Source: a virus
Virus record (IMG/VR): IMGVR_UViG_3300025141_015097
Span: 1-64,000 of that record
DNA length: 64,000 bases
Direction: 5' to 3' (one strand)
Within the stretch, counting starts at the first letter, position 1. Every line of letters begins with the position of its first letter. The notes beneath the pieces are model-generated. The model was given only the letters and a program-made list of their open reading frames with translations. It made no database searches and had not been told where the DNA came from. The position numbers and the translations under genes were made by a program. Of this stretch, positions 1 through 64,000 are shown in pieces.

Positions 1-40
1 AGGCAGCATCGATAATTGCTTGCTCTAACATAGATGACAT
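1..40 (-). CDS. Start of a probable prohead core scaffold protein (cut by window edge)
   Basis: Only the first 13 codons are present, reading MSSMLEQAIIDAA and running off the left edge. The ATG at 40 has a good ribosome binding site (AGGAG about 7 bases upstream). In T4-type phages the scaffold gene (gp22) follows the prohead protease and precedes the major capsid gene, and this gene sits just after the protease group. The opening residues resemble scaffold N-termini I recall from large marine phages. The role would be to form the internal core on which the capsid assembles, later degraded by the protease. The call rests on position and a very short sequence. Confidence 0.5.
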   Translation of the reverse strand, partial: MSSMLEQAIIDAA

Positions 41-123
41 TGAATACTCTCCTAATATACTACTTTGCTAACAATAAATAGTGTTTAAAAATGTAAAATG
101 ACATGGAAGGTGTTATTGGTGTT

Positions 124-603
124 TTAGAAAGTGGAAGTGGCAGCGAAAATCGTTGTCCTGTCGTCAGCGGCGGTGGCGCCGACGAAGGCAACCTTATCAA
201 TGCCGAGCACTTCATAGGTTCTGTAGAATCTCCCGCTAGGAAGAAAATCATCGTGGCCCGGGGCGACGCCCTCATCCGTTGGCGCGGTAAGGATGGTTGC
301 AACAGCGCCGAGCGGCGTGCCTGCCACTGCAGGGCCAGCAGGCAACGGAAACCATCTTAAAAAAGCATGACAATACCCATACACCGTTATGGCCTGTGGT
401 ACCTTGGCGGGCTCGTTTCCATCTTCCAGTAAAACATGCAAATACCTTTGATTCTGAAGGAAATATCCTAATCCTTCTGCAGCTGCTGTGACGCCGACAA
501 GAGAGACTTCTGTGACAGTCTCAACCTCGCCGCCCTGAGAGCCCACTATATTTTTTGGGCTTCTTGTTCTGCCCCAGCTATTATGTCCTGTAAATACTGC
601 CAT
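124..603 (-). CDS. Hypothetical protein in the head gene cluster (159 aa)
   Basis: I do not recognise this family. The protein is rich in Gly, Ala, Thr and Val with alternating hydrophobic residues, as expected of a mostly beta-strand protein, and has no transmembrane segment or signal peptide. It ends in Phe. The start at 603 has GGAG-type sites just upstream. It lies between the bS21 gene and the scaffold start, inside a run of capsid genes, so a virion role such as a capsid decoration or accessory protein is plausible. That is inference from position only. Confidence 0.6.
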   Translation of the reverse strand: MAVFTGHNSWGRTRSPKNIVGSQGGEVETVTEVSLVGVTAAAEGLGYFLQNQRYLHVLLEDGNEPAKVPQAITVYGYCHAFLRWFPLPAGPAVAGTPLGAVATILTAPTDEGVAPGHDDFLPSGRFYRTYEVLGIDKVAFVGATAADDRTTIFAATSTF

Positions 604-634
604 TTTATTCTCCTAACTCCAATAAATAGTTATT

Positions 635-817
635 TTATTTAGTTTGTGCCTTACTTCTTTTCTTAAGTCGCCTTCTTTTGTCAGATGGCTTTTCATAATA
701 CATGCGTTCTCTAAATTCTTCCATAATTTTTTCTTTACGAACCTTTCTGGAAAATCGCTTAATCAGATCTTCTGTCGTTTCTCTTCGCCTAGCCACTACT
801 TGTACATTAACTGCCAT
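635..817 (-). CDS. rpsU: Phage-encoded small ribosomal subunit protein bS21
   Basis: The 60-residue protein matches the bS21 family in length and layout: an N-terminal short strand, then a run of basic helices with the family pattern LIKRFSRKV (18-26), the stretch RERMYYEKPSDKRRR (37-51) and a Lys/Arg-rich tail. Cellular bS21 has the same helix followed by [RE]xxYEKP and a basic tail. bS21 binds the 30S platform near the 3' end of 16S rRNA and helps initiation. Phage-borne copies are documented in marine phages and may bias host ribosomes toward phage mRNAs. Here it sits between a head gene (828-1241) and the 159-residue gene, so it should be expressed late with virion proteins. The ATG at 817 lies 10 bases after the preceding stop. 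Confidence 0.85.
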   Translation of the reverse strand: MAVNVQVVARRRETTEDLIKRFSRKVRKEKIMEEFRERMYYEKPSDKRRRLKKRSKAQTK

Positions 818-827
818 TTTATCACCA

Positions 828-1241
828 CTACTTTATTAGATGTTTCCAAACATTTGAGCCCGGAAGTTGCGAAATGTCAATGCCAGCATCATCTGGGTCC
901 ACATTTGCAAGAGCAGAGCTTGGAGCGCTCGACTCATTTACACTGCCGGCGCCTCTTAAAGGTTTTGTGCCCTCAAAGACATCAATGCCGCCATATGCGC
1001 CAGTGCCAATCGCATCCAACAATTTCTTTTTGGACTCTGCCAATACTTTTTTGGTATCGTCTCGTCTGGGCGATCGTTTTTCTTGTTTTTCCACAGGTTT
1101 GGCTTCTTTAATAACTTGTTGCCCCGTGCCCTTCATAACTTCAGAGATAATGCCAGACAGCACGCCCTCCTCAAAAATTACTTCTTTGATACATTCCTTT
1201 ATTAAAGGCTTTAACATTTTTTTAAGTTGATCGCTTTTCAT
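828..1241 (-). CDS. Head-cluster protein of unknown function (137 aa)
   Basis: The N-terminus is amphipathic and helical (MKSDQLKKMLKPLIKECIKE) and continues into a hydrophobic stretch around 22-35. A charged Lys/Arg linker (about 45-75) and an acidic Ser/Ala-rich C-terminal part ending in WKHLIK follow. The start codon overlaps the protease stop by four bases (ATGA), so translation is probably coupled to the protease. I recall similar proteins beside the protease in other large myophages but know no function. In T4 the matching places hold small prohead core proteins (gp67, gp68); that is the most likely kind of role. Confidence 0.6.
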   Translation of the reverse strand: MKSDQLKKMLKPLIKECIKEVIFEEGVLSGIISEVMKGTGQQVIKEAKPVEKQEKRSPRRDDTKKVLAESKKKLLDAIGTGAYGGIDVFEGTKPLRGAGSVNESSAPSSALANVDPDDAGIDISQLPGSNVWKHLIK

Positions 1242-1855
1242 TCGGCCTCACCAAACAGATCATTTAATAATCTGTTAATTCTATCTGCTTTTGTAAAAAT
1301 CTTTTCGACTGGCACTTTATTTTCTGACAAATTCATAAAAGCGCCATCAGTGGAGGGATCGCTTACGATGTCAAAGCATATTAACTGAAAGTCGTCTTCA
1401 ACATAAGTTTTGCCGGCTTTTTCTTTAACCGAACCCAAGCCGCGCGATGAAATGCCCACTTGCACGCCATCTTTAATTAAAGATCTGAGTGTTTCGCCGG
1501 CCGGCGTTGACAAGATTTTAATCTTGCCCATTACGTCTTTACCTTCTATCCAAACTTTTGTAACCATATGTGAACAGTTCTGTAAATTAACAACTGAACT
1601 TTCAGGGTGGTCTAGTTCGCCTAGGGCTCTCTTTTCATTAATTAGTTTTTGATAATTTTTAACTTCACGCTTTAAAACCTCAAAAGGATAAACTCTGCCG
1701 TTGCCGTTCTTTGCGTCTGCCCTTTGCATCACGCCGGTTAGATAAAACCCAGTGCCCGTCTTAACTTCGATTTTTTCTTCTTCAGTTAAAAGGTCTTGAC
1801 AAACGCCGCCCTCGCATAACGCATAATATTCTCTTAGAAGGTATTGCTTGCTCAT
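1238..1855 (-). CDS. Prohead core protease, T4 gp21 type
   Basis: This is the serine protease that matures the prohead by cutting scaffold, capsid and internal proteins. The 205-residue length fits the family (T4 gp21 is 212). The family landmarks are visible: an early GxxxxADxxNxNGRxYP segment (41-57), the catalytic His in GELDHP (His83), the catalytic Ser in GISSRG (Ser136 or 137), and an acidic residue in the FDIVSDPS stretch (162-168). It is placed as in T4, downstream of portal and upstream of scaffold. Two bases separate it from the preceding small gene, and it overlaps the next gene by four bases. Confidence 0.9.
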   Translation of the reverse strand: MSKQYLLREYYALCEGGVCQDLLTEEEKIEVKTGTGFYLTGVMQRADAKNGNGRVYPFEVLKREVKNYQKLINEKRALGELDHPESSVVNLQNCSHMVTKVWIEGKDVMGKIKILSTPAGETLRSLIKDGVQVGISSRGLGSVKEKAGKTYVEDDFQLICFDIVSDPSTDGAFMNLSENKVPVEKIFTKADRINRLLNDLFGEAE

Positions 1856-1857
1856 TC

Positions 1858-2049
1858 TTACATTCCTCTCGCTGCTTTTATCTGCTCAATAGCGTCTGCT
1901 ATAAGCCTTGCTTCATCCGGCTTTAATTGCCCCAGCGTACCAATGCTTTGGAACAACTCTTGTTGCATGCCTTTGAGCGTTTCAGCAGCATCTTCTGGCG
2001 CAATTTCTTCTTTAATCAATCGCTTTGGGCGTTTAATTTTTATCTTCAT
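1858..2049 (-). CDS. Small head-region protein, possible prohead core component (63 aa)
   Basis: This is a short, mostly helical protein with a basic start (MKIKIKRPKRLIKEE) and an acidic, Gln/Ala-rich body. It has no recognisable domain. The start at 2049 has AGGAAAT upstream, and its stop is two bases from the protease start. T4 encodes two small core proteins (gp67 and gp68) between portal and protease, and this gene holds the same place. The LIKEE at 11-15 resembles the [L/I]xE cleavage sites used by gp21-type proteases. Function is inferred from position. Confidence 0.55.
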   Translation of the reverse strand: MKIKIKRPKRLIKEEIAPEDAAETLKGMQQELFQSIGTLGQLKPDEARLIADAIEQIKAARGM

Positions 2050-2064
2050 CTTTTTATTTCCTAG

Positions 2065-2081
2065 CGGGCGTTACCCGCCCG
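2065..2081 (-). promoter_or_regulatory. GC-rich hairpin in the leader of the 63-aa gene
   Basis: On the minus strand a perfect six-base stem CGGGCG/CGCCCG encloses a five-base loop GGTAA. It lies 15 bases upstream of the start codon at 2049. There is no T-run after it, so it is not a normal intrinsic terminator. It may be an RNA processing site, a stability element or a translational control structure. It stands out because the surrounding DNA is AT-rich. Confidence 0.45.
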
Positions 2082-2145
2082 ATACAGCAGCCGCTTTTGC
2101 AAAGCCTCGGCGGTTGTAGCATCCAGTGGTTCTCAACAAAAACAT
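2071..2145 (-). CDS. Possible 24-codon peptide gene
   Basis: The reading frame starts on an ATG that overlaps the stop of the membrane protein gene (TAATG) and ends with TAA in the loop of the hairpin at 2065-2081. The predicted peptide is basic and Gly/Ala-rich with no known match. There is no clear ribosome binding site, but the start/stop overlap is the same device used between many genes here. It could equally be a structured leader that happens to be open. Confidence 0.2.
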   Translation of the reverse strand: MFLLRTTGCYNRRGFAKAAAVSGG

Positions 2146-2441
2146 TAATTTCTTTTGACATTGATTCCTTCATCTCCAAATAACATACTTAAGGCGTATG
2201 AGGTGCCGGAACTCAGACTGCCCAAAATAATTGGGTTAGCCCAACTGAGTTCAAATGTAAATAGTTCTGTATAAAAAGAAATTCCATACAATAACACACC
2301 AACCCAAAAACCCAAACACATTGAGCATCGGAACAGTTCTCCAAAGAACCCTTCTGTTGGCCTTATTTTATTAAATATACTACCGTAAACTAAAACTTGC
2401 GTAAGGCCATAAGCGGCCAGCACAAACCATAATAATTCCAT
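2145..2441 (-). CDS. Small membrane protein with CxxCxGFW motif, DUF1360-like
   Basis: The 98-residue protein has a hydrophobic N-terminal helix (about 2-22), the motif CSMCLGFWVG (39-48) leading into a second membrane segment, and a third hydrophobic stretch near 68-88. The motif, with two Cys followed by GFWxG, is the mark of the DUF1360 membrane family, whose biochemical role is unknown. Copies occur in large phages near head genes. The start at 2441 is one base from the preceding stop. The family assignment is from the motif; the function is not known. Confidence 0.6.
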   Translation of the reverse strand: MELLWFVLAAYGLTQVLVYGSIFNKIRPTEGFFGELFRCSMCLGFWVGVLLYGISFYTELFTFELSWANPIILGSLSSGTSYALSMLFGDEGINVKRN

Positions 2442-2442
2442 T

Positions 2443-3012
2443 TTAAATCCTGTAAATTAAACCATAGGGAGTTGACGATGGCTCAATAGAGCCCTTCTTT
2501 TTAGCGTGAGGTATTTCACCAAGCTCTGTGCTGTCTTCTCTAGAGGGTTCTGTGAAATAATCTTCTAGTGCGCTGTCGTACTCAAGGGCGCTGTCGATGT
2601 CTTCTGCTTCGTCTTTCAAGAAGTTGTGCATTACTAAAAGAAGCGCCTGAATGGTGTCGACTTTATCATTAATTGGATAAGCAGCCTCAAGAGAACCAAA
2701 GACATTCCCACTCTGAATGCTGTCTGGCAGTATCACTCCTTTGATTCTCAAATATTCAAAAAATCTATCTTGTGCTGGGTATGGATCAATTTTTGTATCA
2801 CGCTTTATAAAGGTAACAACCTTGTTCTTCTTTGGCATAATAACAATATCGTATAAAGGATGATCATAAATCATATAATCGCCATTGATACTACGACGCA
2901 TCTTTAAATGAATTATGTGTACCGCCGGTACATCAACTTTTATTTTAAGAGGCTCGTCGGGCTCTGCAAACTCTGCAGCAACATCAGCACCAATTTTTAC
3001 TTCTACAGTCAT
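2443..3012 (-). CDS. Conserved hypothetical protein next to portal (189 aa)
   Basis: This is a soluble protein with a beta-rich first half, including the stretch MRRSINGDYMIYDHPLYDIV (37-56), and a very acidic Glu/Asp/Ser-rich segment near 132-160 before a basic C-terminus. I have seen the central YPAQDRFFEYL pattern (78-88) in portal-neighbouring genes of large phages, without an assigned role. Its start overlaps the previous stop by four bases. It is probably a head or head-to-tail assembly protein, by position only. Confidence 0.6.
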   Translation of the reverse strand: MTVEVKIGADVAAEFAEPDEPLKIKVDVPAVHIIHLKMRRSINGDYMIYDHPLYDIVIMPKKNKVVTFIKRDTKIDPYPAQDRFFEYLRIKGVILPDSIQSGNVFGSLEAAYPINDKVDTIQALLLVMHNFLKDEAEDIDSALEYDSALEDYFTEPSREDSTELGEIPHAKKKGSIEPSSTPYGLIYRI

Positions 3013-3830
3013 TGTTTTTGGGTCTCTCTTGTTAATTCTTGAATTTTAATAATTTGTTCTAAAACGCTTTCATTTATATGTTGACCTTTAAATCCATTCA
3101 GTATCTTTAAAACATTTTCAATCTTTGTTTTCATTTCCGAATCAGATAAGACATCTTTGTCGTTTAATAATAGTTTAGTTTCTTCTTTTAATCTTCCGAT
3201 CTCTTCATTAAGAAAAATCTTTAATTCTAGGCCGTTGTCCATAAAAGAAGAAATAAACTTTGATAACAGCTCTTTCTGCTCTGTATACATATTATCATAT
3301 GCCGCGTTGTATTGTTTGGCAAACGCCCTTAAAACAGAGTTTTTTATTTGAAGTTCGTTTTTCTTTTGCAGCTGCTTTTTTGAAATCATATGCTTTATAA
3401 GTTGGCTCTCTAACAAAACCTTATCTTTAATTGATATTTTTTTATTAAAAATTTGTGAAATGCTGGCGATGGTCCTATAATTGGGAACAAAATTAGTAAA
3501 CACGTTCGGCGTCAAACTCTTATTAACCCTGTTAATAAGTCGAGTTTGTTTTTTGTAAATTTCCCCTTGGCTAAGACCAGAATAAACACGCTTAACTTCT
3601 GTAATAATTTTTTCGGCGGCGGTCTTTTCAACATTCTTTGTTTCATATATGGTTCGATATAGATCAAGCTCTTCGGCTAAAACACTCCCCTTGCCAAAAA
3701 ACGTCTTTAACATTAAAACAATGTCCTTTTTCTTTGATTCGTCTTCTTGCAAAGAGGCCCGGGCCAGTTCTTTAACCAACATTTCAAAAAGAAAAGCCGT
3801 ATTTCTTCGCTTATTGTGCTTTAACTTCAT
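3009..3830 (-). CDS. Helical protein downstream of portal (273 aa), unknown
   Basis: I start the gene at the ATG at 3830 (MKLKHNKRRNTAFLFEMLVK) because GGAG lies about nine bases upstream. The frame is open eight codons further to a TTG, without comparable support. The protein is Lys/Glu-rich and almost wholly helical, with likely coiled coils in the second half (about 150-270). It begins inside the last 20 bases of the portal gene, so translation is coupled to portal. It could be a portal-associated or internal core protein; no family is recognised. Confidence 0.6.
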   Translation of the reverse strand: MKLKHNKRRNTAFLFEMLVKELARASLQEDESKKKDIVLMLKTFFGKGSVLAEELDLYRTIYETKNVEKTAAEKIITEVKRVYSGLSQGEIYKKQTRLINRVNKSLTPNVFTNFVPNYRTIASISQIFNKKISIKDKVLLESQLIKHMISKKQLQKKNELQIKNSVLRAFAKQYNAAYDNMYTEQKELLSKFISSFMDNGLELKIFLNEEIGRLKEETKLLLNDKDVLSDSEMKTKIENVLKILNGFKGQHINESVLEQIIKIQELTRETQKQ

Positions 3831-5877
3831 TATTTCTATTCTCCAAAGATTCAATCAACATCTTCAATTCGTTACTTGTTTGAAAAATATTTTTTTCAAT
3901 ATTACAATCATAATTAGGCTCTTCAGAAGATACAGTACCTTCTAATAATTCATTAATTGAGCCTTCCGCAATTCCTCTTGCTAAATGTCGCATATTATCC
4001 AACTCATGATAACCTTTGTGCGTGCGCCTTCTACCGCCTTGAGCGTGGCCACCCTGAGACATCATATTCTTTTTACGAGGCCCAGAACTTTTTCTTCTGT
4101 CTAGTGTGACGGGCTGGTACCATTTACCCTTTGCTCCCGCAGTGGTTGTTTGGTCTGGCAAGCCTAGAGGATTTTTCTTCACTCTTTTCCAATACCAACT
4201 AGAGTCTTCATCTCGCTTGCCCGGGCCGGCCTCGGGTGGCGTTGCCAAGAGCGTTGGTTCTTCTTCTAGTGCTGGTGCCGCTTCTTCTCCCCCGCCAAGC
4301 TCGGGCGCTTCGCCAAGATCTTCTCCCCCGCCAAGGTCTTCCATGCCTTCCATGCCACCCATACCCAAGCCGCCGGCCGCTTCCATACCAGCCGCTTCGC
4401 CAGTTACTTCAGCAATCTTAGCCATGCTTGCTTCAAGTTTCTTATCATAAAATCGTTCACGCTGATTGCGAATAAACTCTTCTTCAGAAATATTTAACAT
4501 ATTTTCGGATATCCAACGTTTACTAAAATAATTGGCGGCTGCAGCGTCGGCCGCTTCGATCTTTGCTTTCCACTGCTCAACATCTTGTAGCTGCGCAATC
4601 TTAGATGGGTTATACAAGTGGAATTTAAATGAAATCAAATCTTCACCTTTATAGCCCAATGTATAAAGATGAATTATTGCAAGCTTTTCTAGTTCAGATA
4701 TTATAGAACGCTGCAATCTTTGAATGGTTCTTGCAAAACGAATATCCTTTTGAGCCAGCGTTGTTTTATCTTCGGACGCAGCTTCTTGGCTGATCAAATA
4801 GGCGGCTGGTATCTTAATCGCTGAAAATAGCTTCTCTCGTAAATATTTTACATCTTCAATATCGTTGGCCCAAGTTTGGCCGCCAATAGTAGAAATTTCA
4901 GTTGCCTTTTGACCCCCGCGAACAGGTACAAAATAATCTTCTTCAATCGAAGCCGGGTTATATCTGAGATCGACTCTACCGTCTAAATGATTAACAGTCT
5001 GGTGACGCTTCATCGAGGTCATAACGCCCTGCATATATTGTTCTACATCTTCTGGAGGGATCCCGCCGACGTCGACATAAAAAGCACGTCGATCAGGAGC
5101 ACGGACAATGCGGTGCGCCATCATTGCATCTTCTAAAAGCGTAAGTTGGCGCCAAATTCTTCTTGCGGGGTCTAATATAGAAGTTCCATATGGTGCGTAT
5201 TTGTCGTTGCCCAAAATTCTAAAATGTCCAACTTGCCAGTTCTCCAAGGTCATACCTGCAGAGTTCCATTGATACTGAATATAATTGGGGTTAGTTGGAT
5301 CTTCGCCCTCCATCCTTTCGATTTCTTGACTTGGAAGCCCGATGACGCTCTTAATGCCAATTTTCTCATCAATATCTAGATAAAGGAAAAAATCACCATA
5401 TTTAACCAGATTTCTAGTCCAACCAAATAAATTAAATTCGACATTTAATACCTGATAAAGCAGCCCGTTTAAAATTTCTTTGATCTCTTCGTTTCTACAG
5501 TCAATTTTTAATATTTTACCATATTCTGAGTGGTGTGTAATTTCATCAGCATAAATATCCAATGCAGAGGACAACTCAGGAGAGAACTCCATTTGATCAA
5601 AATCTGCATATCGTTCGGCGCGATTCTGATTTATGGCCATCTGAGCCATCATATAATCATATGGATTATATGACTGCTTTTTGAAATCTTGGCCGCTGGT
5701 TGATTTAAATTTGCGCGAAAATCTGTCTAGTCTATTCCGCCGATCTTTTCTTATCTGCTGCTGCCGATAATTTATGATTGGGCCTGAAAACAGCTTAGTC
5801 AACCTCTGAAAAAGATTGTGCTGCGGATTTGCAGGGTTATTGGTGTTTCTATTTATTCTTTTATTTCTTGGTGCCAT
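3811..5877 (-). CDS. Portal vertex protein, T4 gp20 type
   Basis: This protein forms the dodecameric ring at one capsid vertex through which DNA enters and leaves. It is longer than T4 gp20 (688 against 524). The core is typical of the family: an N-terminal basic segment, then SPELSSALDIYADE (99-112), the LENWQVGHFRILG region near 210, and the stretch RIVRAPDRRAFYVDVGG near 257-273, with helical wing and crown parts to about 470. The extra length is a Gly/Glu/Ala-rich low-complexity linker (about 480-560) followed by a basic C-terminal part. It starts four bases after the terminase stop. Confidence 0.93.
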   Translation of the reverse strand: MAPRNKRINRNTNNPANPQHNLFQRLTKLFSGPIINYRQQQIRKDRRNRLDRFSRKFKSTSGQDFKKQSYNPYDYMMAQMAINQNRAERYADFDQMEFSPELSSALDIYADEITHHSEYGKILKIDCRNEEIKEILNGLLYQVLNVEFNLFGWTRNLVKYGDFFLYLDIDEKIGIKSVIGLPSQEIERMEGEDPTNPNYIQYQWNSAGMTLENWQVGHFRILGNDKYAPYGTSILDPARRIWRQLTLLEDAMMAHRIVRAPDRRAFYVDVGGIPPEDVEQYMQGVMTSMKRHQTVNHLDGRVDLRYNPASIEEDYFVPVRGGQKATEISTIGGQTWANDIEDVKYLREKLFSAIKIPAAYLISQEAASEDKTTLAQKDIRFARTIQRLQRSIISELEKLAIIHLYTLGYKGEDLISFKFHLYNPSKIAQLQDVEQWKAKIEAADAAAANYFSKRWISENMLNISEEEFIRNQRERFYDKKLEASMAKIAEVTGEAAGMEAAGGLGMGGMEGMEDLGGGEDLGEAPELGGGEEAAPALEEEPTLLATPPEAGPGKRDEDSSWYWKRVKKNPLGLPDQTTTAGAKGKWYQPVTLDRRKSSGPRKKNMMSQGGHAQGGRRRTHKGYHELDNMRHLARGIAEGSINELLEGTVSSEEPNYDCNIEKNIFQTSNELKMLIESLENRNNEVKAQ

Positions 5878-5881
5878 GATT

Positions 5882-7462
5882 CTATCCTATAAAGAATGGA
5901 AATCCTTCATCTTTTGTCGATATTCCCATGTGTTTCTTCCCTCTTGTATAGCCTCTCATACCTTCTATTTTTGTATCCATTCTCTGAGTCGACTTCATGA
6001 TGCTGCTTAGCATTGCTTTTTTGTATGCAACATCGTGCTGATTAATTACCAAGGCTGTATCTCTTACCCAGCAAGCAATTGCGCAGGCCATAACCAGATC
6101 ATCATTGTAACCCCTCATTGCTTGTGCTTTTCCGTTATGCCAAATAAAAGTTTTTAATTCTCCGATTAAACGAATTGAATGTGTCGTAATTACCTTGTTT
6201 CTTATTAATTCTTCTAGCTTCGCAATAATTAATGGTCGAGTTTTAACCGTTGTCGTAAAGCCCGGGGCTGTTGTTTTTTGATGTTCTGCTAAATATTGGT
6301 CGATGTGTTCGTGTGTTCCTTTTCGTGACCAATAAAGATTTGGATGGTTCATGCTGCGCAGTTTGTCCAGAACTGACATACCAATAGAATTGTTTTCAAC
6401 AACGGTTAAACAAAAGCCGTATTCTTTGCTTGTTTCATAAATTAGCGGAGCAAACTCATCTATTGCTAGCCTGCCACAATATTCGGCCACACACTCCATA
6501 TTATCAGAATTAAAAATTAAAAATGTTGAATTGTCTTGTCCGTCGCCGCGCGCGACATCGGCAGCCAAAAAATATTTCTTGTTGGGGTCGTGTCTTTCCC
6601 AAATCCATAAATTACGATCGAAGCCAGTTTTATAAATTGGGTCTTTAATATCTTTTCTTATTCTTTCTAGATCTTCGCCGGCTAGTAAAGTTTCACCAGA
6701 CATATTGAAATTACACTCCAACTCCTGCGCGATCTCTCGTCTAGACATTTTGCGAATTTCCTGTTCATACCAGCCCCGATCTCTTTCGGGGTGAACATCC
6801 CATGGCAACACAAGTGGATTAAAATCGTTTAAACCCTGCTCTGCTTCGCTGTACAGTTGATGAAATTTATTGCCTACGCCTTTTGGAGTCGAGGCAATAA
6901 TACAATCGCCACCGGTTGACAACGTTGGCTGTAAGCCCGCCCATAAATCATCCAAGGTGTCAATAATTGCCGCCTCATCAATAACCAGCAAAGACAATGC
7001 TTCAGAACGACCAGCATCGCCCGAAGTTGAGATTGCCTTCACTTCGCTTTCGTTGTCCAGCTTAAAAGAATTTCTATTGTCAATAACAATTTTAGATATC
7101 ATCATCCAGTCTGGTAACGACTTCATGGCCAGCTTTGTTTTCTTAACAAGATTGGCGGCAGTTTGTAATTTCGTTGCCAAAACAATCACATTTTTGCCAC
7201 GATGAAACAACATCAACCAAGCAACATATGCAGCGATTGTTGTTGATATTCCTAACTGTCTTGCTTTTAAAATAATATTATATCGATGATCAACAAAATC
7301 TTTTACTGCGTCTTCTTGAAAATCATATAAATTAAAAGGTATCAAACCTTTTATTGGGTGTGCAATTCTAATATAATTGTTAATAAAATAAACCGGGTCG
7401 CGCCCACATTTAATGAGTTCTTTTCTGATATCGGACTTTGTTAATTGAAAACGTTTTGCCAT
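5882..7462 (-). CDS. terL: Terminase large subunit, T4 gp17 type
   Basis: This is the motor that cuts concatemeric DNA and pumps it into the prohead. The ATPase half has the variant Walker A KARQLGIST (66-74), of the kind in T4 gp17, and Walker B LLVIDEAAI (158-166), followed by the coupling segment STPKG (191-195). The RNase H-like nuclease half has its first acidic residue in FLAADVARGD (298-307), further acidic positions in VVENN (about 356-360), and YNDDLVMACAIA near the end. At 526 residues it is slightly shorter than gp17. It lies directly upstream of portal; T4 has tail sheath and tube genes between the two. Confidence 0.95.
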   Translation of the reverse strand: MAKRFQLTKSDIRKELIKCGRDPVYFINNYIRIAHPIKGLIPFNLYDFQEDAVKDFVDHRYNIILKARQLGISTTIAAYVAWLMLFHRGKNVIVLATKLQTAANLVKKTKLAMKSLPDWMMISKIVIDNRNSFKLDNESEVKAISTSGDAGRSEALSLLVIDEAAIIDTLDDLWAGLQPTLSTGGDCIIASTPKGVGNKFHQLYSEAEQGLNDFNPLVLPWDVHPERDRGWYEQEIRKMSRREIAQELECNFNMSGETLLAGEDLERIRKDIKDPIYKTGFDRNLWIWERHDPNKKYFLAADVARGDGQDNSTFLIFNSDNMECVAEYCGRLAIDEFAPLIYETSKEYGFCLTVVENNSIGMSVLDKLRSMNHPNLYWSRKGTHEHIDQYLAEHQKTTAPGFTTTVKTRPLIIAKLEELIRNKVITTHSIRLIGELKTFIWHNGKAQAMRGYNDDLVMACAIACWVRDTALVINQHDVAYKKAMLSSIMKSTQRMDTKIEGMRGYTRGKKHMGISTKDEGFPFFIG

Positions 7463-7473
7463 TCAACTCTTTA

Positions 7474-8061
7474 TTATCCCTTGTCAGTTTCGCCTAAGCC
7501 GGGGCGATCTGGTTGCTTTCTAGTTACATTTTTTGGCTTCTTCTTTGAGCTTTGCGCCAAAAACTTTTTAATCGCGTCGTCAACAGTTCTTTCGCTTTCT
7601 GGCTCTACTGATTCAGAATCAACTCCGCCAATCTTGTACCACTTACTAGACTGTACCCAGTTGCGAATACTATTCATTCGTTGTATCAAAGAATCTGCAT
7701 CGCCCTGCGATGTTAAAGCTAATGCTTTGCCGGTATCTTTTTTATACTCTTTTTTGATAAACTTTACAATGTCTTTATACGTTTGTTCCATTTCGTTTTC
7801 GAACTTCTTTGGGCCATTACGATGTAAGTCTTTCATACTGACTTCGCCATGGTAAGTGACACAAAGTTTGTTACCAGCAAACTTAACACCAAAGCCGTCC
7901 ATCACTCTTTTATCCAAAAGAGGGTTGCCCTCTTCTCTTTTCAGGCCAACTTTAATTCGCTCGCCTTCGCCGTCGTATCCATCATAAGATTTTGAAGCCG
8001 CTTGAGAAATCGCTCTAACAACCTCTAAAGTGGTCATACCTTTCTTTTTCTTTTTAGCCAT
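7474..8061 (-). CDS. Unknown basic protein just upstream of terminase (195 aa)
   Basis: The protein starts with a run of lysines, has a mixed middle region and ends in a Lys/Arg/Pro-rich tail. It lies 11 bases upstream of the large terminase and overlaps the preceding stop. In T4 the small terminase subunit (gp16) occupies the position before gp17, so this is the best positional candidate for a small subunit. I see no helix-turn-helix or other motif to support that, and it could be another DNA-associated head protein. Confidence 0.55.
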   Translation of the reverse strand: MAKKKKKGMTTLEVVRAISQAASKSYDGYDGEGERIKVGLKREEGNPLLDKRVMDGFGVKFAGNKLCVTYHGEVSMKDLHRNGPKKFENEMEQTYKDIVKFIKKEYKKDTGKALALTSQGDADSLIQRMNSIRNWVQSSKWYKIGGVDSESVEPESERTVDDAIKKFLAQSSKKKPKNVTRKQPDRPGLGETDKG

Positions 8062-8437
8062 CTTTGGGTCTCCATCCTTTTAGCCAACGCTCTTCGCGGC
8101 CTTCGACATATAAAATATAACATTTATAACAACAATCGTATTTGCTCATATAAACATCATCTAACGCTTTAACAGAATAAATCTCACATACGGGACATAT
8201 TCTACTAGTGTCTTTATTAATTAGTTTCTTGGGAACAAAAAAACCGCCAACATCAATTTGTTCTTCGTGCTGCGCTTCTTCTTGTTGCTTTGCTTCTTCT
8301 TTGAGTTGCTCTAAATATTTTTTCTCTTTTTCTTCATCCCAAAAACTTGCTGGATTTTGTATTGCAATATTACCATATTTCTTAGCAATTGCTTTTTCAA
8401 CTTTAGCAATATAATTTAAATCCTTTTTTGGCTTCAT
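8054..8437 (-). CDS. Zinc-ribbon protein with charged N-terminal helix (127 aa)
   Basis: I choose the ATG at 8437, which overlaps the preceding stop as ATGA. A longer frame to 8512 would run 79 bases into the upstream gene and adds a Cys/Arg-rich stretch that looks non-coding. The N-terminal half is a Lys/Glu/Gln-rich helix. The C-terminal half has two paired cysteines, CPVC (about 82-85) and CYKC (about 106-109), as in a zinc ribbon. Function is unknown. Such proteins lie near the packaging genes of several T4-like phages. Confidence 0.65.
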   Translation of the reverse strand: MKPKKDLNYIAKVEKAIAKKYGNIAIQNPASFWDEEKEKKYLEQLKEEAKQQEEAQHEEQIDVGGFFVPKKLINKDTSRICPVCEIYSVKALDDVYMSKYDCCYKCYILYVEGREERWLKGWRPKDG

Positions 8438-8877
8438 TTCGCCGTTTGGACCGCGGCGTAAAAAATACCCATCGACAAAGCAACGCCGCCGACAAAGCCG
8501 CTGGCAAACCACCAGTGGCTGTATGCGTCGGGCTGCTCAAGTGTTATTTTTTCAAGATGATCGATCTGACCATTTTTAATTTTGAGAATAGCGTCATATT
8601 TCTTCTCTGTGGCTTCCAATGAGGCCTTAACAGTCGAAGTAAGCATGTCGCACTTGGCTTTTTCTTTGGCTACGCCGTGATTTAATTGAAGCGAGCACTC
8701 TAGTTGACCTTTTTCTTTGGAAGCCAGCAAAACCGCATTGGCTTCGTAATCATAAAGAATGCCGTTATAAGGAGCTTTCTGCCCCTGTTTTATTTCTGCT
8801 ACTTTTGGGTTGGAATAAGAATTAACAGGAATAAGAATAATCAAAAACGTCAATATTGTGCTAACCAGTCGCGTCAT
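8434..8877 (-). CDS. Envelope protein with signal peptide and C-terminal membrane helix
   Basis: The 147-residue protein has an N-terminal signal-like helix (about 3-21, ending VNSYSNP), a periplasmic-type middle with the pattern GQKAPYNGILYD and a coiled coil, and a C-terminal membrane helix (about 121-143). There is no lipobox cysteine, so it is not a lipoprotein. Its start lies within the end of the preceding coiled-coil membrane gene. Proteins of this layout recur in phages near lysis genes. A role in envelope disruption is plausible but not shown. Confidence 0.6.
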   Translation of the reverse strand: MTRLVSTILTFLIILIPVNSYSNPKVAEIKQGQKAPYNGILYDYEANAVLLASKEKGQLECSLQLNHGVAKEKAKCDMLTSTVKASLEATEKKYDAILKIKNGQIDHLEKITLEQPDAYSHWWFASGFVGGVALSMGIFYAAVQTAK

Positions 8878-9289
8878 CTATATGCACCAATTCAAAACCA
8901 AATTCACTAGCAATCTTTGCAGTTCTGCCCTTTGGATCATTATGCGTTTCTTCGACAATTTTTTTAACCTTTTTCTTTTCCCATTCGTGAAGTGTAAGCT
9001 TTTGCTTTCTATATTCTTCATCAAGCTTTATAACGGTTTTGTTGTAGTCTTCAATAAGAGCATCTCTTGCGGCCAACTCTTCTTTGTGGGCCAGATTAAT
9101 TGCGTCAAGCTCTTCTTTGTGGGACTCTTTAGACATTTTGAATGCCTGCTTAACACTTTCGGTGTTGCGGCCCTTTCTTAATATAAGGAACATGGCGACG
9201 GTGTAAGCAGCGAGAGCGAAGTATTGCCAGTATTTAATAACTGTCGCATATACTTTCTTAAAAAACGTTTTAACCGCCAACCAAGTCAT
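8861..9289 (-). CDS. Membrane-anchored coiled-coil protein, possible inner-membrane spanin
   Basis: One membrane helix lies near residues 20-38, preceded by a basic segment, which predicts the N-terminus in the cytoplasm. The following 100 residues are a charged coiled coil rich in Lys and Glu. This is the layout of an Rz-type inner-membrane spanin. Its 3' end overlaps the next gene by 17 bases, as spanin genes often do, but that next product lacks the lipobox of a typical outer-membrane partner. The assignment is therefore tentative. Confidence 0.55.
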   Translation of the reverse strand: MTWLAVKTFFKKVYATVIKYWQYFALAAYTVAMFLILRKGRNTESVKQAFKMSKESHKEELDAINLAHKEELAARDALIEDYNKTVIKLDEEYRKQKLTLHEWEKKKVKKIVEETHNDPKGRTAKIASEFGFELVHIDDATG

Positions 9290-9291
9290 TT

Positions 9292-9768
9292 TTATATTTC
9301 GCCGCGATCAATCACCGCTAGCTCTTTTTCGTCAGGGATGCCGTCGTTGTCAGTATCAACTTCTTCGCCTGCTCCCTTTTCTGCAACAGCAGTCCAATCG
9401 CCTTTTTTGCCAATCTCTCTAGCATCAAGCAATGTCGGATCCTGTTCAAGAGCATCGGCAAGCTTCTTAAGAAGGTCGACGGTGTGGGCCCGTTCTCCTT
9501 CTGGGATTATATCATCTAAATATACCGCTTTATAAAATGGATTTCTCTTCTCCTCGTCGTCAACTGCGCGTAGATCTTTAGCAAACAAAGGCGCTAATCT
9601 CTTTTGATTTTCAGGATCCCGCTGCGGGTTCAACGATCGTATCCTTGCTGCATAATCGCTGAAGTGACCTGAAATTGTAGCCCCAATCCATCCTTTCGAT
9701 CTCGGCGAGATTTCTTCGCCTTCGCCCTCTTTCAAATACTTTCGCCAGTTTTCTATTAATAGCTTCAT
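9292..9768 (-). CDS. Possible internal head protein with calcium-loop motif (158 aa)
   Basis: The N-terminus MKLLIENWRKYLKEGEGEE looks like a T4-type capsid-targeting peptide: a short amphipathic leader followed by an [L/I]xE site for the prohead protease. Near the C-terminus the segment DTDNDGIPDEKE (about 138-149) matches the thrombospondin type 3 calcium-binding loop. The remainder is acidic and unrecognised. It lies in a group of small late genes. Packaging inside the head is my inference and has not been reported for this gene as far as I know. Confidence 0.55.
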   Translation of the reverse strand: MKLLIENWRKYLKEGEGEEISPRSKGWIGATISGHFSDYAARIRSLNPQRDPENQKRLAPLFAKDLRAVDDEEKRNPFYKAVYLDDIIPEGERAHTVDLLKKLADALEQDPTLLDAREIGKKGDWTAVAEKGAGEEVDTDNDGIPDEKELAVIDRGEI

Positions 9769-9772
9769 TATT

Positions 9773-9985
9773 TTAATCCTTCTTTAACAATTGCCCTGAT
9801 TTCCAAGCCGTGGCAATGTCTGCCAAGCCCTGAGAGCCAATGTAAGCAAGGGATATTGCAACCCACTGCTCGCTGTTAACGTATTCTGCGAGAAGCAAAG
9901 AGGTTGTGGAAAGCCACACCAACAGTTTTCTCGACATAAATCTCTCTAAATGTCTATCCGCAAACGCTTTCATTCTTGCCATCAT
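9773..9985 (-). CDS. Small membrane protein, holin-like (70 aa)
   Basis: I start at the ATG at 9985 because GGAGG lies five bases upstream; a second ATG follows at 9982. A basic amphipathic start is followed by a hydrophobic stretch (about 20-35) and a second one around WVAISLAYIGSQGLADI. The product ends with a basic tail. Size and layout fit a phage holin, which would permeabilise the inner membrane to begin lysis. The neighbouring membrane genes support a lysis group, but no endolysin is seen beside it. Confidence 0.5.
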   Translation of the reverse strand: MMARMKAFADRHLERFMSRKLLVWLSTTSLLLAEYVNSEQWVAISLAYIGSQGLADIATAWKSGQLLKKD

Positions 9986-9986
9986 T

Positions 9987-10538
9987 TTATCCTCCAAGTG
10001 CAGTAATCAGTTTTTGAAAAACCATTTGTTCTAATTGTTTTGATTCATATGGGAAACTTTTGCCGCCCTTGCCAGCTTTCTTGGGCGTGCTTGATTCTTC
10101 GCCCTTTTCTTTTTTCTCTTTGGGCTTGCTTTTTTTCTTTGGTTTCGGGGATTCTTCTTCGCCCTCCCGCTCTTCGTGCGACTTTTCAGAGTGTTCGCAA
10201 TCACAATCGTGGGGCGCATGGTCCTCGTGATCACAATCACAATCGTGTTCCTCTTCGCCATCGAGTTGATCGATCATGCCTTGAATATCTTTAGCATATT
10301 CTTGCCAGCGGGATTCGTCGGACTCATACTCAGCCTCTTCCCACTTCTCTAAGACCTTTTTAAGATCTCCTAAAATGATATCTGTTTGCTCCGCAGGTTC
10401 TGCGTGGGCGTCGGGGCCAAGGTCATCATTGGGGGACTCTTCGTCCCTCTTGTAGCTACCATAGCCCTCTTGCAATTTTTTAAAATTATCCAACTCTTCT
10501 TGAATAATTGTTTTTAGCCGGCCAACTGTAATTTTCAT
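9987..10538 (-). CDS. Acidic protein with His/Asp/Cys cluster (183 aa), possible internal head protein
   Basis: The leader MKITVGRLKTIIQEELDNF resembles a capsid-targeting peptide, with [L/I]xE-like sites at IQE (12-14) and LQE (22-24). The middle is strongly acidic. A patch near 98-115 repeats HDCDCxH twice (HDCDCDHEDH and HDCDCEH), which looks metal-binding. A long Lys/Glu/Ser/Pro low-complexity run follows, and then a short ordered C-terminus. The underlying DNA has a 14-base direct repeat (10198-10211 and 10234-10247). It starts 10 bases after the SbcDC gene. No family is recognised. Confidence 0.6.
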   Translation of the reverse strand: MKITVGRLKTIIQEELDNFKKLQEGYGSYKRDEESPNDDLGPDAHAEPAEQTDIILGDLKKVLEKWEEAEYESDESRWQEYAKDIQGMIDQLDGEEEHDCDCDHEDHAPHDCDCEHSEKSHEEREGEEESPKPKKKSKPKEKKEKGEESSTPKKAGKGGKSFPYESKQLEQMVFQKLITALGG

Positions 10539-10548
10539 TTTTATTCCC

Positions 10549-13500
10549 CTACTGGTTTACATATGCAAAATGATTCTTTTTTGTAATGTCAATTGTCATA
10601 TCAACAGTATCTTTTAAAGACTCTATGTGAGTAATTAGTATCACAATATCAAAATAACTCTTCAGCATATCTAGAATCCGAGTAAAGCTTTCAAGGTGCT
10701 CTTCATCCAAAGCCGCTCCCGGCTCATCCAATATAATTAAATTGCACTTTGGCATATTGCTGATATTTAACAAAGCAATTCTAATTGCAATTGCAGCCAA
10801 TGTTTTTTCTGCTCCGGAGCCGTTTTCCAAAGGTCGTGGTTCGTGATTGGGGTGGTGGATGAAGATGTCTAACTTGTTGCCGTCCTTCTCAAAATAAACT
10901 TCAAAATCAACAATGTTGGCCAACACCTTTGAGATCTCTTCGTTGATAACAGGTAGCGCCTTGTTAATAATATCAAACGCAATGCCATTGCTGTGCATGC
11001 AGCGAAGGAATAAGTCTGTTGCAGCAAATTCTATTTGAAGCTTGGCCAACTCTTTCTTTTGTTCTTCAATATTTTCAAGCTTCTGTATTAATGCACCATG
11101 CTTAACAGCAAGCTCATAAATCTCTTCTTCACACGAATTCAAACTCTCGCTTAAGTTTTGTACAGATTGTTCTTGCTCTTTTTTCTCCTTTGCCAACTCA
11201 TTATAGTTTTCAATTGCTTCTTTGTTCTCATTATAATAGTCAATCTTTTTTTGGTGTTCAACAATATCATTTTTATATTCAGAAATTTTATTTAGATTTT
11301 TTTGAATATCTAGTTCATATGCTGCGTTTTCTGTCTGGGCGCGCACCTTTTTCCTCACAAGCCCTTCATGGCCTTGAATGTGAAGACGCACCTTGGGTGT
11401 ATCGAGCTTAACAATTTCATCATTTACTCCTTTTTTCTTAATTTTCAAATCTGAAATTGCTTTTTTAGTTGGTTCTATTTCTTGTGATGTTTTGTAAGCA
11501 TCCTTAATAAATCGGCAAGAAGTCAAGTAATTATCGCCGCACGGTATGCCCTTCAACACGCATTGTTGTTTTTCATATGAGTCAAGCGTTTGTTGTTTAA
11601 GGGCTGTTTCGCTAAGTAATTTTTCTAGCTGCTTTTGTTTTTCAACTTCAACCTTAAGTTTGTTTTTGAGAGCGGCCAAATCAAAACCTTCCAAACGGTC
11701 GCTGGTTTGTTTCAAAAAAGAATTGTTTAGTTTAATTTGTTTTTCAAATTCTTTATTTGTTGTTTCTAGTTGACTCATCAATTGAGTTTTATCTTTTTTA
11801 TCATTTAAACTTTTCTCAATATCAATCGGTTCAGTCGGAACTGCAGCAATTTTCTTTTCTAACTCTGCAATTATTACTTTGGCATCTTCGATATCCTTTT
11901 TGGTTTTGTTGTATAAGCCCTTCTTCTTGAGAGTATCTGCTTCATTAGCGAAGAGATCTTTTCTGGCAATTGATATTTCTTCATCATATTCTTTTTCCTC
12001 CATGCGGCGCAGAGTGCCTTTGAGCCCCGCTGATTCATCCTTGGCTAATTTGAACTTCTTTTCAAAAAACTCCAAGTCCAAAAACTTGGCAAGAATCTCT
12101 TTACGCCTCGTTGAGCCTTCATTAATAAACTGCATAGAGCCAAGCTGAGAAGACATCGATGTTAAAAGAAAGTCTTCTAAGGATCCAAATATCTTTTTAA
12201 TGTTTCTGTCTGTCCCGTGTCTTTCCGTGGAATTAAAATTATAAGTTCTATTCAACACATTGTCAGTACACGCAAACTCTACATCAGTTTTTGCTTCGTT
12301 TGTAACTTGGCCTTTAAGTTTCTTAACATATTTATCCGACTGCCTTGAAATCTTGTAAGTTTTATTACCAACTTCAATCTCCACCTCGCCAGAGCCCTGT
12401 TCTTTGTGTTCGTTGATAATGTTGTAATTCTTTCGAATGTTCTTAGAAGTATTGTTATAAATCGTGTAGAGTAAACTATCGACAACGCTAGACTTACCAC
12501 TGTAGTTTTTACCAAATATTCCGACAGTGCCAGCAAGTTTAGTAAAGTCCAATTCGTTATCCTCCCCATAATTGAAGAGATTGTTCCATTTGAAGTTTTT
12601 AATTTTCCATGAGACATTTCTGGTGGTTTCCTCATCGGACTCTGCCAAGGCATTATATTTTGCATTAAGAGTATATATTTCATTTAATGTTTCTTCATCA
12701 ACATTGTACTCTTTTAAATACTCTGTTATAAGTTTTTCTTGCACACTTTGATCACGTAAATTTTCATGTATAATACAATCTACCTCTTTTTCAACACTTA
12801 TGCGCTGTTGGCCGTGGGCTCTATTCAAAAAAGAAATAGATTCTGGTTTAAAGCGTTTCTTGGCGATATCCACGGCTTTTCTGAAGATTTCGACGCTCTG
12901 GTTGTTTGAGGAAACTAAACGCAGCCTAGCGCCTGCTGGGGGGTTTAAACCCTTGGGGATTCTGCCCTTGGGAGTAAGGTTGATCGTGACGAAAGGTTTG
13001 GGGTTAATTAGCTGATGGAAATCACAAGTAAAGTTTTCTTTGTCCTTGATATCCCAAAGTAAAAAACCCTTATCTAACGACTCTCCAAAGTTCTGCTGAA
13101 TGAGAGAACCGGGATATCGAGCTTTGCCATGGTCGTCAACAATCTGATTTGTTCTGTGAATGTCACCCAAGAGGCCATAATCGAAGTTTTCTAAGAAATC
13201 CATATCAATTTCGCCGTGTTCCATAATCCAGCCAGTATCCGTTTTAGACCCAGCTACGGCGCCATGGTATAGTGCGAGGTTGGTTTTGTTCGGATCTGAC
13301 GGGGCCGACCATTTGTCCTGATCTAAAATAGAAAGAACATTGAGTACAATGTTTTCTCCCAAGTCCACCTCTTTTGTATTTTTGTGGAAGTGAATATTGG
13401 GATCTTCTAGCGCCTCAGTAATCGGCGTAATCGCGTCAAGGCGGCTTGAGTTCTTGACATTGCAGTCGTGATTGCCCAAAATCATGTGCAGTGGAGCAAT

Positions 13501-13707
13501 CTCTGCTAAGTTGGTAAATAGCCACGAAGTCAGGTTAAAATACTCTGGACTTAAAATAGATTTAGTGTGGGCAGTGTCGCCCGTATTAACAATTATATCT
13601 GGCTTAAGCTCTTTTAATTTTTCAAACAACTGTTGAAATATTTCTCTGTATTCATAGTGGTATTTATAGTTCCGCACATGAATGTCGCTAATATGCGCAA
13701 TCTTCAT
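10549..13707 (-). CDS. Fused SbcD-SbcC recombination nuclease (T4 gp47-gp46 equivalent)
   Basis: One 1052-residue chain carries both halves of the Mre11-Rad50 complex, which processes DNA ends in recombination-dependent replication. Residues 1 to about 340 are a calcineurin-like nuclease: DIH (8-10), GDT (43-45), GNHD (78-81), YHGA (147-150) and GDIH (181-184). The SMC-type ATPase follows, with Walker A GKNYSGKS (399-406), long coiled coils, signature ENGSGAEK and Walker B LIILDEP (990-996). The hook has Cys at 716, 723 and 731 in place of a plain CxxC. T4 encodes the two parts as separate genes. I see no frameshift joining them, so the fusion looks genuine. Confidence 0.9.
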   Translation of the reverse strand: MKIAHISDIHVRNYKYHYEYREIFQQLFEKLKELKPDIIVNTGDTAHTKSILSPEYFNLTSWLFTNLAEIAPLHMILGNHDCNVKNSSRLDAITPITEALEDPNIHFHKNTKEVDLGENIVLNVLSILDQDKWSAPSDPNKTNLALYHGAVAGSKTDTGWIMEHGEIDMDFLENFDYGLLGDIHRTNQIVDDHGKARYPGSLIQQNFGESLDKGFLLWDIKDKENFTCDFHQLINPKPFVTINLTPKGRIPKGLNPPAGARLRLVSSNNQSVEIFRKAVDIAKKRFKPESISFLNRAHGQQRISVEKEVDCIIHENLRDQSVQEKLITEYLKEYNVDEETLNEIYTLNAKYNALAESDEETTRNVSWKIKNFKWNNLFNYGEDNELDFTKLAGTVGIFGKNYSGKSSVVDSLLYTIYNNTSKNIRKNYNIINEHKEQGSGEVEIEVGNKTYKISRQSDKYVKKLKGQVTNEAKTDVEFACTDNVLNRTYNFNSTERHGTDRNIKKIFGSLEDFLLTSMSSQLGSMQFINEGSTRRKEILAKFLDLEFFEKKFKLAKDESAGLKGTLRRMEEKEYDEEISIARKDLFANEADTLKKKGLYNKTKKDIEDAKVIIAELEKKIAAVPTEPIDIEKSLNDKKDKTQLMSQLETTNKEFEKQIKLNNSFLKQTSDRLEGFDLAALKNKLKVEVEKQKQLEKLLSETALKQQTLDSYEKQQCVLKGIPCGDNYLTSCRFIKDAYKTSQEIEPTKKAISDLKIKKKGVNDEIVKLDTPKVRLHIQGHEGLVRKKVRAQTENAAYELDIQKNLNKISEYKNDIVEHQKKIDYYNENKEAIENYNELAKEKKEQEQSVQNLSESLNSCEEEIYELAVKHGALIQKLENIEEQKKELAKLQIEFAATDLFLRCMHSNGIAFDIINKALPVINEEISKVLANIVDFEVYFEKDGNKLDIFIHHPNHEPRPLENGSGAEKTLAAIAIRIALLNISNMPKCNLIILDEPGAALDEEHLESFTRILDMLKSYFDIVILITHIESLKDTVDMTIDITKKNHFAYVNQ

Positions 13708-13716
13708 ACATTATCC

Positions 13717-14658
13717 TTAGAATTTGATGTTAGTAAACAATAGTGACAAGTTGTCAGCAATCTGTGTGGCGTTCTCTTTCCTTGTCCCAAATTCTTCTTT
13801 TGTCATCTCGCCAACATCTTTAAAGCCGCTTACATCTATTATATACACCTTGAGGCCATAACGCAAGAATTTTTCTACAATTGAATTTGTTTTATTAGTT
13901 GCGTCTGGATCTAGTGCCATATAAATAGTTGAATTGTTTCCTATAATCTTTTGAAACAACCTAGAATCTTCTCTTAGCGTTGAGCCCAAAATAGGAATAG
14001 AATTTTCACCAGCAACTATTGCATCGAATGCTCCCTCAACCAAAGTTACTGGCTTCGCAAAATCAATATAAAGCTCGTTAAAAATAATTTCGCTCTTAGG
14101 CACCTCTGGATTTAAATATTTCTTCCAGTCGCCGGTATATGATCTTGCTATAAAATAATTAATATCTCCCTTCATATCAAACGATGGGATAATTAAGCGG
14201 CCCGCATATTGCCCTCTCGGACAATAACCAATCTTCCAATAAAGAATATCCTTTTTGTCTATTCGCCTTTTTTTCAAATATGACTTGGCGCCGATGCAAG
14301 AAAGCGCGAGTCCTCGATTGGCCAATGAAATAAACTCTTTTGGCAGTCTTAATTTTGGAAGTATTTTTTCTTCTGGTTCGTCGAAAAGATGATCCAATTG
14401 ATCGTGGACTTCAGAAAAATCTGTAATGTTGTTGAGTTTTTTCCACTCCATTAATTGCCGAGTGTTGCCAAATCTTTTGAAAAGATATAAAAGCGAATTA
14501 CCAGATGTATCACACACCCAGCACTTAAATTTATTTTTCTTTAAATTTATAGACAACTTCTTTTTGTGATGATCGCAAAAAGGACAAGCAAACAAGTGCT
14601 CTTCTCCAGAGCGATAACCTTGGCCCAACACGTCTTGCAATAAACTGATCTTAGTCAC
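13717..14658 (-). CDS. DNA primase with zinc ribbon and TOPRIM domain
   Basis: The 313-residue protein has a DnaG-type zinc ribbon at the N-terminus (Cys25, Cys28, Cys46, Cys49) and a TOPRIM core with Glu208 in LVEGAFDA and Asp250/Asp252 in ALDPDA. It makes RNA primers for lagging-strand synthesis, like T4 gp61. There is no fused helicase, so it should pair with a separate replicative helicase, not seen in this window. It is nine bases upstream of the SbcDC gene and downstream of the RuvC-like gene, forming a small DNA-metabolism block inside late genes. Confidence 0.9.
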   Translation of the reverse strand: MTKISLLQDVLGQGYRSGEEHLFACPFCDHHKKKLSINLKKNKFKCWVCDTSGNSLLYLFKRFGNTRQLMEWKKLNNITDFSEVHDQLDHLFDEPEEKILPKLRLPKEFISLANRGLALSCIGAKSYLKKRRIDKKDILYWKIGYCPRGQYAGRLIIPSFDMKGDINYFIARSYTGDWKKYLNPEVPKSEIIFNELYIDFAKPVTLVEGAFDAIVAGENSIPILGSTLREDSRLFQKIIGNNSTIYMALDPDATNKTNSIVEKFLRYGLKVYIIDVSGFKDVGEMTKEEFGTRKENATQIADNLSLLFTNIKF

Positions 14659-14675
14659 ATAATCATTTTACAGCA

Positions 14676-15191
14676 TTATTGCGGTTGCGTCAAGTATCCA
14701 TATTTCGCAAGCATAATACTATCTGCTCTGTCGTATGTGCCAGCCTTTGGATTGCCGGCTTTTGTTAATTCATATTCAAAATTTGGAATAGTTTTGTTGA
14801 CGTGTTCTAAAACAACTTCTTTTGCTTTAGTTCCACGTGGCACTTTAATACCCGCTTGTTTGCGAGCAGAGGAAGCAGAAACATATTCTGGTGGGATCCC
14901 AAATATATCATAACACAACCAACTGACTACGCCATTAAATTTTGAAAGAAGTGTAAGCGTTTTAGCCGATGAAAAGCCCGCTCTAAACATTTGTAAAGAT
15001 TGTTCAATTACAATTTTTGTGATGGGAAAGTATGCCCTTACATCCATTAGGTGGTGTTTAATGGCGGTCGCTTTATCAAAAAAGCTTTTAGTTTTGCGAG
15101 TATCCCACGCCTCGCAGAAAACAACATTGCCGTTATCATCTATTACAGTTGCGCCGGTAATGCTGGTTGAAATATCAAGTCCAAGTATCAT
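14676..15191 (-). CDS. RuvC-like Holliday junction nuclease
   Basis: The 171-residue protein has the RNase H-like fold of RuvC: first catalytic Asp in GLDIST (Asp6), Glu in IVIEQ (Glu63), and a C-terminal acidic pair in YDRADS (Asp154 and Asp157). Length matches cellular RuvC (about 170). In phages such enzymes resolve recombination intermediates before packaging, the job done in T4 by the unrelated gp49. Its start overlaps the preceding structural gene by four bases. Confidence 0.8.
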   Translation of the reverse strand: MILGLDISTSITGATVIDDNGNVVFCEAWDTRKTKSFFDKATAIKHHLMDVRAYFPITKIVIEQSLQMFRAGFSSAKTLTLLSKFNGVVSWLCYDIFGIPPEYVSASSARKQAGIKVPRGTKAKEVVLEHVNKTIPNFEYELTKAGNPKAGTYDRADSIMLAKYGYLTQPQ

Positions 15192-16714
15192 AGATCTAAT
15201 TTTAACTTAAAAGTATAATCTTGTCCATTAGTTTTTCTAATGGGTTTGGCTAATTTAGCAATTGCAATAAGTTCTTTGTTTTTATCGTATATGCCAATTT
15301 TTGAAATAAAAGTTTGCGGAGCATAAGAAGCAGAATAATTATCATGTGAACTGGAAATTGTATTATAAATTGGAATATACTCACCTTCCTTATAAAATTT
15401 TGAGCCGTGAGTAATTCCATATGAGCCAGTATACTCCTTTCCGCCATAGTCTCCGGCGCTTCTACTAATAAATGTTGGATTATTACTCCAGTTTAAATCA
15501 TTCTTTTTTGCATGAGCCAACATGGTTATAACGGGGATTCTTTCCGTTCCTTGAAATTCCATGGAATAAGATGAACTCGTCGGACCCCAGTAAGTGTCGC
15601 CGCCGGCTCGTCCGTTGCAACAATTGTTCGAAGACGTAACAAAAGATTTATACGCCCCAAAATAACCCCACTTGGGATTGTCAACCATCCAATCTCCCGT
15701 ACCCGGGGGAGCATTGAGATCGTTGCCAGTATGTGAACCAGTTGGGCTCATATAACCATCTTTCAAATTGTCGTCCAAATTATAGCTGGCTGTAATTAAT
15801 AAAATGCCTTCATTGTACAAAACCATGCCGATGACGGCGCCGGTGCCTTTGCTTTCATAATGACCGCCATATGTTTCTATTAGCTCTCCATTTTTTCTTG
15901 TGTCTTGGGCTCGGGCGAGCAAAGAGCCGGTGTAATAAAATTTTAAATCTACACTTCCTTTTTTAATTTGATTGCCATAAAAAATCTTTGGAATAACAAT
16001 AAGATTTGTTAAATCATTAACCGGAATTGATTGAGTCAAAGGATGATTTTGGACCTTGACCTCTTCGCCTTCTGCGGTGCCGGGGTATCGGTACTTGTCG
16101 TTAACGTCAAATTGTTTTTGAGTGTGAGTGGGAATACCGCCACGTTTAAAAATATATTTATCAAAATCATAATACGGGCTCAGATACCTATAATGTTCAA
16201 AGGTGTTTTTAAGTGCCACAACTTTAAAAACAGTGTCGCTGTGGGTCGAACCTGAATATATAAGATAGCCATCATATTCAGTGTCAACATTATCGGGTGC
16301 GGCAGTTGTGTCTGGCTTGGCTTTGACCAGTTCTCTGCTAATTGTCGCAGTCAGCGGATAAGATATAGACCGGTCAGTTCCTATTGGTATTATTTTTTCA
16401 GCTAATTGTGTAGTATATGTTGATTTTAATGCTATATTACTTACTTTACTTTCTTTCGCAACAAAACTACCCGTTATCAAATGATCATTAAACTCACTCC
16501 AATTTGAGCCGCTTCGATCAACGTTCATCTCATAAAGAGAAATCGCGCCAGTTGCAACGTTATACCCCTCTTCGGTGCGATTATTTATATGTAATGTATT
16601 CAGATGCATCGAAAAAATGTATTTTGGATGTGTCTTTAAAACACTACGAAAAACATCATTCTTCGAAAAAGGATAGGGGTGTACGGCCGAGCGAACATTT
16701 TTTGTTAGGGACAT
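15188..16714 (-). CDS. Virion structural protein sharing a C-terminal module (508 aa)
   Basis: This is a large, Ser/Thr/Tyr/Gly-rich, predominantly beta protein without membrane segments. Its last 90 residues include a FISKIGIYDKNKELIAIAKL pattern followed by PIRKTNGQDYTFKLKLDL. The next gene upstream ends with the same pattern (TVGLYHSDGALMAVGKL, then PIKKTEASDFTIRVRLDY). The two are paralogous at least in this module, which I recall in tail or baseplate proteins of large marine phages. It is probably a tail, baseplate or fibre component. The start at 16714 lies 18 bases after the preceding stop. Confidence 0.65.
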   Translation of the reverse strand: MSLTKNVRSAVHPYPFSKNDVFRSVLKTHPKYIFSMHLNTLHINNRTEEGYNVATGAISLYEMNVDRSGSNWSEFNDHLITGSFVAKESKVSNIALKSTYTTQLAEKIIPIGTDRSISYPLTATISRELVKAKPDTTAAPDNVDTEYDGYLIYSGSTHSDTVFKVVALKNTFEHYRYLSPYYDFDKYIFKRGGIPTHTQKQFDVNDKYRYPGTAEGEEVKVQNHPLTQSIPVNDLTNLIVIPKIFYGNQIKKGSVDLKFYYTGSLLARAQDTRKNGELIETYGGHYESKGTGAVIGMVLYNEGILLITASYNLDDNLKDGYMSPTGSHTGNDLNAPPGTGDWMVDNPKWGYFGAYKSFVTSSNNCCNGRAGGDTYWGPTSSSYSMEFQGTERIPVITMLAHAKKNDLNWSNNPTFISRSAGDYGGKEYTGSYGITHGSKFYKEGEYIPIYNTISSSHDNYSASYAPQTFISKIGIYDKNKELIAIAKLAKPIRKTNGQDYTFKLKLDL

Positions 16715-16732
16715 GTAGTACCACCCGCCCGC

Positions 16733-17869
16733 TTAATAATCAAGCCTTACGCGAATTGTAAAATCACTAGCCTCTGTCTTTTTGATTGGTTCTGATAATT
16801 TACCAACAGCCATCAAAGCGCCATCGGAATGATACAACCCAACAGTTGTAATATATGAAACTGCAGAATCGTCAGCGTATGTTTTTACTCTAATCTTACC
16901 AGTTGAATCAATATAAGTCGGATTAGCACTATAATTAAACTCAGAAGCGTTTGCGCGACAGAAGTAAACAGTTGAATTAAGCTCAATTGTATTATTAAAA
17001 CTAATACTGCCTATTCTTTGCCTAAACCCATCACAAATCTCATCAATCGAAGCAGACAACGAAGCACTAGCAACATTTAAATGATCGCCGCTTGAATGAG
17101 AAACCAGATCAATAGTCTGAGCCGATGCAGTATTAAAAAGGCCATGGCCTAGCGTAGACCCATGAGCGCCTGACAACTCCAGCACCGCGATGCCGGCTTG
17201 ATAATAAAGCAAGCCAACAGCATCGAGAGCTTTGGGTGCAACACCGGCAGAGCCTGTATAAATTATTCCATATTCACCAGCGGGCGAATTAGTATATACC
17301 TTAGAGCCAGAATCTGAAAGCCTGATCATGCTCTTATCATAGGCCGTAGCGGATACCGTAGTGTCTAAACTGCCGGTGCCCACATACATTACAAATGTTT
17401 CTTTTGCTATTTCGTCCTTTACGAGCATTCTAGAAAAGTTCATAAAGAAAGCAGTTTTGAATTTTGTTGTCATATCCGACATTTGCGCAGGGTTGGCCCA
17501 ATGGTCGAATGGCATAATAGCGCCGGTTATATCATGGCCCACTAAATTTTGTGCCATTTGCTGATAAATATTTTGCTTATCTGTGCTTGATGAAACAATG
17601 TTGGCGGCACCAAACGACCGGCCGTCGTCCGAATCCGACCAGCCGGATTGAACGCCAAAAGTTAAATCAAAAATTGCATTTGCCGAAGAACTTAAATATG
17701 GATAATCATAAACGCTCTGAAACTGACCGTGTGTATATTTTCTAACATTAGTTTCATTGGTATAAATGCCATATGCAATAGTGCCAGTTATTGGAATTGC
17801 TTCATGTAATTTTGTTTTAAAACTTTTAATATCTTTTGCTTTGTCTATTGTTTTAAAAGTTTGTGCCAT
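16733..17869 (-). CDS. Virion structural protein, paralogue of its neighbour (378 aa)
   Basis: It begins MAQTFKTIDKAKDIKSFKTK, has a Ser/Ala/Gly-rich beta-type body, and ends with the shared module SYITTVGLYHSDGALMAVGK and DFTIRVRLDY also found at the end of the 508-residue protein downstream. The tandem arrangement suggests duplication followed by divergence of the N-terminal two thirds. It is likely a tail or baseplate protein; no specific T4 equivalent is recognised. It is 15 bases from the preceding gene. Confidence 0.65.
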   Translation of the reverse strand: MAQTFKTIDKAKDIKSFKTKLHEAIPITGTIAYGIYTNETNVRKYTHGQFQSVYDYPYLSSSANAIFDLTFGVQSGWSDSDDGRSFGAANIVSSSTDKQNIYQQMAQNLVGHDITGAIMPFDHWANPAQMSDMTTKFKTAFFMNFSRMLVKDEIAKETFVMYVGTGSLDTTVSATAYDKSMIRLSDSGSKVYTNSPAGEYGIIYTGSAGVAPKALDAVGLLYYQAGIAVLELSGAHGSTLGHGLFNTASAQTIDLVSHSSGDHLNVASASLSASIDEICDGFRQRIGSISFNNTIELNSTVYFCRANASEFNYSANPTYIDSTGKIRVKTYADDSAVSYITTVGLYHSDGALMAVGKLSEPIKKTEASDFTIRVRLDY

Positions 17870-17884
17870 TTTTATTCTCCGTTC

Positions 17885-18841
17885 TTAAGGAATTTCTCTC
17901 AAAAATCTTATTGGTATATCTAGTGACATACCAGTTTTCCACCCATCAACTCTAACAATTGTGTCTAACACATGGCCACTTTCGCCAGTCGGGAAAGCGG
18001 CTGCCAAGGTGTTGCCAAATTCTTCAAAATATGCAGTACTTTTTGTTAAATTGTCAGAAGCCATAATTGAAAACCAAAAGCGTCGACCGCGGGCGCCCGA
18101 ATGATCGGAAATCTTTTCGGCCGACAAAGGCCTTGTTTGCCAATGATTACCAGTTGGATCTGATACAACATAAGTTGCAATATAATCATCATCAACATAA
18201 CTTTTTTGTGAAACTGCGCCGGCGCCGGTAGGATCCACAATAGTTCCAAACCTATCATCAATTTGAATTATATATTGATTTTCTTCTAATTCTTCTGATA
18301 GTTTAACGCTCCAGTCATTGCCGCCGGCCGCAGTTTTAATTCCCTGATCAATTACTATGACCTTATCTTTGGCGTTAATTGCGCTTGTACCGTTAATCCA
18401 CCCATCAATGCCTGTCGTGGTCCACAGTGTTTCAACAAGCGCATATGCATCAGTAGTTGTTAAAACAACATATTTATCACTGTTCGGCGATGCAGCAAAA
18501 GGCAGCCCCCTATTATCTCCAGTTTGAGATGATGTTCGAACAATCAAATTTGGCAAATATAAGTAATCTTTATTTGGAAGCATAGATTTTAATTTATGTT
18601 TAAGGGCCGAAGCATTATCAGTAATTGCCTCAAGAATCGGCGTGCTTAAAATATTAAGATCTTTATAAGCTGTAGCGGCGCTAGCGTCCCAAAGCTCATA
18701 GTTAACTTCATCATCGCCGAAAGCATACATATCAATGCTAAACTTGCTTTGGCCGGCGCCGCCGGCCATACGGCGGCGGCCCTCGTCAGTTAAAACAGCA
18801 TCTAAAATAATATCACCGGAGTTGGGTAAAAATCTTGCCAT
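17885..18841 (-). CDS. Virion structural protein with VLTDEGR N-terminal module (318 aa)
   Basis: The N-terminus has the pattern DAVLTDEGRRRMA (14-26), then KFSIDMYAFGDDEVNYE (33-49). The same module appears as DLVLTRRGKELLA and YYAFYDDEVLYD in the protein at 24655-25641. I know this module from tail-region genes of large phages but not its function. The rest is Asp/Thr/Ala-rich and probably beta. The start at 18841 has GGAG nearby and is preceded by the longest gap in the structural region, so transcription could begin here. Confidence 0.65.
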   Translation of the reverse strand: MARFLPNSGDIILDAVLTDEGRRRMAGGAGQSKFSIDMYAFGDDEVNYELWDASAATAYKDLNILSTPILEAITDNASALKHKLKSMLPNKDYLYLPNLIVRTSSQTGDNRGLPFAASPNSDKYVVLTTTDAYALVETLWTTTGIDGWINGTSAINAKDKVIVIDQGIKTAAGGNDWSVKLSEELEENQYIIQIDDRFGTIVDPTGAGAVSQKSYVDDDYIATYVVSDPTGNHWQTRPLSAEKISDHSGARGRRFWFSIMASDNLTKSTAYFEEFGNTLAAAFPTGESGHVLDTIVRVDGWKTGMSLDIPIRFLREIP

Positions 18842-18904
18842 GTCAGTTCTCCTTTAATTTTATACCACTATAATTAGTATTTTTTTATAAAAAACACTTT
18901 TTAT
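18842..18904 (-). promoter_or_regulatory. AT-rich intergenic stretch, possible late promoter
   Basis: In a region where most genes overlap, this 63-base gap is nearly all A and T. On the minus strand it holds a weak AT hairpin (about 18869-18889) and then GGTATAAAATTAAAGGAG ahead of the start codon. TATAAAAT resembles both a sigma70 -10 box and the T4 late promoter TATAAATA. No -35-like element is clear. This is suggestive only. Confidence 0.3.
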
Positions 18905-21900
18905 TTATTTTGTACCAGAGCGGACAACTTCGCCCTCGTTCAGTACAAAATTCCAAGCATCGTCCTTCTGGCTGGTAAGTTTGCGGGATCTAAAAGTAAT
19001 ATTTAAGTCAACCCTTCTTTTAGTCTTAGTTGATGTTATCCTTAACTTATAACTAGGGAGCTTATGTTTATTATCCCAAGGATCGTCGCCGTTGGTGCCC
19101 GCTTTCTTTTGTTCTTTGAATAAAATGGGCGATTGGCTGGAATCTATTAATCCCAAACTACCATCTTTCTGTGGGACTACTTGCAAAAATGAAGGATCAA
19201 TTCTTAATTTTTCTTTAAAAAGAATACTTTTCTTTCGTTTGTATTTTTTGGCTTCCAAGGTATCCTCAAACTCAACAGTTTCAATTATGGGCATCACTAC
19301 GCCGCCGTCGTCAACAATCTCTACTGAATAAACAACGGAGGGGTATGAAACTTCGCCCTCCACGCTAATTGTCCTTGCCATATAATAATATTTTTGATTT
19401 GGTTTTAATTCATCAATTAAATGAGCGGTGTCCCACAATTGACCTACTTCGCCGCATTCTTTCGCGCCGTTGTCGCACTTGAGCGGAGCATTGTGGCCTA
19501 CCTTTAAATCTATTTCTGAGGGCTTATTAATTACTTTATAGGTGTTCTTTTCAGGCGCGCTTTTACCGTACACTCCAAAATCATCCCAAGACTGTGGCGC
19601 TTCGGTGATTCTATAAAGCAAAAATTTCACTGGTGCAGAGGCGCCGGAAAATAAAACCATATTATCTTCGTCGCCATCATTATCATTATCACCACCTATC
19701 GCTGGAACGTTTTCAGGCCAGTCATATTTATCACGGGCGGCTTTGTCATATTCCCTAACTCTGTTCCCCAGCCCTTTTCCAAATGAAATAGAAATTTTAT
19801 TATTTACTCCCTTAAAAGGGAAAAAAGTTAATAACGGAGGCAGCGGCGGATCAGCTTTCGACGGCTGTGGAGAGTATGATATAGTTTGATTTTTTGGATC
19901 AAATTCAGACGCGTCCGCAGCATTCCAACTCTGTGGCGCAAGAAGCGGGATTTCAACAAATCTCATCGAGGGTTGCTCTTCTACTAACGCAGAAAAATCA
20001 AATTCTTGTGACTCTCTTTGCCAGACTCCGTCGCCATATGGCACTACTTTTTGAATATCCTGCTTATCATCTGGATGTGTTCTTTTCCAGTTATCCGGAT
20101 CAGCTTCATATGCTTCGTCTTCAGAATTATAATCTTTACGAGATCCTTCGCCGGGGAGATGAACATTCCATATACACTTCGGGTCTTCCTTACAATCTTT
20201 ACACGACTTGAGCAGCGCGTCACTTTGTTCATTTTCGGTTAACTCTTTACAAGTTGGATACGCCTCAATCTCTTTAAAATATTCTAGACTTGGTAGTTTG
20301 CATTCTATATTTCGATACCGGTATCTTTTTCCATATACCAAAACAACTGCGTAAAATCGATATGAATACTTTTCATTGTATTTAACTTGTGTGTCAACAT
20401 ATTCATGCCTGCCCGGGCCTGAAAATATAATGTTGTTACTCTTGTCATGTTGTATTCCGATCTGCGGTGTGCCGGTATATTTAAAATTGGGAAATACATA
20501 AATATTAGAAACAATTAAATCATTGGCGGCATCGCCGTTCTCTGCCCTTTTTACAATCTTATAAGCAACTATTTCATTTCTTGCAAACTTTTGTGAATAA
20601 GGCGTTGCGGAATCTTGTGCTTGAGCATAAGTAACATATGGCGAAATATAATCTAACTCATCCGTTAGCGCATTATTAAACTTCTTAAAAGCCAATTGAG
20701 CGGTGTCGGGCAAATTAAGCTCATTAGAATCAGCCCATTTTAAACGAACATCGTGTAGCCAATTCGCGCTGGTGTTTCCACCATCTCCTTCGCCGTAAAT
20801 TAATTTCTTTGTAGTTGCTTCATTAAACTGATCCTCAATCTCGTTGTCCGCGTTAACATAGTCTCCACGACTTTTTAATGTAACATATTTCACTTTTTCA
20901 GGGTCGCCAGCTTCGCATATGAAACCCTTTATGCCGTCACTTTCATTAGCAACTTCTTCATTTGAATGCTGCCTAAACGCACCATGAGTGAATGCTTCGA
21001 AGCTTCCATACATAGCGGCCGGTGGTTCAGACGACACCAAAGAGCCTAACATAACTGGAGTTTGTCTTGTCGCAATATCTTCGAAACCAGCAACGCCAAA
21101 CTGAGGAGTGAAATAAATGGTATTATAAAAAGGATATTCCATTTTCTCCTTTAACGACGGAGCTTTATCATAGCCCTGCGCATGCGGATCTTTCAGCGTA
21201 TCGGCGGCCAGAGCAATATATGAAGGGTTTGTATATTTATGTTGATATTCACAACCGGCTTCAGTTTTTGCTAATGTGCCAAAGAATGGGCCATTGAGCA
21301 ACCGCTGCATGTGATTTTCATAAAACATTTGAAGTCTTGCTTCGTCGCCCATGGCGACATTTTGTTGGGGATCTAAACAATCATTATATTTATGTACATT
21401 GCGGATAACTCTAAAACTTCGTGGTTCGCCGGTGTTGCCGGTGCCTAAAGTATAAGGTCTATATAAAAAATTATAATCGTAAAACCAATTAGATTTTTCC
21501 ATTGTAACTTTCATTAATTTATGAGTGTTGACCATCTTTTCATCTATTTTTTTATTATTAGCAATAACAAGAAATTGACGATAATCTGGGGTTTTTGTAT
21601 TATAGTGATCTCCCACATCATTAAGTTTATTAAGATAATGTAAATGCCACGAACTCCCCAGTTTAGCAAACAGCTTTTCTTTAATGCTACCAAGGTGAAT
21701 ACTTGTAGAACTATTGTTTTTAAAGTTTTTAAAGAAAAACTCCTCTTTAATAGCTGTCGTATTTTGTGTTGCCCACTGAAGACTTTTTGATAAATTAAAT
21801 CTTTCTTTTGCGGCCGTGGCTTGAGGATCGTTAGCCATAAAAGGATCTAGCTCATTGTCATCTGGATAGCGGATGACTGTTCCATATTGATTGATGTCTT

Positions 21901-22546
21901 TTTGTTCATACGCAGGGCCGGTCCAATTGGGCCCATGTATTTCCCAATTTAAGCGGGAAATTTTCGCGCCTTCCGCCTTTACTGCGACCCCGGGCTTAAT
22001 AGTTTTTACAAAAGCTAGCTTAAGAGCGTGGTCGGCTTCTATGTGTGCAAGATATTGTTTCCATGTATATGATATGTTGTGTTTTTTTAGATACTCCTTT
22101 TGATCAGCAGTGCCAAGAACGTCGAGCTTCAGTGCGTTTTGCCACAGGAACCACGCGTCCTTTTCGGAGTCGTTGGCGGACATGTAGTACGACCACCAAT
22201 CTTCCGTCACCACATCAACCTCTGAATAATCAGAGCCTCCCAGAAGTTGAGCCATTATGTAATCGGGATGGCCATATTCGCCGGGTTTGCCGCCATAGCC
22301 ATGCATATGATTATAATACCCAGAAAAATTACCGGCCAGCGGTGGGAATCTTGACACGCTATTGAAATTAACACCTGAAAATTCTGGTTTCCACTCTGGA
22401 GCCCAAGCGTCCGGATCTTCTCTATCTATTGCCCAAATTTTATTTGTATAAAATCTAACTGGATCTGAAAATGTAAACTGCTTAGAATCTCTATCCACAA
22501 AGTGGTCATGGAAAAAAACATTTACTTCTTTTGGAATTTTACTCAT
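18905..22546 (-). CDS. Very large virion structural protein (1213 aa), unknown
   Basis: I do not recognise the family. It is acidic, rich in Asp, Glu, Lys, Tyr and aromatic residues, with no membrane segment. A Cys-rich patch lies near 765-785. Near 1060-1090 the pattern YYYMARTISVEGEVSYPS looks like the end of a fibronectin type III-like domain, and another such stretch occurs around 700-745 (KYSYRFYAVVLVYGKRY). The last 120 residues are basic and beta-rich. It lies among tail and fibre genes and overlaps the upstream stop by one base (TAATG). A baseplate or fibre role is inferred from size and place. Confidence 0.65.
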   Translation of the reverse strand: MSKIPKEVNVFFHDHFVDRDSKQFTFSDPVRFYTNKIWAIDREDPDAWAPEWKPEFSGVNFNSVSRFPPLAGNFSGYYNHMHGYGGKPGEYGHPDYIMAQLLGGSDYSEVDVVTEDWWSYYMSANDSEKDAWFLWQNALKLDVLGTADQKEYLKKHNISYTWKQYLAHIEADHALKLAFVKTIKPGVAVKAEGAKISRLNWEIHGPNWTGPAYEQKDINQYGTVIRYPDDNELDPFMANDPQATAAKERFNLSKSLQWATQNTTAIKEEFFFKNFKNNSSTSIHLGSIKEKLFAKLGSSWHLHYLNKLNDVGDHYNTKTPDYRQFLVIANNKKIDEKMVNTHKLMKVTMEKSNWFYDYNFLYRPYTLGTGNTGEPRSFRVIRNVHKYNDCLDPQQNVAMGDEARLQMFYENHMQRLLNGPFFGTLAKTEAGCEYQHKYTNPSYIALAADTLKDPHAQGYDKAPSLKEKMEYPFYNTIYFTPQFGVAGFEDIATRQTPVMLGSLVSSEPPAAMYGSFEAFTHGAFRQHSNEEVANESDGIKGFICEAGDPEKVKYVTLKSRGDYVNADNEIEDQFNEATTKKLIYGEGDGGNTSANWLHDVRLKWADSNELNLPDTAQLAFKKFNNALTDELDYISPYVTYAQAQDSATPYSQKFARNEIVAYKIVKRAENGDAANDLIVSNIYVFPNFKYTGTPQIGIQHDKSNNIIFSGPGRHEYVDTQVKYNEKYSYRFYAVVLVYGKRYRYRNIECKLPSLEYFKEIEAYPTCKELTENEQSDALLKSCKDCKEDPKCIWNVHLPGEGSRKDYNSEDEAYEADPDNWKRTHPDDKQDIQKVVPYGDGVWQRESQEFDFSALVEEQPSMRFVEIPLLAPQSWNAADASEFDPKNQTISYSPQPSKADPPLPPLLTFFPFKGVNNKISISFGKGLGNRVREYDKAARDKYDWPENVPAIGGDNDNDGDEDNMVLFSGASAPVKFLLYRITEAPQSWDDFGVYGKSAPEKNTYKVINKPSEIDLKVGHNAPLKCDNGAKECGEVGQLWDTAHLIDELKPNQKYYYMARTISVEGEVSYPSVVYSVEIVDDGGVVMPIIETVEFEDTLEAKKYKRKKSILFKEKLRIDPSFLQVVPQKDGSLGLIDSSQSPILFKEQKKAGTNGDDPWDNKHKLPSYKLRITSTKTKRRVDLNITFRSRKLTSQKDDAWNFVLNEGEVVRSGTK

Positions 22547-24642
22547 TAGATATTACTCAACACAAAATATTTATTAATAACTATCTCGGGATTCTTAATC
22601 CTAATTAAATGATAATTTGCTCCAGCAGGAGTGGATATATTAGAACCCAAAGGACTCCAAACATCGCTGATGCCAATGACATCTCTATCAATAAAATAAT
22701 TAGTTAAAATTTCAAGTTCTATTGGCTTTTCCGCTCCGTTTCTAAAAGAAAACGTTTCAGTCGGCCGTTCCGAGGTTTCAGCCTCTCTTCTGCCTTGTCT
22801 TAAATCAGAAGTCATTGAATTAGCAAATGTTTGAGCAGTTGGCGCCAAATTTGCATAATCTGTGCCTGAACTTCCTGCGGCGAACAACACATCCTCTCTA
22901 AAGTTGCCAATTCTAGCTGTTGCGGGCTTTGACCTTGACACGGTGGGTGGCTCTAATGTCGAAGACATAGCCAAAATACTTTCGACACTCGTTTGTGCTA
23001 TATGTCTGAGGCCTGTTATTGATTCGCCATCTCCAATTGGTAAAATTGTAGATTTGTCTGCAGATACAGCTGGTAATTTTATACTTCTTTGTTCTGAAAA
23101 AAGAACATTTGCGCTCGTATTTGCTGAATTCTGTGTTAATTTTAATTTATTGAGTTGTGTTGGCAACTCTAATTCAATAACATATAAAAATCCTTCTAAA
23201 ACTACTAAAACATCCTCAACATTTTTCATAGTTAATCTTAAATTTGTATCTGTTGCCAACTTGTGAATAAACGCAAAACTATTCGGAAGTCCTTTAGAAC
23301 TTGATAATATATGAGTGTGTGGTGGAACTCCCGACACTCCAAATCTGTCTTTACAATCAGGGTAACAGGAGCTTTGTGCTTCCTCAACCACCCCATCATT
23401 AATTATATGTTGGTGGCATATTTGTGTAGACTCGGGGCTGCACGCCAATAAAGCTTTTCCTGTGTTGTTTGGATTGACTGTATATACATGGTCATGGTCG
23501 TCATCGACGCTGGTGCGCGCCTTGTGCCATAGCGATGCCAAATCTATAATCTGTGCAAAATATTTTTTAGCAGTGCCCATGCCAATCCTTCCCCTTTTGA
23601 CAGAGAATAGTGCCTCGTGTATGCTCTTTAATTCATTAAATATCTTTTCTACTTTCTTGCGCGACGGATCTTCGATGGTTATTGAAAATTCATATTCATA
23701 TTCGCGGCGAGTTAAATAATCTGAATCTCTGGCAACATATGAAACTATGCCCCTGCTATCCGGAACATTAAAATCTACTCTAGTTAAATCAACTCTCTCC
23801 GAAGGGGCGTCAACTAAGTTTTCCTTTTTTATGTTTTTAAGCCTGTGTCTAATTATTTCTATATTTTTAACACTAGATATTATTTCTTCAGCAGTTAACA
23901 ATTCAGAATTCCAAGATTTTTCTTGCAAAAAAGCGCCGACATCTACAAATATTATTATTCCAAGAGTCTTATCTTCGTATGGAGTTGTATAAAATTTAAT
24001 TAATGGTGCAGCAAGCAAGCGGCGAGACGGTGAATCTGGAAGGCGTCCGAACTCTTCTTCTGCTCCAGTTCTTATATCTTCCACAGAAAAATTAGTTTTA
24101 ATGATTTTTTCATCATGAGAGTAGTTTACAATCCAACTTGAATATGCCTCTTGTTGTTTATTAAAAAATATAAAAATTCCATGAAAACAAGCTTTAACAT
24201 TAAAATCTTCAATCTCTATACTTGTAAATTCTGATGTTATTTTGTCAGTTATTAAAACCACTTCGCGGTTGGCCAAGTTAACTTTTTCAGGGCCTCGCCG
24301 GCGTCTTGCGCGGCGAAGGCCGGGATCAGAAGGCATATGCGAATAAAATATATTTTGCCACTCTTCAGTTGGGTTTTCCCGGTCAAAGCTGTGATAAATA
24401 TCGCTATTCGAATCATCAAACGCTAAAAATTTATAACTATACTGTTCGCCCTCTGCTAGTTTTTTATTAATTTTAAAGCTTATAGCACAATTTTTATCAT
24501 TTATTGTTATTCCCACTGTTTCAAAATTAACTGAATTTCTATCATCACTAAAATAAAATTCTGAAGAATTCATTGAAGAAGAAGCAAAATATTGCATCGA
24601 TGTGGTTGATGCCTGCGCCGTTGACTGAGAATGATATGCCAT
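22546..24642 (-). CDS. Large virion structural protein (698 aa), unknown
   Basis: The N-terminal part is Ser/Thr/Gln-rich (to about residue 35) and then beta-type (FYFSDDRNSVNFETVGI). A helical region follows near 330-380. A His/Cys-containing loop near 385-445 carries several histidines (DDDHDHVY, CHQHIIND, PPHTHIL) and three cysteines, and could bind metal. The C-terminal part is mixed. I know no function. It starts 12 bases after the preceding structural gene and is followed directly by the 1213-residue gene; the two are probably co-translated and may act in the same tail substructure. Confidence 0.6.
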   Translation of the reverse strand: MAYHSQSTAQASTTSMQYFASSSMNSSEFYFSDDRNSVNFETVGITINDKNCAISFKINKKLAEGEQYSYKFLAFDDSNSDIYHSFDRENPTEEWQNIFYSHMPSDPGLRRARRRRGPEKVNLANREVVLITDKITSEFTSIEIEDFNVKACFHGIFIFFNKQQEAYSSWIVNYSHDEKIIKTNFSVEDIRTGAEEEFGRLPDSPSRRLLAAPLIKFYTTPYEDKTLGIIIFVDVGAFLQEKSWNSELLTAEEIISSVKNIEIIRHRLKNIKKENLVDAPSERVDLTRVDFNVPDSRGIVSYVARDSDYLTRREYEYEFSITIEDPSRKKVEKIFNELKSIHEALFSVKRGRIGMGTAKKYFAQIIDLASLWHKARTSVDDDHDHVYTVNPNNTGKALLACSPESTQICHQHIINDGVVEEAQSSCYPDCKDRFGVSGVPPHTHILSSSKGLPNSFAFIHKLATDTNLRLTMKNVEDVLVVLEGFLYVIELELPTQLNKLKLTQNSANTSANVLFSEQRSIKLPAVSADKSTILPIGDGESITGLRHIAQTSVESILAMSSTLEPPTVSRSKPATARIGNFREDVLFAAGSSGTDYANLAPTAQTFANSMTSDLRQGRREAETSERPTETFSFRNGAEKPIELEILTNYFIDRDVIGISDVWSPLGSNISTPAGANYHLIRIKNPEIVINKYFVLSNI

Positions 24643-24654
24643 TAATTACTTCTC

Positions 24655-25641
24655 CTATTTACACTCATCTGCAGGAACATCAGCAGACAACGCAGAACTG
24701 TCATAAATATATTTTATATCTAATTTTTCATCTACATCTTTGTCTGTTATAACATTAAAATAATACTCAACAGTATCCGGGGAATATTCATCTGCAGAGA
24801 AGTATAGGCGTTTGAGTTTGGGCGCTGGACTGTCAGCGGTCTGCCCTTTATCATATACATACTCAAACACTTCTAATGTAAAATTTTCTGAATCTGATTC
24901 GTCGACATTTTTTTCTTTTATAGAAAAAACAAAATTGTCAGATGATCTTTTTTGAAGAATTGCATAATCATCCGTTGGTTGAACTTTTTCCTTTACGTTA
25001 TCCCAGCCGCTGTCGCCGATGAGCAGAGGCTTCATAGTCAAATAATCACAATATAATTGTATTTGTGGTATTTTTTCACCAAAATATTCTTTTTCCATGC
25101 CGGGAACACTACCAGTTTTTATCGAAAGGTCTTCTTCAAAAGGGGTGTGCTTAACTGCGGGAATGGGACTATTAATTTTATTTCCATCATGACCAGCATA
25201 TTTGGTCGCGCCGACGTAAACACCTGTATCGTCGCTGGTAGTCATCTGGCCGCTGCCCGAAATATGCCCTTCAATAACTTGTATATCCCACGCCGGTTTG
25301 TAATTATTAAAATTAGTCGACTTACCAAGCGGTCGGAACCAATGATTGTTATAGCGATAGTTAGCGCCCTTGCCGCTTAAATTTGCATCATCGCCGGCCA
25401 AAGAAGCGGTCCATTCGCTCTGAGCTTTAAGCGTCACAGCATTTCTTATTCTTGTCTCTGCCTCGTTTTGTTTTTCTACTGAGGGTGTGAGATATTGTGC
25501 TGCATAGGATTTGTCGTATAAAACCTCGTCGTCGTAAAAAGCATAATAGTGTGGATTAAAACCTTCGGCGGCTAAAAGTTCTTTGCCGCGTCTTGTTAAG
25601 ACCAAATCAATTACTTCTTCTTTTTTATTTAGAAATTCCAT
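24655..25641 (-). CDS. Virion structural protein with VLTxxGKELLA module (328 aa)
   Basis: Residues 1 to about 50 hold DLVLTRRGKELLAAEG and YYAFYDDEVLYDKSYA, the same module as in the 318-residue protein at 17885-18841. After this, the two proteins do not look alike. The remainder is acidic with many Asp, Tyr and Lys residues. The C-terminus ends in a Cys-containing tail (ADVPADECK). It lies between two very large structural genes with gaps of 12 and 6 bases. Tail or baseplate assembly is the likely setting. Confidence 0.65.
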   Translation of the reverse strand: MEFLNKKEEVIDLVLTRRGKELLAAEGFNPHYYAFYDDEVLYDKSYAAQYLTPSVEKQNEAETRIRNAVTLKAQSEWTASLAGDDANLSGKGANYRYNNHWFRPLGKSTNFNNYKPAWDIQVIEGHISGSGQMTTSDDTGVYVGATKYAGHDGNKINSPIPAVKHTPFEEDLSIKTGSVPGMEKEYFGEKIPQIQLYCDYLTMKPLLIGDSGWDNVKEKVQPTDDYAILQKRSSDNFVFSIKEKNVDESDSENFTLEVFEYVYDKGQTADSPAPKLKRLYFSADEYSPDTVEYYFNVITDKDVDEKLDIKYIYDSSALSADVPADECK

Positions 25642-25647
25642 AAAGTA

Positions 25648-28600
25648 TTATTCTTCCTTCTCTTCCTCTTTGTTAACTTGCAAAGTAACTTTCAATTTTG
25701 CCATCTCGATCAACGAAAAATAGTCATAGGGCCAATTGAAACTATATTCCGGAGTTTGATAATTGTGTTTGTTTCGTATACTAGTATACTTCTCATATGT
25801 ATCGTAATAATTAGTTTGAGCCCTATATTTTATTTTGAAGATCTTAAATCTCAAATCTGAAGGTAGCTTACCGTCAAAACCAGCAAGCGTCAACATTTCA
25901 GGCGAAATCATCTCGCCGCTTTTTATTGGATGACTAATTTTTATTCTATTAAGAGTAGCATCGTGGCCAGACTCACTTATAGTAGTTGACAGATTTGCTC
26001 CAACATTATTATCCCAGTGATTTTGTAAATTAGTTTCACTTAAAATCTTAGTTGCTTCAAAAATATACATTGCAAAAGGCATCATAGTTTTCTCTTTGTA
26101 ATAATCATTAGCAGTTACTAATGGTTCAGCAGACTTGTCTCTGGTTTTAACAAAATCAAACTGTGGAATCATAACATATTTTCTCATTTTATTAATTAAG
26201 TCAACAATCGAATTTAACTCCTGCTTCGCTGTTTTGTCCTCTTTAACAATTGAATAAGCTTTTTCAAAATGCTCAATTGGAATATTAAAAAATTGCTCTT
26301 GACCAGACTTATCAGTATAAAAAGGTATAACAGCAATTCCCTCTTGTATTGGTTTTTTATGCTTTGTTACTCCAATTTTCTTTTCATCAAGCTCAAAACC
26401 ACATATATCAGCCAACGAGCCAGTGGTAGTTGAATCGGCTAAATCGGGAGTCTTGACTTGAAGAAACAACCCTTCCTCTGGGCTGGTAAAATTTGACCCT
26501 TGCTGTTGCCAAACACTAGGGAAAGAAGAAGAAGGAAGATGCATATCTTTAATCGTGTCGCTTGTATACGCGTAGTTTCGAATAATACTTTGCCACTTAG
26601 GAGCGATAGTCCACCTATCATCTTGAGCTAAACTAAAAATGTTAATACTGGAAGACAAAGTCATTGCTCCAGCGGGAGTCACATAGGTGCCGCCGCTGCG
26701 GATCTGATTTTGCATTCCTACGTTTACAAATGAAATATCCGAATTATTTGTAATATCGCTAAGCGTAAATTGTCCTTTCAAAAATCTTTCTGGTTCTGCG
26801 GCTGCAATTGCAGTTGGATCAAAAACAATCCTCGTATATGATTCATTCTCTCCCATGCTCATTGTTGGATTCAAACTGGCGTGTTTACAACACTTGCCGC
26901 CGCTGTAACAAACGGTGTGCCAGCCAGAGCCCAAAAAATCTGTGTCATCGGCGACGCCAGCTGGACTTAAAGAAAAATATGGTGGCACATGCTGAACGTA
27001 TGGGAAGGGCCCAAACCAATGCGGAGCAGTGGATTGTGCCCAGATACCCCTTTTCTTAAGAAAAACATCCATTGCAAATTTCTTAATATATGAAGTGCTG
27101 GTAGAATCAACCACTCCGTTGGCCACCTGCTCTAGTGTCATTTTATTTGTGCCGCCATTCCACAACTGGCCTTCTGCTGTCAAACTAGGCCAACTTGAGG
27201 TGGGCTGACTTTTGATTGTTGTAATATTTTGAGTATAGAAGTCAATTGTTTCTGCAAAAAAGTTATGCGCCATTTGCTCATAAATACCATTTGAAACTCC
27301 AATTGATCCAGTGCTATCTGACGGCATTTCATTATCAAAATCAAAAATTGCCAACTTTTGATATACTGGATTAAATTGAAAACGTTTTATTTTTTGTGCA
27401 TAGTTGGCCGGCTCAAGTATCGCTTCGAAAGGCATTCGATTCTCATAAACGTTATGACATCCGCCAGTAGGCTGCGTTTGGGCCCTATTTTGAGCCATAT
27501 CAACAAAAGGATAATCCACAGCAATGCCGGCCCTAATAGAATTATACATAATTCCGGGCGCATAAAATGGAGTTAACACAGTACGCCACGTCTTCTGGGG
27601 GCCTGTAAGATCAGCGTGTTTGCCATATGAGCGTGAAAACTGTTGTGCAAGATCTAAAGTGCGAAATACTGGATAAAATTCTTTTTCTGGTCTAAATTTA
27701 GTTATTATATCCATAGTAAACTCAATACCATCTGGTTCGCCATAATAATCACGTACTACACCCAAATTCTGTATTGTGTCAGAATGACTATAAGTTTCTA
27801 AAAGCAAAGAATTGCTACTAGTGATCGTCGTGACGCCGGGTCCAGATAAAGTCTGCGTCGTAGTACTTGCGCCGGTCACTTCTAATGTATATAAATTTTC
27901 TTGATAATAATCTGCAGCCTCGTTGGCATTTCCCACTACATCATGAATATATCTTGATATCTTGAATTCTGGAAGAATTGAATATCCTCCAGTTTTTGCA
28001 CGCGTAGATATATCTGCAGACCATCCGGCATACGTTTCTGGGAACGGGGGAAGCCCCGGGGTGCCTGATGCGGTAAGCGTAGTAACCGTGATGCCATCCT
28101 CATTGGGAAAGCGATTATTTGTTACATCTGACGCCGGGCGGCAATGACCATAAAATCTGCCGAACCTAGGGCCGACGCCGGCGCCGACGTTGGTGCCGGG
28201 GACTGCGCCATCGTCCGTGCTGGAGCCTGTTCCACAGGGGTCCGAAGCAGCAACGCCGAAAGTATTTGGCAAATAGCATGTGTCAAATCGCATTAATTCG
28301 CCTGAATATTCTACAAATTCGCCTTCAGAATCTTTGCCGGCTGAACCGGTTATAACTTCCATAGGCCACGAACTCATATGAATGCCAGTAACCCCCTGTG
28401 AATTTGTTCTTTGCTGAATTCTTCCCGTATAAATGGTGCCAGCACCGGAGTCGGAATTGTCAGGGCCCGATATATTATTCCAGAATGATTCATATGTGGG
28501 CCTATTAATAATATGACTTTTGCCAACATTTTCATCACGCGGAAATACAACTTCAGAATAATTCACAGTAGTCCACGGCTCATCAGCCATTTTTACAAAT

Positions 28601-30894
28601 TCTGAACTTTTATATCTTGGATTAATGCCAAACTCATCATTAAAATCGCTCAGGGCGGCCGACTCTTGATCATATACATCTTTTGTAAAAAAGTGATATT
28701 TATTGCCAAACGGCAAACTTACTGACAATTCTTTTTCATTTTTAACCAAATTAAATTCTGTCGGCGAGTGCTTGGTAGTAATCGGAGTTTGATTAATCCT
28801 ATAGCGTTTTATAACAGACTTTCCATTGACATCGGCTGCTAGAATTTGATTTTCATAAACATTGCTTTCGCGAAGATGCCGTGCGACAGGGTGGTCGCCG
28901 GTTCGAAGTTGTTTCCAAGAGGGATATCCATAAGGCCCATTATAATTTTGGTATACAAATCTCAACACAGGATCCATTGAGCCGTTGTCCTCCTGAAGAG
29001 CCAGCGTCTGGTCATCCCCAACAAGGAATATATATTCATTCAACCACGGCCGCTTCGCTTCGCCGCTGGCGCCTTCGATGTCTCCGCCGCTTGATAAAAT
29101 ATTTTCTGATCCAGTTATGTCGATATGCCCCGCAACAATAGTATTCATACCGACAAAATCAATCCCGTCATTAAGAGTTGACTGCTCTGAAGCGCCATGA
29201 TAGGCCACAATCACTGTGCCCTCACTTTTACTCACAAACGAAATATCTTCAGCGCCGGTAGAATAATCATAGCCCAGCCATGGTAAAAAAGCGGAAGATG
29301 TCAGCGTAGACACATCTACCAAATCAGATTGTATTGAGGCTGTAGTCGCAATCAAACTAGAAGAGATTACATACGCCGAGGCCTCTCTTACCCAACTATA
29401 TTGTAATTCTGTTCTTGGTATTTGCCTACTAACAAACCAATTATCGTATGAAACGCTAGCGCTTGCAGCGATTGGTGAAGAGTGATCGGGGCCGGCATAA
29501 AATTTATTAGGCTGTCTCAGCGTGTTTCTAGGCGTCTTATGAAATGAAGCGCTTGTCGGCGTGCTTGAATCATATCCGCCACTTAAAGAGTGTCTGGTAT
29601 ATAAAACATCCAGCGCCCTTCTCATATCATAATTTCGCCATGGAAGTGCATTATATGGAGAATACTGTCCTGATTCAATATCCAGATATGCTGTCGAACT
29701 TTCTAATATTCCGCCGGGTGCAGAAAATCTCTCAACAAAAACATGGCTATTGGCAACGTCGGTGCGGTCGAGGCGCTCATATTCTGTAATGGGTATACCG
29801 GCAGACCAACTTACATGAGGCGAGACTGTTTCCACCACAGAAATTGTGCCGTTACGCGTAATATATCTATTATTTATATCTCTACCAGAAGTTTGCACAA
29901 TTTCATATGAAGAACTATAGTTGCCAATACTATGATACTGACTAGCCGAAGCAGAAACAGTTCGAATATTTCTAATGTTTACAGGGCGTTTCGCATATTC
30001 TCCTCTTGTATATTTCCCAACAGGCTTATTCGGATCATAATCTGCATTGACAAATCTAGGATTACTAACTAGAATTAAATTATTGGCTGCTTCAACGGCA
30101 ATTCTATATCCTTCGCTTCGCTCATTAGACTCAGTTACAAGCAACTGTCCATGCCTGTATTGATAACCGCCAACATTTTTTTCTGGCCAAGGGCCCTGCA
30201 GTGGTATTTCGCCATAAGAATCTAAGTGCATATTTTCTAATGAAATATTATACTCCAGATCAGTTAAATCATATGAGCCGGGCGCAGAAGAACTAAAAAC
30301 TGCAAAGGGTAATCTTTCTTGTCTGTAATATGTTTTCTCTGGGTCGCTAACAGCAGTACCATCATAACAACGCATAGGCATTTTTCGTTTAGGATCAACA
30401 TAATATAGTGTAGTTTGATCCAAGCCATCGTCCACTGCTTTAAATGGCAATTCGTAGTCGTCGTCTACAGACTGAGTATAAAATTCGACATAAATCCCAT
30501 CAGCAGGGTCGCCATGGATTGTTGTTTTTTCTTCTTCGTATTTTCCGTAAATATAATTTACATTTTGTTTTCTTTTGGGGTTTGCGCCCGGGCGGTAAGT
30601 ACGACCAATTTCATAAAAATCTTTTACTGGAGTATAATGTTCCCGCTGCAATCTTTTGACTTCATTCCACTGCAATTGAGCCCTAGTTTTGTTATAAGTA
30701 AAGGGCTCTCGATCTCGTTCCGCTCTATATTTCCACCAAGAGGCATGTCTTCTTTCACTGCCAAGAGAAACATCAGTAGAAGATGTCGGAGCGGAAAACT
30801 CAACATATGAAATATATCGTGGACCATCAGCCGTAGTTACACTGCTAAGGCCGGCACTTCTCTCAAAATGTTCAGATTTTTCTTTCTTTGGCAT
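25648..30894 (-). CDS. Giant virion structural protein (1748 aa), unknown
   Basis: This is the longest gene in the window. The product is Ser/Thr/Tyr/Gly-rich with few charged runs in its first two thirds, as in extended beta structures of fibres or baseplate arms, and becomes more charged and helical at the C-terminus (last 300 residues, ending KEEEKEE). No LamG or collagen-like repeat is obvious. A Cys-pair segment GGKCCKHASLNP lies near 1335. Start and stop overlap the flanking giant gene by one base (TAATG). It is probably a tail fibre or peripheral baseplate protein, by size, composition and neighbours. Confidence 0.65.
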   Translation of the reverse strand: MPKKEKSEHFERSAGLSSVTTADGPRYISYVEFSAPTSSTDVSLGSERRHASWWKYRAERDREPFTYNKTRAQLQWNEVKRLQREHYTPVKDFYEIGRTYRPGANPKRKQNVNYIYGKYEEEKTTIHGDPADGIYVEFYTQSVDDDYELPFKAVDDGLDQTTLYYVDPKRKMPMRCYDGTAVSDPEKTYYRQERLPFAVFSSSAPGSYDLTDLEYNISLENMHLDSYGEIPLQGPWPEKNVGGYQYRHGQLLVTESNERSEGYRIAVEAANNLILVSNPRFVNADYDPNKPVGKYTRGEYAKRPVNIRNIRTVSASASQYHSIGNYSSSYEIVQTSGRDINNRYITRNGTISVVETVSPHVSWSAGIPITEYERLDRTDVANSHVFVERFSAPGGILESSTAYLDIESGQYSPYNALPWRNYDMRRALDVLYTRHSLSGGYDSSTPTSASFHKTPRNTLRQPNKFYAGPDHSSPIAASASVSYDNWFVSRQIPRTELQYSWVREASAYVISSSLIATTASIQSDLVDVSTLTSSAFLPWLGYDYSTGAEDISFVSKSEGTVIVAYHGASEQSTLNDGIDFVGMNTIVAGHIDITGSENILSSGGDIEGASGEAKRPWLNEYIFLVGDDQTLALQEDNGSMDPVLRFVYQNYNGPYGYPSWKQLRTGDHPVARHLRESNVYENQILAADVNGKSVIKRYRINQTPITTKHSPTEFNLVKNEKELSVSLPFGNKYHFFTKDVYDQESAALSDFNDEFGINPRYKSSEFVKMADEPWTTVNYSEVVFPRDENVGKSHIINRPTYESFWNNISGPDNSDSGAGTIYTGRIQQRTNSQGVTGIHMSSWPMEVITGSAGKDSEGEFVEYSGELMRFDTCYLPNTFGVAASDPCGTGSSTDDGAVPGTNVGAGVGPRFGRFYGHCRPASDVTNNRFPNEDGITVTTLTASGTPGLPPFPETYAGWSADISTRAKTGGYSILPEFKISRYIHDVVGNANEAADYYQENLYTLEVTGASTTTQTLSGPGVTTITSSNSLLLETYSHSDTIQNLGVVRDYYGEPDGIEFTMDIITKFRPEKEFYPVFRTLDLAQQFSRSYGKHADLTGPQKTWRTVLTPFYAPGIMYNSIRAGIAVDYPFVDMAQNRAQTQPTGGCHNVYENRMPFEAILEPANYAQKIKRFQFNPVYQKLAIFDFDNEMPSDSTGSIGVSNGIYEQMAHNFFAETIDFYTQNITTIKSQPTSSWPSLTAEGQLWNGGTNKMTLEQVANGVVDSTSTSYIKKFAMDVFLKKRGIWAQSTAPHWFGPFPYVQHVPPYFSLSPAGVADDTDFLGSGWHTVCYSGGKCCKHASLNPTMSMGENESYTRIVFDPTAIAAAEPERFLKGQFTLSDITNNSDISFVNVGMQNQIRSGGTYVTPAGAMTLSSSINIFSLAQDDRWTIAPKWQSIIRNYAYTSDTIKDMHLPSSSFPSVWQQQGSNFTSPEEGLFLQVKTPDLADSTTTGSLADICGFELDEKKIGVTKHKKPIQEGIAVIPFYTDKSGQEQFFNIPIEHFEKAYSIVKEDKTAKQELNSIVDLINKMRKYVMIPQFDFVKTRDKSAEPLVTANDYYKEKTMMPFAMYIFEATKILSETNLQNHWDNNVGANLSTTISESGHDATLNRIKISHPIKSGEMISPEMLTLAGFDGKLPSDLRFKIFKIKYRAQTNYYDTYEKYTSIRNKHNYQTPEYSFNWPYDYFSLIEMAKLKVTLQVNKEEEKEE

Positions 30895-33800
30895 TATCTT
30901 CCTCCACCACCGCCGCAGTCGATCTTGGGGTCACAGCAAGGCGGATCGTTTATGTTGGTGCATTTATCCATCGGCTCATCCGCCACATTGCTGCACTTGT
31001 GACAATTTTCACAAAGCAAAGGTGAGCCGGTTACAGGATCACAATCACCCGCCTTCTTTATGCTGTCATTGCAAATTGTTTTAACAGTGTCGTCGCGGGA
31101 TCTACAAGTTTCACAAGATTTGTCAGTGTGTTTTATGCACTGCCAACCAAAATAATATTGCCCCATTGCAGCAAATCCATAATTAGCACTATCTGCTGTA
31201 TTTAAGCAGCACTTAAACCTACATTTTTCTGGTGCGTCAACAACCCTGCTATCGTTTGAGATAATTAAATTTAATGCATATGCAGCGGCGCCCTTACCAA
31301 AACTTTCGGCTGCAGCAACAGTGCAAGCTGGGAAAGTGCACCCATCGTTATCAGCTAGCGCCGGCTCATCTGCAGGGGGGTTTTGGCCAGCGTTTGGACC
31401 TTGAGTAAGCTTGCCATAATTCGAAGACGGAATCTTAATAGTATAACCATCTTGTTTATGTCTATGAAAATCCGATTTGCAAACATAATTATATCTGCAC
31501 ACCTCTTTATTATACTGTGTACTTGGATCACAAAGATCCACGACCCAAGGGAAGTTGCCATACACGTATTCTTTATAATTGCCGGCTGTGTCGTCATAAC
31601 AGCATTTATATTTGCACTTATATGGATTATGATGAGTCGCTATAGATGTGCAATTGATACAATCTTTGTCATCCTTGCTCATGCTCTTGCCGGCTTTGCA
31701 ACCGGCTATTTGACAACAATAATGTTCAGTTTTGCCGGCTTTAACGCACGCCTCAGTTTTGAGCTTTGGGTCAGCAGGATTCAAAATTTCTAAACCAAGA
31801 TCCTTCTCTGACTGGTTTAACTTCTTCTTGCACGCATAATACGAACACTTACTTTTGTCGCATGCGCTACATTCCCCTGCCGGAAGTTGTTTAAATTTAT
31901 TCCATGTTTTATCTTCTTTACAAGAATTAAACGCCTTATCATCACAACAACCTGTTTTACCTTCGTATTCACATAGACTATTGTCTTTTGTGGCCGCGCA
32001 CTTGTCGGGACCGGCTGCTAATTTATCTAATTTGTCCTTTACAGTTTTGTTTTTAAACCAATGGTTCGTCGCGCTGGCGTCATGACAGCCCTTAACGTAT
32101 TTGCAGCACTTGCCACCCTTGCATTCTTCACCGTAGCCTTTATATTTTGGACTATAGTTCTTTGCACACTTATCTATACAACCATACGTATATTTACACT
32201 TTGAATTATCCGCATAGTCCGGGCTGGTACAATTATCAAAGTTGATGGCGAGCTTGTCCCCGCACCCTTTCCACACACATGAGCCATCTTGATGTTTAGT
32301 AACTTTCTTTCCAGTAAGAGTTGTGAGATAGTTATCTGCCGTTTTGCCATCCTTCCCATGCAACTCCGGAGCTTTTTTGCAAATAGCCTCTGATAAGCTC
32401 TTGCAACCAAGAACTGGTGGTGGCGGTGGTGGCTTTGGCTTCGGTGGCGCCTTGTATTTGGTTACCAGCTTCGCAGTTTCAGGATCAACATCCTCAATTT
32501 CATCAGGATAATCCTCGCTTACATCAACCCAAATCGGCTCATCCGGGCCGGTGTTACCGGGTGATCCAAAATTCGGAACATCCACAAATAAGGGTGGGCG
32601 ATGCTGATATTTGTTACGCGATAAAATATGATTTTCAACTATAGTGCGAACTTCCTTCGAAGCATTCGCAGAAGCAGGAATTAAATTTGACACTGCGGTG
32701 TCAAGTGCATTGTCTAACCACTTATACAATTCCACAAATTTTTCTATATCTGAAACTTCCTCAATCTTATCAAAAAACATATGTCTAAGTTTTTCTAGAC
32801 CCTTGTATTTTCCTCTAAAACGATTTACTGGTTCTCCAATTTGATTATTAAAATCAATGATAGAGGCAAAGAAGTTTAACATTCTTCTAGAAATTATCTC
32901 ATACATGCTGGCTTCTATCGAAAAGAAGTGTTTTACCGGCCTAGATTCTCTAGTGAAAAAGAGATCGTCTGTAGACAAAATGTTTACAAGATCACTAGAA
33001 TATAAATTTTCTGGTTGTAACTGTCTGGTTGTTGGAATAAATTCAAAATTTGTTGGCGATTTGTTGGCTGTAAAGCCATAGCCCTTGGCAGTATGATTAG
33101 TTTTGGTATGAGCAGCAAAAGCACCATAGCTATGTGACACCAGCGCGGAATACGTCGTCGTAAGTCCCGAGAACTCCTTAGTACGATAAGCCGGATAAGA
33201 ACCCGAAGCAACATCTCTTATCAAAAATTCTCCACTTGAATCAGCCGTTGGGGTTGTTTCAAAATCCCAGTTAAGAGCTAGCGCTTCCGCTTGAGGAATA
33301 TGAATACTAGACGAGAGGCCAGCTTCTGCCGAAGCAGTTGTGACAGTCCTACCGGGGTTGAGTCGACCAAAGTTATTTGGATCTCTAGCGTGGTGGCGCA
33401 TTTCTTCATCAGAAATATAATCATGCCACACTCGCAAAGAAGATAAACGAACATCAGATTTTTGTAAGATGCTCCCAGTAAAGCCATCTCTGTGTGCGCC
33501 AACAAAGAATCTTTTGTTGGAACCCGTTATAAAGTCGCCAGCTTTTTCTGTAGTAATGGAGGTTGACAAAGAAAATTCATCTAACACTTCTCCCAAATAA
33601 TTGTTAATGCCATAAAATTCTAAACTAAACCCAGAAGAAGTAATTACATTTGAAGAAATCGGATAATTGTCAGGCCTAACTCTAACGGCGAAGTTCCATT
33701 TTGAATTATCATATACTTTTGCACTGGATGCTCCGTCTTGCGGATATGTGGTAGTCTTAATTTCTTCGAAAAATTCAGTTGAGGACTTTAACCTAAAATA

Positions 33801-36053
33801 AACACGTTCGCCGTTGTCAACCTTAACGGCCTCCACCTGAAAGTCTCTGTCTGGGCTGCCAAACAATGAATCCTCATCGTCCGCGCTTGCCGTAGAACTG
33901 TGACAGCCAAACAAAGAAGCGCTTGTTAACAATTCTAAATCTGCCGAACCAGTGTAACTTGTGGTAAGAAGTTTTGGAAAAATGACTTCAGCTTCGACAC
34001 TAAATGGTATATAAAGGTCTGAAGATGCTGAAATAAAACCATAATCACTTGAAGAACTGGGGTATTGATATACCACAGCCGCTCTATCGTCGGATTTATT
34101 ATTAAATCCAGTAAAATTCATAACTTTCTTTTTTGTAGTTACTGATTCGTATGTACCTGTTAATTCGTATTCGACATTATCGCCATATAAATTAAGCCTG
34201 AATAGATCATCGTCTATTCCGAAACAACGAAAAAGATTACGAAAAGCCTTTTCAGTTCCTTTAGATTTATTAATATATGAAAGATTGTTATAAATGTTTT
34301 TATATATTAAGTTTTTAATATTGTGAAGCTTATCTTCATATAATTTTTGTTCATCCCGAGCCAAAATTTGCTCAAGCACTTTAGGTTGTAAAAATATTTC
34401 AGGCGGATCGAACCCTGCAGATGTTAATAATTTCTTATTGTATGGCACCGGCTTTATACTTCCAGAAGCATAATATGGCTCTTTAAGTCGATTTATGTAA
34501 CCAATTTGCCCATATAGCGTATCTAAATAACTGGCCATTATTTGCAATAAATCAGATAACGTCTCGCCGGTTTCATTATCTTCGTCCCTTATCCACTGAG
34601 GCACTGAATTATAAAGACTGGCGTTGTTTGCTGCATCGTGCTGTGAGCCGCTATTTTCTAAATCTGTTATAAGTGTTTGTACGTCTGAGTGACTGCTATA
34701 AACAACCGGGCTTCCCTTTTCTTCGTTGGCTGCACCGGACTCAACTATGGCCGAGGTGTTGGAACGAGAAGCAGAAGAGTATCCCACCCATCTTCCGTTC
34801 GAAACGCGACCGGAATAATCTAAAACAAGATCGTCGCCGCCGGCTGCAGTTGAACTAGTAGTAGAGCCCAAAATACCTTCGTTAAACTTATAATATACAC
34901 CCAAATCAACCAAGTTCTTGTCTATGCTACTGCTATAATAATATTTTGCAGAATCTGTGTTGGTTCCGCCAGCAACGTTAGTAAAATAATGTCGACCTAT
35001 TTCTTGTGCAGTTCTCTCTGTCTTCCAAAAACGAAACTCATCAATTGAGCCACTTACTTTGTACCAGCCAATGCCATCGACGCCGGGTGAAGCGGGGCGA
35101 TCTGCTGCATAGGCGCCAAGAGTTGCAAAAGAAGACGTTGCAAAAGACGCCGAATAATTAGAGAGGCCTCTCCATGTCGTTAAATCGTCGTAAGTTTCAA
35201 CAACATTTGTATCTACATGCTTACCATCAACATATAGAGAGGTGTTTATGTAATTATCGTTGACATTTTTCTTAACTGATATGGCATAATGGTGCCACTT
35301 GCCGTCAGCAATATTTGAAAGTCCAGTTTCTAAACCAATATCTATAATATTTGTAAGGCCAGTGCCTTTAATCCTATCTTTTACATATATTTTTGTTTGA
35401 GTAGTTGCAGTATTATACAAATATATTTCAAACTGCCTATGGTTAACGTCCTTTACCCACGCGACCGATCTTAAATCAAAAATTACTTCATATACGGTTT
35501 GTGTGCTTGTGTTTGGCCACTCGTCTTTTTTAAACCAAAACTCTACAGTGTTTCCCCGAACATACTCAAGCTTAAGATTGCTCTCTTGTGCTACTGCTGG
35601 CTTATAAATGTTGCCAAGGTTGGGCCCACCATAAAATAAAACATACTCTTTATTAACAGGATCGCCAACAGCGCTGTCTTTGGAGCCCCAGCCATTTGGT
35701 GAAAAGTTTGCATATCCGGTCTTTTTCGGGTAATTGTTATCAAAAACATATTGCCCCAATGGAGTTAAATCATTATAAAATTTAAGTTGTTCGGCCAATG
35801 AACCATCATACGGATATTGGTTATAAATTCTTTTTATTATATTTGAGTAATATTTACTAGCTGAACCGAACTTTGCAAAATTAGCAGGATCGCCATAATC
35901 TAAATCAGGTATATATTGACTTTTATCTCTAGAATGTTCCCTAACCAACTCAGGCGATTCGGCATCCGAAAACAAATCTGCATATGTCTTTTTTGTTAAG
36001 CCACGAGTACCTGCCAATTGTTGCTTATGTTTTTCAAGATAATCTTTGCTCAT
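30894..36053 (-). CDS. Giant tail/fibre protein with LamG-like domain and Cys-rich repeat tail (1719 aa)
   Basis: An N-terminal structural part (1 to about 130) is followed by a LamG/concanavalin-like domain (about 150-360: NTVEFWFKKDEW, KWHHYAISVKK, LYVDGKHVD, GSIDEFRFWKTERTAQEI), the usual arrangement of a carbohydrate-binding lectin fold. The middle (about 480-1200) is mixed beta and helix with a second LamG-like stretch near 710-900 (VYFRLKSS, LSSLRVWHDYISDEEM). A proline-rich linker near 1200-1212 leads to about 505 residues packed with cysteine in degenerate GCxDxxAxNYxxxxxxxDxSCxY-type repeats. This is likely a host-surface binding fibre or baseplate protein. The Cys-rich end is unusual for a phage protein. 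Confidence 0.75.
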   Translation of the reverse strand: MSKDYLEKHKQQLAGTRGLTKKTYADLFSDAESPELVREHSRDKSQYIPDLDYGDPANFAKFGSASKYYSNIIKRIYNQYPYDGSLAEQLKFYNDLTPLGQYVFDNNYPKKTGYANFSPNGWGSKDSAVGDPVNKEYVLFYGGPNLGNIYKPAVAQESNLKLEYVRGNTVEFWFKKDEWPNTSTQTVYEVIFDLRSVAWVKDVNHRQFEIYLYNTATTQTKIYVKDRIKGTGLTNIIDIGLETGLSNIADGKWHHYAISVKKNVNDNYINTSLYVDGKHVDTNVVETYDDLTTWRGLSNYSASFATSSFATLGAYAADRPASPGVDGIGWYKVSGSIDEFRFWKTERTAQEIGRHYFTNVAGGTNTDSAKYYYSSSIDKNLVDLGVYYKFNEGILGSTTSSTAAGGDDLVLDYSGRVSNGRWVGYSSASRSNTSAIVESGAANEEKGSPVVYSSHSDVQTLITDLENSGSQHDAANNASLYNSVPQWIRDEDNETGETLSDLLQIMASYLDTLYGQIGYINRLKEPYYASGSIKPVPYNKKLLTSAGFDPPEIFLQPKVLEQILARDEQKLYEDKLHNIKNLIYKNIYNNLSYINKSKGTEKAFRNLFRCFGIDDDLFRLNLYGDNVEYELTGTYESVTTKKKVMNFTGFNNKSDDRAAVVYQYPSSSSDYGFISASSDLYIPFSVEAEVIFPKLLTTSYTGSADLELLTSASLFGCHSSTASADDEDSLFGSPDRDFQVEAVKVDNGERVYFRLKSSTEFFEEIKTTTYPQDGASSAKVYDNSKWNFAVRVRPDNYPISSNVITSSGFSLEFYGINNYLGEVLDEFSLSTSITTEKAGDFITGSNKRFFVGAHRDGFTGSILQKSDVRLSSLRVWHDYISDEEMRHHARDPNNFGRLNPGRTVTTASAEAGLSSSIHIPQAEALALNWDFETTPTADSSGEFLIRDVASGSYPAYRTKEFSGLTTTYSALVSHSYGAFAAHTKTNHTAKGYGFTANKSPTNFEFIPTTRQLQPENLYSSDLVNILSTDDLFFTRESRPVKHFFSIEASMYEIISRRMLNFFASIIDFNNQIGEPVNRFRGKYKGLEKLRHMFFDKIEEVSDIEKFVELYKWLDNALDTAVSNLIPASANASKEVRTIVENHILSRNKYQHRPPLFVDVPNFGSPGNTGPDEPIWVDVSEDYPDEIEDVDPETAKLVTKYKAPPKPKPPPPPPVLGCKSLSEAICKKAPELHGKDGKTADNYLTTLTGKKVTKHQDGSCVWKGCGDKLAINFDNCTSPDYADNSKCKYTYGCIDKCAKNYSPKYKGYGEECKGGKCCKYVKGCHDASATNHWFKNKTVKDKLDKLAAGPDKCAATKDNSLCEYEGKTGCCDDKAFNSCKEDKTWNKFKQLPAGECSACDKSKCSYYACKKKLNQSEKDLGLEILNPADPKLKTEACVKAGKTEHYCCQIAGCKAGKSMSKDDKDCINCTSIATHHNPYKCKYKCCYDDTAGNYKEYVYGNFPWVVDLCDPSTQYNKEVCRYNYVCKSDFHRHKQDGYTIKIPSSNYGKLTQGPNAGQNPPADEPALADNDGCTFPACTVAAAESFGKGAAAYALNLIISNDSRVVDAPEKCRFKCCLNTADSANYGFAAMGQYYFGWQCIKHTDKSCETCRSRDDTVKTICNDSIKKAGDCDPVTGSPLLCENCHKCSNVADEPMDKCTNINDPPCCDPKIDCGGGGGR
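30950..32412 (-). repeat. Degenerate Cys-rich protein repeats
   Basis: The C-terminal 500 residues of the 1719-residue protein contain many units built on CxDxxAxNY...Cx[YF] (for example GCIDKCAKNYSP, GCHDASATNHW, GCCDDKAFNSC, CCYDDTAGNYKE). Units are about 35-60 residues and diverged. The pattern recalls the GCTDPxAxNYNPxAxxDDGSC repeats common on secreted proteins of marine Bacteroidetes. Paired cysteines could form disulphides after release or bind metal. Confidence 0.6.
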
Positions 36054-38678
36054 TTATTCCACCCGAAACTTGAACAACTCCTTTTGCTCAACATATTCAT
36101 TATTTGTTTTATAAATAAATTTAATCCCATACATATAATCCTCTTGTAACATGGATATGTTTAAATCAAAATAATTGCCTTGAGAATCGTATGATAATAA
36201 AGTTTCTAGTGTGCTCCCTGTGCCATACCCAATTACTTCGTGGTTATCTGCAATTCTTATTATTTTATAATGAGCGTTTTCGATAATTGTATTATTAGCA
36301 GCTACTGATGCCTTCGTATAAATAGTTGGGTTCCAATCTTTATCGCGAACATAAAGCCTGAATCTTGCTTCTTCGTTGGGAGAGTAAGATGATTTTAAAT
36401 TTGTAATCTTTGTTACATATAAAGGTCTCGGATTATAATTCGACGCCGAATGTGTTTTAACAGCGACTGCTGAACCAGTATGATAATTAACTAACGTCGG
36501 AGCAGAATGTGAATGCCAAACCGGATAAATTGTAGTAGCAGAGCCCGTATAAATAAATGATGCCGTATATACACCAGCTTGATGCAGGTAATGTAAGCCT
36601 CCAGTAACAGACGTATCCCCTGTGGCCGTAACCGTACTTCCGCTTAAACTTGACTCTGGAAATGGAATACTGCCATAGCCCAGACTTGACGTATGTATTC
36701 CCAACAAAATCACACTGCCCGATAGTGATTCGATGTTTGCAAGCTGTCCTTTGTAATAATTATAAAGATAAAAAGTATTGATATTATCGCTTGCCGGCGC
36801 TAGAGAACTGCTGGCATAAAAATTAGCTGCGTCATCTTTTAACGCAGAGTCCCACCTAGCCTCAAGGATTGGTCGCTTAAAGAAGAATTCGCTTCCTCTG
36901 CCAAAAAACTTTTTGGTGTAATAGCTGCGAGTTGCAGTTTCATGAGAGCCTGTTAAATATAAGCCAACGCCGTAATTGGCGCGGCCGGTCGAGGTGTTGT
37001 TATAGTTTTTAATCCACTCCTCAACCAAATATGTAATATCAACCTCTAAATCTTCTGTGCCCTCTGAGAAGTACTGAGTGTAATTCATAAACGAGCTTGT
37101 CTGATAAGTGCCGCCTGCGTCGGCCCAATACAGATCTGTGGTTGTACAAGTGCCGGGAGTAGTTGTGGAAAACGAGGCGCCACTAAAGTTAGTTTTAGAA
37201 AATCCTGTGGCGCCGCCTTCAGTAATAGTAATTGTAGTATTGCCGTCATCACCGTGAATAGATTGAGTTATTGTTACTACATTACTAGCAGCCGACGCCG
37301 CCAATTTAGAATTTGCGTCCAAACACGTGGCTAAATTTGCAGCCGTCGATGCAGTACTTCCATTCACTATTGCAAAAGTTGGAGAATTAGTATCAGTAGT
37401 TGTTGTTGCGCCGCCGTGGGCAGTGACTGTTGCTGTTATAACAGTAGTATCGGTTGCAATAATTTCAACAGTGTCTCCCACCTCGATCCAACCCTCATTA
37501 GCAATTGTTACTGTTGCTGTAGAACGTGCCACCAAACTCGTGCCATCGCCACTATGGCTATTATCAGAGTGATCCTGAATTGTCGTAGCGGTATCTGCGG
37601 TTGCAACGTCTGCTGTTTCAAACCTCCACCAAGCAACTAAATCTGTTGCGTCCGACTTATAAACCGTGTGAAACCTCAAGTCCTCTGGACAACCGCTGTT
37701 ATAAAGTTCTGTTACTTCTGCCGCCGTTAACTCTTTGTCCCAAACAGAGATTTCATCTAATTTGCCACCCCACGGTGTCCCGAGCGTCGTGGCGGCGCCA
37801 ATAATTACATCTGCGCCCGTGCTTTCCATAGCAACATAGTCAGCATCTTCCGTAGCAGTCATAGTTTTCGATGTGCCGTCAACATAAATTTTCACACCGC
37901 TAGCGGCTGTGGCGCCGCCGGTGCCGTCGTAAGTCATAGTAACGTGATACCACGTCGCCGCGGCAATTGATGCAACCGTAGTCCTTGCCGTGGCTGTTTT
38001 GTCGCCGCTTTCATCATACAAAAGAAGAATGACATCGCCAGTGGTATCGACATATAAATTCCACTCGCGCAGCGTACCAGAGGTGTTCCACTTTGTCAAA
38101 ATTGACGCGTCGGTATCGAGATTGTCTAAGTATACCCAAGCGCTGATTGAAAAAGCACTATCATTGCTGCTATCGCCAAACCTAAAATCAGCATGATCTG
38201 TAACTGTAACATAATCGGCGGCGCCGTCGAGCAAAAGCGAACCCTGACTTACCGACCCAGTTGTTCTAGCATTCCACGTTGCGCCATAGCCGCTGTTTCC
38301 TAAGCCGGGATCAGTGTAGCCGTTCATATCAAGGCCAAAGCCCTCGTCCCACGACTGTGATACGGCCGCGGCGACCATTGTATACCCCCGGGGCAGGGTT
38401 TCAGAGTGTTCAGCATTAAATGTCCTTAGTACCCAGTTGACGCTACCAGAAGCCGGAATTTTGCCGTTTGTTCTATCTGTATTAATGCTCCCAATGGGAA
38501 ATTCCAACAAAGCTCTAGAAATCTCGCTAGAAGTTTTTGAGGCTTGGGCATATATACTAAAAACTTCCAATATGTCCGAAGCGCCCATATTAGAATCTGA
38601 GCCACGCTTTGACAGACCGGCTTTGTAGGCATTTGTTATAGTTGTATCTTTGTTTGCAATATATCTTTTAATGCCCAT
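36054..38678 (-). CDS. Virion structural protein with inserted LamG-like domain (874 aa)
   Basis: The two ends look like one structural family: the N-terminal part through VNWVLRTFNAEHSETLPRG and SWDEGFGLDMNGYTD (to about 130), and the C-terminal part from FMNYTQYFSEGTEDLEVDIT (about 525) through YYTKKFFGRGSEFFFKRP. Between them lies a LamG-like domain (about 145-325: DYVTVTDHADFRFG, FSISAWVYLD, TWYHVTMTYDG, GKLDEISVWDKELTAAEV) and a Thr/Ala-rich beta segment (about 385-510). The insertion looks richer in G and C than its flanks. LamG folds bind glycans, so it may decorate the tail with a lectin. It abuts the gp6-type gene (one-base overlap). Confidence 0.75.
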   Translation of the reverse strand: MGIKRYIANKDTTITNAYKAGLSKRGSDSNMGASDILEVFSIYAQASKTSSEISRALLEFPIGSINTDRTNGKIPASGSVNWVLRTFNAEHSETLPRGYTMVAAAVSQSWDEGFGLDMNGYTDPGLGNSGYGATWNARTTGSVSQGSLLLDGAADYVTVTDHADFRFGDSSNDSAFSISAWVYLDNLDTDASILTKWNTSGTLREWNLYVDTTGDVILLLYDESGDKTATARTTVASIAAATWYHVTMTYDGTGGATAASGVKIYVDGTSKTMTATEDADYVAMESTGADVIIGAATTLGTPWGGKLDEISVWDKELTAAEVTELYNSGCPEDLRFHTVYKSDATDLVAWWRFETADVATADTATTIQDHSDNSHSGDGTSLVARSTATVTIANEGWIEVGDTVEIIATDTTVITATVTAHGGATTTTDTNSPTFAIVNGSTASTAANLATCLDANSKLAASAASNVVTITQSIHGDDGNTTITITEGGATGFSKTNFSGASFSTTTPGTCTTTDLYWADAGGTYQTSSFMNYTQYFSEGTEDLEVDITYLVEEWIKNYNNTSTGRANYGVGLYLTGSHETATRSYYTKKFFGRGSEFFFKRPILEARWDSALKDDAANFYASSSLAPASDNINTFYLYNYYKGQLANIESLSGSVILLGIHTSSLGYGSIPFPESSLSGSTVTATGDTSVTGGLHYLHQAGVYTASFIYTGSATTIYPVWHSHSAPTLVNYHTGSAVAVKTHSASNYNPRPLYVTKITNLKSSYSPNEEARFRLYVRDKDWNPTIYTKASVAANNTIIENAHYKIIRIADNHEVIGYGTGSTLETLLSYDSQGNYFDLNISMLQEDYMYGIKFIYKTNNEYVEQKELFKFRVE

Positions 38679-40471
38679 TACACTATCACCCCAACAATAT
38701 CCTGATCTGGATATCTTAATTCAAGAATCATATCTTCGGGCACCATAACAAATCTTTCATCGCCCGTTATGTTTTGTTCAATGTCGTAATTTACAGAACT
38801 ATAATCTGTGCCTGTCTTTTTAACAATTTTTACAGTCTTAACATCAATAACTTCTGGCAGATCATTTAAAATTCTATACACATCCGAAATATAAAATGGA
38901 ACACCGAAGAAAGATTTTCCTTTATACTCTTCTTTAAGTGCGTCAATTGATACAGACAAAATTTCTGAAGGTGATTTGTCAAGTACGCCCACCAACTCAA
39001 ATTCAATGCCAAAATTAACAATTCTGCCATCTAAAATATCAACCGTATCATTTATCATTCGATATTGATTAAGCCAAGTCTTAAGGTTTTTCTTTAAAGA
39101 AGAAGACGCCAAAGATAAATTACCGGCTGAGTCTTCTGAGGCGATGTATAAATTTAAATTTCTTTTAAAGGAGTCTTTATCTTGTAAAATGTTCGCCCTC
39201 TTAATTGCGCCATACTTGGCCGGCATTCTATACATCATACTTATATAATCTTGTCTTGTAACTGCTCGGTTCTGAGAAGCGTATGCATCAATTGCGCGGA
39301 TTCGTATTTCTTCTGGGGTAAGGGCGGCAACTTGACCTACTGCCGGATCATCATTATAAACAGTCAATGAATCTCTAATTGTGCCCTCATTTGCTGAACT
39401 AATGTTGCTAATATCATAAGAAAGAACTGGGGAGCCAATTCCATCAATACCTCCAATTGGCAAATTTACATCTGTCGCTGTTTGTCGGCGAAAAGTAACT
39501 GTAAGCGTTCCCTCTGGTGGTACAATTCCAAACTTTTCAGTAGACATCATAATATTGGGATCAAATGACGCATCCTTATAATAATTTTTTGCATATTGTT
39601 TGAGTGCGGCCGATGCTGGATCTGGAAATTTTTCTTCCCTTAGTGTTGTTTCCGAACCAAAACCAAACTGTAAAATTGTTTCTCCAGCAATGGTGTGTTC
39701 TGTAACAAAGCGACGAGGAGCATTCATTTCTCTTAAAATATATGGTGCATTTTCTTTGTCGCTGCTTTTTCTATTTCTTATGGTTTTAAAAACAACATCT
39801 TGAGATAAATAATCAACTTCATAATATTCATGTCCATCCGAATCGATCACTGAAATGATTTCTGATATTTTATCAGCCTCCAACATCACTTTCATAAACT
39901 TTTTGTATGGTCCAATTTCTATAAATTCAGTCTCTAATTCTCCAGAAAACACTTCTCCGTATGCCTTAAAAACATAACTCACTGGCTGGCCGTTGTCGTC
40001 TACTTCTGCGCACTTTATTTGTACATTTTCTTTTGAAAAATCAATATCTTCACTTAAAACAAATGAAGCACCATTTCGCGCAGTTAAAGTTGAGCCTGCG
40101 TGCAATATAGGAATTAAATCGTCATTGGGAGACGCCGCACCAGTCGAGGCCGGAACAGTTACGTAAAAAGTACATATACAAGTCGACGAGGAAGCGCCGG
40201 GATATTTAAACCCCATTTGTTTTGCCAATCTTAAAATATTTTGTGTTTCAATCGCCGAGTCCAAAAATGATTCATTTGCTTGATAATCGGTATAAAACGA
40301 AAGTACGTCTCCAACATACGCGACCATATCAAAAAGCAAAGAGCCAAATGAAGCTTCGTTAAAGTCTTTATATGTTTCTGGATAATAAATTTTTGCATAG
40401 TTTACCAAATCATCTTTGATGCTAGCAAAATCGCGGCTAGTATATTTAATTGGTGGTGTTTTTTTTGTCAT
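38678..40471 (-). CDS. Baseplate wedge protein, T4 gp6 type
   Basis: The 597-residue protein has the conserved start of the gp6/baseplate J family: YTSRDFASIKDDLVNYAK (10-27), YPETYKDFNEASFG (30-43) and YVGDVLSFYTDYQANESF (52-69). T4 gp6 (660 residues) forms the inner ring of the baseplate, bringing wedges together around the hub. The baseplate-J-like middle region ends in RQDYISMMYRMPAKYGAIKR (about 409-428). It lies 10 bases downstream of the gp25-type gene, a common pairing of wedge genes in contractile tails. Confidence 0.93.
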   Translation of the reverse strand: MTKKTPPIKYTSRDFASIKDDLVNYAKIYYPETYKDFNEASFGSLLFDMVAYVGDVLSFYTDYQANESFLDSAIETQNILRLAKQMGFKYPGASSSTCICTFYVTVPASTGAASPNDDLIPILHAGSTLTARNGASFVLSEDIDFSKENVQIKCAEVDDNGQPVSYVFKAYGEVFSGELETEFIEIGPYKKFMKVMLEADKISEIISVIDSDGHEYYEVDYLSQDVVFKTIRNRKSSDKENAPYILREMNAPRRFVTEHTIAGETILQFGFGSETTLREEKFPDPASAALKQYAKNYYKDASFDPNIMMSTEKFGIVPPEGTLTVTFRRQTATDVNLPIGGIDGIGSPVLSYDISNISSANEGTIRDSLTVYNDDPAVGQVAALTPEEIRIRAIDAYASQNRAVTRQDYISMMYRMPAKYGAIKRANILQDKDSFKRNLNLYIASEDSAGNLSLASSSLKKNLKTWLNQYRMINDTVDILDGRIVNFGIEFELVGVLDKSPSEILSVSIDALKEEYKGKSFFGVPFYISDVYRILNDLPEVIDVKTVKIVKKTGTDYSSVNYDIEQNITGDERFVMVPEDMILELRYPDQDIVGVIV

Positions 40472-40481
40472 TATCCAATTC

Positions 40482-40856
40482 CTACTTATTAATTAGTTCT
40501 AGTGATAAATCATCCGAAGCAGACAATGGCCCTATATAATATTTAATTTCCAATTTTAAAGTATTTTCAGCAAAACTAATACCAATATTTACCAAATCTA
40601 TAAATGGTAAATATTTTCTTGTTTGTTTTGCAATTCTTTCACGTAAAATTGAATATATTTCTTCGGTTGCATTCTCAAAAAGAAGTCGATACACTCCCAC
40701 TCCAAAATCTGGATTCATTATCCTTTCGCCCGGATTGGTTAAAATTAAATTTTTAAAATTTTGTTTAACCGTTTCTTTAAGCGTTTTGGTCAATTGATAT
40801 GGCCCATCTTCTTTATTATATTGAAGTGGCAATTTAACAGAAATTCCAGTTGTCAT
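40482..40856 (-). CDS. Baseplate wedge protein, T4 gp25 type
   Basis: The 124-residue protein fits the GPW/gp25 family in length and motif: LILTNPGERIMNPDFGVGV (37-55) followed by LLFENATEEI. gp25 joins the wedge to the sheath and starts sheath polymerisation; homologues occur in all contractile injection systems. The family is lysozyme-like only by old annotation and has no known enzyme activity. It precedes gp6-type gene by 10 bases and is preceded by a 50-base AT-rich gap (40857-40906) with a palindrome AAATAAA/TTTATTT. Confidence 0.92.
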   Translation of the reverse strand: MTTGISVKLPLQYNKEDGPYQLTKTLKETVKQNFKNLILTNPGERIMNPDFGVGVYRLLFENATEEIYSILRERIAKQTRKYLPFIDLVNIGISFAENTLKLEIKYYIGPLSASDDLSLELINK

Positions 40857-40906
40857 CTTTTATCTTCTCGCTCTATTCAATAATTAGTAAATAAAGTTTA
40901 TTTCGG

Positions 40907-42904
40907 TCAACTAAGAAAATCAGTCTCACATTTTTCTGGCGGAACAGATGGAATTAAAGCTTCGCCCGGGGCTGGAGGCGTTACCCAGCCGGCTCCGCGC
41001 ACAACATTTGCCAAAGCAGCATCGATTTCATTTTCCGGATTTAATGCATTGGTCTTGAGATCTGCTCCGGGTAGATTTTGTCGAAAGAAAGTTTCGTTGT
41101 TGCTCTCGCCGCCATCAGCGGGTATTACATGGCCATGATCTTTTTTAAACCCCTCATTTTTTTCTCTTGCCGGCAGCGTCCAGGCCATGTCGTCGCCGGC
41201 GCCAACTTTGATGGTATAATGAACTTCAGTTTCCAAAAATTTAATAAAAGTGCCCGGCATTGTTGTTAAATATCTAGAAAAAAGATGGGACACGGTGTTA
41301 AAAGCCAGTTGATGAGCACTAGGGGGCACACTTTTAATTGTATCCCACGAGATACCTAGATGAGACCTGTGTACCGGCTCCCATAAATTATATGGCTTTT
41401 GATGATGGCCAAAATCAGTATGATTCCAGTTGCCGTTACCGGGGCCGAAGCGATAGTCATGATATTTGTTGTTGTTTTTGCTTGTTAGTGTTGTTGGCCA
41501 CGACGTGTCAAGAACCTTTCTTCCGTATAATTCAAATGAACTAAGGGGATCTACATTTCCAGCCGCATTGGCCTCTGCTTTCTCTTTTTCAGTTAAGGCG
41601 CCGGCGGGCCGACCATCTTTAGGCCATAAAGTGGCCACTTTTGTATGATGGCCGACTCCATACAGTATCGACCATGGTCCGACGCCTCGGGTGATGGCTA
41701 GCCAAAGATCTTCTGGAGTTTCCATAATATTCTCTGCCATTTTATCATTCGAATCAGACCATGGCACGATATATCCTTTACTGCCGGCTGGTTTAATTCC
41801 GTGGAATGGAATATCGTTTTTATCTAAAGCTAATGCAAAATCGCCAATTTTAAATGGATTCGGCCATGGAAACTGGCCCGCGATGCGCGAAAAGCTATCG
41901 CCGACGTTGCCGGACTTGCAGGGCTGGTACCAGCCGCCATCGACGAATTCGGCGTCGTCACAGGAGCCAATGTGCATACATTTCTTGCCATCATACCGCC
42001 AGCCGCGATGCTCGCAGGGGAAGCCGATCTTTTCTCCTGCGGTGACGTACTGCGGCGCGTGGTGACCAGTTGCGAGTACAAGATCTGGAAATGCGTGTGT
42101 AAAAAAATTATTTGAATACCACGCGTCACTCTTAGGAGTGTTGACATCTTTCTTGAATTCAGCCTTGTCCTTATACAGCGTTGGAATAAATCGTATAAAA
42201 CTCATTGGCATATAATTTTGATATTTGTTGGGGCCCGTCGTCTTCAAAAATCGATCTGTGCTTTTCAAAACATCCTTCCAAGTGTGGTCATATTTGGCGG
42301 CCTCAAAATATAATTGATTTTTCTCTACAGTACCCACATCGATCACATAAGAGTCCATTATATCTTGGTACCCGCCATAAACCTCTTCTTTGGTTTTTAA
42401 CTTTTCCCACAAATCTTTTATTGGTTTTTCGGCACTTTCCCAAAGTTTATCCCATATTTTTTTAAGATATTCTTCTCCCAATGTTGCTAAAGTAATAGGA
42501 TTACCAGACGAATCTTTGGCGCCGGATTCAATCTTTTTAACAGATTCTTCAAAACTATAATCTTTCTTCTCAAAATAAAGACTTCCTACGGCGACTGCCG
42601 ACATAAGGTAATAATACCATGGCGTTATGCCTCCAAAATTGTTACTCCATGTGTCATCTTTTTCTTCTTCTTCGCAGCCAAATGCTGTACCATTAGAACA
42701 AAGTTTCGACTTGTCTTGTTTTAGTTCTCTTATAAATTCTTTAAATAAAACATCTCTTAAGCCACTTGTGCCTCCTTTTTGCCACACAGCAATAGGCAAT
42801 AACAATTGTGGCAAGAACAAAAGCTCTCTGTATAAAAAGACGCGCATGCGCTCAGTAATGAGAATGTGCATCATTGTTTTTACGTATCCTGATTTAACTT
42901 TCAT
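40907..42904 (-). CDS. Virion protein upstream of gp25 (665 aa), unknown
   Basis: I start at the ATG at 42904 (MKVKSGYVKTMMHIL), one base after the stop of the Cys-rich gene. The frame stays open to 43420, but that part overlaps the convincing Cys-rich end of the upstream protein and has an unlike composition. The protein is soluble, Trp/Lys/Pro-rich, with a Cys cluster near 305-330 (CEHRGWRYDGKKC, CDDAEF, PCKSG). No family is recognised. Position before gp25 and gp6 suggests a baseplate or hub-associated component. Confidence 0.65.
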   Translation of the reverse strand: MKVKSGYVKTMMHILITERMRVFLYRELLFLPQLLLPIAVWQKGGTSGLRDVLFKEFIRELKQDKSKLCSNGTAFGCEEEEKDDTWSNNFGGITPWYYYLMSAVAVGSLYFEKKDYSFEESVKKIESGAKDSSGNPITLATLGEEYLKKIWDKLWESAEKPIKDLWEKLKTKEEVYGGYQDIMDSYVIDVGTVEKNQLYFEAAKYDHTWKDVLKSTDRFLKTTGPNKYQNYMPMSFIRFIPTLYKDKAEFKKDVNTPKSDAWYSNNFFTHAFPDLVLATGHHAPQYVTAGEKIGFPCEHRGWRYDGKKCMHIGSCDDAEFVDGGWYQPCKSGNVGDSFSRIAGQFPWPNPFKIGDFALALDKNDIPFHGIKPAGSKGYIVPWSDSNDKMAENIMETPEDLWLAITRGVGPWSILYGVGHHTKVATLWPKDGRPAGALTEKEKAEANAAGNVDPLSSFELYGRKVLDTSWPTTLTSKNNNKYHDYRFGPGNGNWNHTDFGHHQKPYNLWEPVHRSHLGISWDTIKSVPPSAHQLAFNTVSHLFSRYLTTMPGTFIKFLETEVHYTIKVGAGDDMAWTLPAREKNEGFKKDHGHVIPADGGESNNETFFRQNLPGADLKTNALNPENEIDAALANVVRGAGWVTPPAPGEALIPSVPPEKCETDFLS

Positions 42905-42905
42905 T

Positions 42906-45900
42906 TTACATGCCCCCAAAGCCGCCGGCGCACTTGCCCCATTGCTCCTGCTCGCCCGGACCGCCGATGATGCCGATACATTTATAAGTTTTACCACCTT
43001 TGCACTGATCATCGGCGGTGCATTTGCCTCCGTCTTCCACTGAGTGCTTTGGAATGTCTGCTCCGGGGTCGGGAGGCTGGCATGTCCAATATCCTTTACT
43101 ATCAGGATCTTCCTTACAATTTTTAGATTTGCAGTCTGTATTGCTGCCGCAATATTGACCATTAAGTCCGCACTCTTTACAATCTTTACCAACACATACG
43201 CCATCCGTAAAGCCCAGCTTGCTCCACCATCCCGGCTTTTGACAATTTTTAGATTTGCAGTCTGCACTTTTACCAATGACCTTACAGATCCAGCCATTGG
43301 GTTTTTCGCCCGGGCCCCAAGCAGAGTCAGATTTATGGCCAGCAACGCACTTTTTCTTGCCATCAGATAATTCCATACAGCCATAGCCGGTTTCGCAACT
43401 ATAATCACTGATACAATCAACAGTGCCGAATGAGGCCTCTACCGGGGGTGGCGCCGTCTTTTTTTCCACTTCGTAGGTATTTATAGCCCTTTTTTGTAGT
43501 CTATTCATAAGTCCAATAAACTTTGTATCATCTATTTTAGAATTATCTTCATAAATTTTAGTAAGATCCGCTAATGCTTGGGCGTTCCAGCGCGATTCCA
43601 TTTTTTGTGGTGATACCTGTTTGTGCCAATAATCATTGCTGCTGTGCTCGGTCTTATCGAAACCAAATAAGCCATCAGTAAAAAAGTTTATTTTTTCTTT
43701 TGCTCCAAACTCATCGCCCGGCACCGTATAATATATCGGATCTAAAAATGGCAAAAACCCCTTTAAAAATGCTTTGCGTAAGCGAGCCATATAAAAAAGA
43801 TCTGGCACACCTAAGCCTTGAACATCTTCGACAGGGACGTTCTCGCGGTGAGCGGCGCCACAAAGAAGTATGTTGTCTTTATCTTTGCAGTTCTTTTTGA
43901 CTTCAGTATTAAATGGGGCGCCAAAATTTTTACCCTCAAATCTTTTATCTTTTGCATCATTGGTTACCAAATATGGTATGTGATACTCATCTTTGCCATC
44001 CTTTTTTATCTTTTTTAGCGGCCTAAATTTCCAGAAATCTGAACTCATTTTGGTCGGGGTCACTTTTATAAATGGATCGTCCTTTGCCGTTAATATATTT
44101 CCGGACTCATCTCTTATCAACTTCTTCTTAGCGGCTATGAGCCACGTCTGGCCATCACCGGGCCACACAGCTGCCTCAAGGTGCAGGCTGTTTATGTTGT
44201 CTGAATACGCTGTGGTCTTGGGATCATAACTAAACCGGCTGGTAGTTGGTTGAGCATGAATCCAGAAGCCGTCTTTCATATCCTTCTCGTAGGCGCCGAG
44301 GTCGAGAAGATATTTTATATAAAACGTACCATCAACATCTTGCCACCACTCTTCACCTTGTTCATAAGCTTTGTGTGCAGGGTATCCTCTACAAAAATCA
44401 TTATCACCAACGCCGGCACCGAGATAAGCGCTGCGAAAACCCAATTGTTTCGGAGCGTCGGCGCGATTGACCGCTTGGCACTTAAGTGGACCACTAATTT
44501 CACCATACACAAAATTTTCAGTGTTCATTTCTTTCCACACATCTAAATATTTTGCACCATATATTTGGCGAAAGCCATGGCCCGGCTCATAAACCATAAG
44601 GGCGGGCGTATGATGAGAGGGGTCAAACGACTCTTCATAAAAATCAGCTGGGTGGCCGGCTCGATGTGTGCTTAGAAAATGATGTGTGTTTAAATAGCCC
44701 CTCTCAATAGTCCTTGGGGGGCCATGTTCTTCTTTTGTTCCGCTCACACGATAATCGTGTATTTGTCTTAAGAATCTCCACTTGCTGGCCTCTTCTTTGA
44801 AATATGGCTCTTTTTCCGATTTATTTTCCAGCAAAAGATATTCTTTAATGCGCATTTCAAGCACGCCTATATGCTGTCCCATGCCATCTCTAACTTGGGG
44901 GCCCACAGTTGCGCTAATTACTTGTTGTAAATCTACATGTTTTAAAATATCAAAATCAGGATTTAAAAGATCACACAGATCTTTAATCGCTTTAAGCGTA
45001 TTGTCTGTCATGTCTTTCGTTAATTCACAAACTTCTGGTGGGCATTTCGGATCTGTAGCATCCTGTAAATACGCGAGCATATCAAGATAGCCCCCCAAAA
45101 ATTCCCAAAATTCGACAATTGCTTCTTCAGACTCTAAATTTAATTCACCAGCTTGCCCAAGGCCCTTTAGCGTCTTCAAAGTGGCACAAGTTGATTCGCC
45201 CATAAGCATCATAACAATATCTCGCTGTTCTAAGCTTGAATCAAATGCTGCAGTTAAATATGCCTCAATTAATGTTCGGGCCTCTTCTTTTGATATGCTT
45301 GTCGAAACGTATTTGCGAGTCCAAGCTTCTTCAAATGCCGCAGAAGGAATATAATTTATAGGATTAACTTTTTGTAATTTTGGCCCATTAAGCGTTTTAT
45401 CTGATAAAAATGTGCCAATTTCATTTTTGGCCGGATTATAATCTAATAAATCATCAAGAACCTCTTTTTCTATCCAATATATTCCTTGAGCTATCCAGAT
45501 TAATAACTTTTCAATGAAAAAACAAAAAACAAGACAAATAACCTCAATTATTAATGTTTCAATAATTCGCATTGTACAATCCATAGGGCTGGTACAGGGT
45601 ATTTTAAAATAAGGTATTGCAGGAATTTCGAAATCAAAGTTAAGTGGGTCGCCGAGATGTGAAGATTTTTTATTGAACAGCTGTTCCAACTGGCCTCCGC
45701 ATGCAATTTGCTCAATTATTTTACCTTGATCATTTTTTATATCTGCAAATTTGTTACCCATTGCTCCCAACATGGCTGTTAATATTTTCATCAAATAATA
45801 TTGTACGGGGACTACATTTATAATTTTGTCAAGTTTGGGTGCAACGCAACTATGAAGCGAAGGCGGGCTGGCCACAAGGGCGACCAAATCTATCGTATCT

Positions 45901-46475
45901 TTTACCCAATCCCACTCGACAGGGTCGGTACAGTCGCCCATCTTTTCAGAATACGTTTTAGTTTTGGGATCATAATGTTTTTTCTCATAGCCCTCGCAAG
46001 CCGCGGCGCCGGCCTCCTCCATGCTTTTGCATTGATGAGCATAATGACATTTTTCCTTGGCACCGCGAGCAGAGAATTTTATTATTTTCTTTGCCAAAGG
46101 GGAAATGCACGTAGCATAGTTTTTGGCTACAATCGCATCCCAGTCAGGCTCGTTTTCAGACGCTGGTGGTGGCTTTTCACAAGTTGGATTCAGGGCGGGT
46201 TTGCAATCATCATGCTGTTTGCATTTTATTGTATTGTTATGGGCGCATTGGCCTTCAATATCTTCTGATTGTTGCAAACATTTTTTGGATAAATCTTCGC
46301 CGGCCTCTTTAGCAATCATCGAGTTCATAGAACTCAATATATTCGAAGCCGCCATCATTCCCACGGCGCTGAGCTTACCAGCAGTAACAATATAATCGAC
46401 AGTTTTATCCGCCGTTGAATAGGCTGCAGCCTTTTTTTCTGCAGCTTTTACTTCTGGATCCTTTTCACCACTCAT
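42906..46475 (-). CDS. Large Cys-rich virion protein with hydrophobic segment (1189 aa)
   Basis: The first 30 residues are Ala/Lys-rich; a Cys/His-rich patch follows (about 65-175). Near 295-330 a strongly hydrophobic stretch (IIETLIIEVICLVFCFFIEK) could be a membrane helix or buried core, as in tail hub or tape-like proteins that reach the host membrane. The middle is mixed and Trp/Tyr/Lys-rich. The last 150 residues carry EGF/Dickkopf-like Cys repeats, with CKSKNC twice and GGKCTADDQCKGG. The start has AGGAAATAAA upstream. The role is unknown; the position is just before the baseplate wedge genes. Confidence 0.65.
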   Translation of the reverse strand: MSGEKDPEVKAAEKKAAAYSTADKTVDYIVTAGKLSAVGMMAASNILSSMNSMIAKEAGEDLSKKCLQQSEDIEGQCAHNNTIKCKQHDDCKPALNPTCEKPPPASENEPDWDAIVAKNYATCISPLAKKIIKFSARGAKEKCHYAHQCKSMEEAGAAACEGYEKKHYDPKTKTYSEKMGDCTDPVEWDWVKDTIDLVALVASPPSLHSCVAPKLDKIINVVPVQYYLMKILTAMLGAMGNKFADIKNDQGKIIEQIACGGQLEQLFNKKSSHLGDPLNFDFEIPAIPYFKIPCTSPMDCTMRIIETLIIEVICLVFCFFIEKLLIWIAQGIYWIEKEVLDDLLDYNPAKNEIGTFLSDKTLNGPKLQKVNPINYIPSAAFEEAWTRKYVSTSISKEEARTLIEAYLTAAFDSSLEQRDIVMMLMGESTCATLKTLKGLGQAGELNLESEEAIVEFWEFLGGYLDMLAYLQDATDPKCPPEVCELTKDMTDNTLKAIKDLCDLLNPDFDILKHVDLQQVISATVGPQVRDGMGQHIGVLEMRIKEYLLLENKSEKEPYFKEEASKWRFLRQIHDYRVSGTKEEHGPPRTIERGYLNTHHFLSTHRAGHPADFYEESFDPSHHTPALMVYEPGHGFRQIYGAKYLDVWKEMNTENFVYGEISGPLKCQAVNRADAPKQLGFRSAYLGAGVGDNDFCRGYPAHKAYEQGEEWWQDVDGTFYIKYLLDLGAYEKDMKDGFWIHAQPTTSRFSYDPKTTAYSDNINSLHLEAAVWPGDGQTWLIAAKKKLIRDESGNILTAKDDPFIKVTPTKMSSDFWKFRPLKKIKKDGKDEYHIPYLVTNDAKDKRFEGKNFGAPFNTEVKKNCKDKDNILLCGAAHRENVPVEDVQGLGVPDLFYMARLRKAFLKGFLPFLDPIYYTVPGDEFGAKEKINFFTDGLFGFDKTEHSSNDYWHKQVSPQKMESRWNAQALADLTKIYEDNSKIDDTKFIGLMNRLQKRAINTYEVEKKTAPPPVEASFGTVDCISDYSCETGYGCMELSDGKKKCVAGHKSDSAWGPGEKPNGWICKVIGKSADCKSKNCQKPGWWSKLGFTDGVCVGKDCKECGLNGQYCGSNTDCKSKNCKEDPDSKGYWTCQPPDPGADIPKHSVEDGGKCTADDQCKGGKTYKCIGIIGGPGEQEQWGKCAGGFGGM
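43116..43264 (-). repeat. 23-base direct repeat within the Cys-rich coding region
   Basis: Two identical 23-base copies lie at 43116-43138 and 43242-43264, 126 bases (42 codons) apart and in the same frame. Each encodes a DCKSKNC core. The protein between them is less conserved, so the copies point to duplication or gene conversion of a Cys-rich unit. Confidence 0.8.
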
Positions 46476-46489
46476 TTTATTTCCTATTT

Positions 46490-47545
46490 CTAATTTGTTT
46501 TATTCTTTTTACTTGCAAAGCTCGCCGCTGATATTGGTGATGTATTAACCTTTAACAATGCTTTGTTGATTTCTGCAAAAAGCGAGTCAATTAACAAAAA
46601 TATTTGATCCACTATATTTGCAGCCCAATTAGCAATAAGCTCGGGCGAAGGAAAAGTATAAGCTAGCACAGCAGGATGAGTGTGAAACGCTAAAAAAGCA
46701 TATCTTATTGCATTATCTCTGGCTATTTTATCTACTGAGTTTTTTACCTCACTTATACGATCAATTACATCATTTATAACTGTTTCTAATTTTCTTGCCT
46801 TGACTAGTGGCTCTAAAGTATCAGAGGCATTTTTATTTTTTTCATAATCTGATATTCTATTGCCCCAAATAAGATTTACACCCATGTGATTTATATTTTC
46901 TACTCCGGACGATAATGTTTCAGATTGTGGTAGCCCACCATAAATATTGACCGCTTGACGACCAACTAGTTGTACAACATCTGCATATGCTGTAACATCC
47001 GACATGGCTTTCCACTCTGTGGAAGAAGCATCAATATTAGGTGGCTGCAATTTAAATTTTCGTTGAGGATTTCCTTTCTGATTTAAATAAATACCAGCGG
47101 CATCTTCAATTGGAGTATAACCATGATATTTTAACATATCTTTCTCTTTAAGGGCATCGTCTCTTTCTTCCTTTGTTAATGGACTATGAAATATTTCGCC
47201 AACTTGACTTAAACCATCTTTGGTCGGATCATCAGCATCTCCCTCTCTTAAATAATGTCCTCTTACGCCAGCTACAATGTGAATTCTAGAAGCGTAATCG
47301 CCGGCGCCAGTATGTTTCTTATCACGATCAACCCATGAATATTCTGGGTTATTATCCATAATGATTGCTGCAGCACTGTCTGGATTTTGAATAACTTTTC
47401 TGTCTCCCTTCGGCAAGAAATCAGGCTGTACTCTAAGCCCAGCATCGCCGTTAATGCCGGTCATGTACTTATCTCCCGCATTCAATCGGTCTTTTCGCTT
47501 TTTTACCGAAAGCTTTGTTGTATCATAAAAATTAATATATGGCAT
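46490..47545 (-). CDS. Probable baseplate-region structural protein (351 aa)
   Basis: The protein has a basic N-terminus (KLSVKKRKDRL), a beta-type middle with DYASRIHIVAGVRGHYLREG (83-102), which I recall from conserved baseplate-region proteins of large phages, and a helical C-terminal third with a hydrophobic segment near 300-330. It overlaps the upstream stop by one base (TAATG) and lies among genes leading to the gp25 and gp6 types. It might be a hub or spike-associated protein. No precise family is assigned. Confidence 0.6.
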   Translation of the reverse strand: MPYINFYDTTKLSVKKRKDRLNAGDKYMTGINGDAGLRVQPDFLPKGDRKVIQNPDSAAAIIMDNNPEYSWVDRDKKHTGAGDYASRIHIVAGVRGHYLREGDADDPTKDGLSQVGEIFHSPLTKEERDDALKEKDMLKYHGYTPIEDAAGIYLNQKGNPQRKFKLQPPNIDASSTEWKAMSDVTAYADVVQLVGRQAVNIYGGLPQSETLSSGVENINHMGVNLIWGNRISDYEKNKNASDTLEPLVKARKLETVINDVIDRISEVKNSVDKIARDNAIRYAFLAFHTHPAVLAYTFPSPELIANWAANIVDQIFLLIDSLFAEINKALLKVNTSPISAASFASKKNKTN

Positions 47546-48120
47546 TATTGTTGATCCTTCGCCGAGCGATTGGCGTCTTTCGGGCCGGTGCGCGCTGGTT
47601 TCTTCTTGGCCTTGGACTTTTTCTTCTTCGGCGGCTTTGGCTTCGGCGGTGGTGCCGCAAAGGATGGATCGTCGGTCTTATTGCTTGGATATCTAGAAAA
47701 TGTTGGATGATTAAAGTGTGAATCAAAAGTAAAAACAATAATCTTGCCCTCCGCTTTTTCCGCGAGTTGGCCCATCTTGGTGATATCAACCGTTAAAAAA
47801 TTATACTCCCAATGCTTTGGTTGTTTGCCCCGAGCCTTATACCGAGCCGTCATAAAAGGCACTTCGACCAAAGCATATATTGGCCAATTTGTGCGTTTGG
47901 GCCAACTATTTTTAAACCTCATCTTTTCTTCGGGCGGCTTGTCTTGAAAACCAGTATTTCCACGCTCTAAAACTTTTCGTATAGTGCCAAAAAATTCTTT
48001 TTCTTGCGGCCTAGGTTTATCTTTCTCATTGATCATGTCTTCAATGATCTGCCACAAATCTTTGCTAGCTTCACCCGGTTTCAGCGGGCGACTAGGTGCG
48101 GCTGGGTTGTTGCCACTCAC
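47545..48120 (-). CDS. Unknown protein with Pro/Lys-rich tail (191 aa)
   Basis: The start is a GTG directly after the upstream stop (TAAGTG). The first 140 residues form a mixed domain with Trp and aromatic residues (NWPIYALVEVPFMTARYK, and HWEYNFLTVDITKMGQL). The last 45 residues are low-complexity Pro, Lys, Ala and Arg. T4 gp53-type wedge proteins occupy a similar place in some phages, but I cannot support that here by sequence. It is part of the baseplate operon by position. Confidence 0.55.
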   Translation of the reverse strand: MSGNNPAAPSRPLKPGEASKDLWQIIEDMINEKDKPRPQEKEFFGTIRKVLERGNTGFQDKPPEEKMRFKNSWPKRTNWPIYALVEVPFMTARYKARGKQPKHWEYNFLTVDITKMGQLAEKAEGKIIVFTFDSHFNHPTFSRYPSNKTDDPSFAAPPPKPKPPKKKKSKAKKKPARTGPKDANRSAKDQQ

Positions 48121-48408
48121 TTAAACAACCTCCCTTATAGCTTCAAATATATTTTCCTTTTCATCGCTAGACAATGAAACATCTACTTCTTTTTCTTTAT
48201 TCTTGTTTATAATTCCAGCTATTTTAACCATTTGTTCATTTGAGCGTTGCAGCGTTTCAAGATATTTTGCAGCCACGACTCCTGATCTAGAGTGTGTAGT
48301 TTCTCCAGATTGAATCTCTACTTTCAGCTCTTTTAAAAGATCTGCAGTTTCCTGTCTATCTTCTCTTATATTTTGTAAAGCCTCTGCAATTAGTTCTTCG
48401 CTATCCAT
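48121..48408 (-). CDS. Small helical protein (95 aa), unknown
   Basis: I choose the ATG at 48408 because GGAG lies nine bases upstream; an in-frame ATG at 48423 overlaps that site. The product is acidic and helical (MDSEELIAEALQNIRED) with the middle pattern VVAAKYLETLQRSNEQMVKI. It has no known domain. It lies between the sigma factor and the baseplate genes, and the sequence CTATTTATAATGGAG stands just before it, a possible late transcription start. Confidence 0.6.
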   Translation of the reverse strand: MDSEELIAEALQNIREDRQETADLLKELKVEIQSGETTHSRSGVVAAKYLETLQRSNEQMVKIAGIINKNKEKEVDVSLSSDEKENIFEAIREVV

Positions 48409-48445
48409 TTTATTAGTCTCCATTATAAATAGACTTTCTAGAAAT

Positions 48446-49147
48446 TTAAATTTTGCCTTGATTCCAGTTAGAACGAAACTCGCGATATTTAACTTTAAAC
48501 TTTTTAAGACTATTGGCTATCTGTTTTGTGTTCAAACCAGTTATTTCTCTTAAATAAAGATAAATAGCCTTTTTATTTAAAATTTCAATATCTTGAGGGT
48601 TTTGCAAAAGCTCTTTAATCGCCTTAAGAACATATAAATCATTTGGCTTCATCTCGCTCTGCGTTTCGGACTCTTCCCACTCATTTATTTCTTTTAAAAG
48701 ATTTTGCCAAAATTCATGCTGTTCTCTCTTTTTTTCATATTTATGCTCAACATGAAGATATTTTCTTTGTGAAATGTAATCTAGGCTTTCCAAGCTTATT
48801 TCTCTTTTGCGCTTTAATGATGTTTTCTTAACTTTGTGAATAAACCAGTTTTTAGTTATAACACTAAAATAAGAAAAAGCTTTAGAGCCCTTGTTTGGAT
48901 CATATTTATCTAATATGGTGGTCAGCCAAACTTTACACTCTTCGCGAAGAGAATCAACATTAGGAAGCGTTGTAAATTTATATGTATAAGTTATTTTATC
49001 AACCAGCTCATTAAAGGCTGGCTGAATAAATTCAGCATAAAGCTTTGTTCTTTCTGTATTTAACGTGGTTTTTGTATATGCTACTATAGCGTCTTCATGT
49101 ACTTGCGTAAAATAATGATTCTTTTTTCTACGTCTCCCTTTTTTCAT
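48446..49147 (-). CDS. Late sigma factor, T4 gp55 type
   Basis: This small sigma70-family protein should direct host RNA polymerase to late phage promoters. I start at the ATG at 49147 (MKKGRRRKKNHYFTQVHEDAI) because GGAG lies nine bases upstream; earlier in-frame ATGs overlap that site. The product is 233 residues (T4 gp55 is 185). Region 2-like features are visible: LREECKVWLTTILDKYDPNK (about 67-86), then AFSYFSVITKNWFIHKVKK. A C-terminal helix pair (LYLREITGLNTKQIANSLKK) may replace region 4. Its start lies inside the end of the preceding membrane protein gene. Confidence 0.85.
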   Translation of the reverse strand: MKKGRRRKKNHYFTQVHEDAIVAYTKTTLNTERTKLYAEFIQPAFNELVDKITYTYKFTTLPNVDSLREECKVWLTTILDKYDPNKGSKAFSYFSVITKNWFIHKVKKTSLKRKREISLESLDYISQRKYLHVEHKYEKKREQHEFWQNLLKEINEWEESETQSEMKPNDLYVLKAIKELLQNPQDIEILNKKAIYLYLREITGLNTKQIANSLKKFKVKYREFRSNWNQGKI

Positions 49148-49421
49148 TAGAATTGTCTCCATATTTTTCAACAAAGTCAGCAATGTCTTCGTGATATTCT
49201 CTAGAATGCTCTAAAAGTTCTAATAAAATCTCATTACCATAAAATAATTCCATATTATAAACACGTTCAAGGTGTTCTAAATATTCTCGGGAATCATTCT
49301 GAAGTTTATATATATTTTCAGATACATTCAAAAGCTTTCGAATCAAAAAGACCATAAGCCACGACAGGCCACCAAACAATAAAGCCGATACAATTGTTAT
49401 AATAATCGAAAATAAACTCAT
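49128..49421 (-). CDS. Small membrane protein with charged helical tail (97 aa)
   Basis: One N-terminal membrane helix (about 4-30) is followed by a basic residue pair and an acidic, Glu-rich helical tail. The layout predicts a membrane-anchored coiled coil. It overlaps the upstream zinc-ribbon gene by four bases (ATGA), and its end overlaps the sigma factor start by 20 bases. Function is unknown. Confidence 0.6.
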   Translation of the reverse strand: MSLFSIIITIVSALLFGGLSWLMVFLIRKLLNVSENIYKLQNDSREYLEHLERVYNMELFYGNEILLELLEHSREYHEDIADFVEKYGDNSNEKRET

Positions 49422-49678
49422 GGTTTGTACTCCTGGCCTGTGGTCTCTTGCTTTTGCATATGCAAATCGCGGCGTGTCTCTTCAATAAATTCATTGACGC
49501 TAGCGCCGACTTTTTTTGTCTTTTCAGCTTTCTTTAGTGGCGGGTTTGTTAACTGTGGGATTCGCTGTAGTCTATCTTGGCAACTACAAAGACTGCACGT
49601 ATTTAACGTTTCTTTGATTGAGTGAAAAGTTTCAAATTCGCTCTCACACCCATCACACAAATAAACATAAAAAGGCAT
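49418..49678 (-). CDS. FmdB-like zinc-ribbon protein (86 aa)
   Basis: I start at the ATG at 49678, which overlaps the upstream stop (TGATG) and has GAGGAAAG upstream. The N-terminus MPFYVYLCDGCESEFETF with Cys8 and Cys11, followed by CSLC at 28-31, is the layout of the FmdB/CxxC-CxxC regulatory zinc ribbon family. The C-terminal half is a charged tail. Such proteins are thought to bind nucleic acid or partner proteins; the phage role is unknown. Confidence 0.75.
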   Translation of the reverse strand: MPFYVYLCDGCESEFETFHSIKETLNTCSLCSCQDRLQRIPQLTNPPLKKAEKTKKVGASVNEFIEETRRDLHMQKQETTGQEYKP

Positions 49679-49872
49679 CAACTTTCCTCTTCTGTCGGAT
49701 CAGCATTCTTAAACTTAACCGTTGGCGGGTTTTTAATCCACAGGCCGTCCTCGGTATTAACAAATTCAAAATCTTTTAACGATTCTGTTATATCACTTTG
49801 TTCTAATAGCGCCTTTTGGAGCGCCATCATTAAGGCGCCCAAGGCTTGATCTGATAATTTTAATGTTTTCAT
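49678..49872 (-). CDS. Small conserved phage protein (64 aa), unknown
   Basis: The pattern LKLSDQALGALMMALQKALLEQSDI (4-28) is familiar from small genes in large marine phages, but no function is known to me. An acidic tail ends in EEES. It is the first gene after the terminator that closes the glycan cassette; GATAAATAAGGAG stands upstream and could serve as promoter and ribosome site. Confidence 0.65.
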   Translation of the reverse strand: MKTLKLSDQALGALMMALQKALLEQSDITESLKDFEFVNTEDGLWIKNPPTVKFKNADPTEEES

Positions 49873-49895
49873 TTTAACTCCTTATTTATCCACTT
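49873..49895 (-). promoter_or_regulatory. Possible late promoter and ribosome site after the glycan cassette
   Basis: On the minus strand GATAAATAAGGAG stands directly before the start at 49872. ATAAATA is close to the T4 late -10 element TATAAATA, and GGAG is the ribosome site. The element follows the hairpin terminator, so a new transcript is expected here. The AT-rich context makes chance matches likely. Confidence 0.35.
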
Positions 49896-49923
49896 TTTTA
49901 AAATATCGCTGGGCTTCCAGCGG
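49896..49923 (-). terminator. Probable intrinsic terminator of the glycan cassette
   Basis: On the minus strand a perfect stem CGCTGG/CCAGCG with a four-base loop AAGC (49907-49922) is followed by ATATTTT. It stands 16 bases after the stop of the GDP-fucose synthase gene and before the next gene. The T-run is interrupted by one A, so the strength is uncertain. Confidence 0.65.
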
Positions 49924-49938
49924 TTACTAAATATCTCA

Positions 49939-50862
49939 TTACTCTATTCCTCGTACATTTGGATACTTGTTTTCAAACCACTCACAAACCTCTTTTAAGG
50001 CCACACAAAAGTCCGTATAATCCTCTTGTTTCCACCCTAGTTGTATTAGTTTTTTGTTTGTAGATGGCTTTTTCAATTGACCCGTGGGCGCGGTTGTATC
50101 CCAAATAATTTCTCCTTGAAAATTATAAATTTCGGATACCATGTCAACTATTTCTTTAATAGAAATTTGTTGTATGTTGCCTACATTTATCGGTTCGCGT
50201 GCGTTATAATGCTCCAGCAAAAACATTATAATTCTTGCCAAATCATTAGAAAAGGTGAACTCTCTAAGAGGAAGGCCGTCGCCCCAAAAAACAGCACTCG
50301 TTTTATTTTTTCTAGCCTCATAAACCTTTCTTATTATAGCCGGCAAGACATGTGAATTTTCTAAATGAAAATTATCATGCGTGCCAAACAAGTTATTAGG
50401 TACGATGGTTGTAAAATTACAGCCGTATTGATCTCTATAAGCTCGTGACTGTACATCAAGCATTCTCTTTACATGTGCGTATGGATAATTGGAAGAATGT
50501 GGCGGTCCATTATGTATTTGCTCTTCAGTCAGTGGATAACGAGGGTTATCTGGATAAACACAGGTACTTAAAACTGAAATGACCTTTTTTGCTTGAAATT
50601 TTCGGCACGCCTCTAGCACATTTGTATTTATGAGAATGTTATCATAATAAAACTCTCCTAAATAATCCATATTCGCCTTAAGGCCTCCCACTCGCGCTGC
50701 CAAATGAATAACTGTATGTGGTTTATGCAGACAAAAAATTTCTTCTACATCCTTTAAACTCCGTAAATCGCCATCCTTCGAAGACAAAAACACTGCATCG
50801 GGGATCAATTTTTGAAGGGCGTGGCCAACCATGCCAGAGCCACCTGTTACCATTATAGTCAT
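49939..50862 (-). CDS. fcl: GDP-L-fucose synthase
   Basis: It converts GDP-4-keto-6-deoxymannose to GDP-L-fucose by epimerisation and NADPH-dependent reduction. The 307-residue protein has the nucleotide motif GGSGMVG (7-13), the catalytic YxxxK as YAHVK (128-132), Cys101 in LSTCVYP and His171 in HLENSHV. These correspond to the Cys and His used for epimerisation in E. coli Fcl. All catalytic residues are in place, so I expect activity. It is the last gene of the cassette and lies 24 bases after Gmd, which supplies its substrate. Confidence 0.93.
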   Translation of the reverse strand: MTIMVTGGSGMVGHALQKLIPDAVFLSSKDGDLRSLKDVEEIFCLHKPHTVIHLAARVGGLKANMDYLGEFYYDNILINTNVLEACRKFQAKKVISVLSTCVYPDNPRYPLTEEQIHNGPPHSSNYPYAHVKRMLDVQSRAYRDQYGCNFTTIVPNNLFGTHDNFHLENSHVLPAIIRKVYEARKNKTSAVFWGDGLPLREFTFSNDLARIIMFLLEHYNAREPINVGNIQQISIKEIVDMVSEIYNFQGEIIWDTTAPTGQLKKPSTNKKLIQLGWKQEDYTDFCVALKEVCEWFENKYPNVRGIE

Positions 50863-50886
50863 GTAGTTTTTTTTCTCTTATTAGTC

Positions 50887-51858
50887 TTAAATTATTTTCA
50901 TCCAATGATCAACCATTTCGTCCATCATTTTATCAAATGAATACTCGGGGTTCCATCCTAAAACCTCTCTGGTTTTTGAAGAGTCACCCTTTAAATATTT
51001 TAATTCTTCAGGGCGCATGTATTTTGGATTTTGAACCACATAGTCCTTATAATCCAACCCTAGTTTAGTAAAAACCGTTTCGCACAAATCTCTAACGGTG
51101 TGCGAGACACCGGTCGCGACAATAAAATCGTCAGGAGTATCGTGATTTATAATCATATGCATGGCCCTTACATAGTCCTTAGAGTGGCCCCAATCTCTTG
51201 AAGAGTCCATATTCCCCAATTCTAGTTTGTCCCTCAAGCCTTTTTTAATCTGTACTGCTGTTTTAACAACTTTGTTTGTTACAAAGTTAGACCCTCGGCG
51301 CGGAGATTCATGATTAAATAAAACACCATTACAGGCGTAAAGCTTATAAGCGCTTCTGTAATGTCTAACTAAATTATATCCCATAACTTTTGCGCAGCCA
51401 TAAGGACTCACCGGATTCATAGGTGTTGTAAGTCTTTGGGCGCCGTCAGCATCAGCCGAGTTGCCAAACATTTCCGAAGACGATGCTTGATAAAATTTAG
51501 CATTAGGGGCTAACGTCCTAAAGACCTCCAACATGTTCAAAACGCCGATCGCATTAGTTTGGATAGTGAAAGATGGCATGTCAAAACTTACGCGCACATG
51601 GCTCATTGCCGCAAGATTATAAATTTCATCAGGTTGTACTTCAGACACGATCCGAACTAAAGAAGGATAATCTAACAAGTCGCCATAAAAAGTTGTAATC
51701 TTATCTCTAATCTGTAAAAGGCGGCTATCTTGATTTTCAGATACCGAAAGTCGCCTTACAACACCATAAATTTCATAACCCTTCTCTAATAAATATTCAG
51801 TTAAATAACTTCCATCTTGGCCCGTAATTCCTGTAATTAATGCTCTTTTTTTCCTCAT
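50887..51858 (-). CDS. gmd: GDP-mannose 4,6-dehydratase
   Basis: It makes GDP-4-keto-6-deoxy-D-mannose from GDP-mannose, the first committed step to GDP-fucose, rhamnose, perosamine and related sugars. The 323-residue protein shows the motif GITGQDG (10-16), the catalytic triad context SSSEMFG (126-132) and SPYGCAK with Tyr153 and Lys157, and the family stretches GVLFNHESPRRG and NMDSSRDWGHSKDYV. Its length fits the short form of the family. It follows the aminotransferase-like gene with an ATGA overlap. Confidence 0.95.
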   Translation of the reverse strand: MRKKRALITGITGQDGSYLTEYLLEKGYEIYGVVRRLSVSENQDSRLLQIRDKITTFYGDLLDYPSLVRIVSEVQPDEIYNLAAMSHVRVSFDMPSFTIQTNAIGVLNMLEVFRTLAPNAKFYQASSSEMFGNSADADGAQRLTTPMNPVSPYGCAKVMGYNLVRHYRSAYKLYACNGVLFNHESPRRGSNFVTNKVVKTAVQIKKGLRDKLELGNMDSSRDWGHSKDYVRAMHMIINHDTPDDFIVATGVSHTVRDLCETVFTKLGLDYKDYVVQNPKYMRPEELKYLKGDSSKTREVLGWNPEYSFDKMMDEMVDHWMKII

Positions 51859-52562
51859 TTAAAAACCTCTTTTTGTGATAAATCAGAATAGTTTTCCCAA
51901 CAACCCGAATCTTTATTTACTTGAGGCAATTTATCCATTATCAAAATTCCTCGCGCTGCAGATTCGGGCGTCATGTATACGTGCCACCCCAACATCTCAA
52001 AATCATCATCTGGGTAATAGACATCTAAATCTCTCCCATCATAAGAAGCTTTCTTTAGCCACCTATACGCTTCTTCAGAGTCCGTCAAAATTACCCCCCC
52101 CTTTCCTATAGGAAGCCGCTTTTTAATTTGGAATGAGACAACCTGTAAAGCGTTTTCACCGACATACATATCTTTTGTAAATCTTACAGCCGAATCATAA
52201 ATTGGGTAGGGCTTAAGCTGATAAAGACCGCTCCATTCTAAGTATTCAAAATTAACTTTGCATCCTGCATGAATTATTTGCATCGGCACAGAAACATAAG
52301 TATGCTTAGGTATTGTAATAATACCGCGCGCTTTAAAATATTTTAAGCTTAAAAATAATCCGCTGGAACATGAATCTACTGTGACGGCATATTTACAGCC
52401 AGCAAATTTTGCCATTTTCTGTTCAAATATCTCTATTATGTCTCTCGGATCATCCCATTCATATCCAGCCCTTCTAACGGCCTCCAGTTCCGGCCTATCC
52501 CACCCCTTGGGTGGTCTTCCAATGGGCCAGCTATTATACTTAACTTCATTATTTAGTTTCAT
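51855..52562 (-). CDS. Short DegT/DnrJ-type PLP aminotransferase-like protein
   Basis: Family members transfer an amino group to a nucleotide keto-sugar. This 235-residue protein keeps the PLP-site features: Asp123 in IYDSAVR and the lysine motif SFQIKKRLPIGKGG (143-156), where Lys148 aligns with the Schiff-base lysine. Usual members have about 370-400 residues, so the C-terminal domain is missing, with no frameshift seen here. Next to Gmd, a full-length enzyme would suggest GDP-perosamine formation. In this short form it may act on another substrate, need a partner, or be inactive. The start has GGGAG upstream. Confidence 0.75.
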   Translation of the reverse strand: MKLNNEVKYNSWPIGRPPKGWDRPELEAVRRAGYEWDDPRDIIEIFEQKMAKFAGCKYAVTVDSCSSGLFLSLKYFKARGIITIPKHTYVSVPMQIIHAGCKVNFEYLEWSGLYQLKPYPIYDSAVRFTKDMYVGENALQVVSFQIKKRLPIGKGGVILTDSEEAYRWLKKASYDGRDLDVYYPDDDFEMLGWHVYMTPESAARGILIMDKLPQVNKDSGCWENYSDLSQKEVFK

Positions 52563-53186
52563 CTATACTCCCTCTACAACAAAAATACTTGATCTGCCCA
52601 CTTTTTTCATTAAATCAGAATCATATTTCTTTAGAGCTTCAGGTAAATAATCGTGCCCATAATCATAAGTGCGACCAAATCTTTGATAACTTAACCCCAA
52701 GCTCGACAAAGCCTTTTCCCAAAATTCTGGACTTTCAAACCTTGTCATCTCTCCCTCGTCATCTAAATTCTGTCTTAAATTATTAGGAACATCAAAAACA
52801 ATCCTTGACGCCTTTTGACTCTGAATTCTTAAAATCGACTCAATGTCTTTATCATTAAAATGTTCTAACACTCCTTGATGGATAATTGTATCATAGACCT
52901 CTTTATAACTTGATTCGTTCAAAATATCACCAACATATAATTTATTTTTTAAATGAGGGTAGCGCGATGATGCTACCTCAACAGCCGCCGGCTCTAAATC
53001 AAAACCAACTATATCATAATCTAAATCTCTTAACAGCTCGGTGGTAGTCCCAAACCCAAAGCCAGCCTCAAGAATTTTACCACTTGGCGTAGTGTGGTCC
53101 GCTATACACTGAATAAATTGCTCTTGTATTATTGAGCTTCTGAATAAAGTAAATCTCTTTTTGGTTAGCCACTTTTCCCAAACCAT
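52563..53186 (-). CDS. SAM-dependent methyltransferase (class I)
   Basis: The 207-residue protein has the Rossmann-like SAM site ILEAGFGFGTT (38-48) and the acidic ribose contact in VGFDLEP (60-66). Motif DTIIHQGVLEHF (about 99-110) fits a small-molecule methyltransferase. Probable substrates are the sugar intermediates or finished glycan of this cassette. It ends directly against the aminotransferase-like gene and starts two bases from the cupin gene with AGGAG upstream. Confidence 0.85.
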   Translation of the reverse strand: MVWEKWLTKKRFTLFRSSIIQEQFIQCIADHTTPSGKILEAGFGFGTTTELLRDLDYDIVGFDLEPAAVEVASSRYPHLKNKLYVGDILNESSYKEVYDTIIHQGVLEHFNDKDIESILRIQSQKASRIVFDVPNNLRQNLDDEGEMTRFESPEFWEKALSSLGLSYQRFGRTYDYGHDYLPEALKKYDSDLMKKVGRSSIFVVEGV

Positions 53187-53187
53187 T

Positions 53188-53607
53188 CTATTCTCCTAAT
53201 ATAAACTCTTTGTCGTTTTTTTGTCCTTCATAAGGCCCCGTCTTATATTCGTATACAATGGTGCCCTCTTCTAAAATTTCATATGTGTGGCCACCGTATA
53301 AAGTAAAGCTAGCATCTCCCGGCTCTAAGATGGGAGTAGCTATAATGCTATCATCTATATCATAAAAAATACATTTCACCCTCCCCCTGATCACTATCCA
53401 CGACTCTTGAGCGATTTGTTCAGGATACCGGCGATCTTTTAAAACATGCTTGTGTGGAAGGAAAGTTGTTCCTTTTTTCATATGAAGACTAGCACATTGA
53501 ATAAAATTATTTGGTGGAACTAACTCAGTTCTATTTTGTATTTCGTCGACGCGGTTAACCAAATGCAATAATTTATTGGGCTGAATTTTTGAATATATTT
53601 TCTCCAT
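53188..53607 (-). CDS. WbuC-like cupin protein
   Basis: The 139-residue protein has a cupin fold signature: PHKH (51-54), Glu in EQIAQESWIVIRG (64-75), LEPGDA (94-99) and His107 in GGHTYE, ending in EYKTGPYEG. The last pattern matches WbuC-type cupins of O-antigen clusters, whose reaction is not firmly established. The metal ligands (two His, Glu, His) are present. It lies between two methyltransferase genes and is probably part of the same sugar pathway. Confidence 0.75.
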   Translation of the reverse strand: MEKIYSKIQPNKLLHLVNRVDEIQNRTELVPPNNFIQCASLHMKKGTTFLPHKHVLKDRRYPEQIAQESWIVIRGRVKCIFYDIDDSIIATPILEPGDASFTLYGGHTYEILEEGTIVYEYKTGPYEGQKNDKEFILGE

Positions 53608-53653
53608 ATCCCACCTCTCTTGCGTTGCGTAATATTTTTTCTAGATTGTTCAT
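53573..53653 (-). CDS. Possible 26-codon upstream peptide
   Basis: A start at 53653 with AAGGA seven bases upstream opens a frame of 26 codons (MNNLEKILRNAREVGYGENI...) that ends with TAA 35 bases inside the cupin gene in another frame. It fills most of the gap between the TylF-like gene and the cupin. It could couple or tune cupin translation, or be a remnant. No match is known. Confidence 0.3.
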   Translation of the reverse strand: MNNLEKILRNAREVGYGENIFKNSAQ

Positions 53654-53674
53654 TATTATTTCCTTAATAAAATT

Positions 53675-54319
53675 TTATAATATTTTGCACGCTGCTTGTT
53701 GGCCGGGAGCGGCAGTATAAGCGATCCACTCAAAATTTATGTCATTTTCAGCAACATATTCCATAAAAGCCTTATATTCATGCAAATGATAATTTGGATA
53801 ATTGTACAATTCGTCAAATAATATAACTGTCCCGGGAACGATTTGATTTTTTAAATACTTAAATACCGTCTTCGTCGAGTTATATAAGTCGCAATCAACG
53901 TGTAAAAAAGCCACATTTTCTTTGTGTTTTTCTACAAAAGTAGGCAACGTTTCCTCAAATAAACCATCTATTATTTTTAAACGTTCTACTTGAGGTATAA
54001 CTCTGGCCTCTGTGCCAAACAAACATCCTCTAGGTAAAACGCGTGTGTCGGATGTTACCCAATCCTCTGGTAAGCCTCTAAACCAATCAAAGCCATATAA
54101 ATGCTTGTCTGGTGGCATCATCTTTATAATCTCGGCAGCTGTTGCGCCGGAACAAACACCAAACTCAAGCCATTGGCCATCAACACTCACCGCATCTATA
54201 CAATACTTAACATATGTTTCGTATCTTTTTATAAGCTGGTGTGGTGGAAATTCTTTAGCCTTAGAATTGTTAAAATTTATGTGCGGGAATTCAGCAACAG
54301 CAAACTCAAAAGATTTCAT
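53675..54319 (-). CDS. TylF-like SAM methyltransferase
   Basis: The 214-residue protein shows LEFGVCSGAT (51-60) as the SAM site, FLHVDCDLYNSTK (138-150) and VILFDELYNYPN (165-176), with the pattern of acidic metal ligands (Asp142, Asp169 region) seen in the TylF family, which O-methylates sugars. GGGGGAAAATAA stands before the start. It overlaps the fucosyltransferase-like gene by 14 bases. An O-methylated deoxysugar is a reasonable product of the cassette, by inference. Confidence 0.85.
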   Translation of the reverse strand: MKSFEFAVAEFPHINFNNSKAKEFPPHQLIKRYETYVKYCIDAVSVDGQWLEFGVCSGATAAEIIKMMPPDKHLYGFDWFRGLPEDWVTSDTRVLPRGCLFGTEARVIPQVERLKIIDGLFEETLPTFVEKHKENVAFLHVDCDLYNSTKTVFKYLKNQIVPGTVILFDELYNYPNYHLHEYKAFMEYVAENDINFEWIAYTAAPGQQAACKIL

Positions 54320-55235
54320 TTATTTTCCCCCACGTATTTTTACCTGTCGTAATGGCCTCATGAATAGTGGGCCATATATTGTATTTATTTAATATTAATT
54401 CTCTGGCCTTGCTTAAGGCAGGTATCCTTTTTTCGTAATCGCTATTTTTGACAATATCATGAATCCTGTGTGTCTCAGTCGGATTTGTGGCGTCAAATGT
54501 TATATACGATCCTTCAGGGAAAAATTCTGACATATTTGTGCAGCCCCAGTATATTGGTACTGTCCAAGATAAAATTGCATCTGTAAATTGAGTTCCAAAA
54601 TAATTTTTATATTGTCCATTATCAAAAGCCAAACAATATTGATATTCTTTTTGCTTATTAAATTTATTTTCTACATAATCAGCGCCTTGGCCGCCATAAC
54701 AAAGAAGCTGTCGTATATTTCCAAACAACTCGATTTCATTTCCGTATTCCCAAACAAATTTTCGAATAAAATTAACTCGTTTTTTATGACCATCTAAAAA
54801 AGTTTTGTTTGATTGAACACATATCAACTTTTTTTCTTTTATGGGAAGTTGTTCAAAGCTCATCTCACTTAAAGTGTCGTATGACATCGCCACGCCTCCG
54901 ACGCGGCGAGGATAAACCCACTTTGTATACAAATATGATGACTCGTCTAGAAAAGAGAATTTTTTTGCATTTGGAATATGATCAATTCTTCCGCCGCCGA
55001 TCGGCTCTCTTGAAAAATAATAAACCCTAGACACATCTGGAATTGGGGCGTCTGTATAATCCTGTACAATATAATAATCTGCCTCCTCGATGTCTAAAGT
55101 TGCTTCCATGTTTTTCCACTTGCCAGCGAGGCCGGGAGTTTGGAGTTTCAGCGTTTCAAACATAACCTTCGAAGTTTCACCCCACGCAGGCATAAAATAT
55201 ATTTTGATTTTTTGTTTATCAAAACTGTGCGGCAT
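54306..55235 (-). CDS. GT10 fucosyltransferase-like protein
   Basis: GT10 enzymes transfer fucose from GDP-fucose, usually to GlcNAc in alpha-1,3 or 1,4 linkage. The 309-residue protein has the C-terminal donor-site layout of the family: YQYCLAFDNG (198-207), then a stretch ending TDAILSWTVPIYWGC (218-232) and MSEFFPEGSYITFD (235-248). At the position where most members have VTEK it has FGTQ (213-216), so a normally conserved Lys is replaced. With gmd and fcl in the same operon, GDP-fucose is the likely donor. GAGGAAAAA precedes the ATG. Confidence 0.75.
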   Translation of the reverse strand: MPHSFDKQKIKIYFMPAWGETSKVMFETLKLQTPGLAGKWKNMEATLDIEEADYYIVQDYTDAPIPDVSRVYYFSREPIGGGRIDHIPNAKKFSFLDESSYLYTKWVYPRRVGGVAMSYDTLSEMSFEQLPIKEKKLICVQSNKTFLDGHKKRVNFIRKFVWEYGNEIELFGNIRQLLCYGGQGADYVENKFNKQKEYQYCLAFDNGQYKNYFGTQFTDAILSWTVPIYWGCTNMSEFFPEGSYITFDATNPTETHRIHDIVKNSDYEKRIPALSKARELILNKYNIWPTIHEAITTGKNTWGKINEIF

Positions 55236-56100
55236 TATATTTTTCCTCTGAAAATCTTTTTTTCCAATAACTTAACGTTGCTTTCTGTAAGTTTGTTTTC
55301 TTGCCAATCAAATAATCATATTGTTCATTCAAATATTTTTCTGTCAACTCTTTTACATCATTATATACTAATATTGGTAAATCTTCATAAAACTCTATAT
55401 TAATGTGTCTAGGAATAATTGGCACAGCACCAACGTATATTGCTTGCCAAACTCTACCACAATCGACACCATTGCCCAAAGGAGAAATAACAAATTTATG
55501 ATTGTAAAGCTCTTGATAATAATCTTTTATAGAAACAAACCCATCTGATTTTTCGTAATCTTTTGGGGGAATATCACAAGCTTTTTCAGTAACCCATGGC
55601 TTATCTTTAAAATGTTCATATATTGGCCTTCGATGTTGAGGGTTTGTGTGGATACCAAAATTCATATAAACTAAATTTTGAAATTTCTTAGGTGCAAGAG
55701 TTTCTTTTATTAAAACAAAATCGTGTATATCTTTTCGGTCTGCATATTTTTCAATCCCAATCCACGTAGCTCCGGTCGAACCGATCGGTATTGATATCAA
55801 ACGTGGATTTTTATAATCCACATTTTGAGCAAACCACCTATAAACATTGGGTGGCGCTCGTTTAAACAGCCGCTCTCCAATATTAATATCGCTATTTTGT
55901 GTTACAAGAATATATTGAGTGCTAAAATTTTTTATGCATTCAGCAAAAAAGCTCAGCACATAATCTGTTTTGCAAAAAATTATAAAAGCTTTGCCCGGAT
56001 GGTGGGGGAGCGCAGCAGAGGGAACATATGTGTGCTCACAACACCAATCTCTTAAACGATCGCCGGTGATACGGTCGACCTGTGATACAGTCGTTTTCAC
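55219..56100 (-). CDS. Exostosin-like (GT47-type) glycosyltransferase
   Basis: The 293-residue protein carries the donor-site pattern KFVISPLGNGVDCGRVWQAI (202-221) followed by GAVPIIPRH, as in exostosin/GT47 and related GT-B enzymes. An N-terminal Rossmann-like half precedes it. The start is a GTG at 56100, with no clear ribosome site, four bases from the previous stop; no good ATG alternative exists. It overlaps the GT10-like gene by 17 bases. Donor and acceptor are unknown. Confidence 0.7.
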   Translation of the reverse strand: MKTTVSQVDRITGDRLRDWCCEHTYVPSAALPHHPGKAFIIFCKTDYVLSFFAECIKNFSTQYILVTQNSDINIGERLFKRAPPNVYRWFAQNVDYKNPRLISIPIGSTGATWIGIEKYADRKDIHDFVLIKETLAPKKFQNLVYMNFGIHTNPQHRRPIYEHFKDKPWVTEKACDIPPKDYEKSDGFVSIKDYYQELYNHKFVISPLGNGVDCGRVWQAIYVGAVPIIPRHINIEFYEDLPILVYNDVKELTEKYLNEQYDYLIGKKTNLQKATLSYWKKRFSEEKYNAAQF

Positions 56101-56103
56101 AAT

Positions 56104-56907
56104 TTATATGCTAGCCCACGGAACATCAAAACACTCCCTAAAAAGGCTTGACGTACTATCCCAATCTTCATGAGTTATTATCTTTCTATCGGACGGCACT
56201 AAGGCATTATTTTTGATATATGATATATCTTCTTCTTCTAAAAACGTTAAATTAACAGCAGTACCCATAACGCGATTTGCCAACGCTTCAATTTTTCTAA
56301 CACACCACTTGTCTTTTGTTGCCAAAACTCTAAAACCATCATCATACGTTGCCTTGTCGCCCTCTATCTCCCACTGCCACGGAGACCAGCCTCTTTGGAT
56401 TGTCGATAAAAAATATCTTCTATTCCATATAGAAGGCTGACCAGTTAATTTCCCAAGATAATTGTGAACCTTGGGATGCTGAGCTAATTCAATTAAATCA
56501 TATCCGCCCACTTGACCACACTCTAATATATCTGCTGGGTGGCGGCCGTGTTGTATTCCATAATGCAAGCCAATTCTAGCAATATTTGGGTTCATCATGT
56601 TTTGTAAAATATTAAACAACTCTTTATCTACTGGGCGTGCGATTAAATGATCCTCTATCATTAGAACCATATAATCATCCTCAATCGAACTAAAGTAGTC
56701 AATCAAGTATGTTGACCAATTTGCCGCGGCACCTTTTTGTTCCGGGGCCATACTAACAAATTCAAAATTTTTGGGAAGTTCTTTGTTTGGAGGAGTAAAC
56801 CCCAAGACCTTAACTTCCATGGAATCATCCCAATATTTATTAAAAAGATAAGCGAAAGTTGGGACGATAAAAACATTTGGGTCAGAAGTCGTTACATATA
56901 CTTTCAT
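56104..56907 (-). CDS. GT-A-type glycosyltransferase-like protein (267 aa)
   Basis: The N-terminal half has the layout of a GT-A nucleotide-sugar domain, with MVLMIEDHLIA (80-90) in the place of the DxD metal site. Conserved-looking segments are QPSIWNRRYFL (156-166) and WSPWQWEIEGDKA, typical of acceptor-side regions in viral and bacterial glycosyltransferases. It overlaps the upstream gene with ATGA. Linkage and sugar cannot be inferred. Confidence 0.65.
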   Translation of the reverse strand: MKVYVTTSDPNVFIVPTFAYLFNKYWDDSMEVKVLGFTPPNKELPKNFEFVSMAPEQKGAAANWSTYLIDYFSSIEDDYMVLMIEDHLIARPVDKELFNILQNMMNPNIARIGLHYGIQHGRHPADILECGQVGGYDLIELAQHPKVHNYLGKLTGQPSIWNRRYFLSTIQRGWSPWQWEIEGDKATYDDGFRVLATKDKWCVRKIEALANRVMGTAVNLTFLEEEDISYIKNNALVPSDRKIITHEDWDSTSSLFRECFDVPWASI

Positions 56908-57968
56908 TTTAAATAATCTCCCAATCTTGAATTTCTTGGTATAGAAAAAGCCTCACACGAAGGAAAAGGGTTGGTTGGTGCAAAATCATTAATAATAATT
57001 CGTTTGCTATGATTGCACCCTGTTATAATTGTTTTGTATTTTATTTTATGCTTTTTCATAAATTCTTTAAATTGTGTTAAATATTCCTCTGTGCGACTGG
57101 TCATAAAGATAATTTCGCTATTTTCTGCGGATAATTTTTTAAGAATACTAATATTTTTTTCTATTGGCTTAAAATAATTCGACCAATTATTTTTACCATA
57201 TTTACCGCAATTTTCCAACAAAACCCCGTCGATGTCAAAAATATATGTTTTGTATCTATCAAGTTCGCGATACCATTCTTTCTGAGTGTTCCAATCTACA
57301 TATTCTGACGCTTCTACATACTCAAAAATTACTTTTTGATTTATAATAAGATATGATATTATGTGGCTAACATAAATCTCATTTTCGCGCTTATAAACAT
57401 CATTGTCGCATATTTTTTTGTATGCATCAACAAATTCTTCAGAAGACATCGAAAATATTCCAAGGCAAATTATATTTGAAACGATTTCTTTTTCCAATAT
57501 ATCTCGTACTATGTTATCATCATTTTTGAGAATAAAACTTTTTTCTTGAATATTCTCAATAGTGCTGTTCTCGTCTACTTTAAGCCCCACAATATAATTT
57601 CTGTTTGGGTGGTACACAGACTTTACCAAACAATCAGAATCTTTTATTACTATTTGATTATTAATCTTAAATCTTTTTATTGTTTCATAAATTGTCTCGG
57701 CAGGAGATTTAGTCTGTTCTTCCAAGATTAGCAATTCCACAGAATCTCCAAATATTTGCTTCAAAATAATATCAGCATTATGAACTTCACAATGTTCTTT
57801 TAATATGGTTATAACAGTTCTATTATATTTTTCATAATCCATAGAATTAAGGACCATCTCAATCATAAGTTTCCCTGTCGGATGCGTAAGCAACCATTTT
57901 GGCCTCATGTTTGGATATCTACTAGATTTGCCGGCGGCTGGAATTATTAAACTTATTTCTTTTGTCAT
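56904..57968 (-). CDS. Nucleotidyltransferase-HAD phosphatase fusion (354 aa)
   Basis: Residues 1 to about 230 form a sugar- or alcohol-phosphate nucleotidyltransferase: IIPAAGKSSRY (8-18), PKWL with Lys24, and KDSD (109-112). Residues 240-354 are a HAD domain with DID (245-247), MTSR (289-292), Lys322 and ND (327-328). Such fusions activate a phosphorylated compound as a nucleotide and hydrolyse a phosphate in the same pathway, as in heptose or phospho-polyol activation. The kinase two genes upstream could supply the phosphorylated substrate. ATGA overlaps link it to both neighbours. Confidence 0.85.
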   Translation of the reverse strand: MTKEISLIIPAAGKSSRYPNMRPKWLLTHPTGKLMIEMVLNSMDYEKYNRTVITILKEHCEVHNADIILKQIFGDSVELLILEEQTKSPAETIYETIKRFKINNQIVIKDSDCLVKSVYHPNRNYIVGLKVDENSTIENIQEKSFILKNDDNIVRDILEKEIVSNIICLGIFSMSSEEFVDAYKKICDNDVYKRENEIYVSHIISYLIINQKVIFEYVEASEYVDWNTQKEWYRELDRYKTYIFDIDGVLLENCGKYGKNNWSNYFKPIEKNISILKKLSAENSEIIFMTSRTEEYLTQFKEFMKKHKIKYKTIITGCNHSKRIIINDFAPTNPFPSCEAFSIPRNSRLGDYLK

Positions 57969-59821
57969 TGTATATTTCTAGGTCTCATGTGCGATGGGAC
58001 TTCAATTGTATCATCTTCCATTAATCTTCCATGCCCAACTCTACGCACCCCAGTGTTAACATCTATCTCGAATCCCACCGATTTATCATCTAATTCTTTA
58101 TTAGCCATGCGGTCTCTAAGCCCTAGGCGTGACCATCTAGATTCTTCTTCTGCATTCTTTCTACCCATCCACCAATCCGCCAGACTCATTTCTAAAGTTG
58201 GATCAATGTGATGATAAGCAAAGTATGATAAATGACCTAAAATCTGAATCTTTTTTTGCTTCCAAAATTTTCCTTCATATAGTTTTTCTAGATTGTGTGT
58301 CCCATATAAAAACATCAATTTCTTGAGCCACCTTTGATGTTCGGGCGTATACGTGAAAAATTTCTCAGTTGCAATAAAGTTATCGTCAAATATATTTCTT
58401 TGAAAATAGGTGCTCACAGCATACGGATTTACGCTATTTTGCCAAGTCTGAATTCCTGCTGCTTGCATATGAGGATCGGGTTTGAGCCAATACTCATCAA
58501 ATCCATTTTGTTTTGCTAACTGATAATACATTGCCGTACCGGGAAGAGGAATGATGGCGCCCGATAGTTGCCACAAGTGGACGGCTTCCTTAACATCATG
58601 AAAAAATTTGATACCGTTCTGTATGTTATGAGGCTTTTCCCACGGCAAACCAACCATCATATTGGCGAAAACCTGAATTCCTGCTTCATAAGTTTGCCAG
58701 ATAGCATCATAATTTCTCTGTACCTTCACCTTTTTCATAAGTTTATCGAGAGTTTCCTGATCGCCGCTTTCAATACCATACGATATCATATAGCAGCCGG
58801 CTTCTTTCATAGCCGTTAACATTTCAGGATTAACCATATCAACGCGAGAATTGACTCTCCAAGTTACTTGTGGGAATTCCTTTTTAATAGCTTCACAGTA
58901 AGCAAAAACATGTTTTTTTCTTGTCGTAAAATTATCATCAGCAATATTGAAATTTGTAATGCCGCGTTCATTCACAACCTCTCGGATTCTTTCTATCGTT
59001 GTTTCTGGCGAATAACAACGTATTTTGCTGCCAAACACACCACTATTACAGTAAGTACAGCGCCCGGGGCAACCACGGGTTGTATATAGGCGATGATGGC
59101 CTCTTATGACGCCACCCACACGAAAAGCCTCATCATCAAAAATATCATGAACTGGTGTAGGAAGCTCATCTAAATTCTCCACCAATGCACGAGGGGGTGT
59201 AGAGATTATTTCTCCAGTTGCCTCCGAGCGAAAGGTAATCGATTTAATTTTAGATAATGCGTTGGCTGCATGTACTGTCGAGAGCGCTTGTTCAAGTACC
59301 CTTGACGCACGATGCTCAGTTGTTCTCTTCAGCGCAAATACTGCATTTGCTTTGTCCATATTTTCCGCAGTAAGCATCTTCATATCAGAATTAGAGCCAG
59401 CCAATGTCTCATTCTTCCAATGTTTACAAAGTTCTCTTATAGTTTCTTCGCCTTCGCCGCGGACTACAATATCTGCCCCCCACTTAATGCCCTCCACTGG
59501 TTGAGATGAAGGGTGCGCGCCGCCAAGGATAACCGTCAAATTTTCGGCTTTCATCGCAGCTACTATTTCATATGCCTCTAATACTTGTAGAGTATACATA
59601 GAAACTCCTACATATGTTGCTCCCCAATCTCGGGCAATTTGAACATAGTCGTCAACCTTCAGTGGTTTTTTAAAAGTATTTACCGCCGTCTTCACAGCAA
59701 ACCCCTCTTCTCTTAAAACTGCAGCCAACATTGATAATGCTCTGGGGATTTCACCAACAGTAAGAGTATAAATTAATAAAAATCGCAATTTATTTTTTGT
59801 TTTATCTATTTTTTTATTCAT
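57965..59821 (-). CDS. Cobalamin-binding radical SAM protein (618 aa)
   Basis: An N-terminal B12-binding-like Rossmann domain (about 12-130: VGVSMYT, ILGGAHPSSQP, VVRGEGEETI) is followed by the radical SAM core with CPGRCTYC (Cys251, 255, 258), then FNIADDNFTT, the GE-type MISYGIESGD and MVGLPWE. The C-terminal 170 residues are an extra domain. Most proteins of this class methylate unreactive carbon or phosphorus centres; others rearrange or form rings. The B12 domain lacks the DxHxxG base-off motif, as many members do. A C-methylated or otherwise unusual sugar group is a possible product. Confidence 0.88.
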   Translation of the reverse strand: MNKKIDKTKNKLRFLLIYTLTVGEIPRALSMLAAVLREEGFAVKTAVNTFKKPLKVDDYVQIARDWGATYVGVSMYTLQVLEAYEIVAAMKAENLTVILGGAHPSSQPVEGIKWGADIVVRGEGEETIRELCKHWKNETLAGSNSDMKMLTAENMDKANAVFALKRTTEHRASRVLEQALSTVHAANALSKIKSITFRSEATGEIISTPPRALVENLDELPTPVHDIFDDEAFRVGGVIRGHHRLYTTRGCPGRCTYCNSGVFGSKIRCYSPETTIERIREVVNERGITNFNIADDNFTTRKKHVFAYCEAIKKEFPQVTWRVNSRVDMVNPEMLTAMKEAGCYMISYGIESGDQETLDKLMKKVKVQRNYDAIWQTYEAGIQVFANMMVGLPWEKPHNIQNGIKFFHDVKEAVHLWQLSGAIIPLPGTAMYYQLAKQNGFDEYWLKPDPHMQAAGIQTWQNSVNPYAVSTYFQRNIFDDNFIATEKFFTYTPEHQRWLKKLMFLYGTHNLEKLYEGKFWKQKKIQILGHLSYFAYHHIDPTLEMSLADWWMGRKNAEEESRWSRLGLRDRMANKELDDKSVGFEIDVNTGVRRVGHGRLMEDDTIEVPSHMRPRNIQ

Positions 59822-60615
59822 TTTATGTCATATTTGTTACCAATATATTGTAACTTTTCCTCTAAAAATTTTAAAGTATCTCTATCTGAATACGGAATAA
59901 TTCGCAGCAAATTTAATATTAAAAATCTTTTTGTTATTTCCGCCTCGCGTTCTGTGAGGTTTTGCATGACTCTATCATAAATATATATGTTTTTTATAAA
60001 AGGCGCTCTTTTGTTGTATCGCCAAGACCACATTAATAAAACATCTTGAAGCAACTTGCTATAATCAATGTACTTGGTCTCTACAAATGAATCAAGAAAA
60101 TCAATTAAATATATTTCATTCCTGTAAATTAAAATATTCTCAAAAGTCAAATCGCCATGATTATTAGAAATTGGTATATTTGACCAATCATAGTTTAGGC
60201 AATACTCACAATACTTAAACATTTCTAAAGGCAGCTGCTCTTTTAAGTTTTTTATTTTTTCTTGCACATTGGAAGTTATATCTGCTTCAGAGGTTGCTAT
60301 ATTTTTTAAAAAAAGAAGTATTTTTTTAAGTTGCGGTGCAGTATTATCGATAGCATTTAGTGCTACAAAATTATGAAAAGGGTCGCCGCCTATAAATTCC
60401 ATATCAAAAAAAAATAAACCAGACTTGTTTCCAGATTTATAAATTTTCGGCGTTTTCAGCACACAATCTTGAAAAGCCGCCTGTTTGTTCATTTGAGATT
60501 TAAGTCTTTCGTTGTATTGGACAGAAGAAGAAATTTTTCTAACATATTTTTTATTATTTTCCTCACATAAAAACACCCCGCAACCAGAATGCCCGCTTAA
60601 CTCTTTAATGATCAC
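59818..60615 (-). CDS. APH/choline-kinase-fold phosphotransferase (265 aa)
   Basis: The protein kinase-like fold of aminoglycoside and choline kinases is visible: a Gly-rich loop SGHSGCG (7-13), Lys27 in YVRKIS, the catalytic loop NHGDLTFENIL (152-162) with Asp155 and Asn160, and the metal-binding LIDFLDS (170-176) with Asp172. It uses a GTG start at 60615, three bases after the previous stop, and overlaps the radical SAM gene with ATGA. In a glycan cassette it would phosphorylate a sugar, amino alcohol or polyol before nucleotide activation. Confidence 0.82.
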   Translation of the reverse strand: MIIKELSGHSGCGVFLCEENNKKYVRKISSSVQYNERLKSQMNKQAAFQDCVLKTPKIYKSGNKSGLFFFDMEFIGGDPFHNFVALNAIDNTAPQLKKILLFLKNIATSEADITSNVQEKIKNLKEQLPLEMFKYCEYCLNYDWSNIPISNNHGDLTFENILIYRNEIYLIDFLDSFVETKYIDYSKLLQDVLLMWSWRYNKRAPFIKNIYIYDRVMQNLTEREAEITKRFLILNLLRIIPYSDRDTLKFLEEKLQYIGNKYDIK

Positions 60616-60617
60616 AA

Positions 60618-61475
60618 CTACTTTGTACCCACGCTTGCTCTTGGGTGTGCGCTTGGATCAAAAGATAAATCATAATTTTTTACAAAAGAATCTAAAAAGG
60701 GTTTATGTTTATTTGTTCTTACCCCAATTTTTCTTAAAAGAGACCACGTTTCATATTCCAGCCCCAAAAATCTTTCTTTTTCAATTAAACCACGCGTATA
60801 CAAGTGCCACCTACTTATGATATGAGAAGAAACCTTGGCTGCGCGGGCCTCTCCAACTTCATTTACAACAAAATTTTCTAATTCACCATTATCAACCATA
60901 TATTCATCTAGATGATCATAAAGTGTTGCAAATTTGTTAATATTTTCTGTATTTGAAAAAACCCAGCATTCTTGGTATCCAAAAAATTTCTTATTTTGTG
61001 TCCAATTATAATGCCAATGTGATACATAAAACTTATCCATATCCAATCTAGAAAATATAATCGGCCTATAAAAAACCAGATCAAACCTACAAACCATTAC
61101 ACAATCATAAAGAAAATTGTTTTCTTTTTCATGTTGCGTTTTAAGATTTACGACCTCTTTAAAAGAATGCCAACGACTGTATATGCCCTGTATTTTTCTT
61201 TGAATATTATTCTCAAAATCAAAATGTGAATAGGGGTGTTTAAAATTGGGAAATATTGGTTCTTGATATTTTGACAACTTGGGTTTGTATGCTTCCTCTA
61301 TTTCTTCCTTCGCGGCGGATCCCCAAGTATGAACAAAGACATCTACTTCGTCGTTTATATTAACAATGTTGTCTAAAAAATAAGGTACTGCGTCTTTAAA
61401 ATTCACAGATATATTTTGATTTTGTTGTTGATTTGTTCCAGACGCAATGCCATGAAAACACAAAGCCACCCTCAT
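60618..61475 (-). CDS. Glycosyltransferase-like protein (285 aa)
   Basis: The N-terminus MRVALCFHGIASG with DVFVHTWGS (45-53), then YDCVMVCRFDLVFYRPI (123-139), matches the layout of GT-A-like proteins in bacterial and viral polysaccharide loci, where an RxD segment follows a YDxVxxxR strand. I know no confirmed activity for this group. The start has AGGGGGAAAC upstream. It lies between the NTase-fold protein and the kinase. Confidence 0.6.
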   Translation of the reverse strand: MRVALCFHGIASGTNQQQNQNISVNFKDAVPYFLDNIVNINDEVDVFVHTWGSAAKEEIEEAYKPKLSKYQEPIFPNFKHPYSHFDFENNIQRKIQGIYSRWHSFKEVVNLKTQHEKENNFLYDCVMVCRFDLVFYRPIIFSRLDMDKFYVSHWHYNWTQNKKFFGYQECWVFSNTENINKFATLYDHLDEYMVDNGELENFVVNEVGEARAAKVSSHIISRWHLYTRGLIEKERFLGLEYETWSLLRKIGVRTNKHKPFLDSFVKNYDLSFDPSAHPRASVGTK

Positions 61476-61487
61476 AATTGTTTCCCC

Positions 61488-62756
61488 CTATTTTAAAACA
61501 CCGCTTAACAACTGGACATCTTTAATATCCTTTGGTTCGGCTCGTTTTTCTTTTAACTGTTTTATAACATCTAAAGAAGCAAATTTTAACGTCATGTGAT
61601 AAAAATGATTATCCGGATTAAATATTATTTCATCCTTTTTATGATTATAATTATGAATTTCCTTATTGTGGCAGCTTATAATCGAGCTATTAGCCCCAAA
61701 GTGTTTTTCTCTGTGTAAAAAATCTATATCCCTACAATCTCTAAGGCCGTAAGCAGACAATGTTCCGCTGCCGCCCACACAAAAATCATCAGTATCAAAA
61801 TCTGAATTTAATAGCCATTTTTTGTATTCCCCAAAAAGGTTCTCAAATCTCATCATAAACTCTGGTTTAGCATTGTTCAAAAAATGAATACTGTTTTCAT
61901 TAAAAATGCTTCTCGCTATTCGTAAAGTTTCTTCATGTGTGTCGTTGATGTGCGCTGAGTGTTTTCCAATTTTAAACAAGCCTCTTATTTCATTTTTTAG
62001 CTCGATCAGCTTATTTGGATTATCAGCCTCTATCAAATAAATCCTCGTAAAATCTACTCGATTATAACAAAGGCTGGCTTTATATGCGCCGCCCTGAAAT
62101 TTATTCGAATAATTCCCCAACCACTCTTCATTTTCATAGAGGGTTCTTATAAAATTATATGGCCCATAATTACGTAAGAAGGCTCTTTTGTCATAAACTA
62201 TATTTGAATATTTCGATATAGTTCTTCTTATCTCTTCTTCTTGACCTATGGCCGAGGGGAATACTGAAACTATATATGTATTTTTCTTAAGTTTGCAGTA
62301 TTCTAAAGCAATCTGATCAGCATATTTTGTTTGCAGCCCTTCGGGTACGTATGTGTTTCTATTTTTAAAAAAGTTATAACTGCAATCCAACTGCCCCTCT
62401 TGTACTGGAGAGTCTCTACAGAAGACATTCTTGTTGTATAAAATGCTTGCCGCAATTCTATGTGCCGCGTTCAGGGGCGTATTATTATAAACGGGAACAT
62501 AAGAAGTGTTTTTATTGAATCCTGTGTTTTCGATTGACTCTAAGATTTTATCAAATTCTTCGACATATGCTTCAAAATTAGATTTGCGAGGATTTGTGAT
62601 TTCGTTGCAGTTATTCCACACTTTAAGATGGTGCCTATAAAGTTCTGTTGGAAATGAAGAATCTACATGCCTGTTTTTAGCATAAAAAAACTTAGCAGGT
62701 ATATCAAATCTTAAATAATTAACTAATTTAGCTGGCTCGCAATAAAATTCGTTCAC
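61488..62756 (-). CDS. Two-part protein: ParB-like N-terminal motif and nucleotidyltransferase-fold C-terminus (422 aa)
   Basis: Near 94-110 the sequence PLNAAHRIAASILYNKNV looks like the DGxHRxxAA segment of ParB/sulfiredoxin-like folds. Near 328-347 GGSGTLSAYGLRDCRDIDFL has the GSG then DxD layout (Asp343 and Asp345) of the DNA polymerase beta-type nucleotidyltransferase fold, the fold also used by LicD phosphocholine transferases. A His-rich stretch HSAHINDTHEET sits between them (about 270). The start is GTG, overlapping the GT2 gene by 29 bases. A transfer of an activated phospho-group to a glycan is possible; this is inference. Confidence 0.6.
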   Translation of the reverse strand: MNEFYCEPAKLVNYLRFDIPAKFFYAKNRHVDSSFPTELYRHHLKVWNNCNEITNPRKSNFEAYVEEFDKILESIENTGFNKNTSYVPVYNNTPLNAAHRIAASILYNKNVFCRDSPVQEGQLDCSYNFFKNRNTYVPEGLQTKYADQIALEYCKLKKNTYIVSVFPSAIGQEEEIRRTISKYSNIVYDKRAFLRNYGPYNFIRTLYENEEWLGNYSNKFQGGAYKASLCYNRVDFTRIYLIEADNPNKLIELKNEIRGLFKIGKHSAHINDTHEETLRIARSIFNENSIHFLNNAKPEFMMRFENLFGEYKKWLLNSDFDTDDFCVGGSGTLSAYGLRDCRDIDFLHREKHFGANSSIISCHNKEIHNYNHKKDEIIFNPDNHFYHMTLKFASLDVIKQLKEKRAEPKDIKDVQLLSGVLK

Positions 62757-63474
62757 TGTATTTCCTTTTACTTCTTATTTTCTTTTCTAATGAAAGCTGT
62801 AAACTAGCATTAACTTTGTTGTCATTAATTGGATTTGCAATATTGTAAACGTAAAGTGGTTCATTTATAAACTCAAATTTGCCGCCACACATTTCTAGCA
62901 TGGGAAACATAAAAGCCAAATCCCACGTCATCCTGTAGAATTTTCCGTCTTCTTGCAATAAGTCTTCTTTTTCTATATTTTTCCACAACTTATACTTAAA
63001 TGTTCTTAGATGTGTTGCTAACCAGCTGTATTCTCTAAAAGCGTTTTGTTCCACCACCTGTTGTGGATACTTGTGCAGTGTTGACAGTCGGCCATCTGGA
63101 TAGTGCACATAACTTCCGTAAGTTAACATAATATCATTTCTTCTATAATGATCCGCTACGACTTCTAAAGAATTGTCAGAAAAAAGCCAATCGTCGCCAT
63201 CTACCGTGACAATAATGTCCTCGTCGGCTGGGCTGGAATGCCTTATCGCCTCATATATGTTTTGCAGAGCATATTTTTTTTCTTCATTAATTAACAACAC
63301 AAAGCGAAGATCGCCTTGTATTTCTTCTTGTATAGCAGCAACAGTATTGTCAGTAGAAATGTCGTCAACAATAATACACTGGAAATCTTTGTGTGTTTGT
63401 TTTTTAATTTGCTTAATATTGTGTTTAATCCACTGTTCCACATTATATGCTGCTATAATAATTTTAAAATGCAT
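62728..63474 (-). CDS. Family 2 glycosyltransferase
   Basis: I choose the ATG at 63474 (MHFKIIIAAYNVEQW), one base after the preceding stop; a longer frame to 63507 would overlap the upstream gene. The 248-residue protein shows the GT2 donor-site marks: IIIAAYN (5-11), CIIVDDISTDNT (33-44) and VTVDGDDWL (89-97), the last being the metal-binding DxD. It transfers a sugar from a nucleotide donor by inversion. Linkage and acceptor are unknown. Confidence 0.88.
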   Translation of the reverse strand: MHFKIIIAAYNVEQWIKHNIKQIKKQTHKDFQCIIVDDISTDNTVAAIQEEIQGDLRFVLLINEEKKYALQNIYEAIRHSSPADEDIIVTVDGDDWLFSDNSLEVVADHYRRNDIMLTYGSYVHYPDGRLSTLHKYPQQVVEQNAFREYSWLATHLRTFKYKLWKNIEKEDLLQEDGKFYRMTWDLAFMFPMLEMCGGKFEFINEPLYVYNIANPINDNKVNASLQLSLEKKIRSKRKYSERILLRAS

Positions 63475-63475
63475 T

Positions 63476-64000
63476 TTATATCTCTTGTGATTTTTTGAAA
63501 CAATCAAAAATATAATTTATTACTTCTACATACTCAGAATAGGGCCGCGGCATATGAAAATCTATATAAAACTTTTCAAAAATCTTCATGGGAGCAAAAG
63601 CCATATCCGTTCTGTCAATACGCTTTGGAGCAGAAAACCCCTGTCTAAATCCTCTCTTGAGATTAACACATTTTTCTTCATATTTTGACCATGATTTTAA
63701 TTTATCATGTAAAATCCTTTCATCGGTGTTCCAACCATAATTCATATTATGCCAATTTTTAATAATGGCCGCATAATCATCAAAATTCACATCAAAAACC
63801 TCTTCATATAGTTTACCCTTTGCAGCAATATAACACATTGGAATACATGGATGTCCTCGTGGATAAGCGTCTGAGCTAAAAACAGCTAGTTTGTCATCGT
63901 CAATCTGCTTTATTTGTTCTGTAAAATATTCGCGGCTGAGCGGCATCATATCCAAGTCGGACAACAGGCATACCTCGTCTGGAAATAGAGTCGGCCCAAT
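63476..64000 (-). CDS. Glycosyltransferase-like protein, 5' end missing
   Basis: The gene runs off the right edge; 174 C-terminal residues are visible. The first residues include CLLSDLDMMPLS, whose DLD is the metal-binding DxD of GT-A enzymes preceded by a hydrophobic strand. Further on, the pattern NYGWNTDERILHDKLKSW may belong to the acceptor side. It ends one base from the GT2 gene. The start codon and the nucleotide-binding N-terminus lie outside the window. Confidence 0.65.
   Translation of the reverse strand: MGPTLFPDEVCLLSDLDMMPLSREYFTEQIKQIDDDKLAVFSSDAYPRGHPCIPMCYIAAKGKLYEEVFDVNFDDYAAIIKNWHNMNYGWNTDERILHDKLKSWSKYEEKCVNLKRGFRQGFSAPKRIDRTDMAFAPMKIFEKFYIDFHMPRPYSEYVEVINYIFDCFKKSQEI

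Follow-up and report, generated by a model that had tools for sequence, protein, structure and literature searches.

A bS21 gene in the phage head module

The window analyzed here, a stretch of 64,000 bases, comprises bases 1 to 64,000 of a 67,508-base virus record. On its minus strand, positions 635 to 817 (ATG at 817) encode a 60-residue protein, MAVNVQVVARRRETTEDLIKRFSRKVRKEKIMEEFRERMYYEKPSDKRRRLKKRSKAQTK, which the preliminary description had read as ribosomal protein bS21 (S21). Profile searches bear this out. The protein matches Pfam family PF01165 (E = 3.1e-14; 52.9 bits against a cut-off of 27), the PHROGs family phrog_21469, "ribosomal protein S21" (2.8e-9), and bS21 chains in the PDB (down to 2.1e-7), and it scores 40.5 bits against the NCBIfam equivalog TIGR00030, for which the cut-off is 28.95. 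An AlphaFold2 model computed from 55 window and viral-contig sequences (pLDDT, 87.6) is a helical hairpin, the two-helix fold of bS21. All 17 Foldseek matches to this model are ribosome chains of bacterial, chloroplast, or mitochondrial origin; their E values are weak (best, 0.022; none below 0.001) because the chain is short, and structural Z scores against ribosomal chains range from 4.8 to 6.7. Profiles and predicted structure thus confirm the assignment of the gene as a genuine bS21 of a virus of bacteria.

The ribosome-binding core, consisting of the Y/F-x-K-P-S motif and helix 1, is retained across the lineage. At the position of Tyr54 in Flavobacterium johnsoniae bS21, the window protein has Ala57, with the register taken from the sequence of 7JIL chain z. 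The bS21-based search of viral contigs relied mainly on the YEKPSDKR stretch, and a tblastn search of phage records with the 60-residue protein returned no match. Cellular bS21s were rejected as a guide to the host: the best matches, at 51 to 55% over part of the protein, were scattered among phyla, and that scan covered the YEKPSDKR stretch only. No RNA structure was found in the bS21 mRNA of the window (z = 0.21).

The surrounding genes confirm that bS21 sits in a T4-type head module in which all genes are codirectional. In minus-strand order, these encode the terminase large subunit (TerL; 5882 to 7462; phrog_2, 6.9e-51; PF03237), a portal protein of the T4 gp20 type (3811 to 5877; PF07230, 2.6e-73), proteins of ~280 and ~190 residues, a DUF1360 protein, a small open reading frame (ORF), a prohead core serine protease of the T4 gp21 type (1238 to 1855; PF03420, 4.9e-29; phrog_207), a 137-residue protein termed X136 (828 to 1241), bS21, a fast-diverging protein of 159 residues (124 to 603), and the scaffold, or prohead core, protein, whose gene start (1 to 41, MSSMLEQAIIDAA) is cut by the record end. 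Neither X136 nor the 159-residue protein has a Pfam or PHROGs match. Placement of bS21 between prohead protease and scaffold, as originally described, was therefore right in substance, with one ORF intervening on either side.

The same arrangement extends to relatives. In L001, a viral contig with a bS21 93% identical to that of the window, the scaffold gene is complete and is followed by the major capsid protein (MCP) gene. Two other contigs (L002 and L003) and further IMG/VR contigs share the gene order of the window, except that in L003 bS21 is followed by another gene. Wherever relatives carry the head module, their bS21 is codirectional with the head genes, as it is in the window.

Both genes flanking bS21 have features of their own. 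The gene at 124 to 603 shares only 48% identical bases with its L001 counterpart, compared to 91 to 96% for its neighbors, and another gene takes its place in L003; its product is perhaps a surface or decoration protein. X136, which is specific to the clade of the window, has a conserved N-terminal LKPLIKECIKEVIFEEG motif and a C-terminal motif of the DPGVDIS type and may belong to the prohead core or be targeted to the capsid. An obligatory partnership between X136 and bS21 was rejected, since X136 does not extend beyond the clade of the window; in the Mel-like clade, named here for Microcystis phage Mel-JY01, the place before bS21 is taken by another protein.

Inheritance of bS21 with the prohead protease

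Similarity of the protease or the capsid protein, irrespective of bS21, was the basis for selecting loci from the IMG/VR records, which are fragments; the best 80 loci were taken per search, and two added protease queries, headed by Flavobacterium phage immuto and by Mel-JY01, extended the sample to the opposite side of the family. Among the matches listed, 36 of the 37 loci covering both protease and MCP had a bS21 profile match in between, and the remaining locus, L186, has a diverged bS21-like ORF at the same place. With duplicates removed and L186 counted, bS21 was found between protease and MCP in 77 of 102 distinct loci among the matches listed, including all 30 of those nearest the window. 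It was absent from the other 25, of which 18 form one clade with immuto. Inspection by eye of the interval in ten bS21-lacking loci revealed no bS21-like ORF, and PF01165 had no match in the complete 160-kb immuto genome or in a 162-kb record of the same clade. Each of five bS21-carrying records of 160 to 203 kb gave one PF01165 match.

On a quick protease tree (114 rows, 220 columns), the presence of bS21 requires four changes, of which starred branches force two; the window falls within a starred clade of 41 rows, all with bS21. Thirteen rows, including the window, had been added to the tree for having bS21 and are excluded from the counts of 77 and 25 among 102. Distances between bS21 proteins correlate with those between the proteases (Mantel r = 0.65; 0 of 999 permutations as high), with median distances of 0.72 for bS21 and 0.49 for the protease. 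Since bS21 is present in 77 of 102 loci and diverges in step with the protease, it appears as a long-inherited core gene rather than a sporadic import. It is an inherited, long-resident component of the head module in a large lineage of T4-type myoviruses.

At the codon level, four replacement and three silent changes over 60 codons separate the bS21 genes of the window and L001 (dN, 0.029; dS, 0.085), too few alone for a test of selection. Silent differences from L001 (where the gene lies at 1388 to 1570) affect 3 of 56 unchanged residues in bS21 and 46 of 199 in the protease (Fisher P = 0.002), reflecting local recombination or constraint. The IMG number of one bS21-carrying relative, L170 (IMGVR_UViG_2684622992_000002), departs from the 33000xxxxx pattern common for metagenomes; L170 may represent a single cell or an isolate, from which a host might be learned.

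Comparison with known bS21 phages

The bS21 of the window is a known type of gene, and phage bS21 genes located near the prohead protease and expressed late have been published (Chen 2022; PMC9723584). In that survey, a prohead protease lies within ten genes of bS21 in 310 of 900 published bS21 phages. As in the window, bS21 of the Chen 2022 phages is close to the TerL, portal, prohead protease, and MCP genes, and in their lake phages it is transcribed with the capsid genes even though the region is not one operon (PMC9723584). In these lake phages, with predicted Bacteroidetes hosts, bS21 and the structural genes run on opposite strands, whereas in the window they share one. Their complete genomes span 293 to 331 kb, compared to 160 to 203 kb for the window's large relatives; the Tyr54 position stays aromatic in their clades but is alanine in the window; and they differ from the window in the use of Shine-Dalgarno (SD) sites, which is strong in the latter.

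The isolate Mel-JY01 (PP395634) has the same layout: a gene annotated as RpsU in the order protease, hypothetical protein, bS21, and, further on, capsid, all on one strand, as in the window. However, its bS21 is only 28% identical to that of the window, with the motif YIKPSEER, and the protein preceding it belongs to another family than X136. Pelagibacter phage HTVC008M encodes a bS21 of the same family, but the gene is located by CobS, Hsp20, and replication genes, outside the head module. Immuto (NC_055915) shares the TerL-portal-protease-scaffold-MCP backbone but has no bS21 match and almost no SD sites, and in the T4-type relatives Melnitz and DSL-LC03 (Kyanoviridae) the interval from protease to scaffold is free of annotated genes. 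What is new here is the recognition of bS21 as a core head-module gene in loci sampled without it, its codivergence with the protease, and its association with SD use.

Shine-Dalgarno sites and bS21

The abundance of GGAG sites before genes, remarked on in the preliminary description, is real: with gene starts set by rule rather than by annotation, GGAG, GAGG, or AGGA occurs at the right distance from 50% of 50 window starts, compared to 5.4% of 313 internal ATGs. The further proposal that they are the sequences read by a phage-altered ribosome is not supported in that form. They are ordinary SD sequences, with no sign of a phage-specific code; since they are complements of the canonical anti-SD, any SD-using ribosome would read them. 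Strong SD use in the window speaks against a Bacteroidota host, and Ala57 in place of an aromatic residue would be consistent with an SD-reading ribosome, since the aromatic Tyr54 of F. johnsoniae bS21 helps to block the anti-SD.

The bS21 gene itself has a predicted ribosome-binding site at 818 to 832 (minus strand), an extended SD, GGTGAT, located 3 bases before the ATG, with an anti-SD duplex energy of −7.7 kcal/mol. Autoregulation through an extended SD, as in Flavobacterium rpsU, was considered and rejected as a general property of the lineage, in which the median for bS21 SDs is −4.4 kcal/mol, compared to −6.4 to −7.8 kcal/mol for head genes.

Across relatives, SD sites precede 227 of 349 starts (65%) in bS21-carrying loci near the window, 176 of 365 (48%) in other bS21-carrying loci, and 42 of 97 (43%) in Mel-like loci with bS21. 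The corresponding figures are 4 of 125 (3%) in immuto-like loci, which lack bS21, and 12 of 60 in other bS21-lacking loci. Two loci without bS21, L435 and L447, nevertheless use SDs. This link between bS21 presence and SD use is only suggestive: the association comes down to about four changes on the tree and two to four independent pairs, too few for paired contrasts to be significant. Both traits could obviously share host phylum as a cause, because the ribosomes of Bacteroidia do not recognize SDs (PMC9976891). We find it rather doubtful that bS21 presence depends on SD use, being kept where late mRNAs carry SDs and lost with SD-ignoring hosts, in which case SD-led initiation of late mRNAs would be the specific target of phage bS21. 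A relation between an aromatic residue at position 54 and low SD use among bS21-carrying loci (Mann-Whitney P = 0.0014, uncorrected) was set aside; it involves five changes on the tree and finds no support in independent pairs.

Timing and a candidate late promoter

A search for the T4 consensus late promoter, TATAAATA, gave matches at chance level in the window; a variant, ACTATTTATT, was found instead. In 484 kb from the clade of the window, the corresponding motif, ACTA[T/C]TTA[T/C]T, has 70 sense occurrences and a single antisense one. In 24 of 38 clade loci the motif is found upstream of the scaffold gene; further copies lie upstream of apparent tail genes, and seven sites are near the protease start. 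We regard it as a candidate late promoter of this clade, distinct from the T4 consensus. In the window, ACTATTTATT is present on the minus strand upstream of the scaffold (73 to 82) and directly behind the bS21 stop codon (621 to 630). None of 39 clade loci has the motif directly before bS21, which would most simply be the last gene of a portal-protease unit.

Late expression of the window bS21, as initially proposed, is plausible and likely: other phages with bS21 have been reported to express it late (PMC9723584), and the motif precedes virion genes of the clade. What weighs on the other side is the position of the motif, behind bS21 in the window and directly in front of it in none of the 39 clade loci. 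A search of large relatives for a late sigma factor with PF04546 found nothing, a result that says little because PF04546 is not the T4 gp55 family.

Possible roles of the phage bS21

In bacteria, bS21 occupies the platform of the 30S subunit and abuts the 16S rRNA 3' end, the site of the anti-SD (PMC9723584, PMC9976891), and it joins ribosomes late and can dissociate (PMC9976891). Takeover of ribosomes at a late stage by bS21 phages has already been hypothesized (Mizuno 2019, PMC6375957; Chen 2022, PMC9723584). We consider it probable, on the evidence as a whole, that the window's inherited head-module bS21 enters the host 30S subunit in the later phase of infection and sustains SD-led initiation. 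The protein would be made in the middle-to-late phase together with the capsid proteins, would bind the host 30S platform beside the 16S rRNA 3' end, replacing or topping up the host bS21, and would keep SD-led initiation efficient during the mass production of capsid proteins. Entry into the host 30S in later infection is in itself likely, and the bS21 of HTVC008M was shown to enter E. coli ribosomes; these made only ~5% of the wild-type product (PMC6375957), so that incorporation does not necessarily help. Such a role fits the published idea that these phages adjust or maintain host ribosomes while building particles.

Whether the altered ribosome would also prefer phage over host mRNAs is a separate question, and here we lean slightly toward the negative. 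Of the original suggestion that it favors late mRNAs, the connection to SD-led initiation is compatible with the association between bS21 and SD use, while no preference for late mRNAs was shown. Against the proposed role as a whole speak the position of the candidate late promoter in the window, behind bS21 and not before it, the few changes on which the SD association is built, and the two SD-using loci that lack bS21.

The main rival is supply without bias: an extra, exchangeable bS21 would keep ribosomes complete during host shut-off, and all SD-led mRNAs would profit alike. The initiation sites of the window, ordinary SDs with nothing phage-specific about them, agree with such a role, as does a protein that joins late and can dissociate (PMC9976891), and the high expression of the module would suit a gene kept for dosage. 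On the other hand, bS21 diverges strongly between phages (median distance, 0.72) and its nearest cellular matches reach only 51 to 55% over part of the protein, while a gene kept purely for dosage might stay closer to host copies. We consider this reading possible but unlikely.

Conceivably, phage bS21 within the 30S subunit acts as an inhibitor that blocks or slows the translation of host mRNAs. The strongly reduced GFP synthesis by E. coli ribosomes with the HTVC008M protein (PMC6375957) could suggest as much. However, in that experiment the protein of a pelagiphage was combined with the ribosomes of E. coli; an inhibitor made with the capsid genes would hurt the phage's own peak synthesis, and a host shut-off factor would be expected early. 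An inhibitory role is thus improbable. We assign similarly little likelihood to a role outside the ribosome, in which a small basic RNA- or DNA-binding protein would act in head assembly or in the virion. Such a role would explain the fixed place between protease and scaffold, packaging has been raised as a possibility (Chen 2022, PMC9723584), and a bS21 acting outside the ribosome has been proposed for the OLE RNP (PMC12054373). However, the ribosome-binding core is kept across the lineage, immuto-type heads assemble without bS21, and other phages encode it outside the head module. A neutral passenger or a recent capture of a host gene, for which the small size of the gene and the repeated exchange of bS21 between phages and hosts (PMC6375957) might speak, can be virtually dismissed, since the distribution of bS21 and its divergence in step with the protease already contradict it and each large bS21-carrying record tested has a single copy.

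For the idea of a specialized ribosome, the bS21-keeping lineage and its sister clades without bS21, mostly also without SDs, offer a natural comparison, and the isolate Mel-JY01, with the same layout, offers a starting point for testing.

Other features of the window

Between large minus-strand ORFs, a region of ~2 kb (40857 to 42905) contains small ORFs only and no clear long gene. A 1,052-residue ORF at 10549 to 13707 (minus strand) joins a calcineurin-type phosphoesterase to an SMC/RecN-type ATPase, as if T4 gp47 and gp46 (Mre11-Rad50 type) had been fused. A minus-strand cluster at 49939 to 56100 is devoted to sugars and surface glycans, with genes of the GDP-mannose dehydratase type, nucleotide-sugar epimerases, a DegT aminotransferase, methyltransferases, and a fucosyltransferase-like protein. 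The phage also encodes a protein combining B12-binding and radical SAM domains (57965 to 59821, minus strand).
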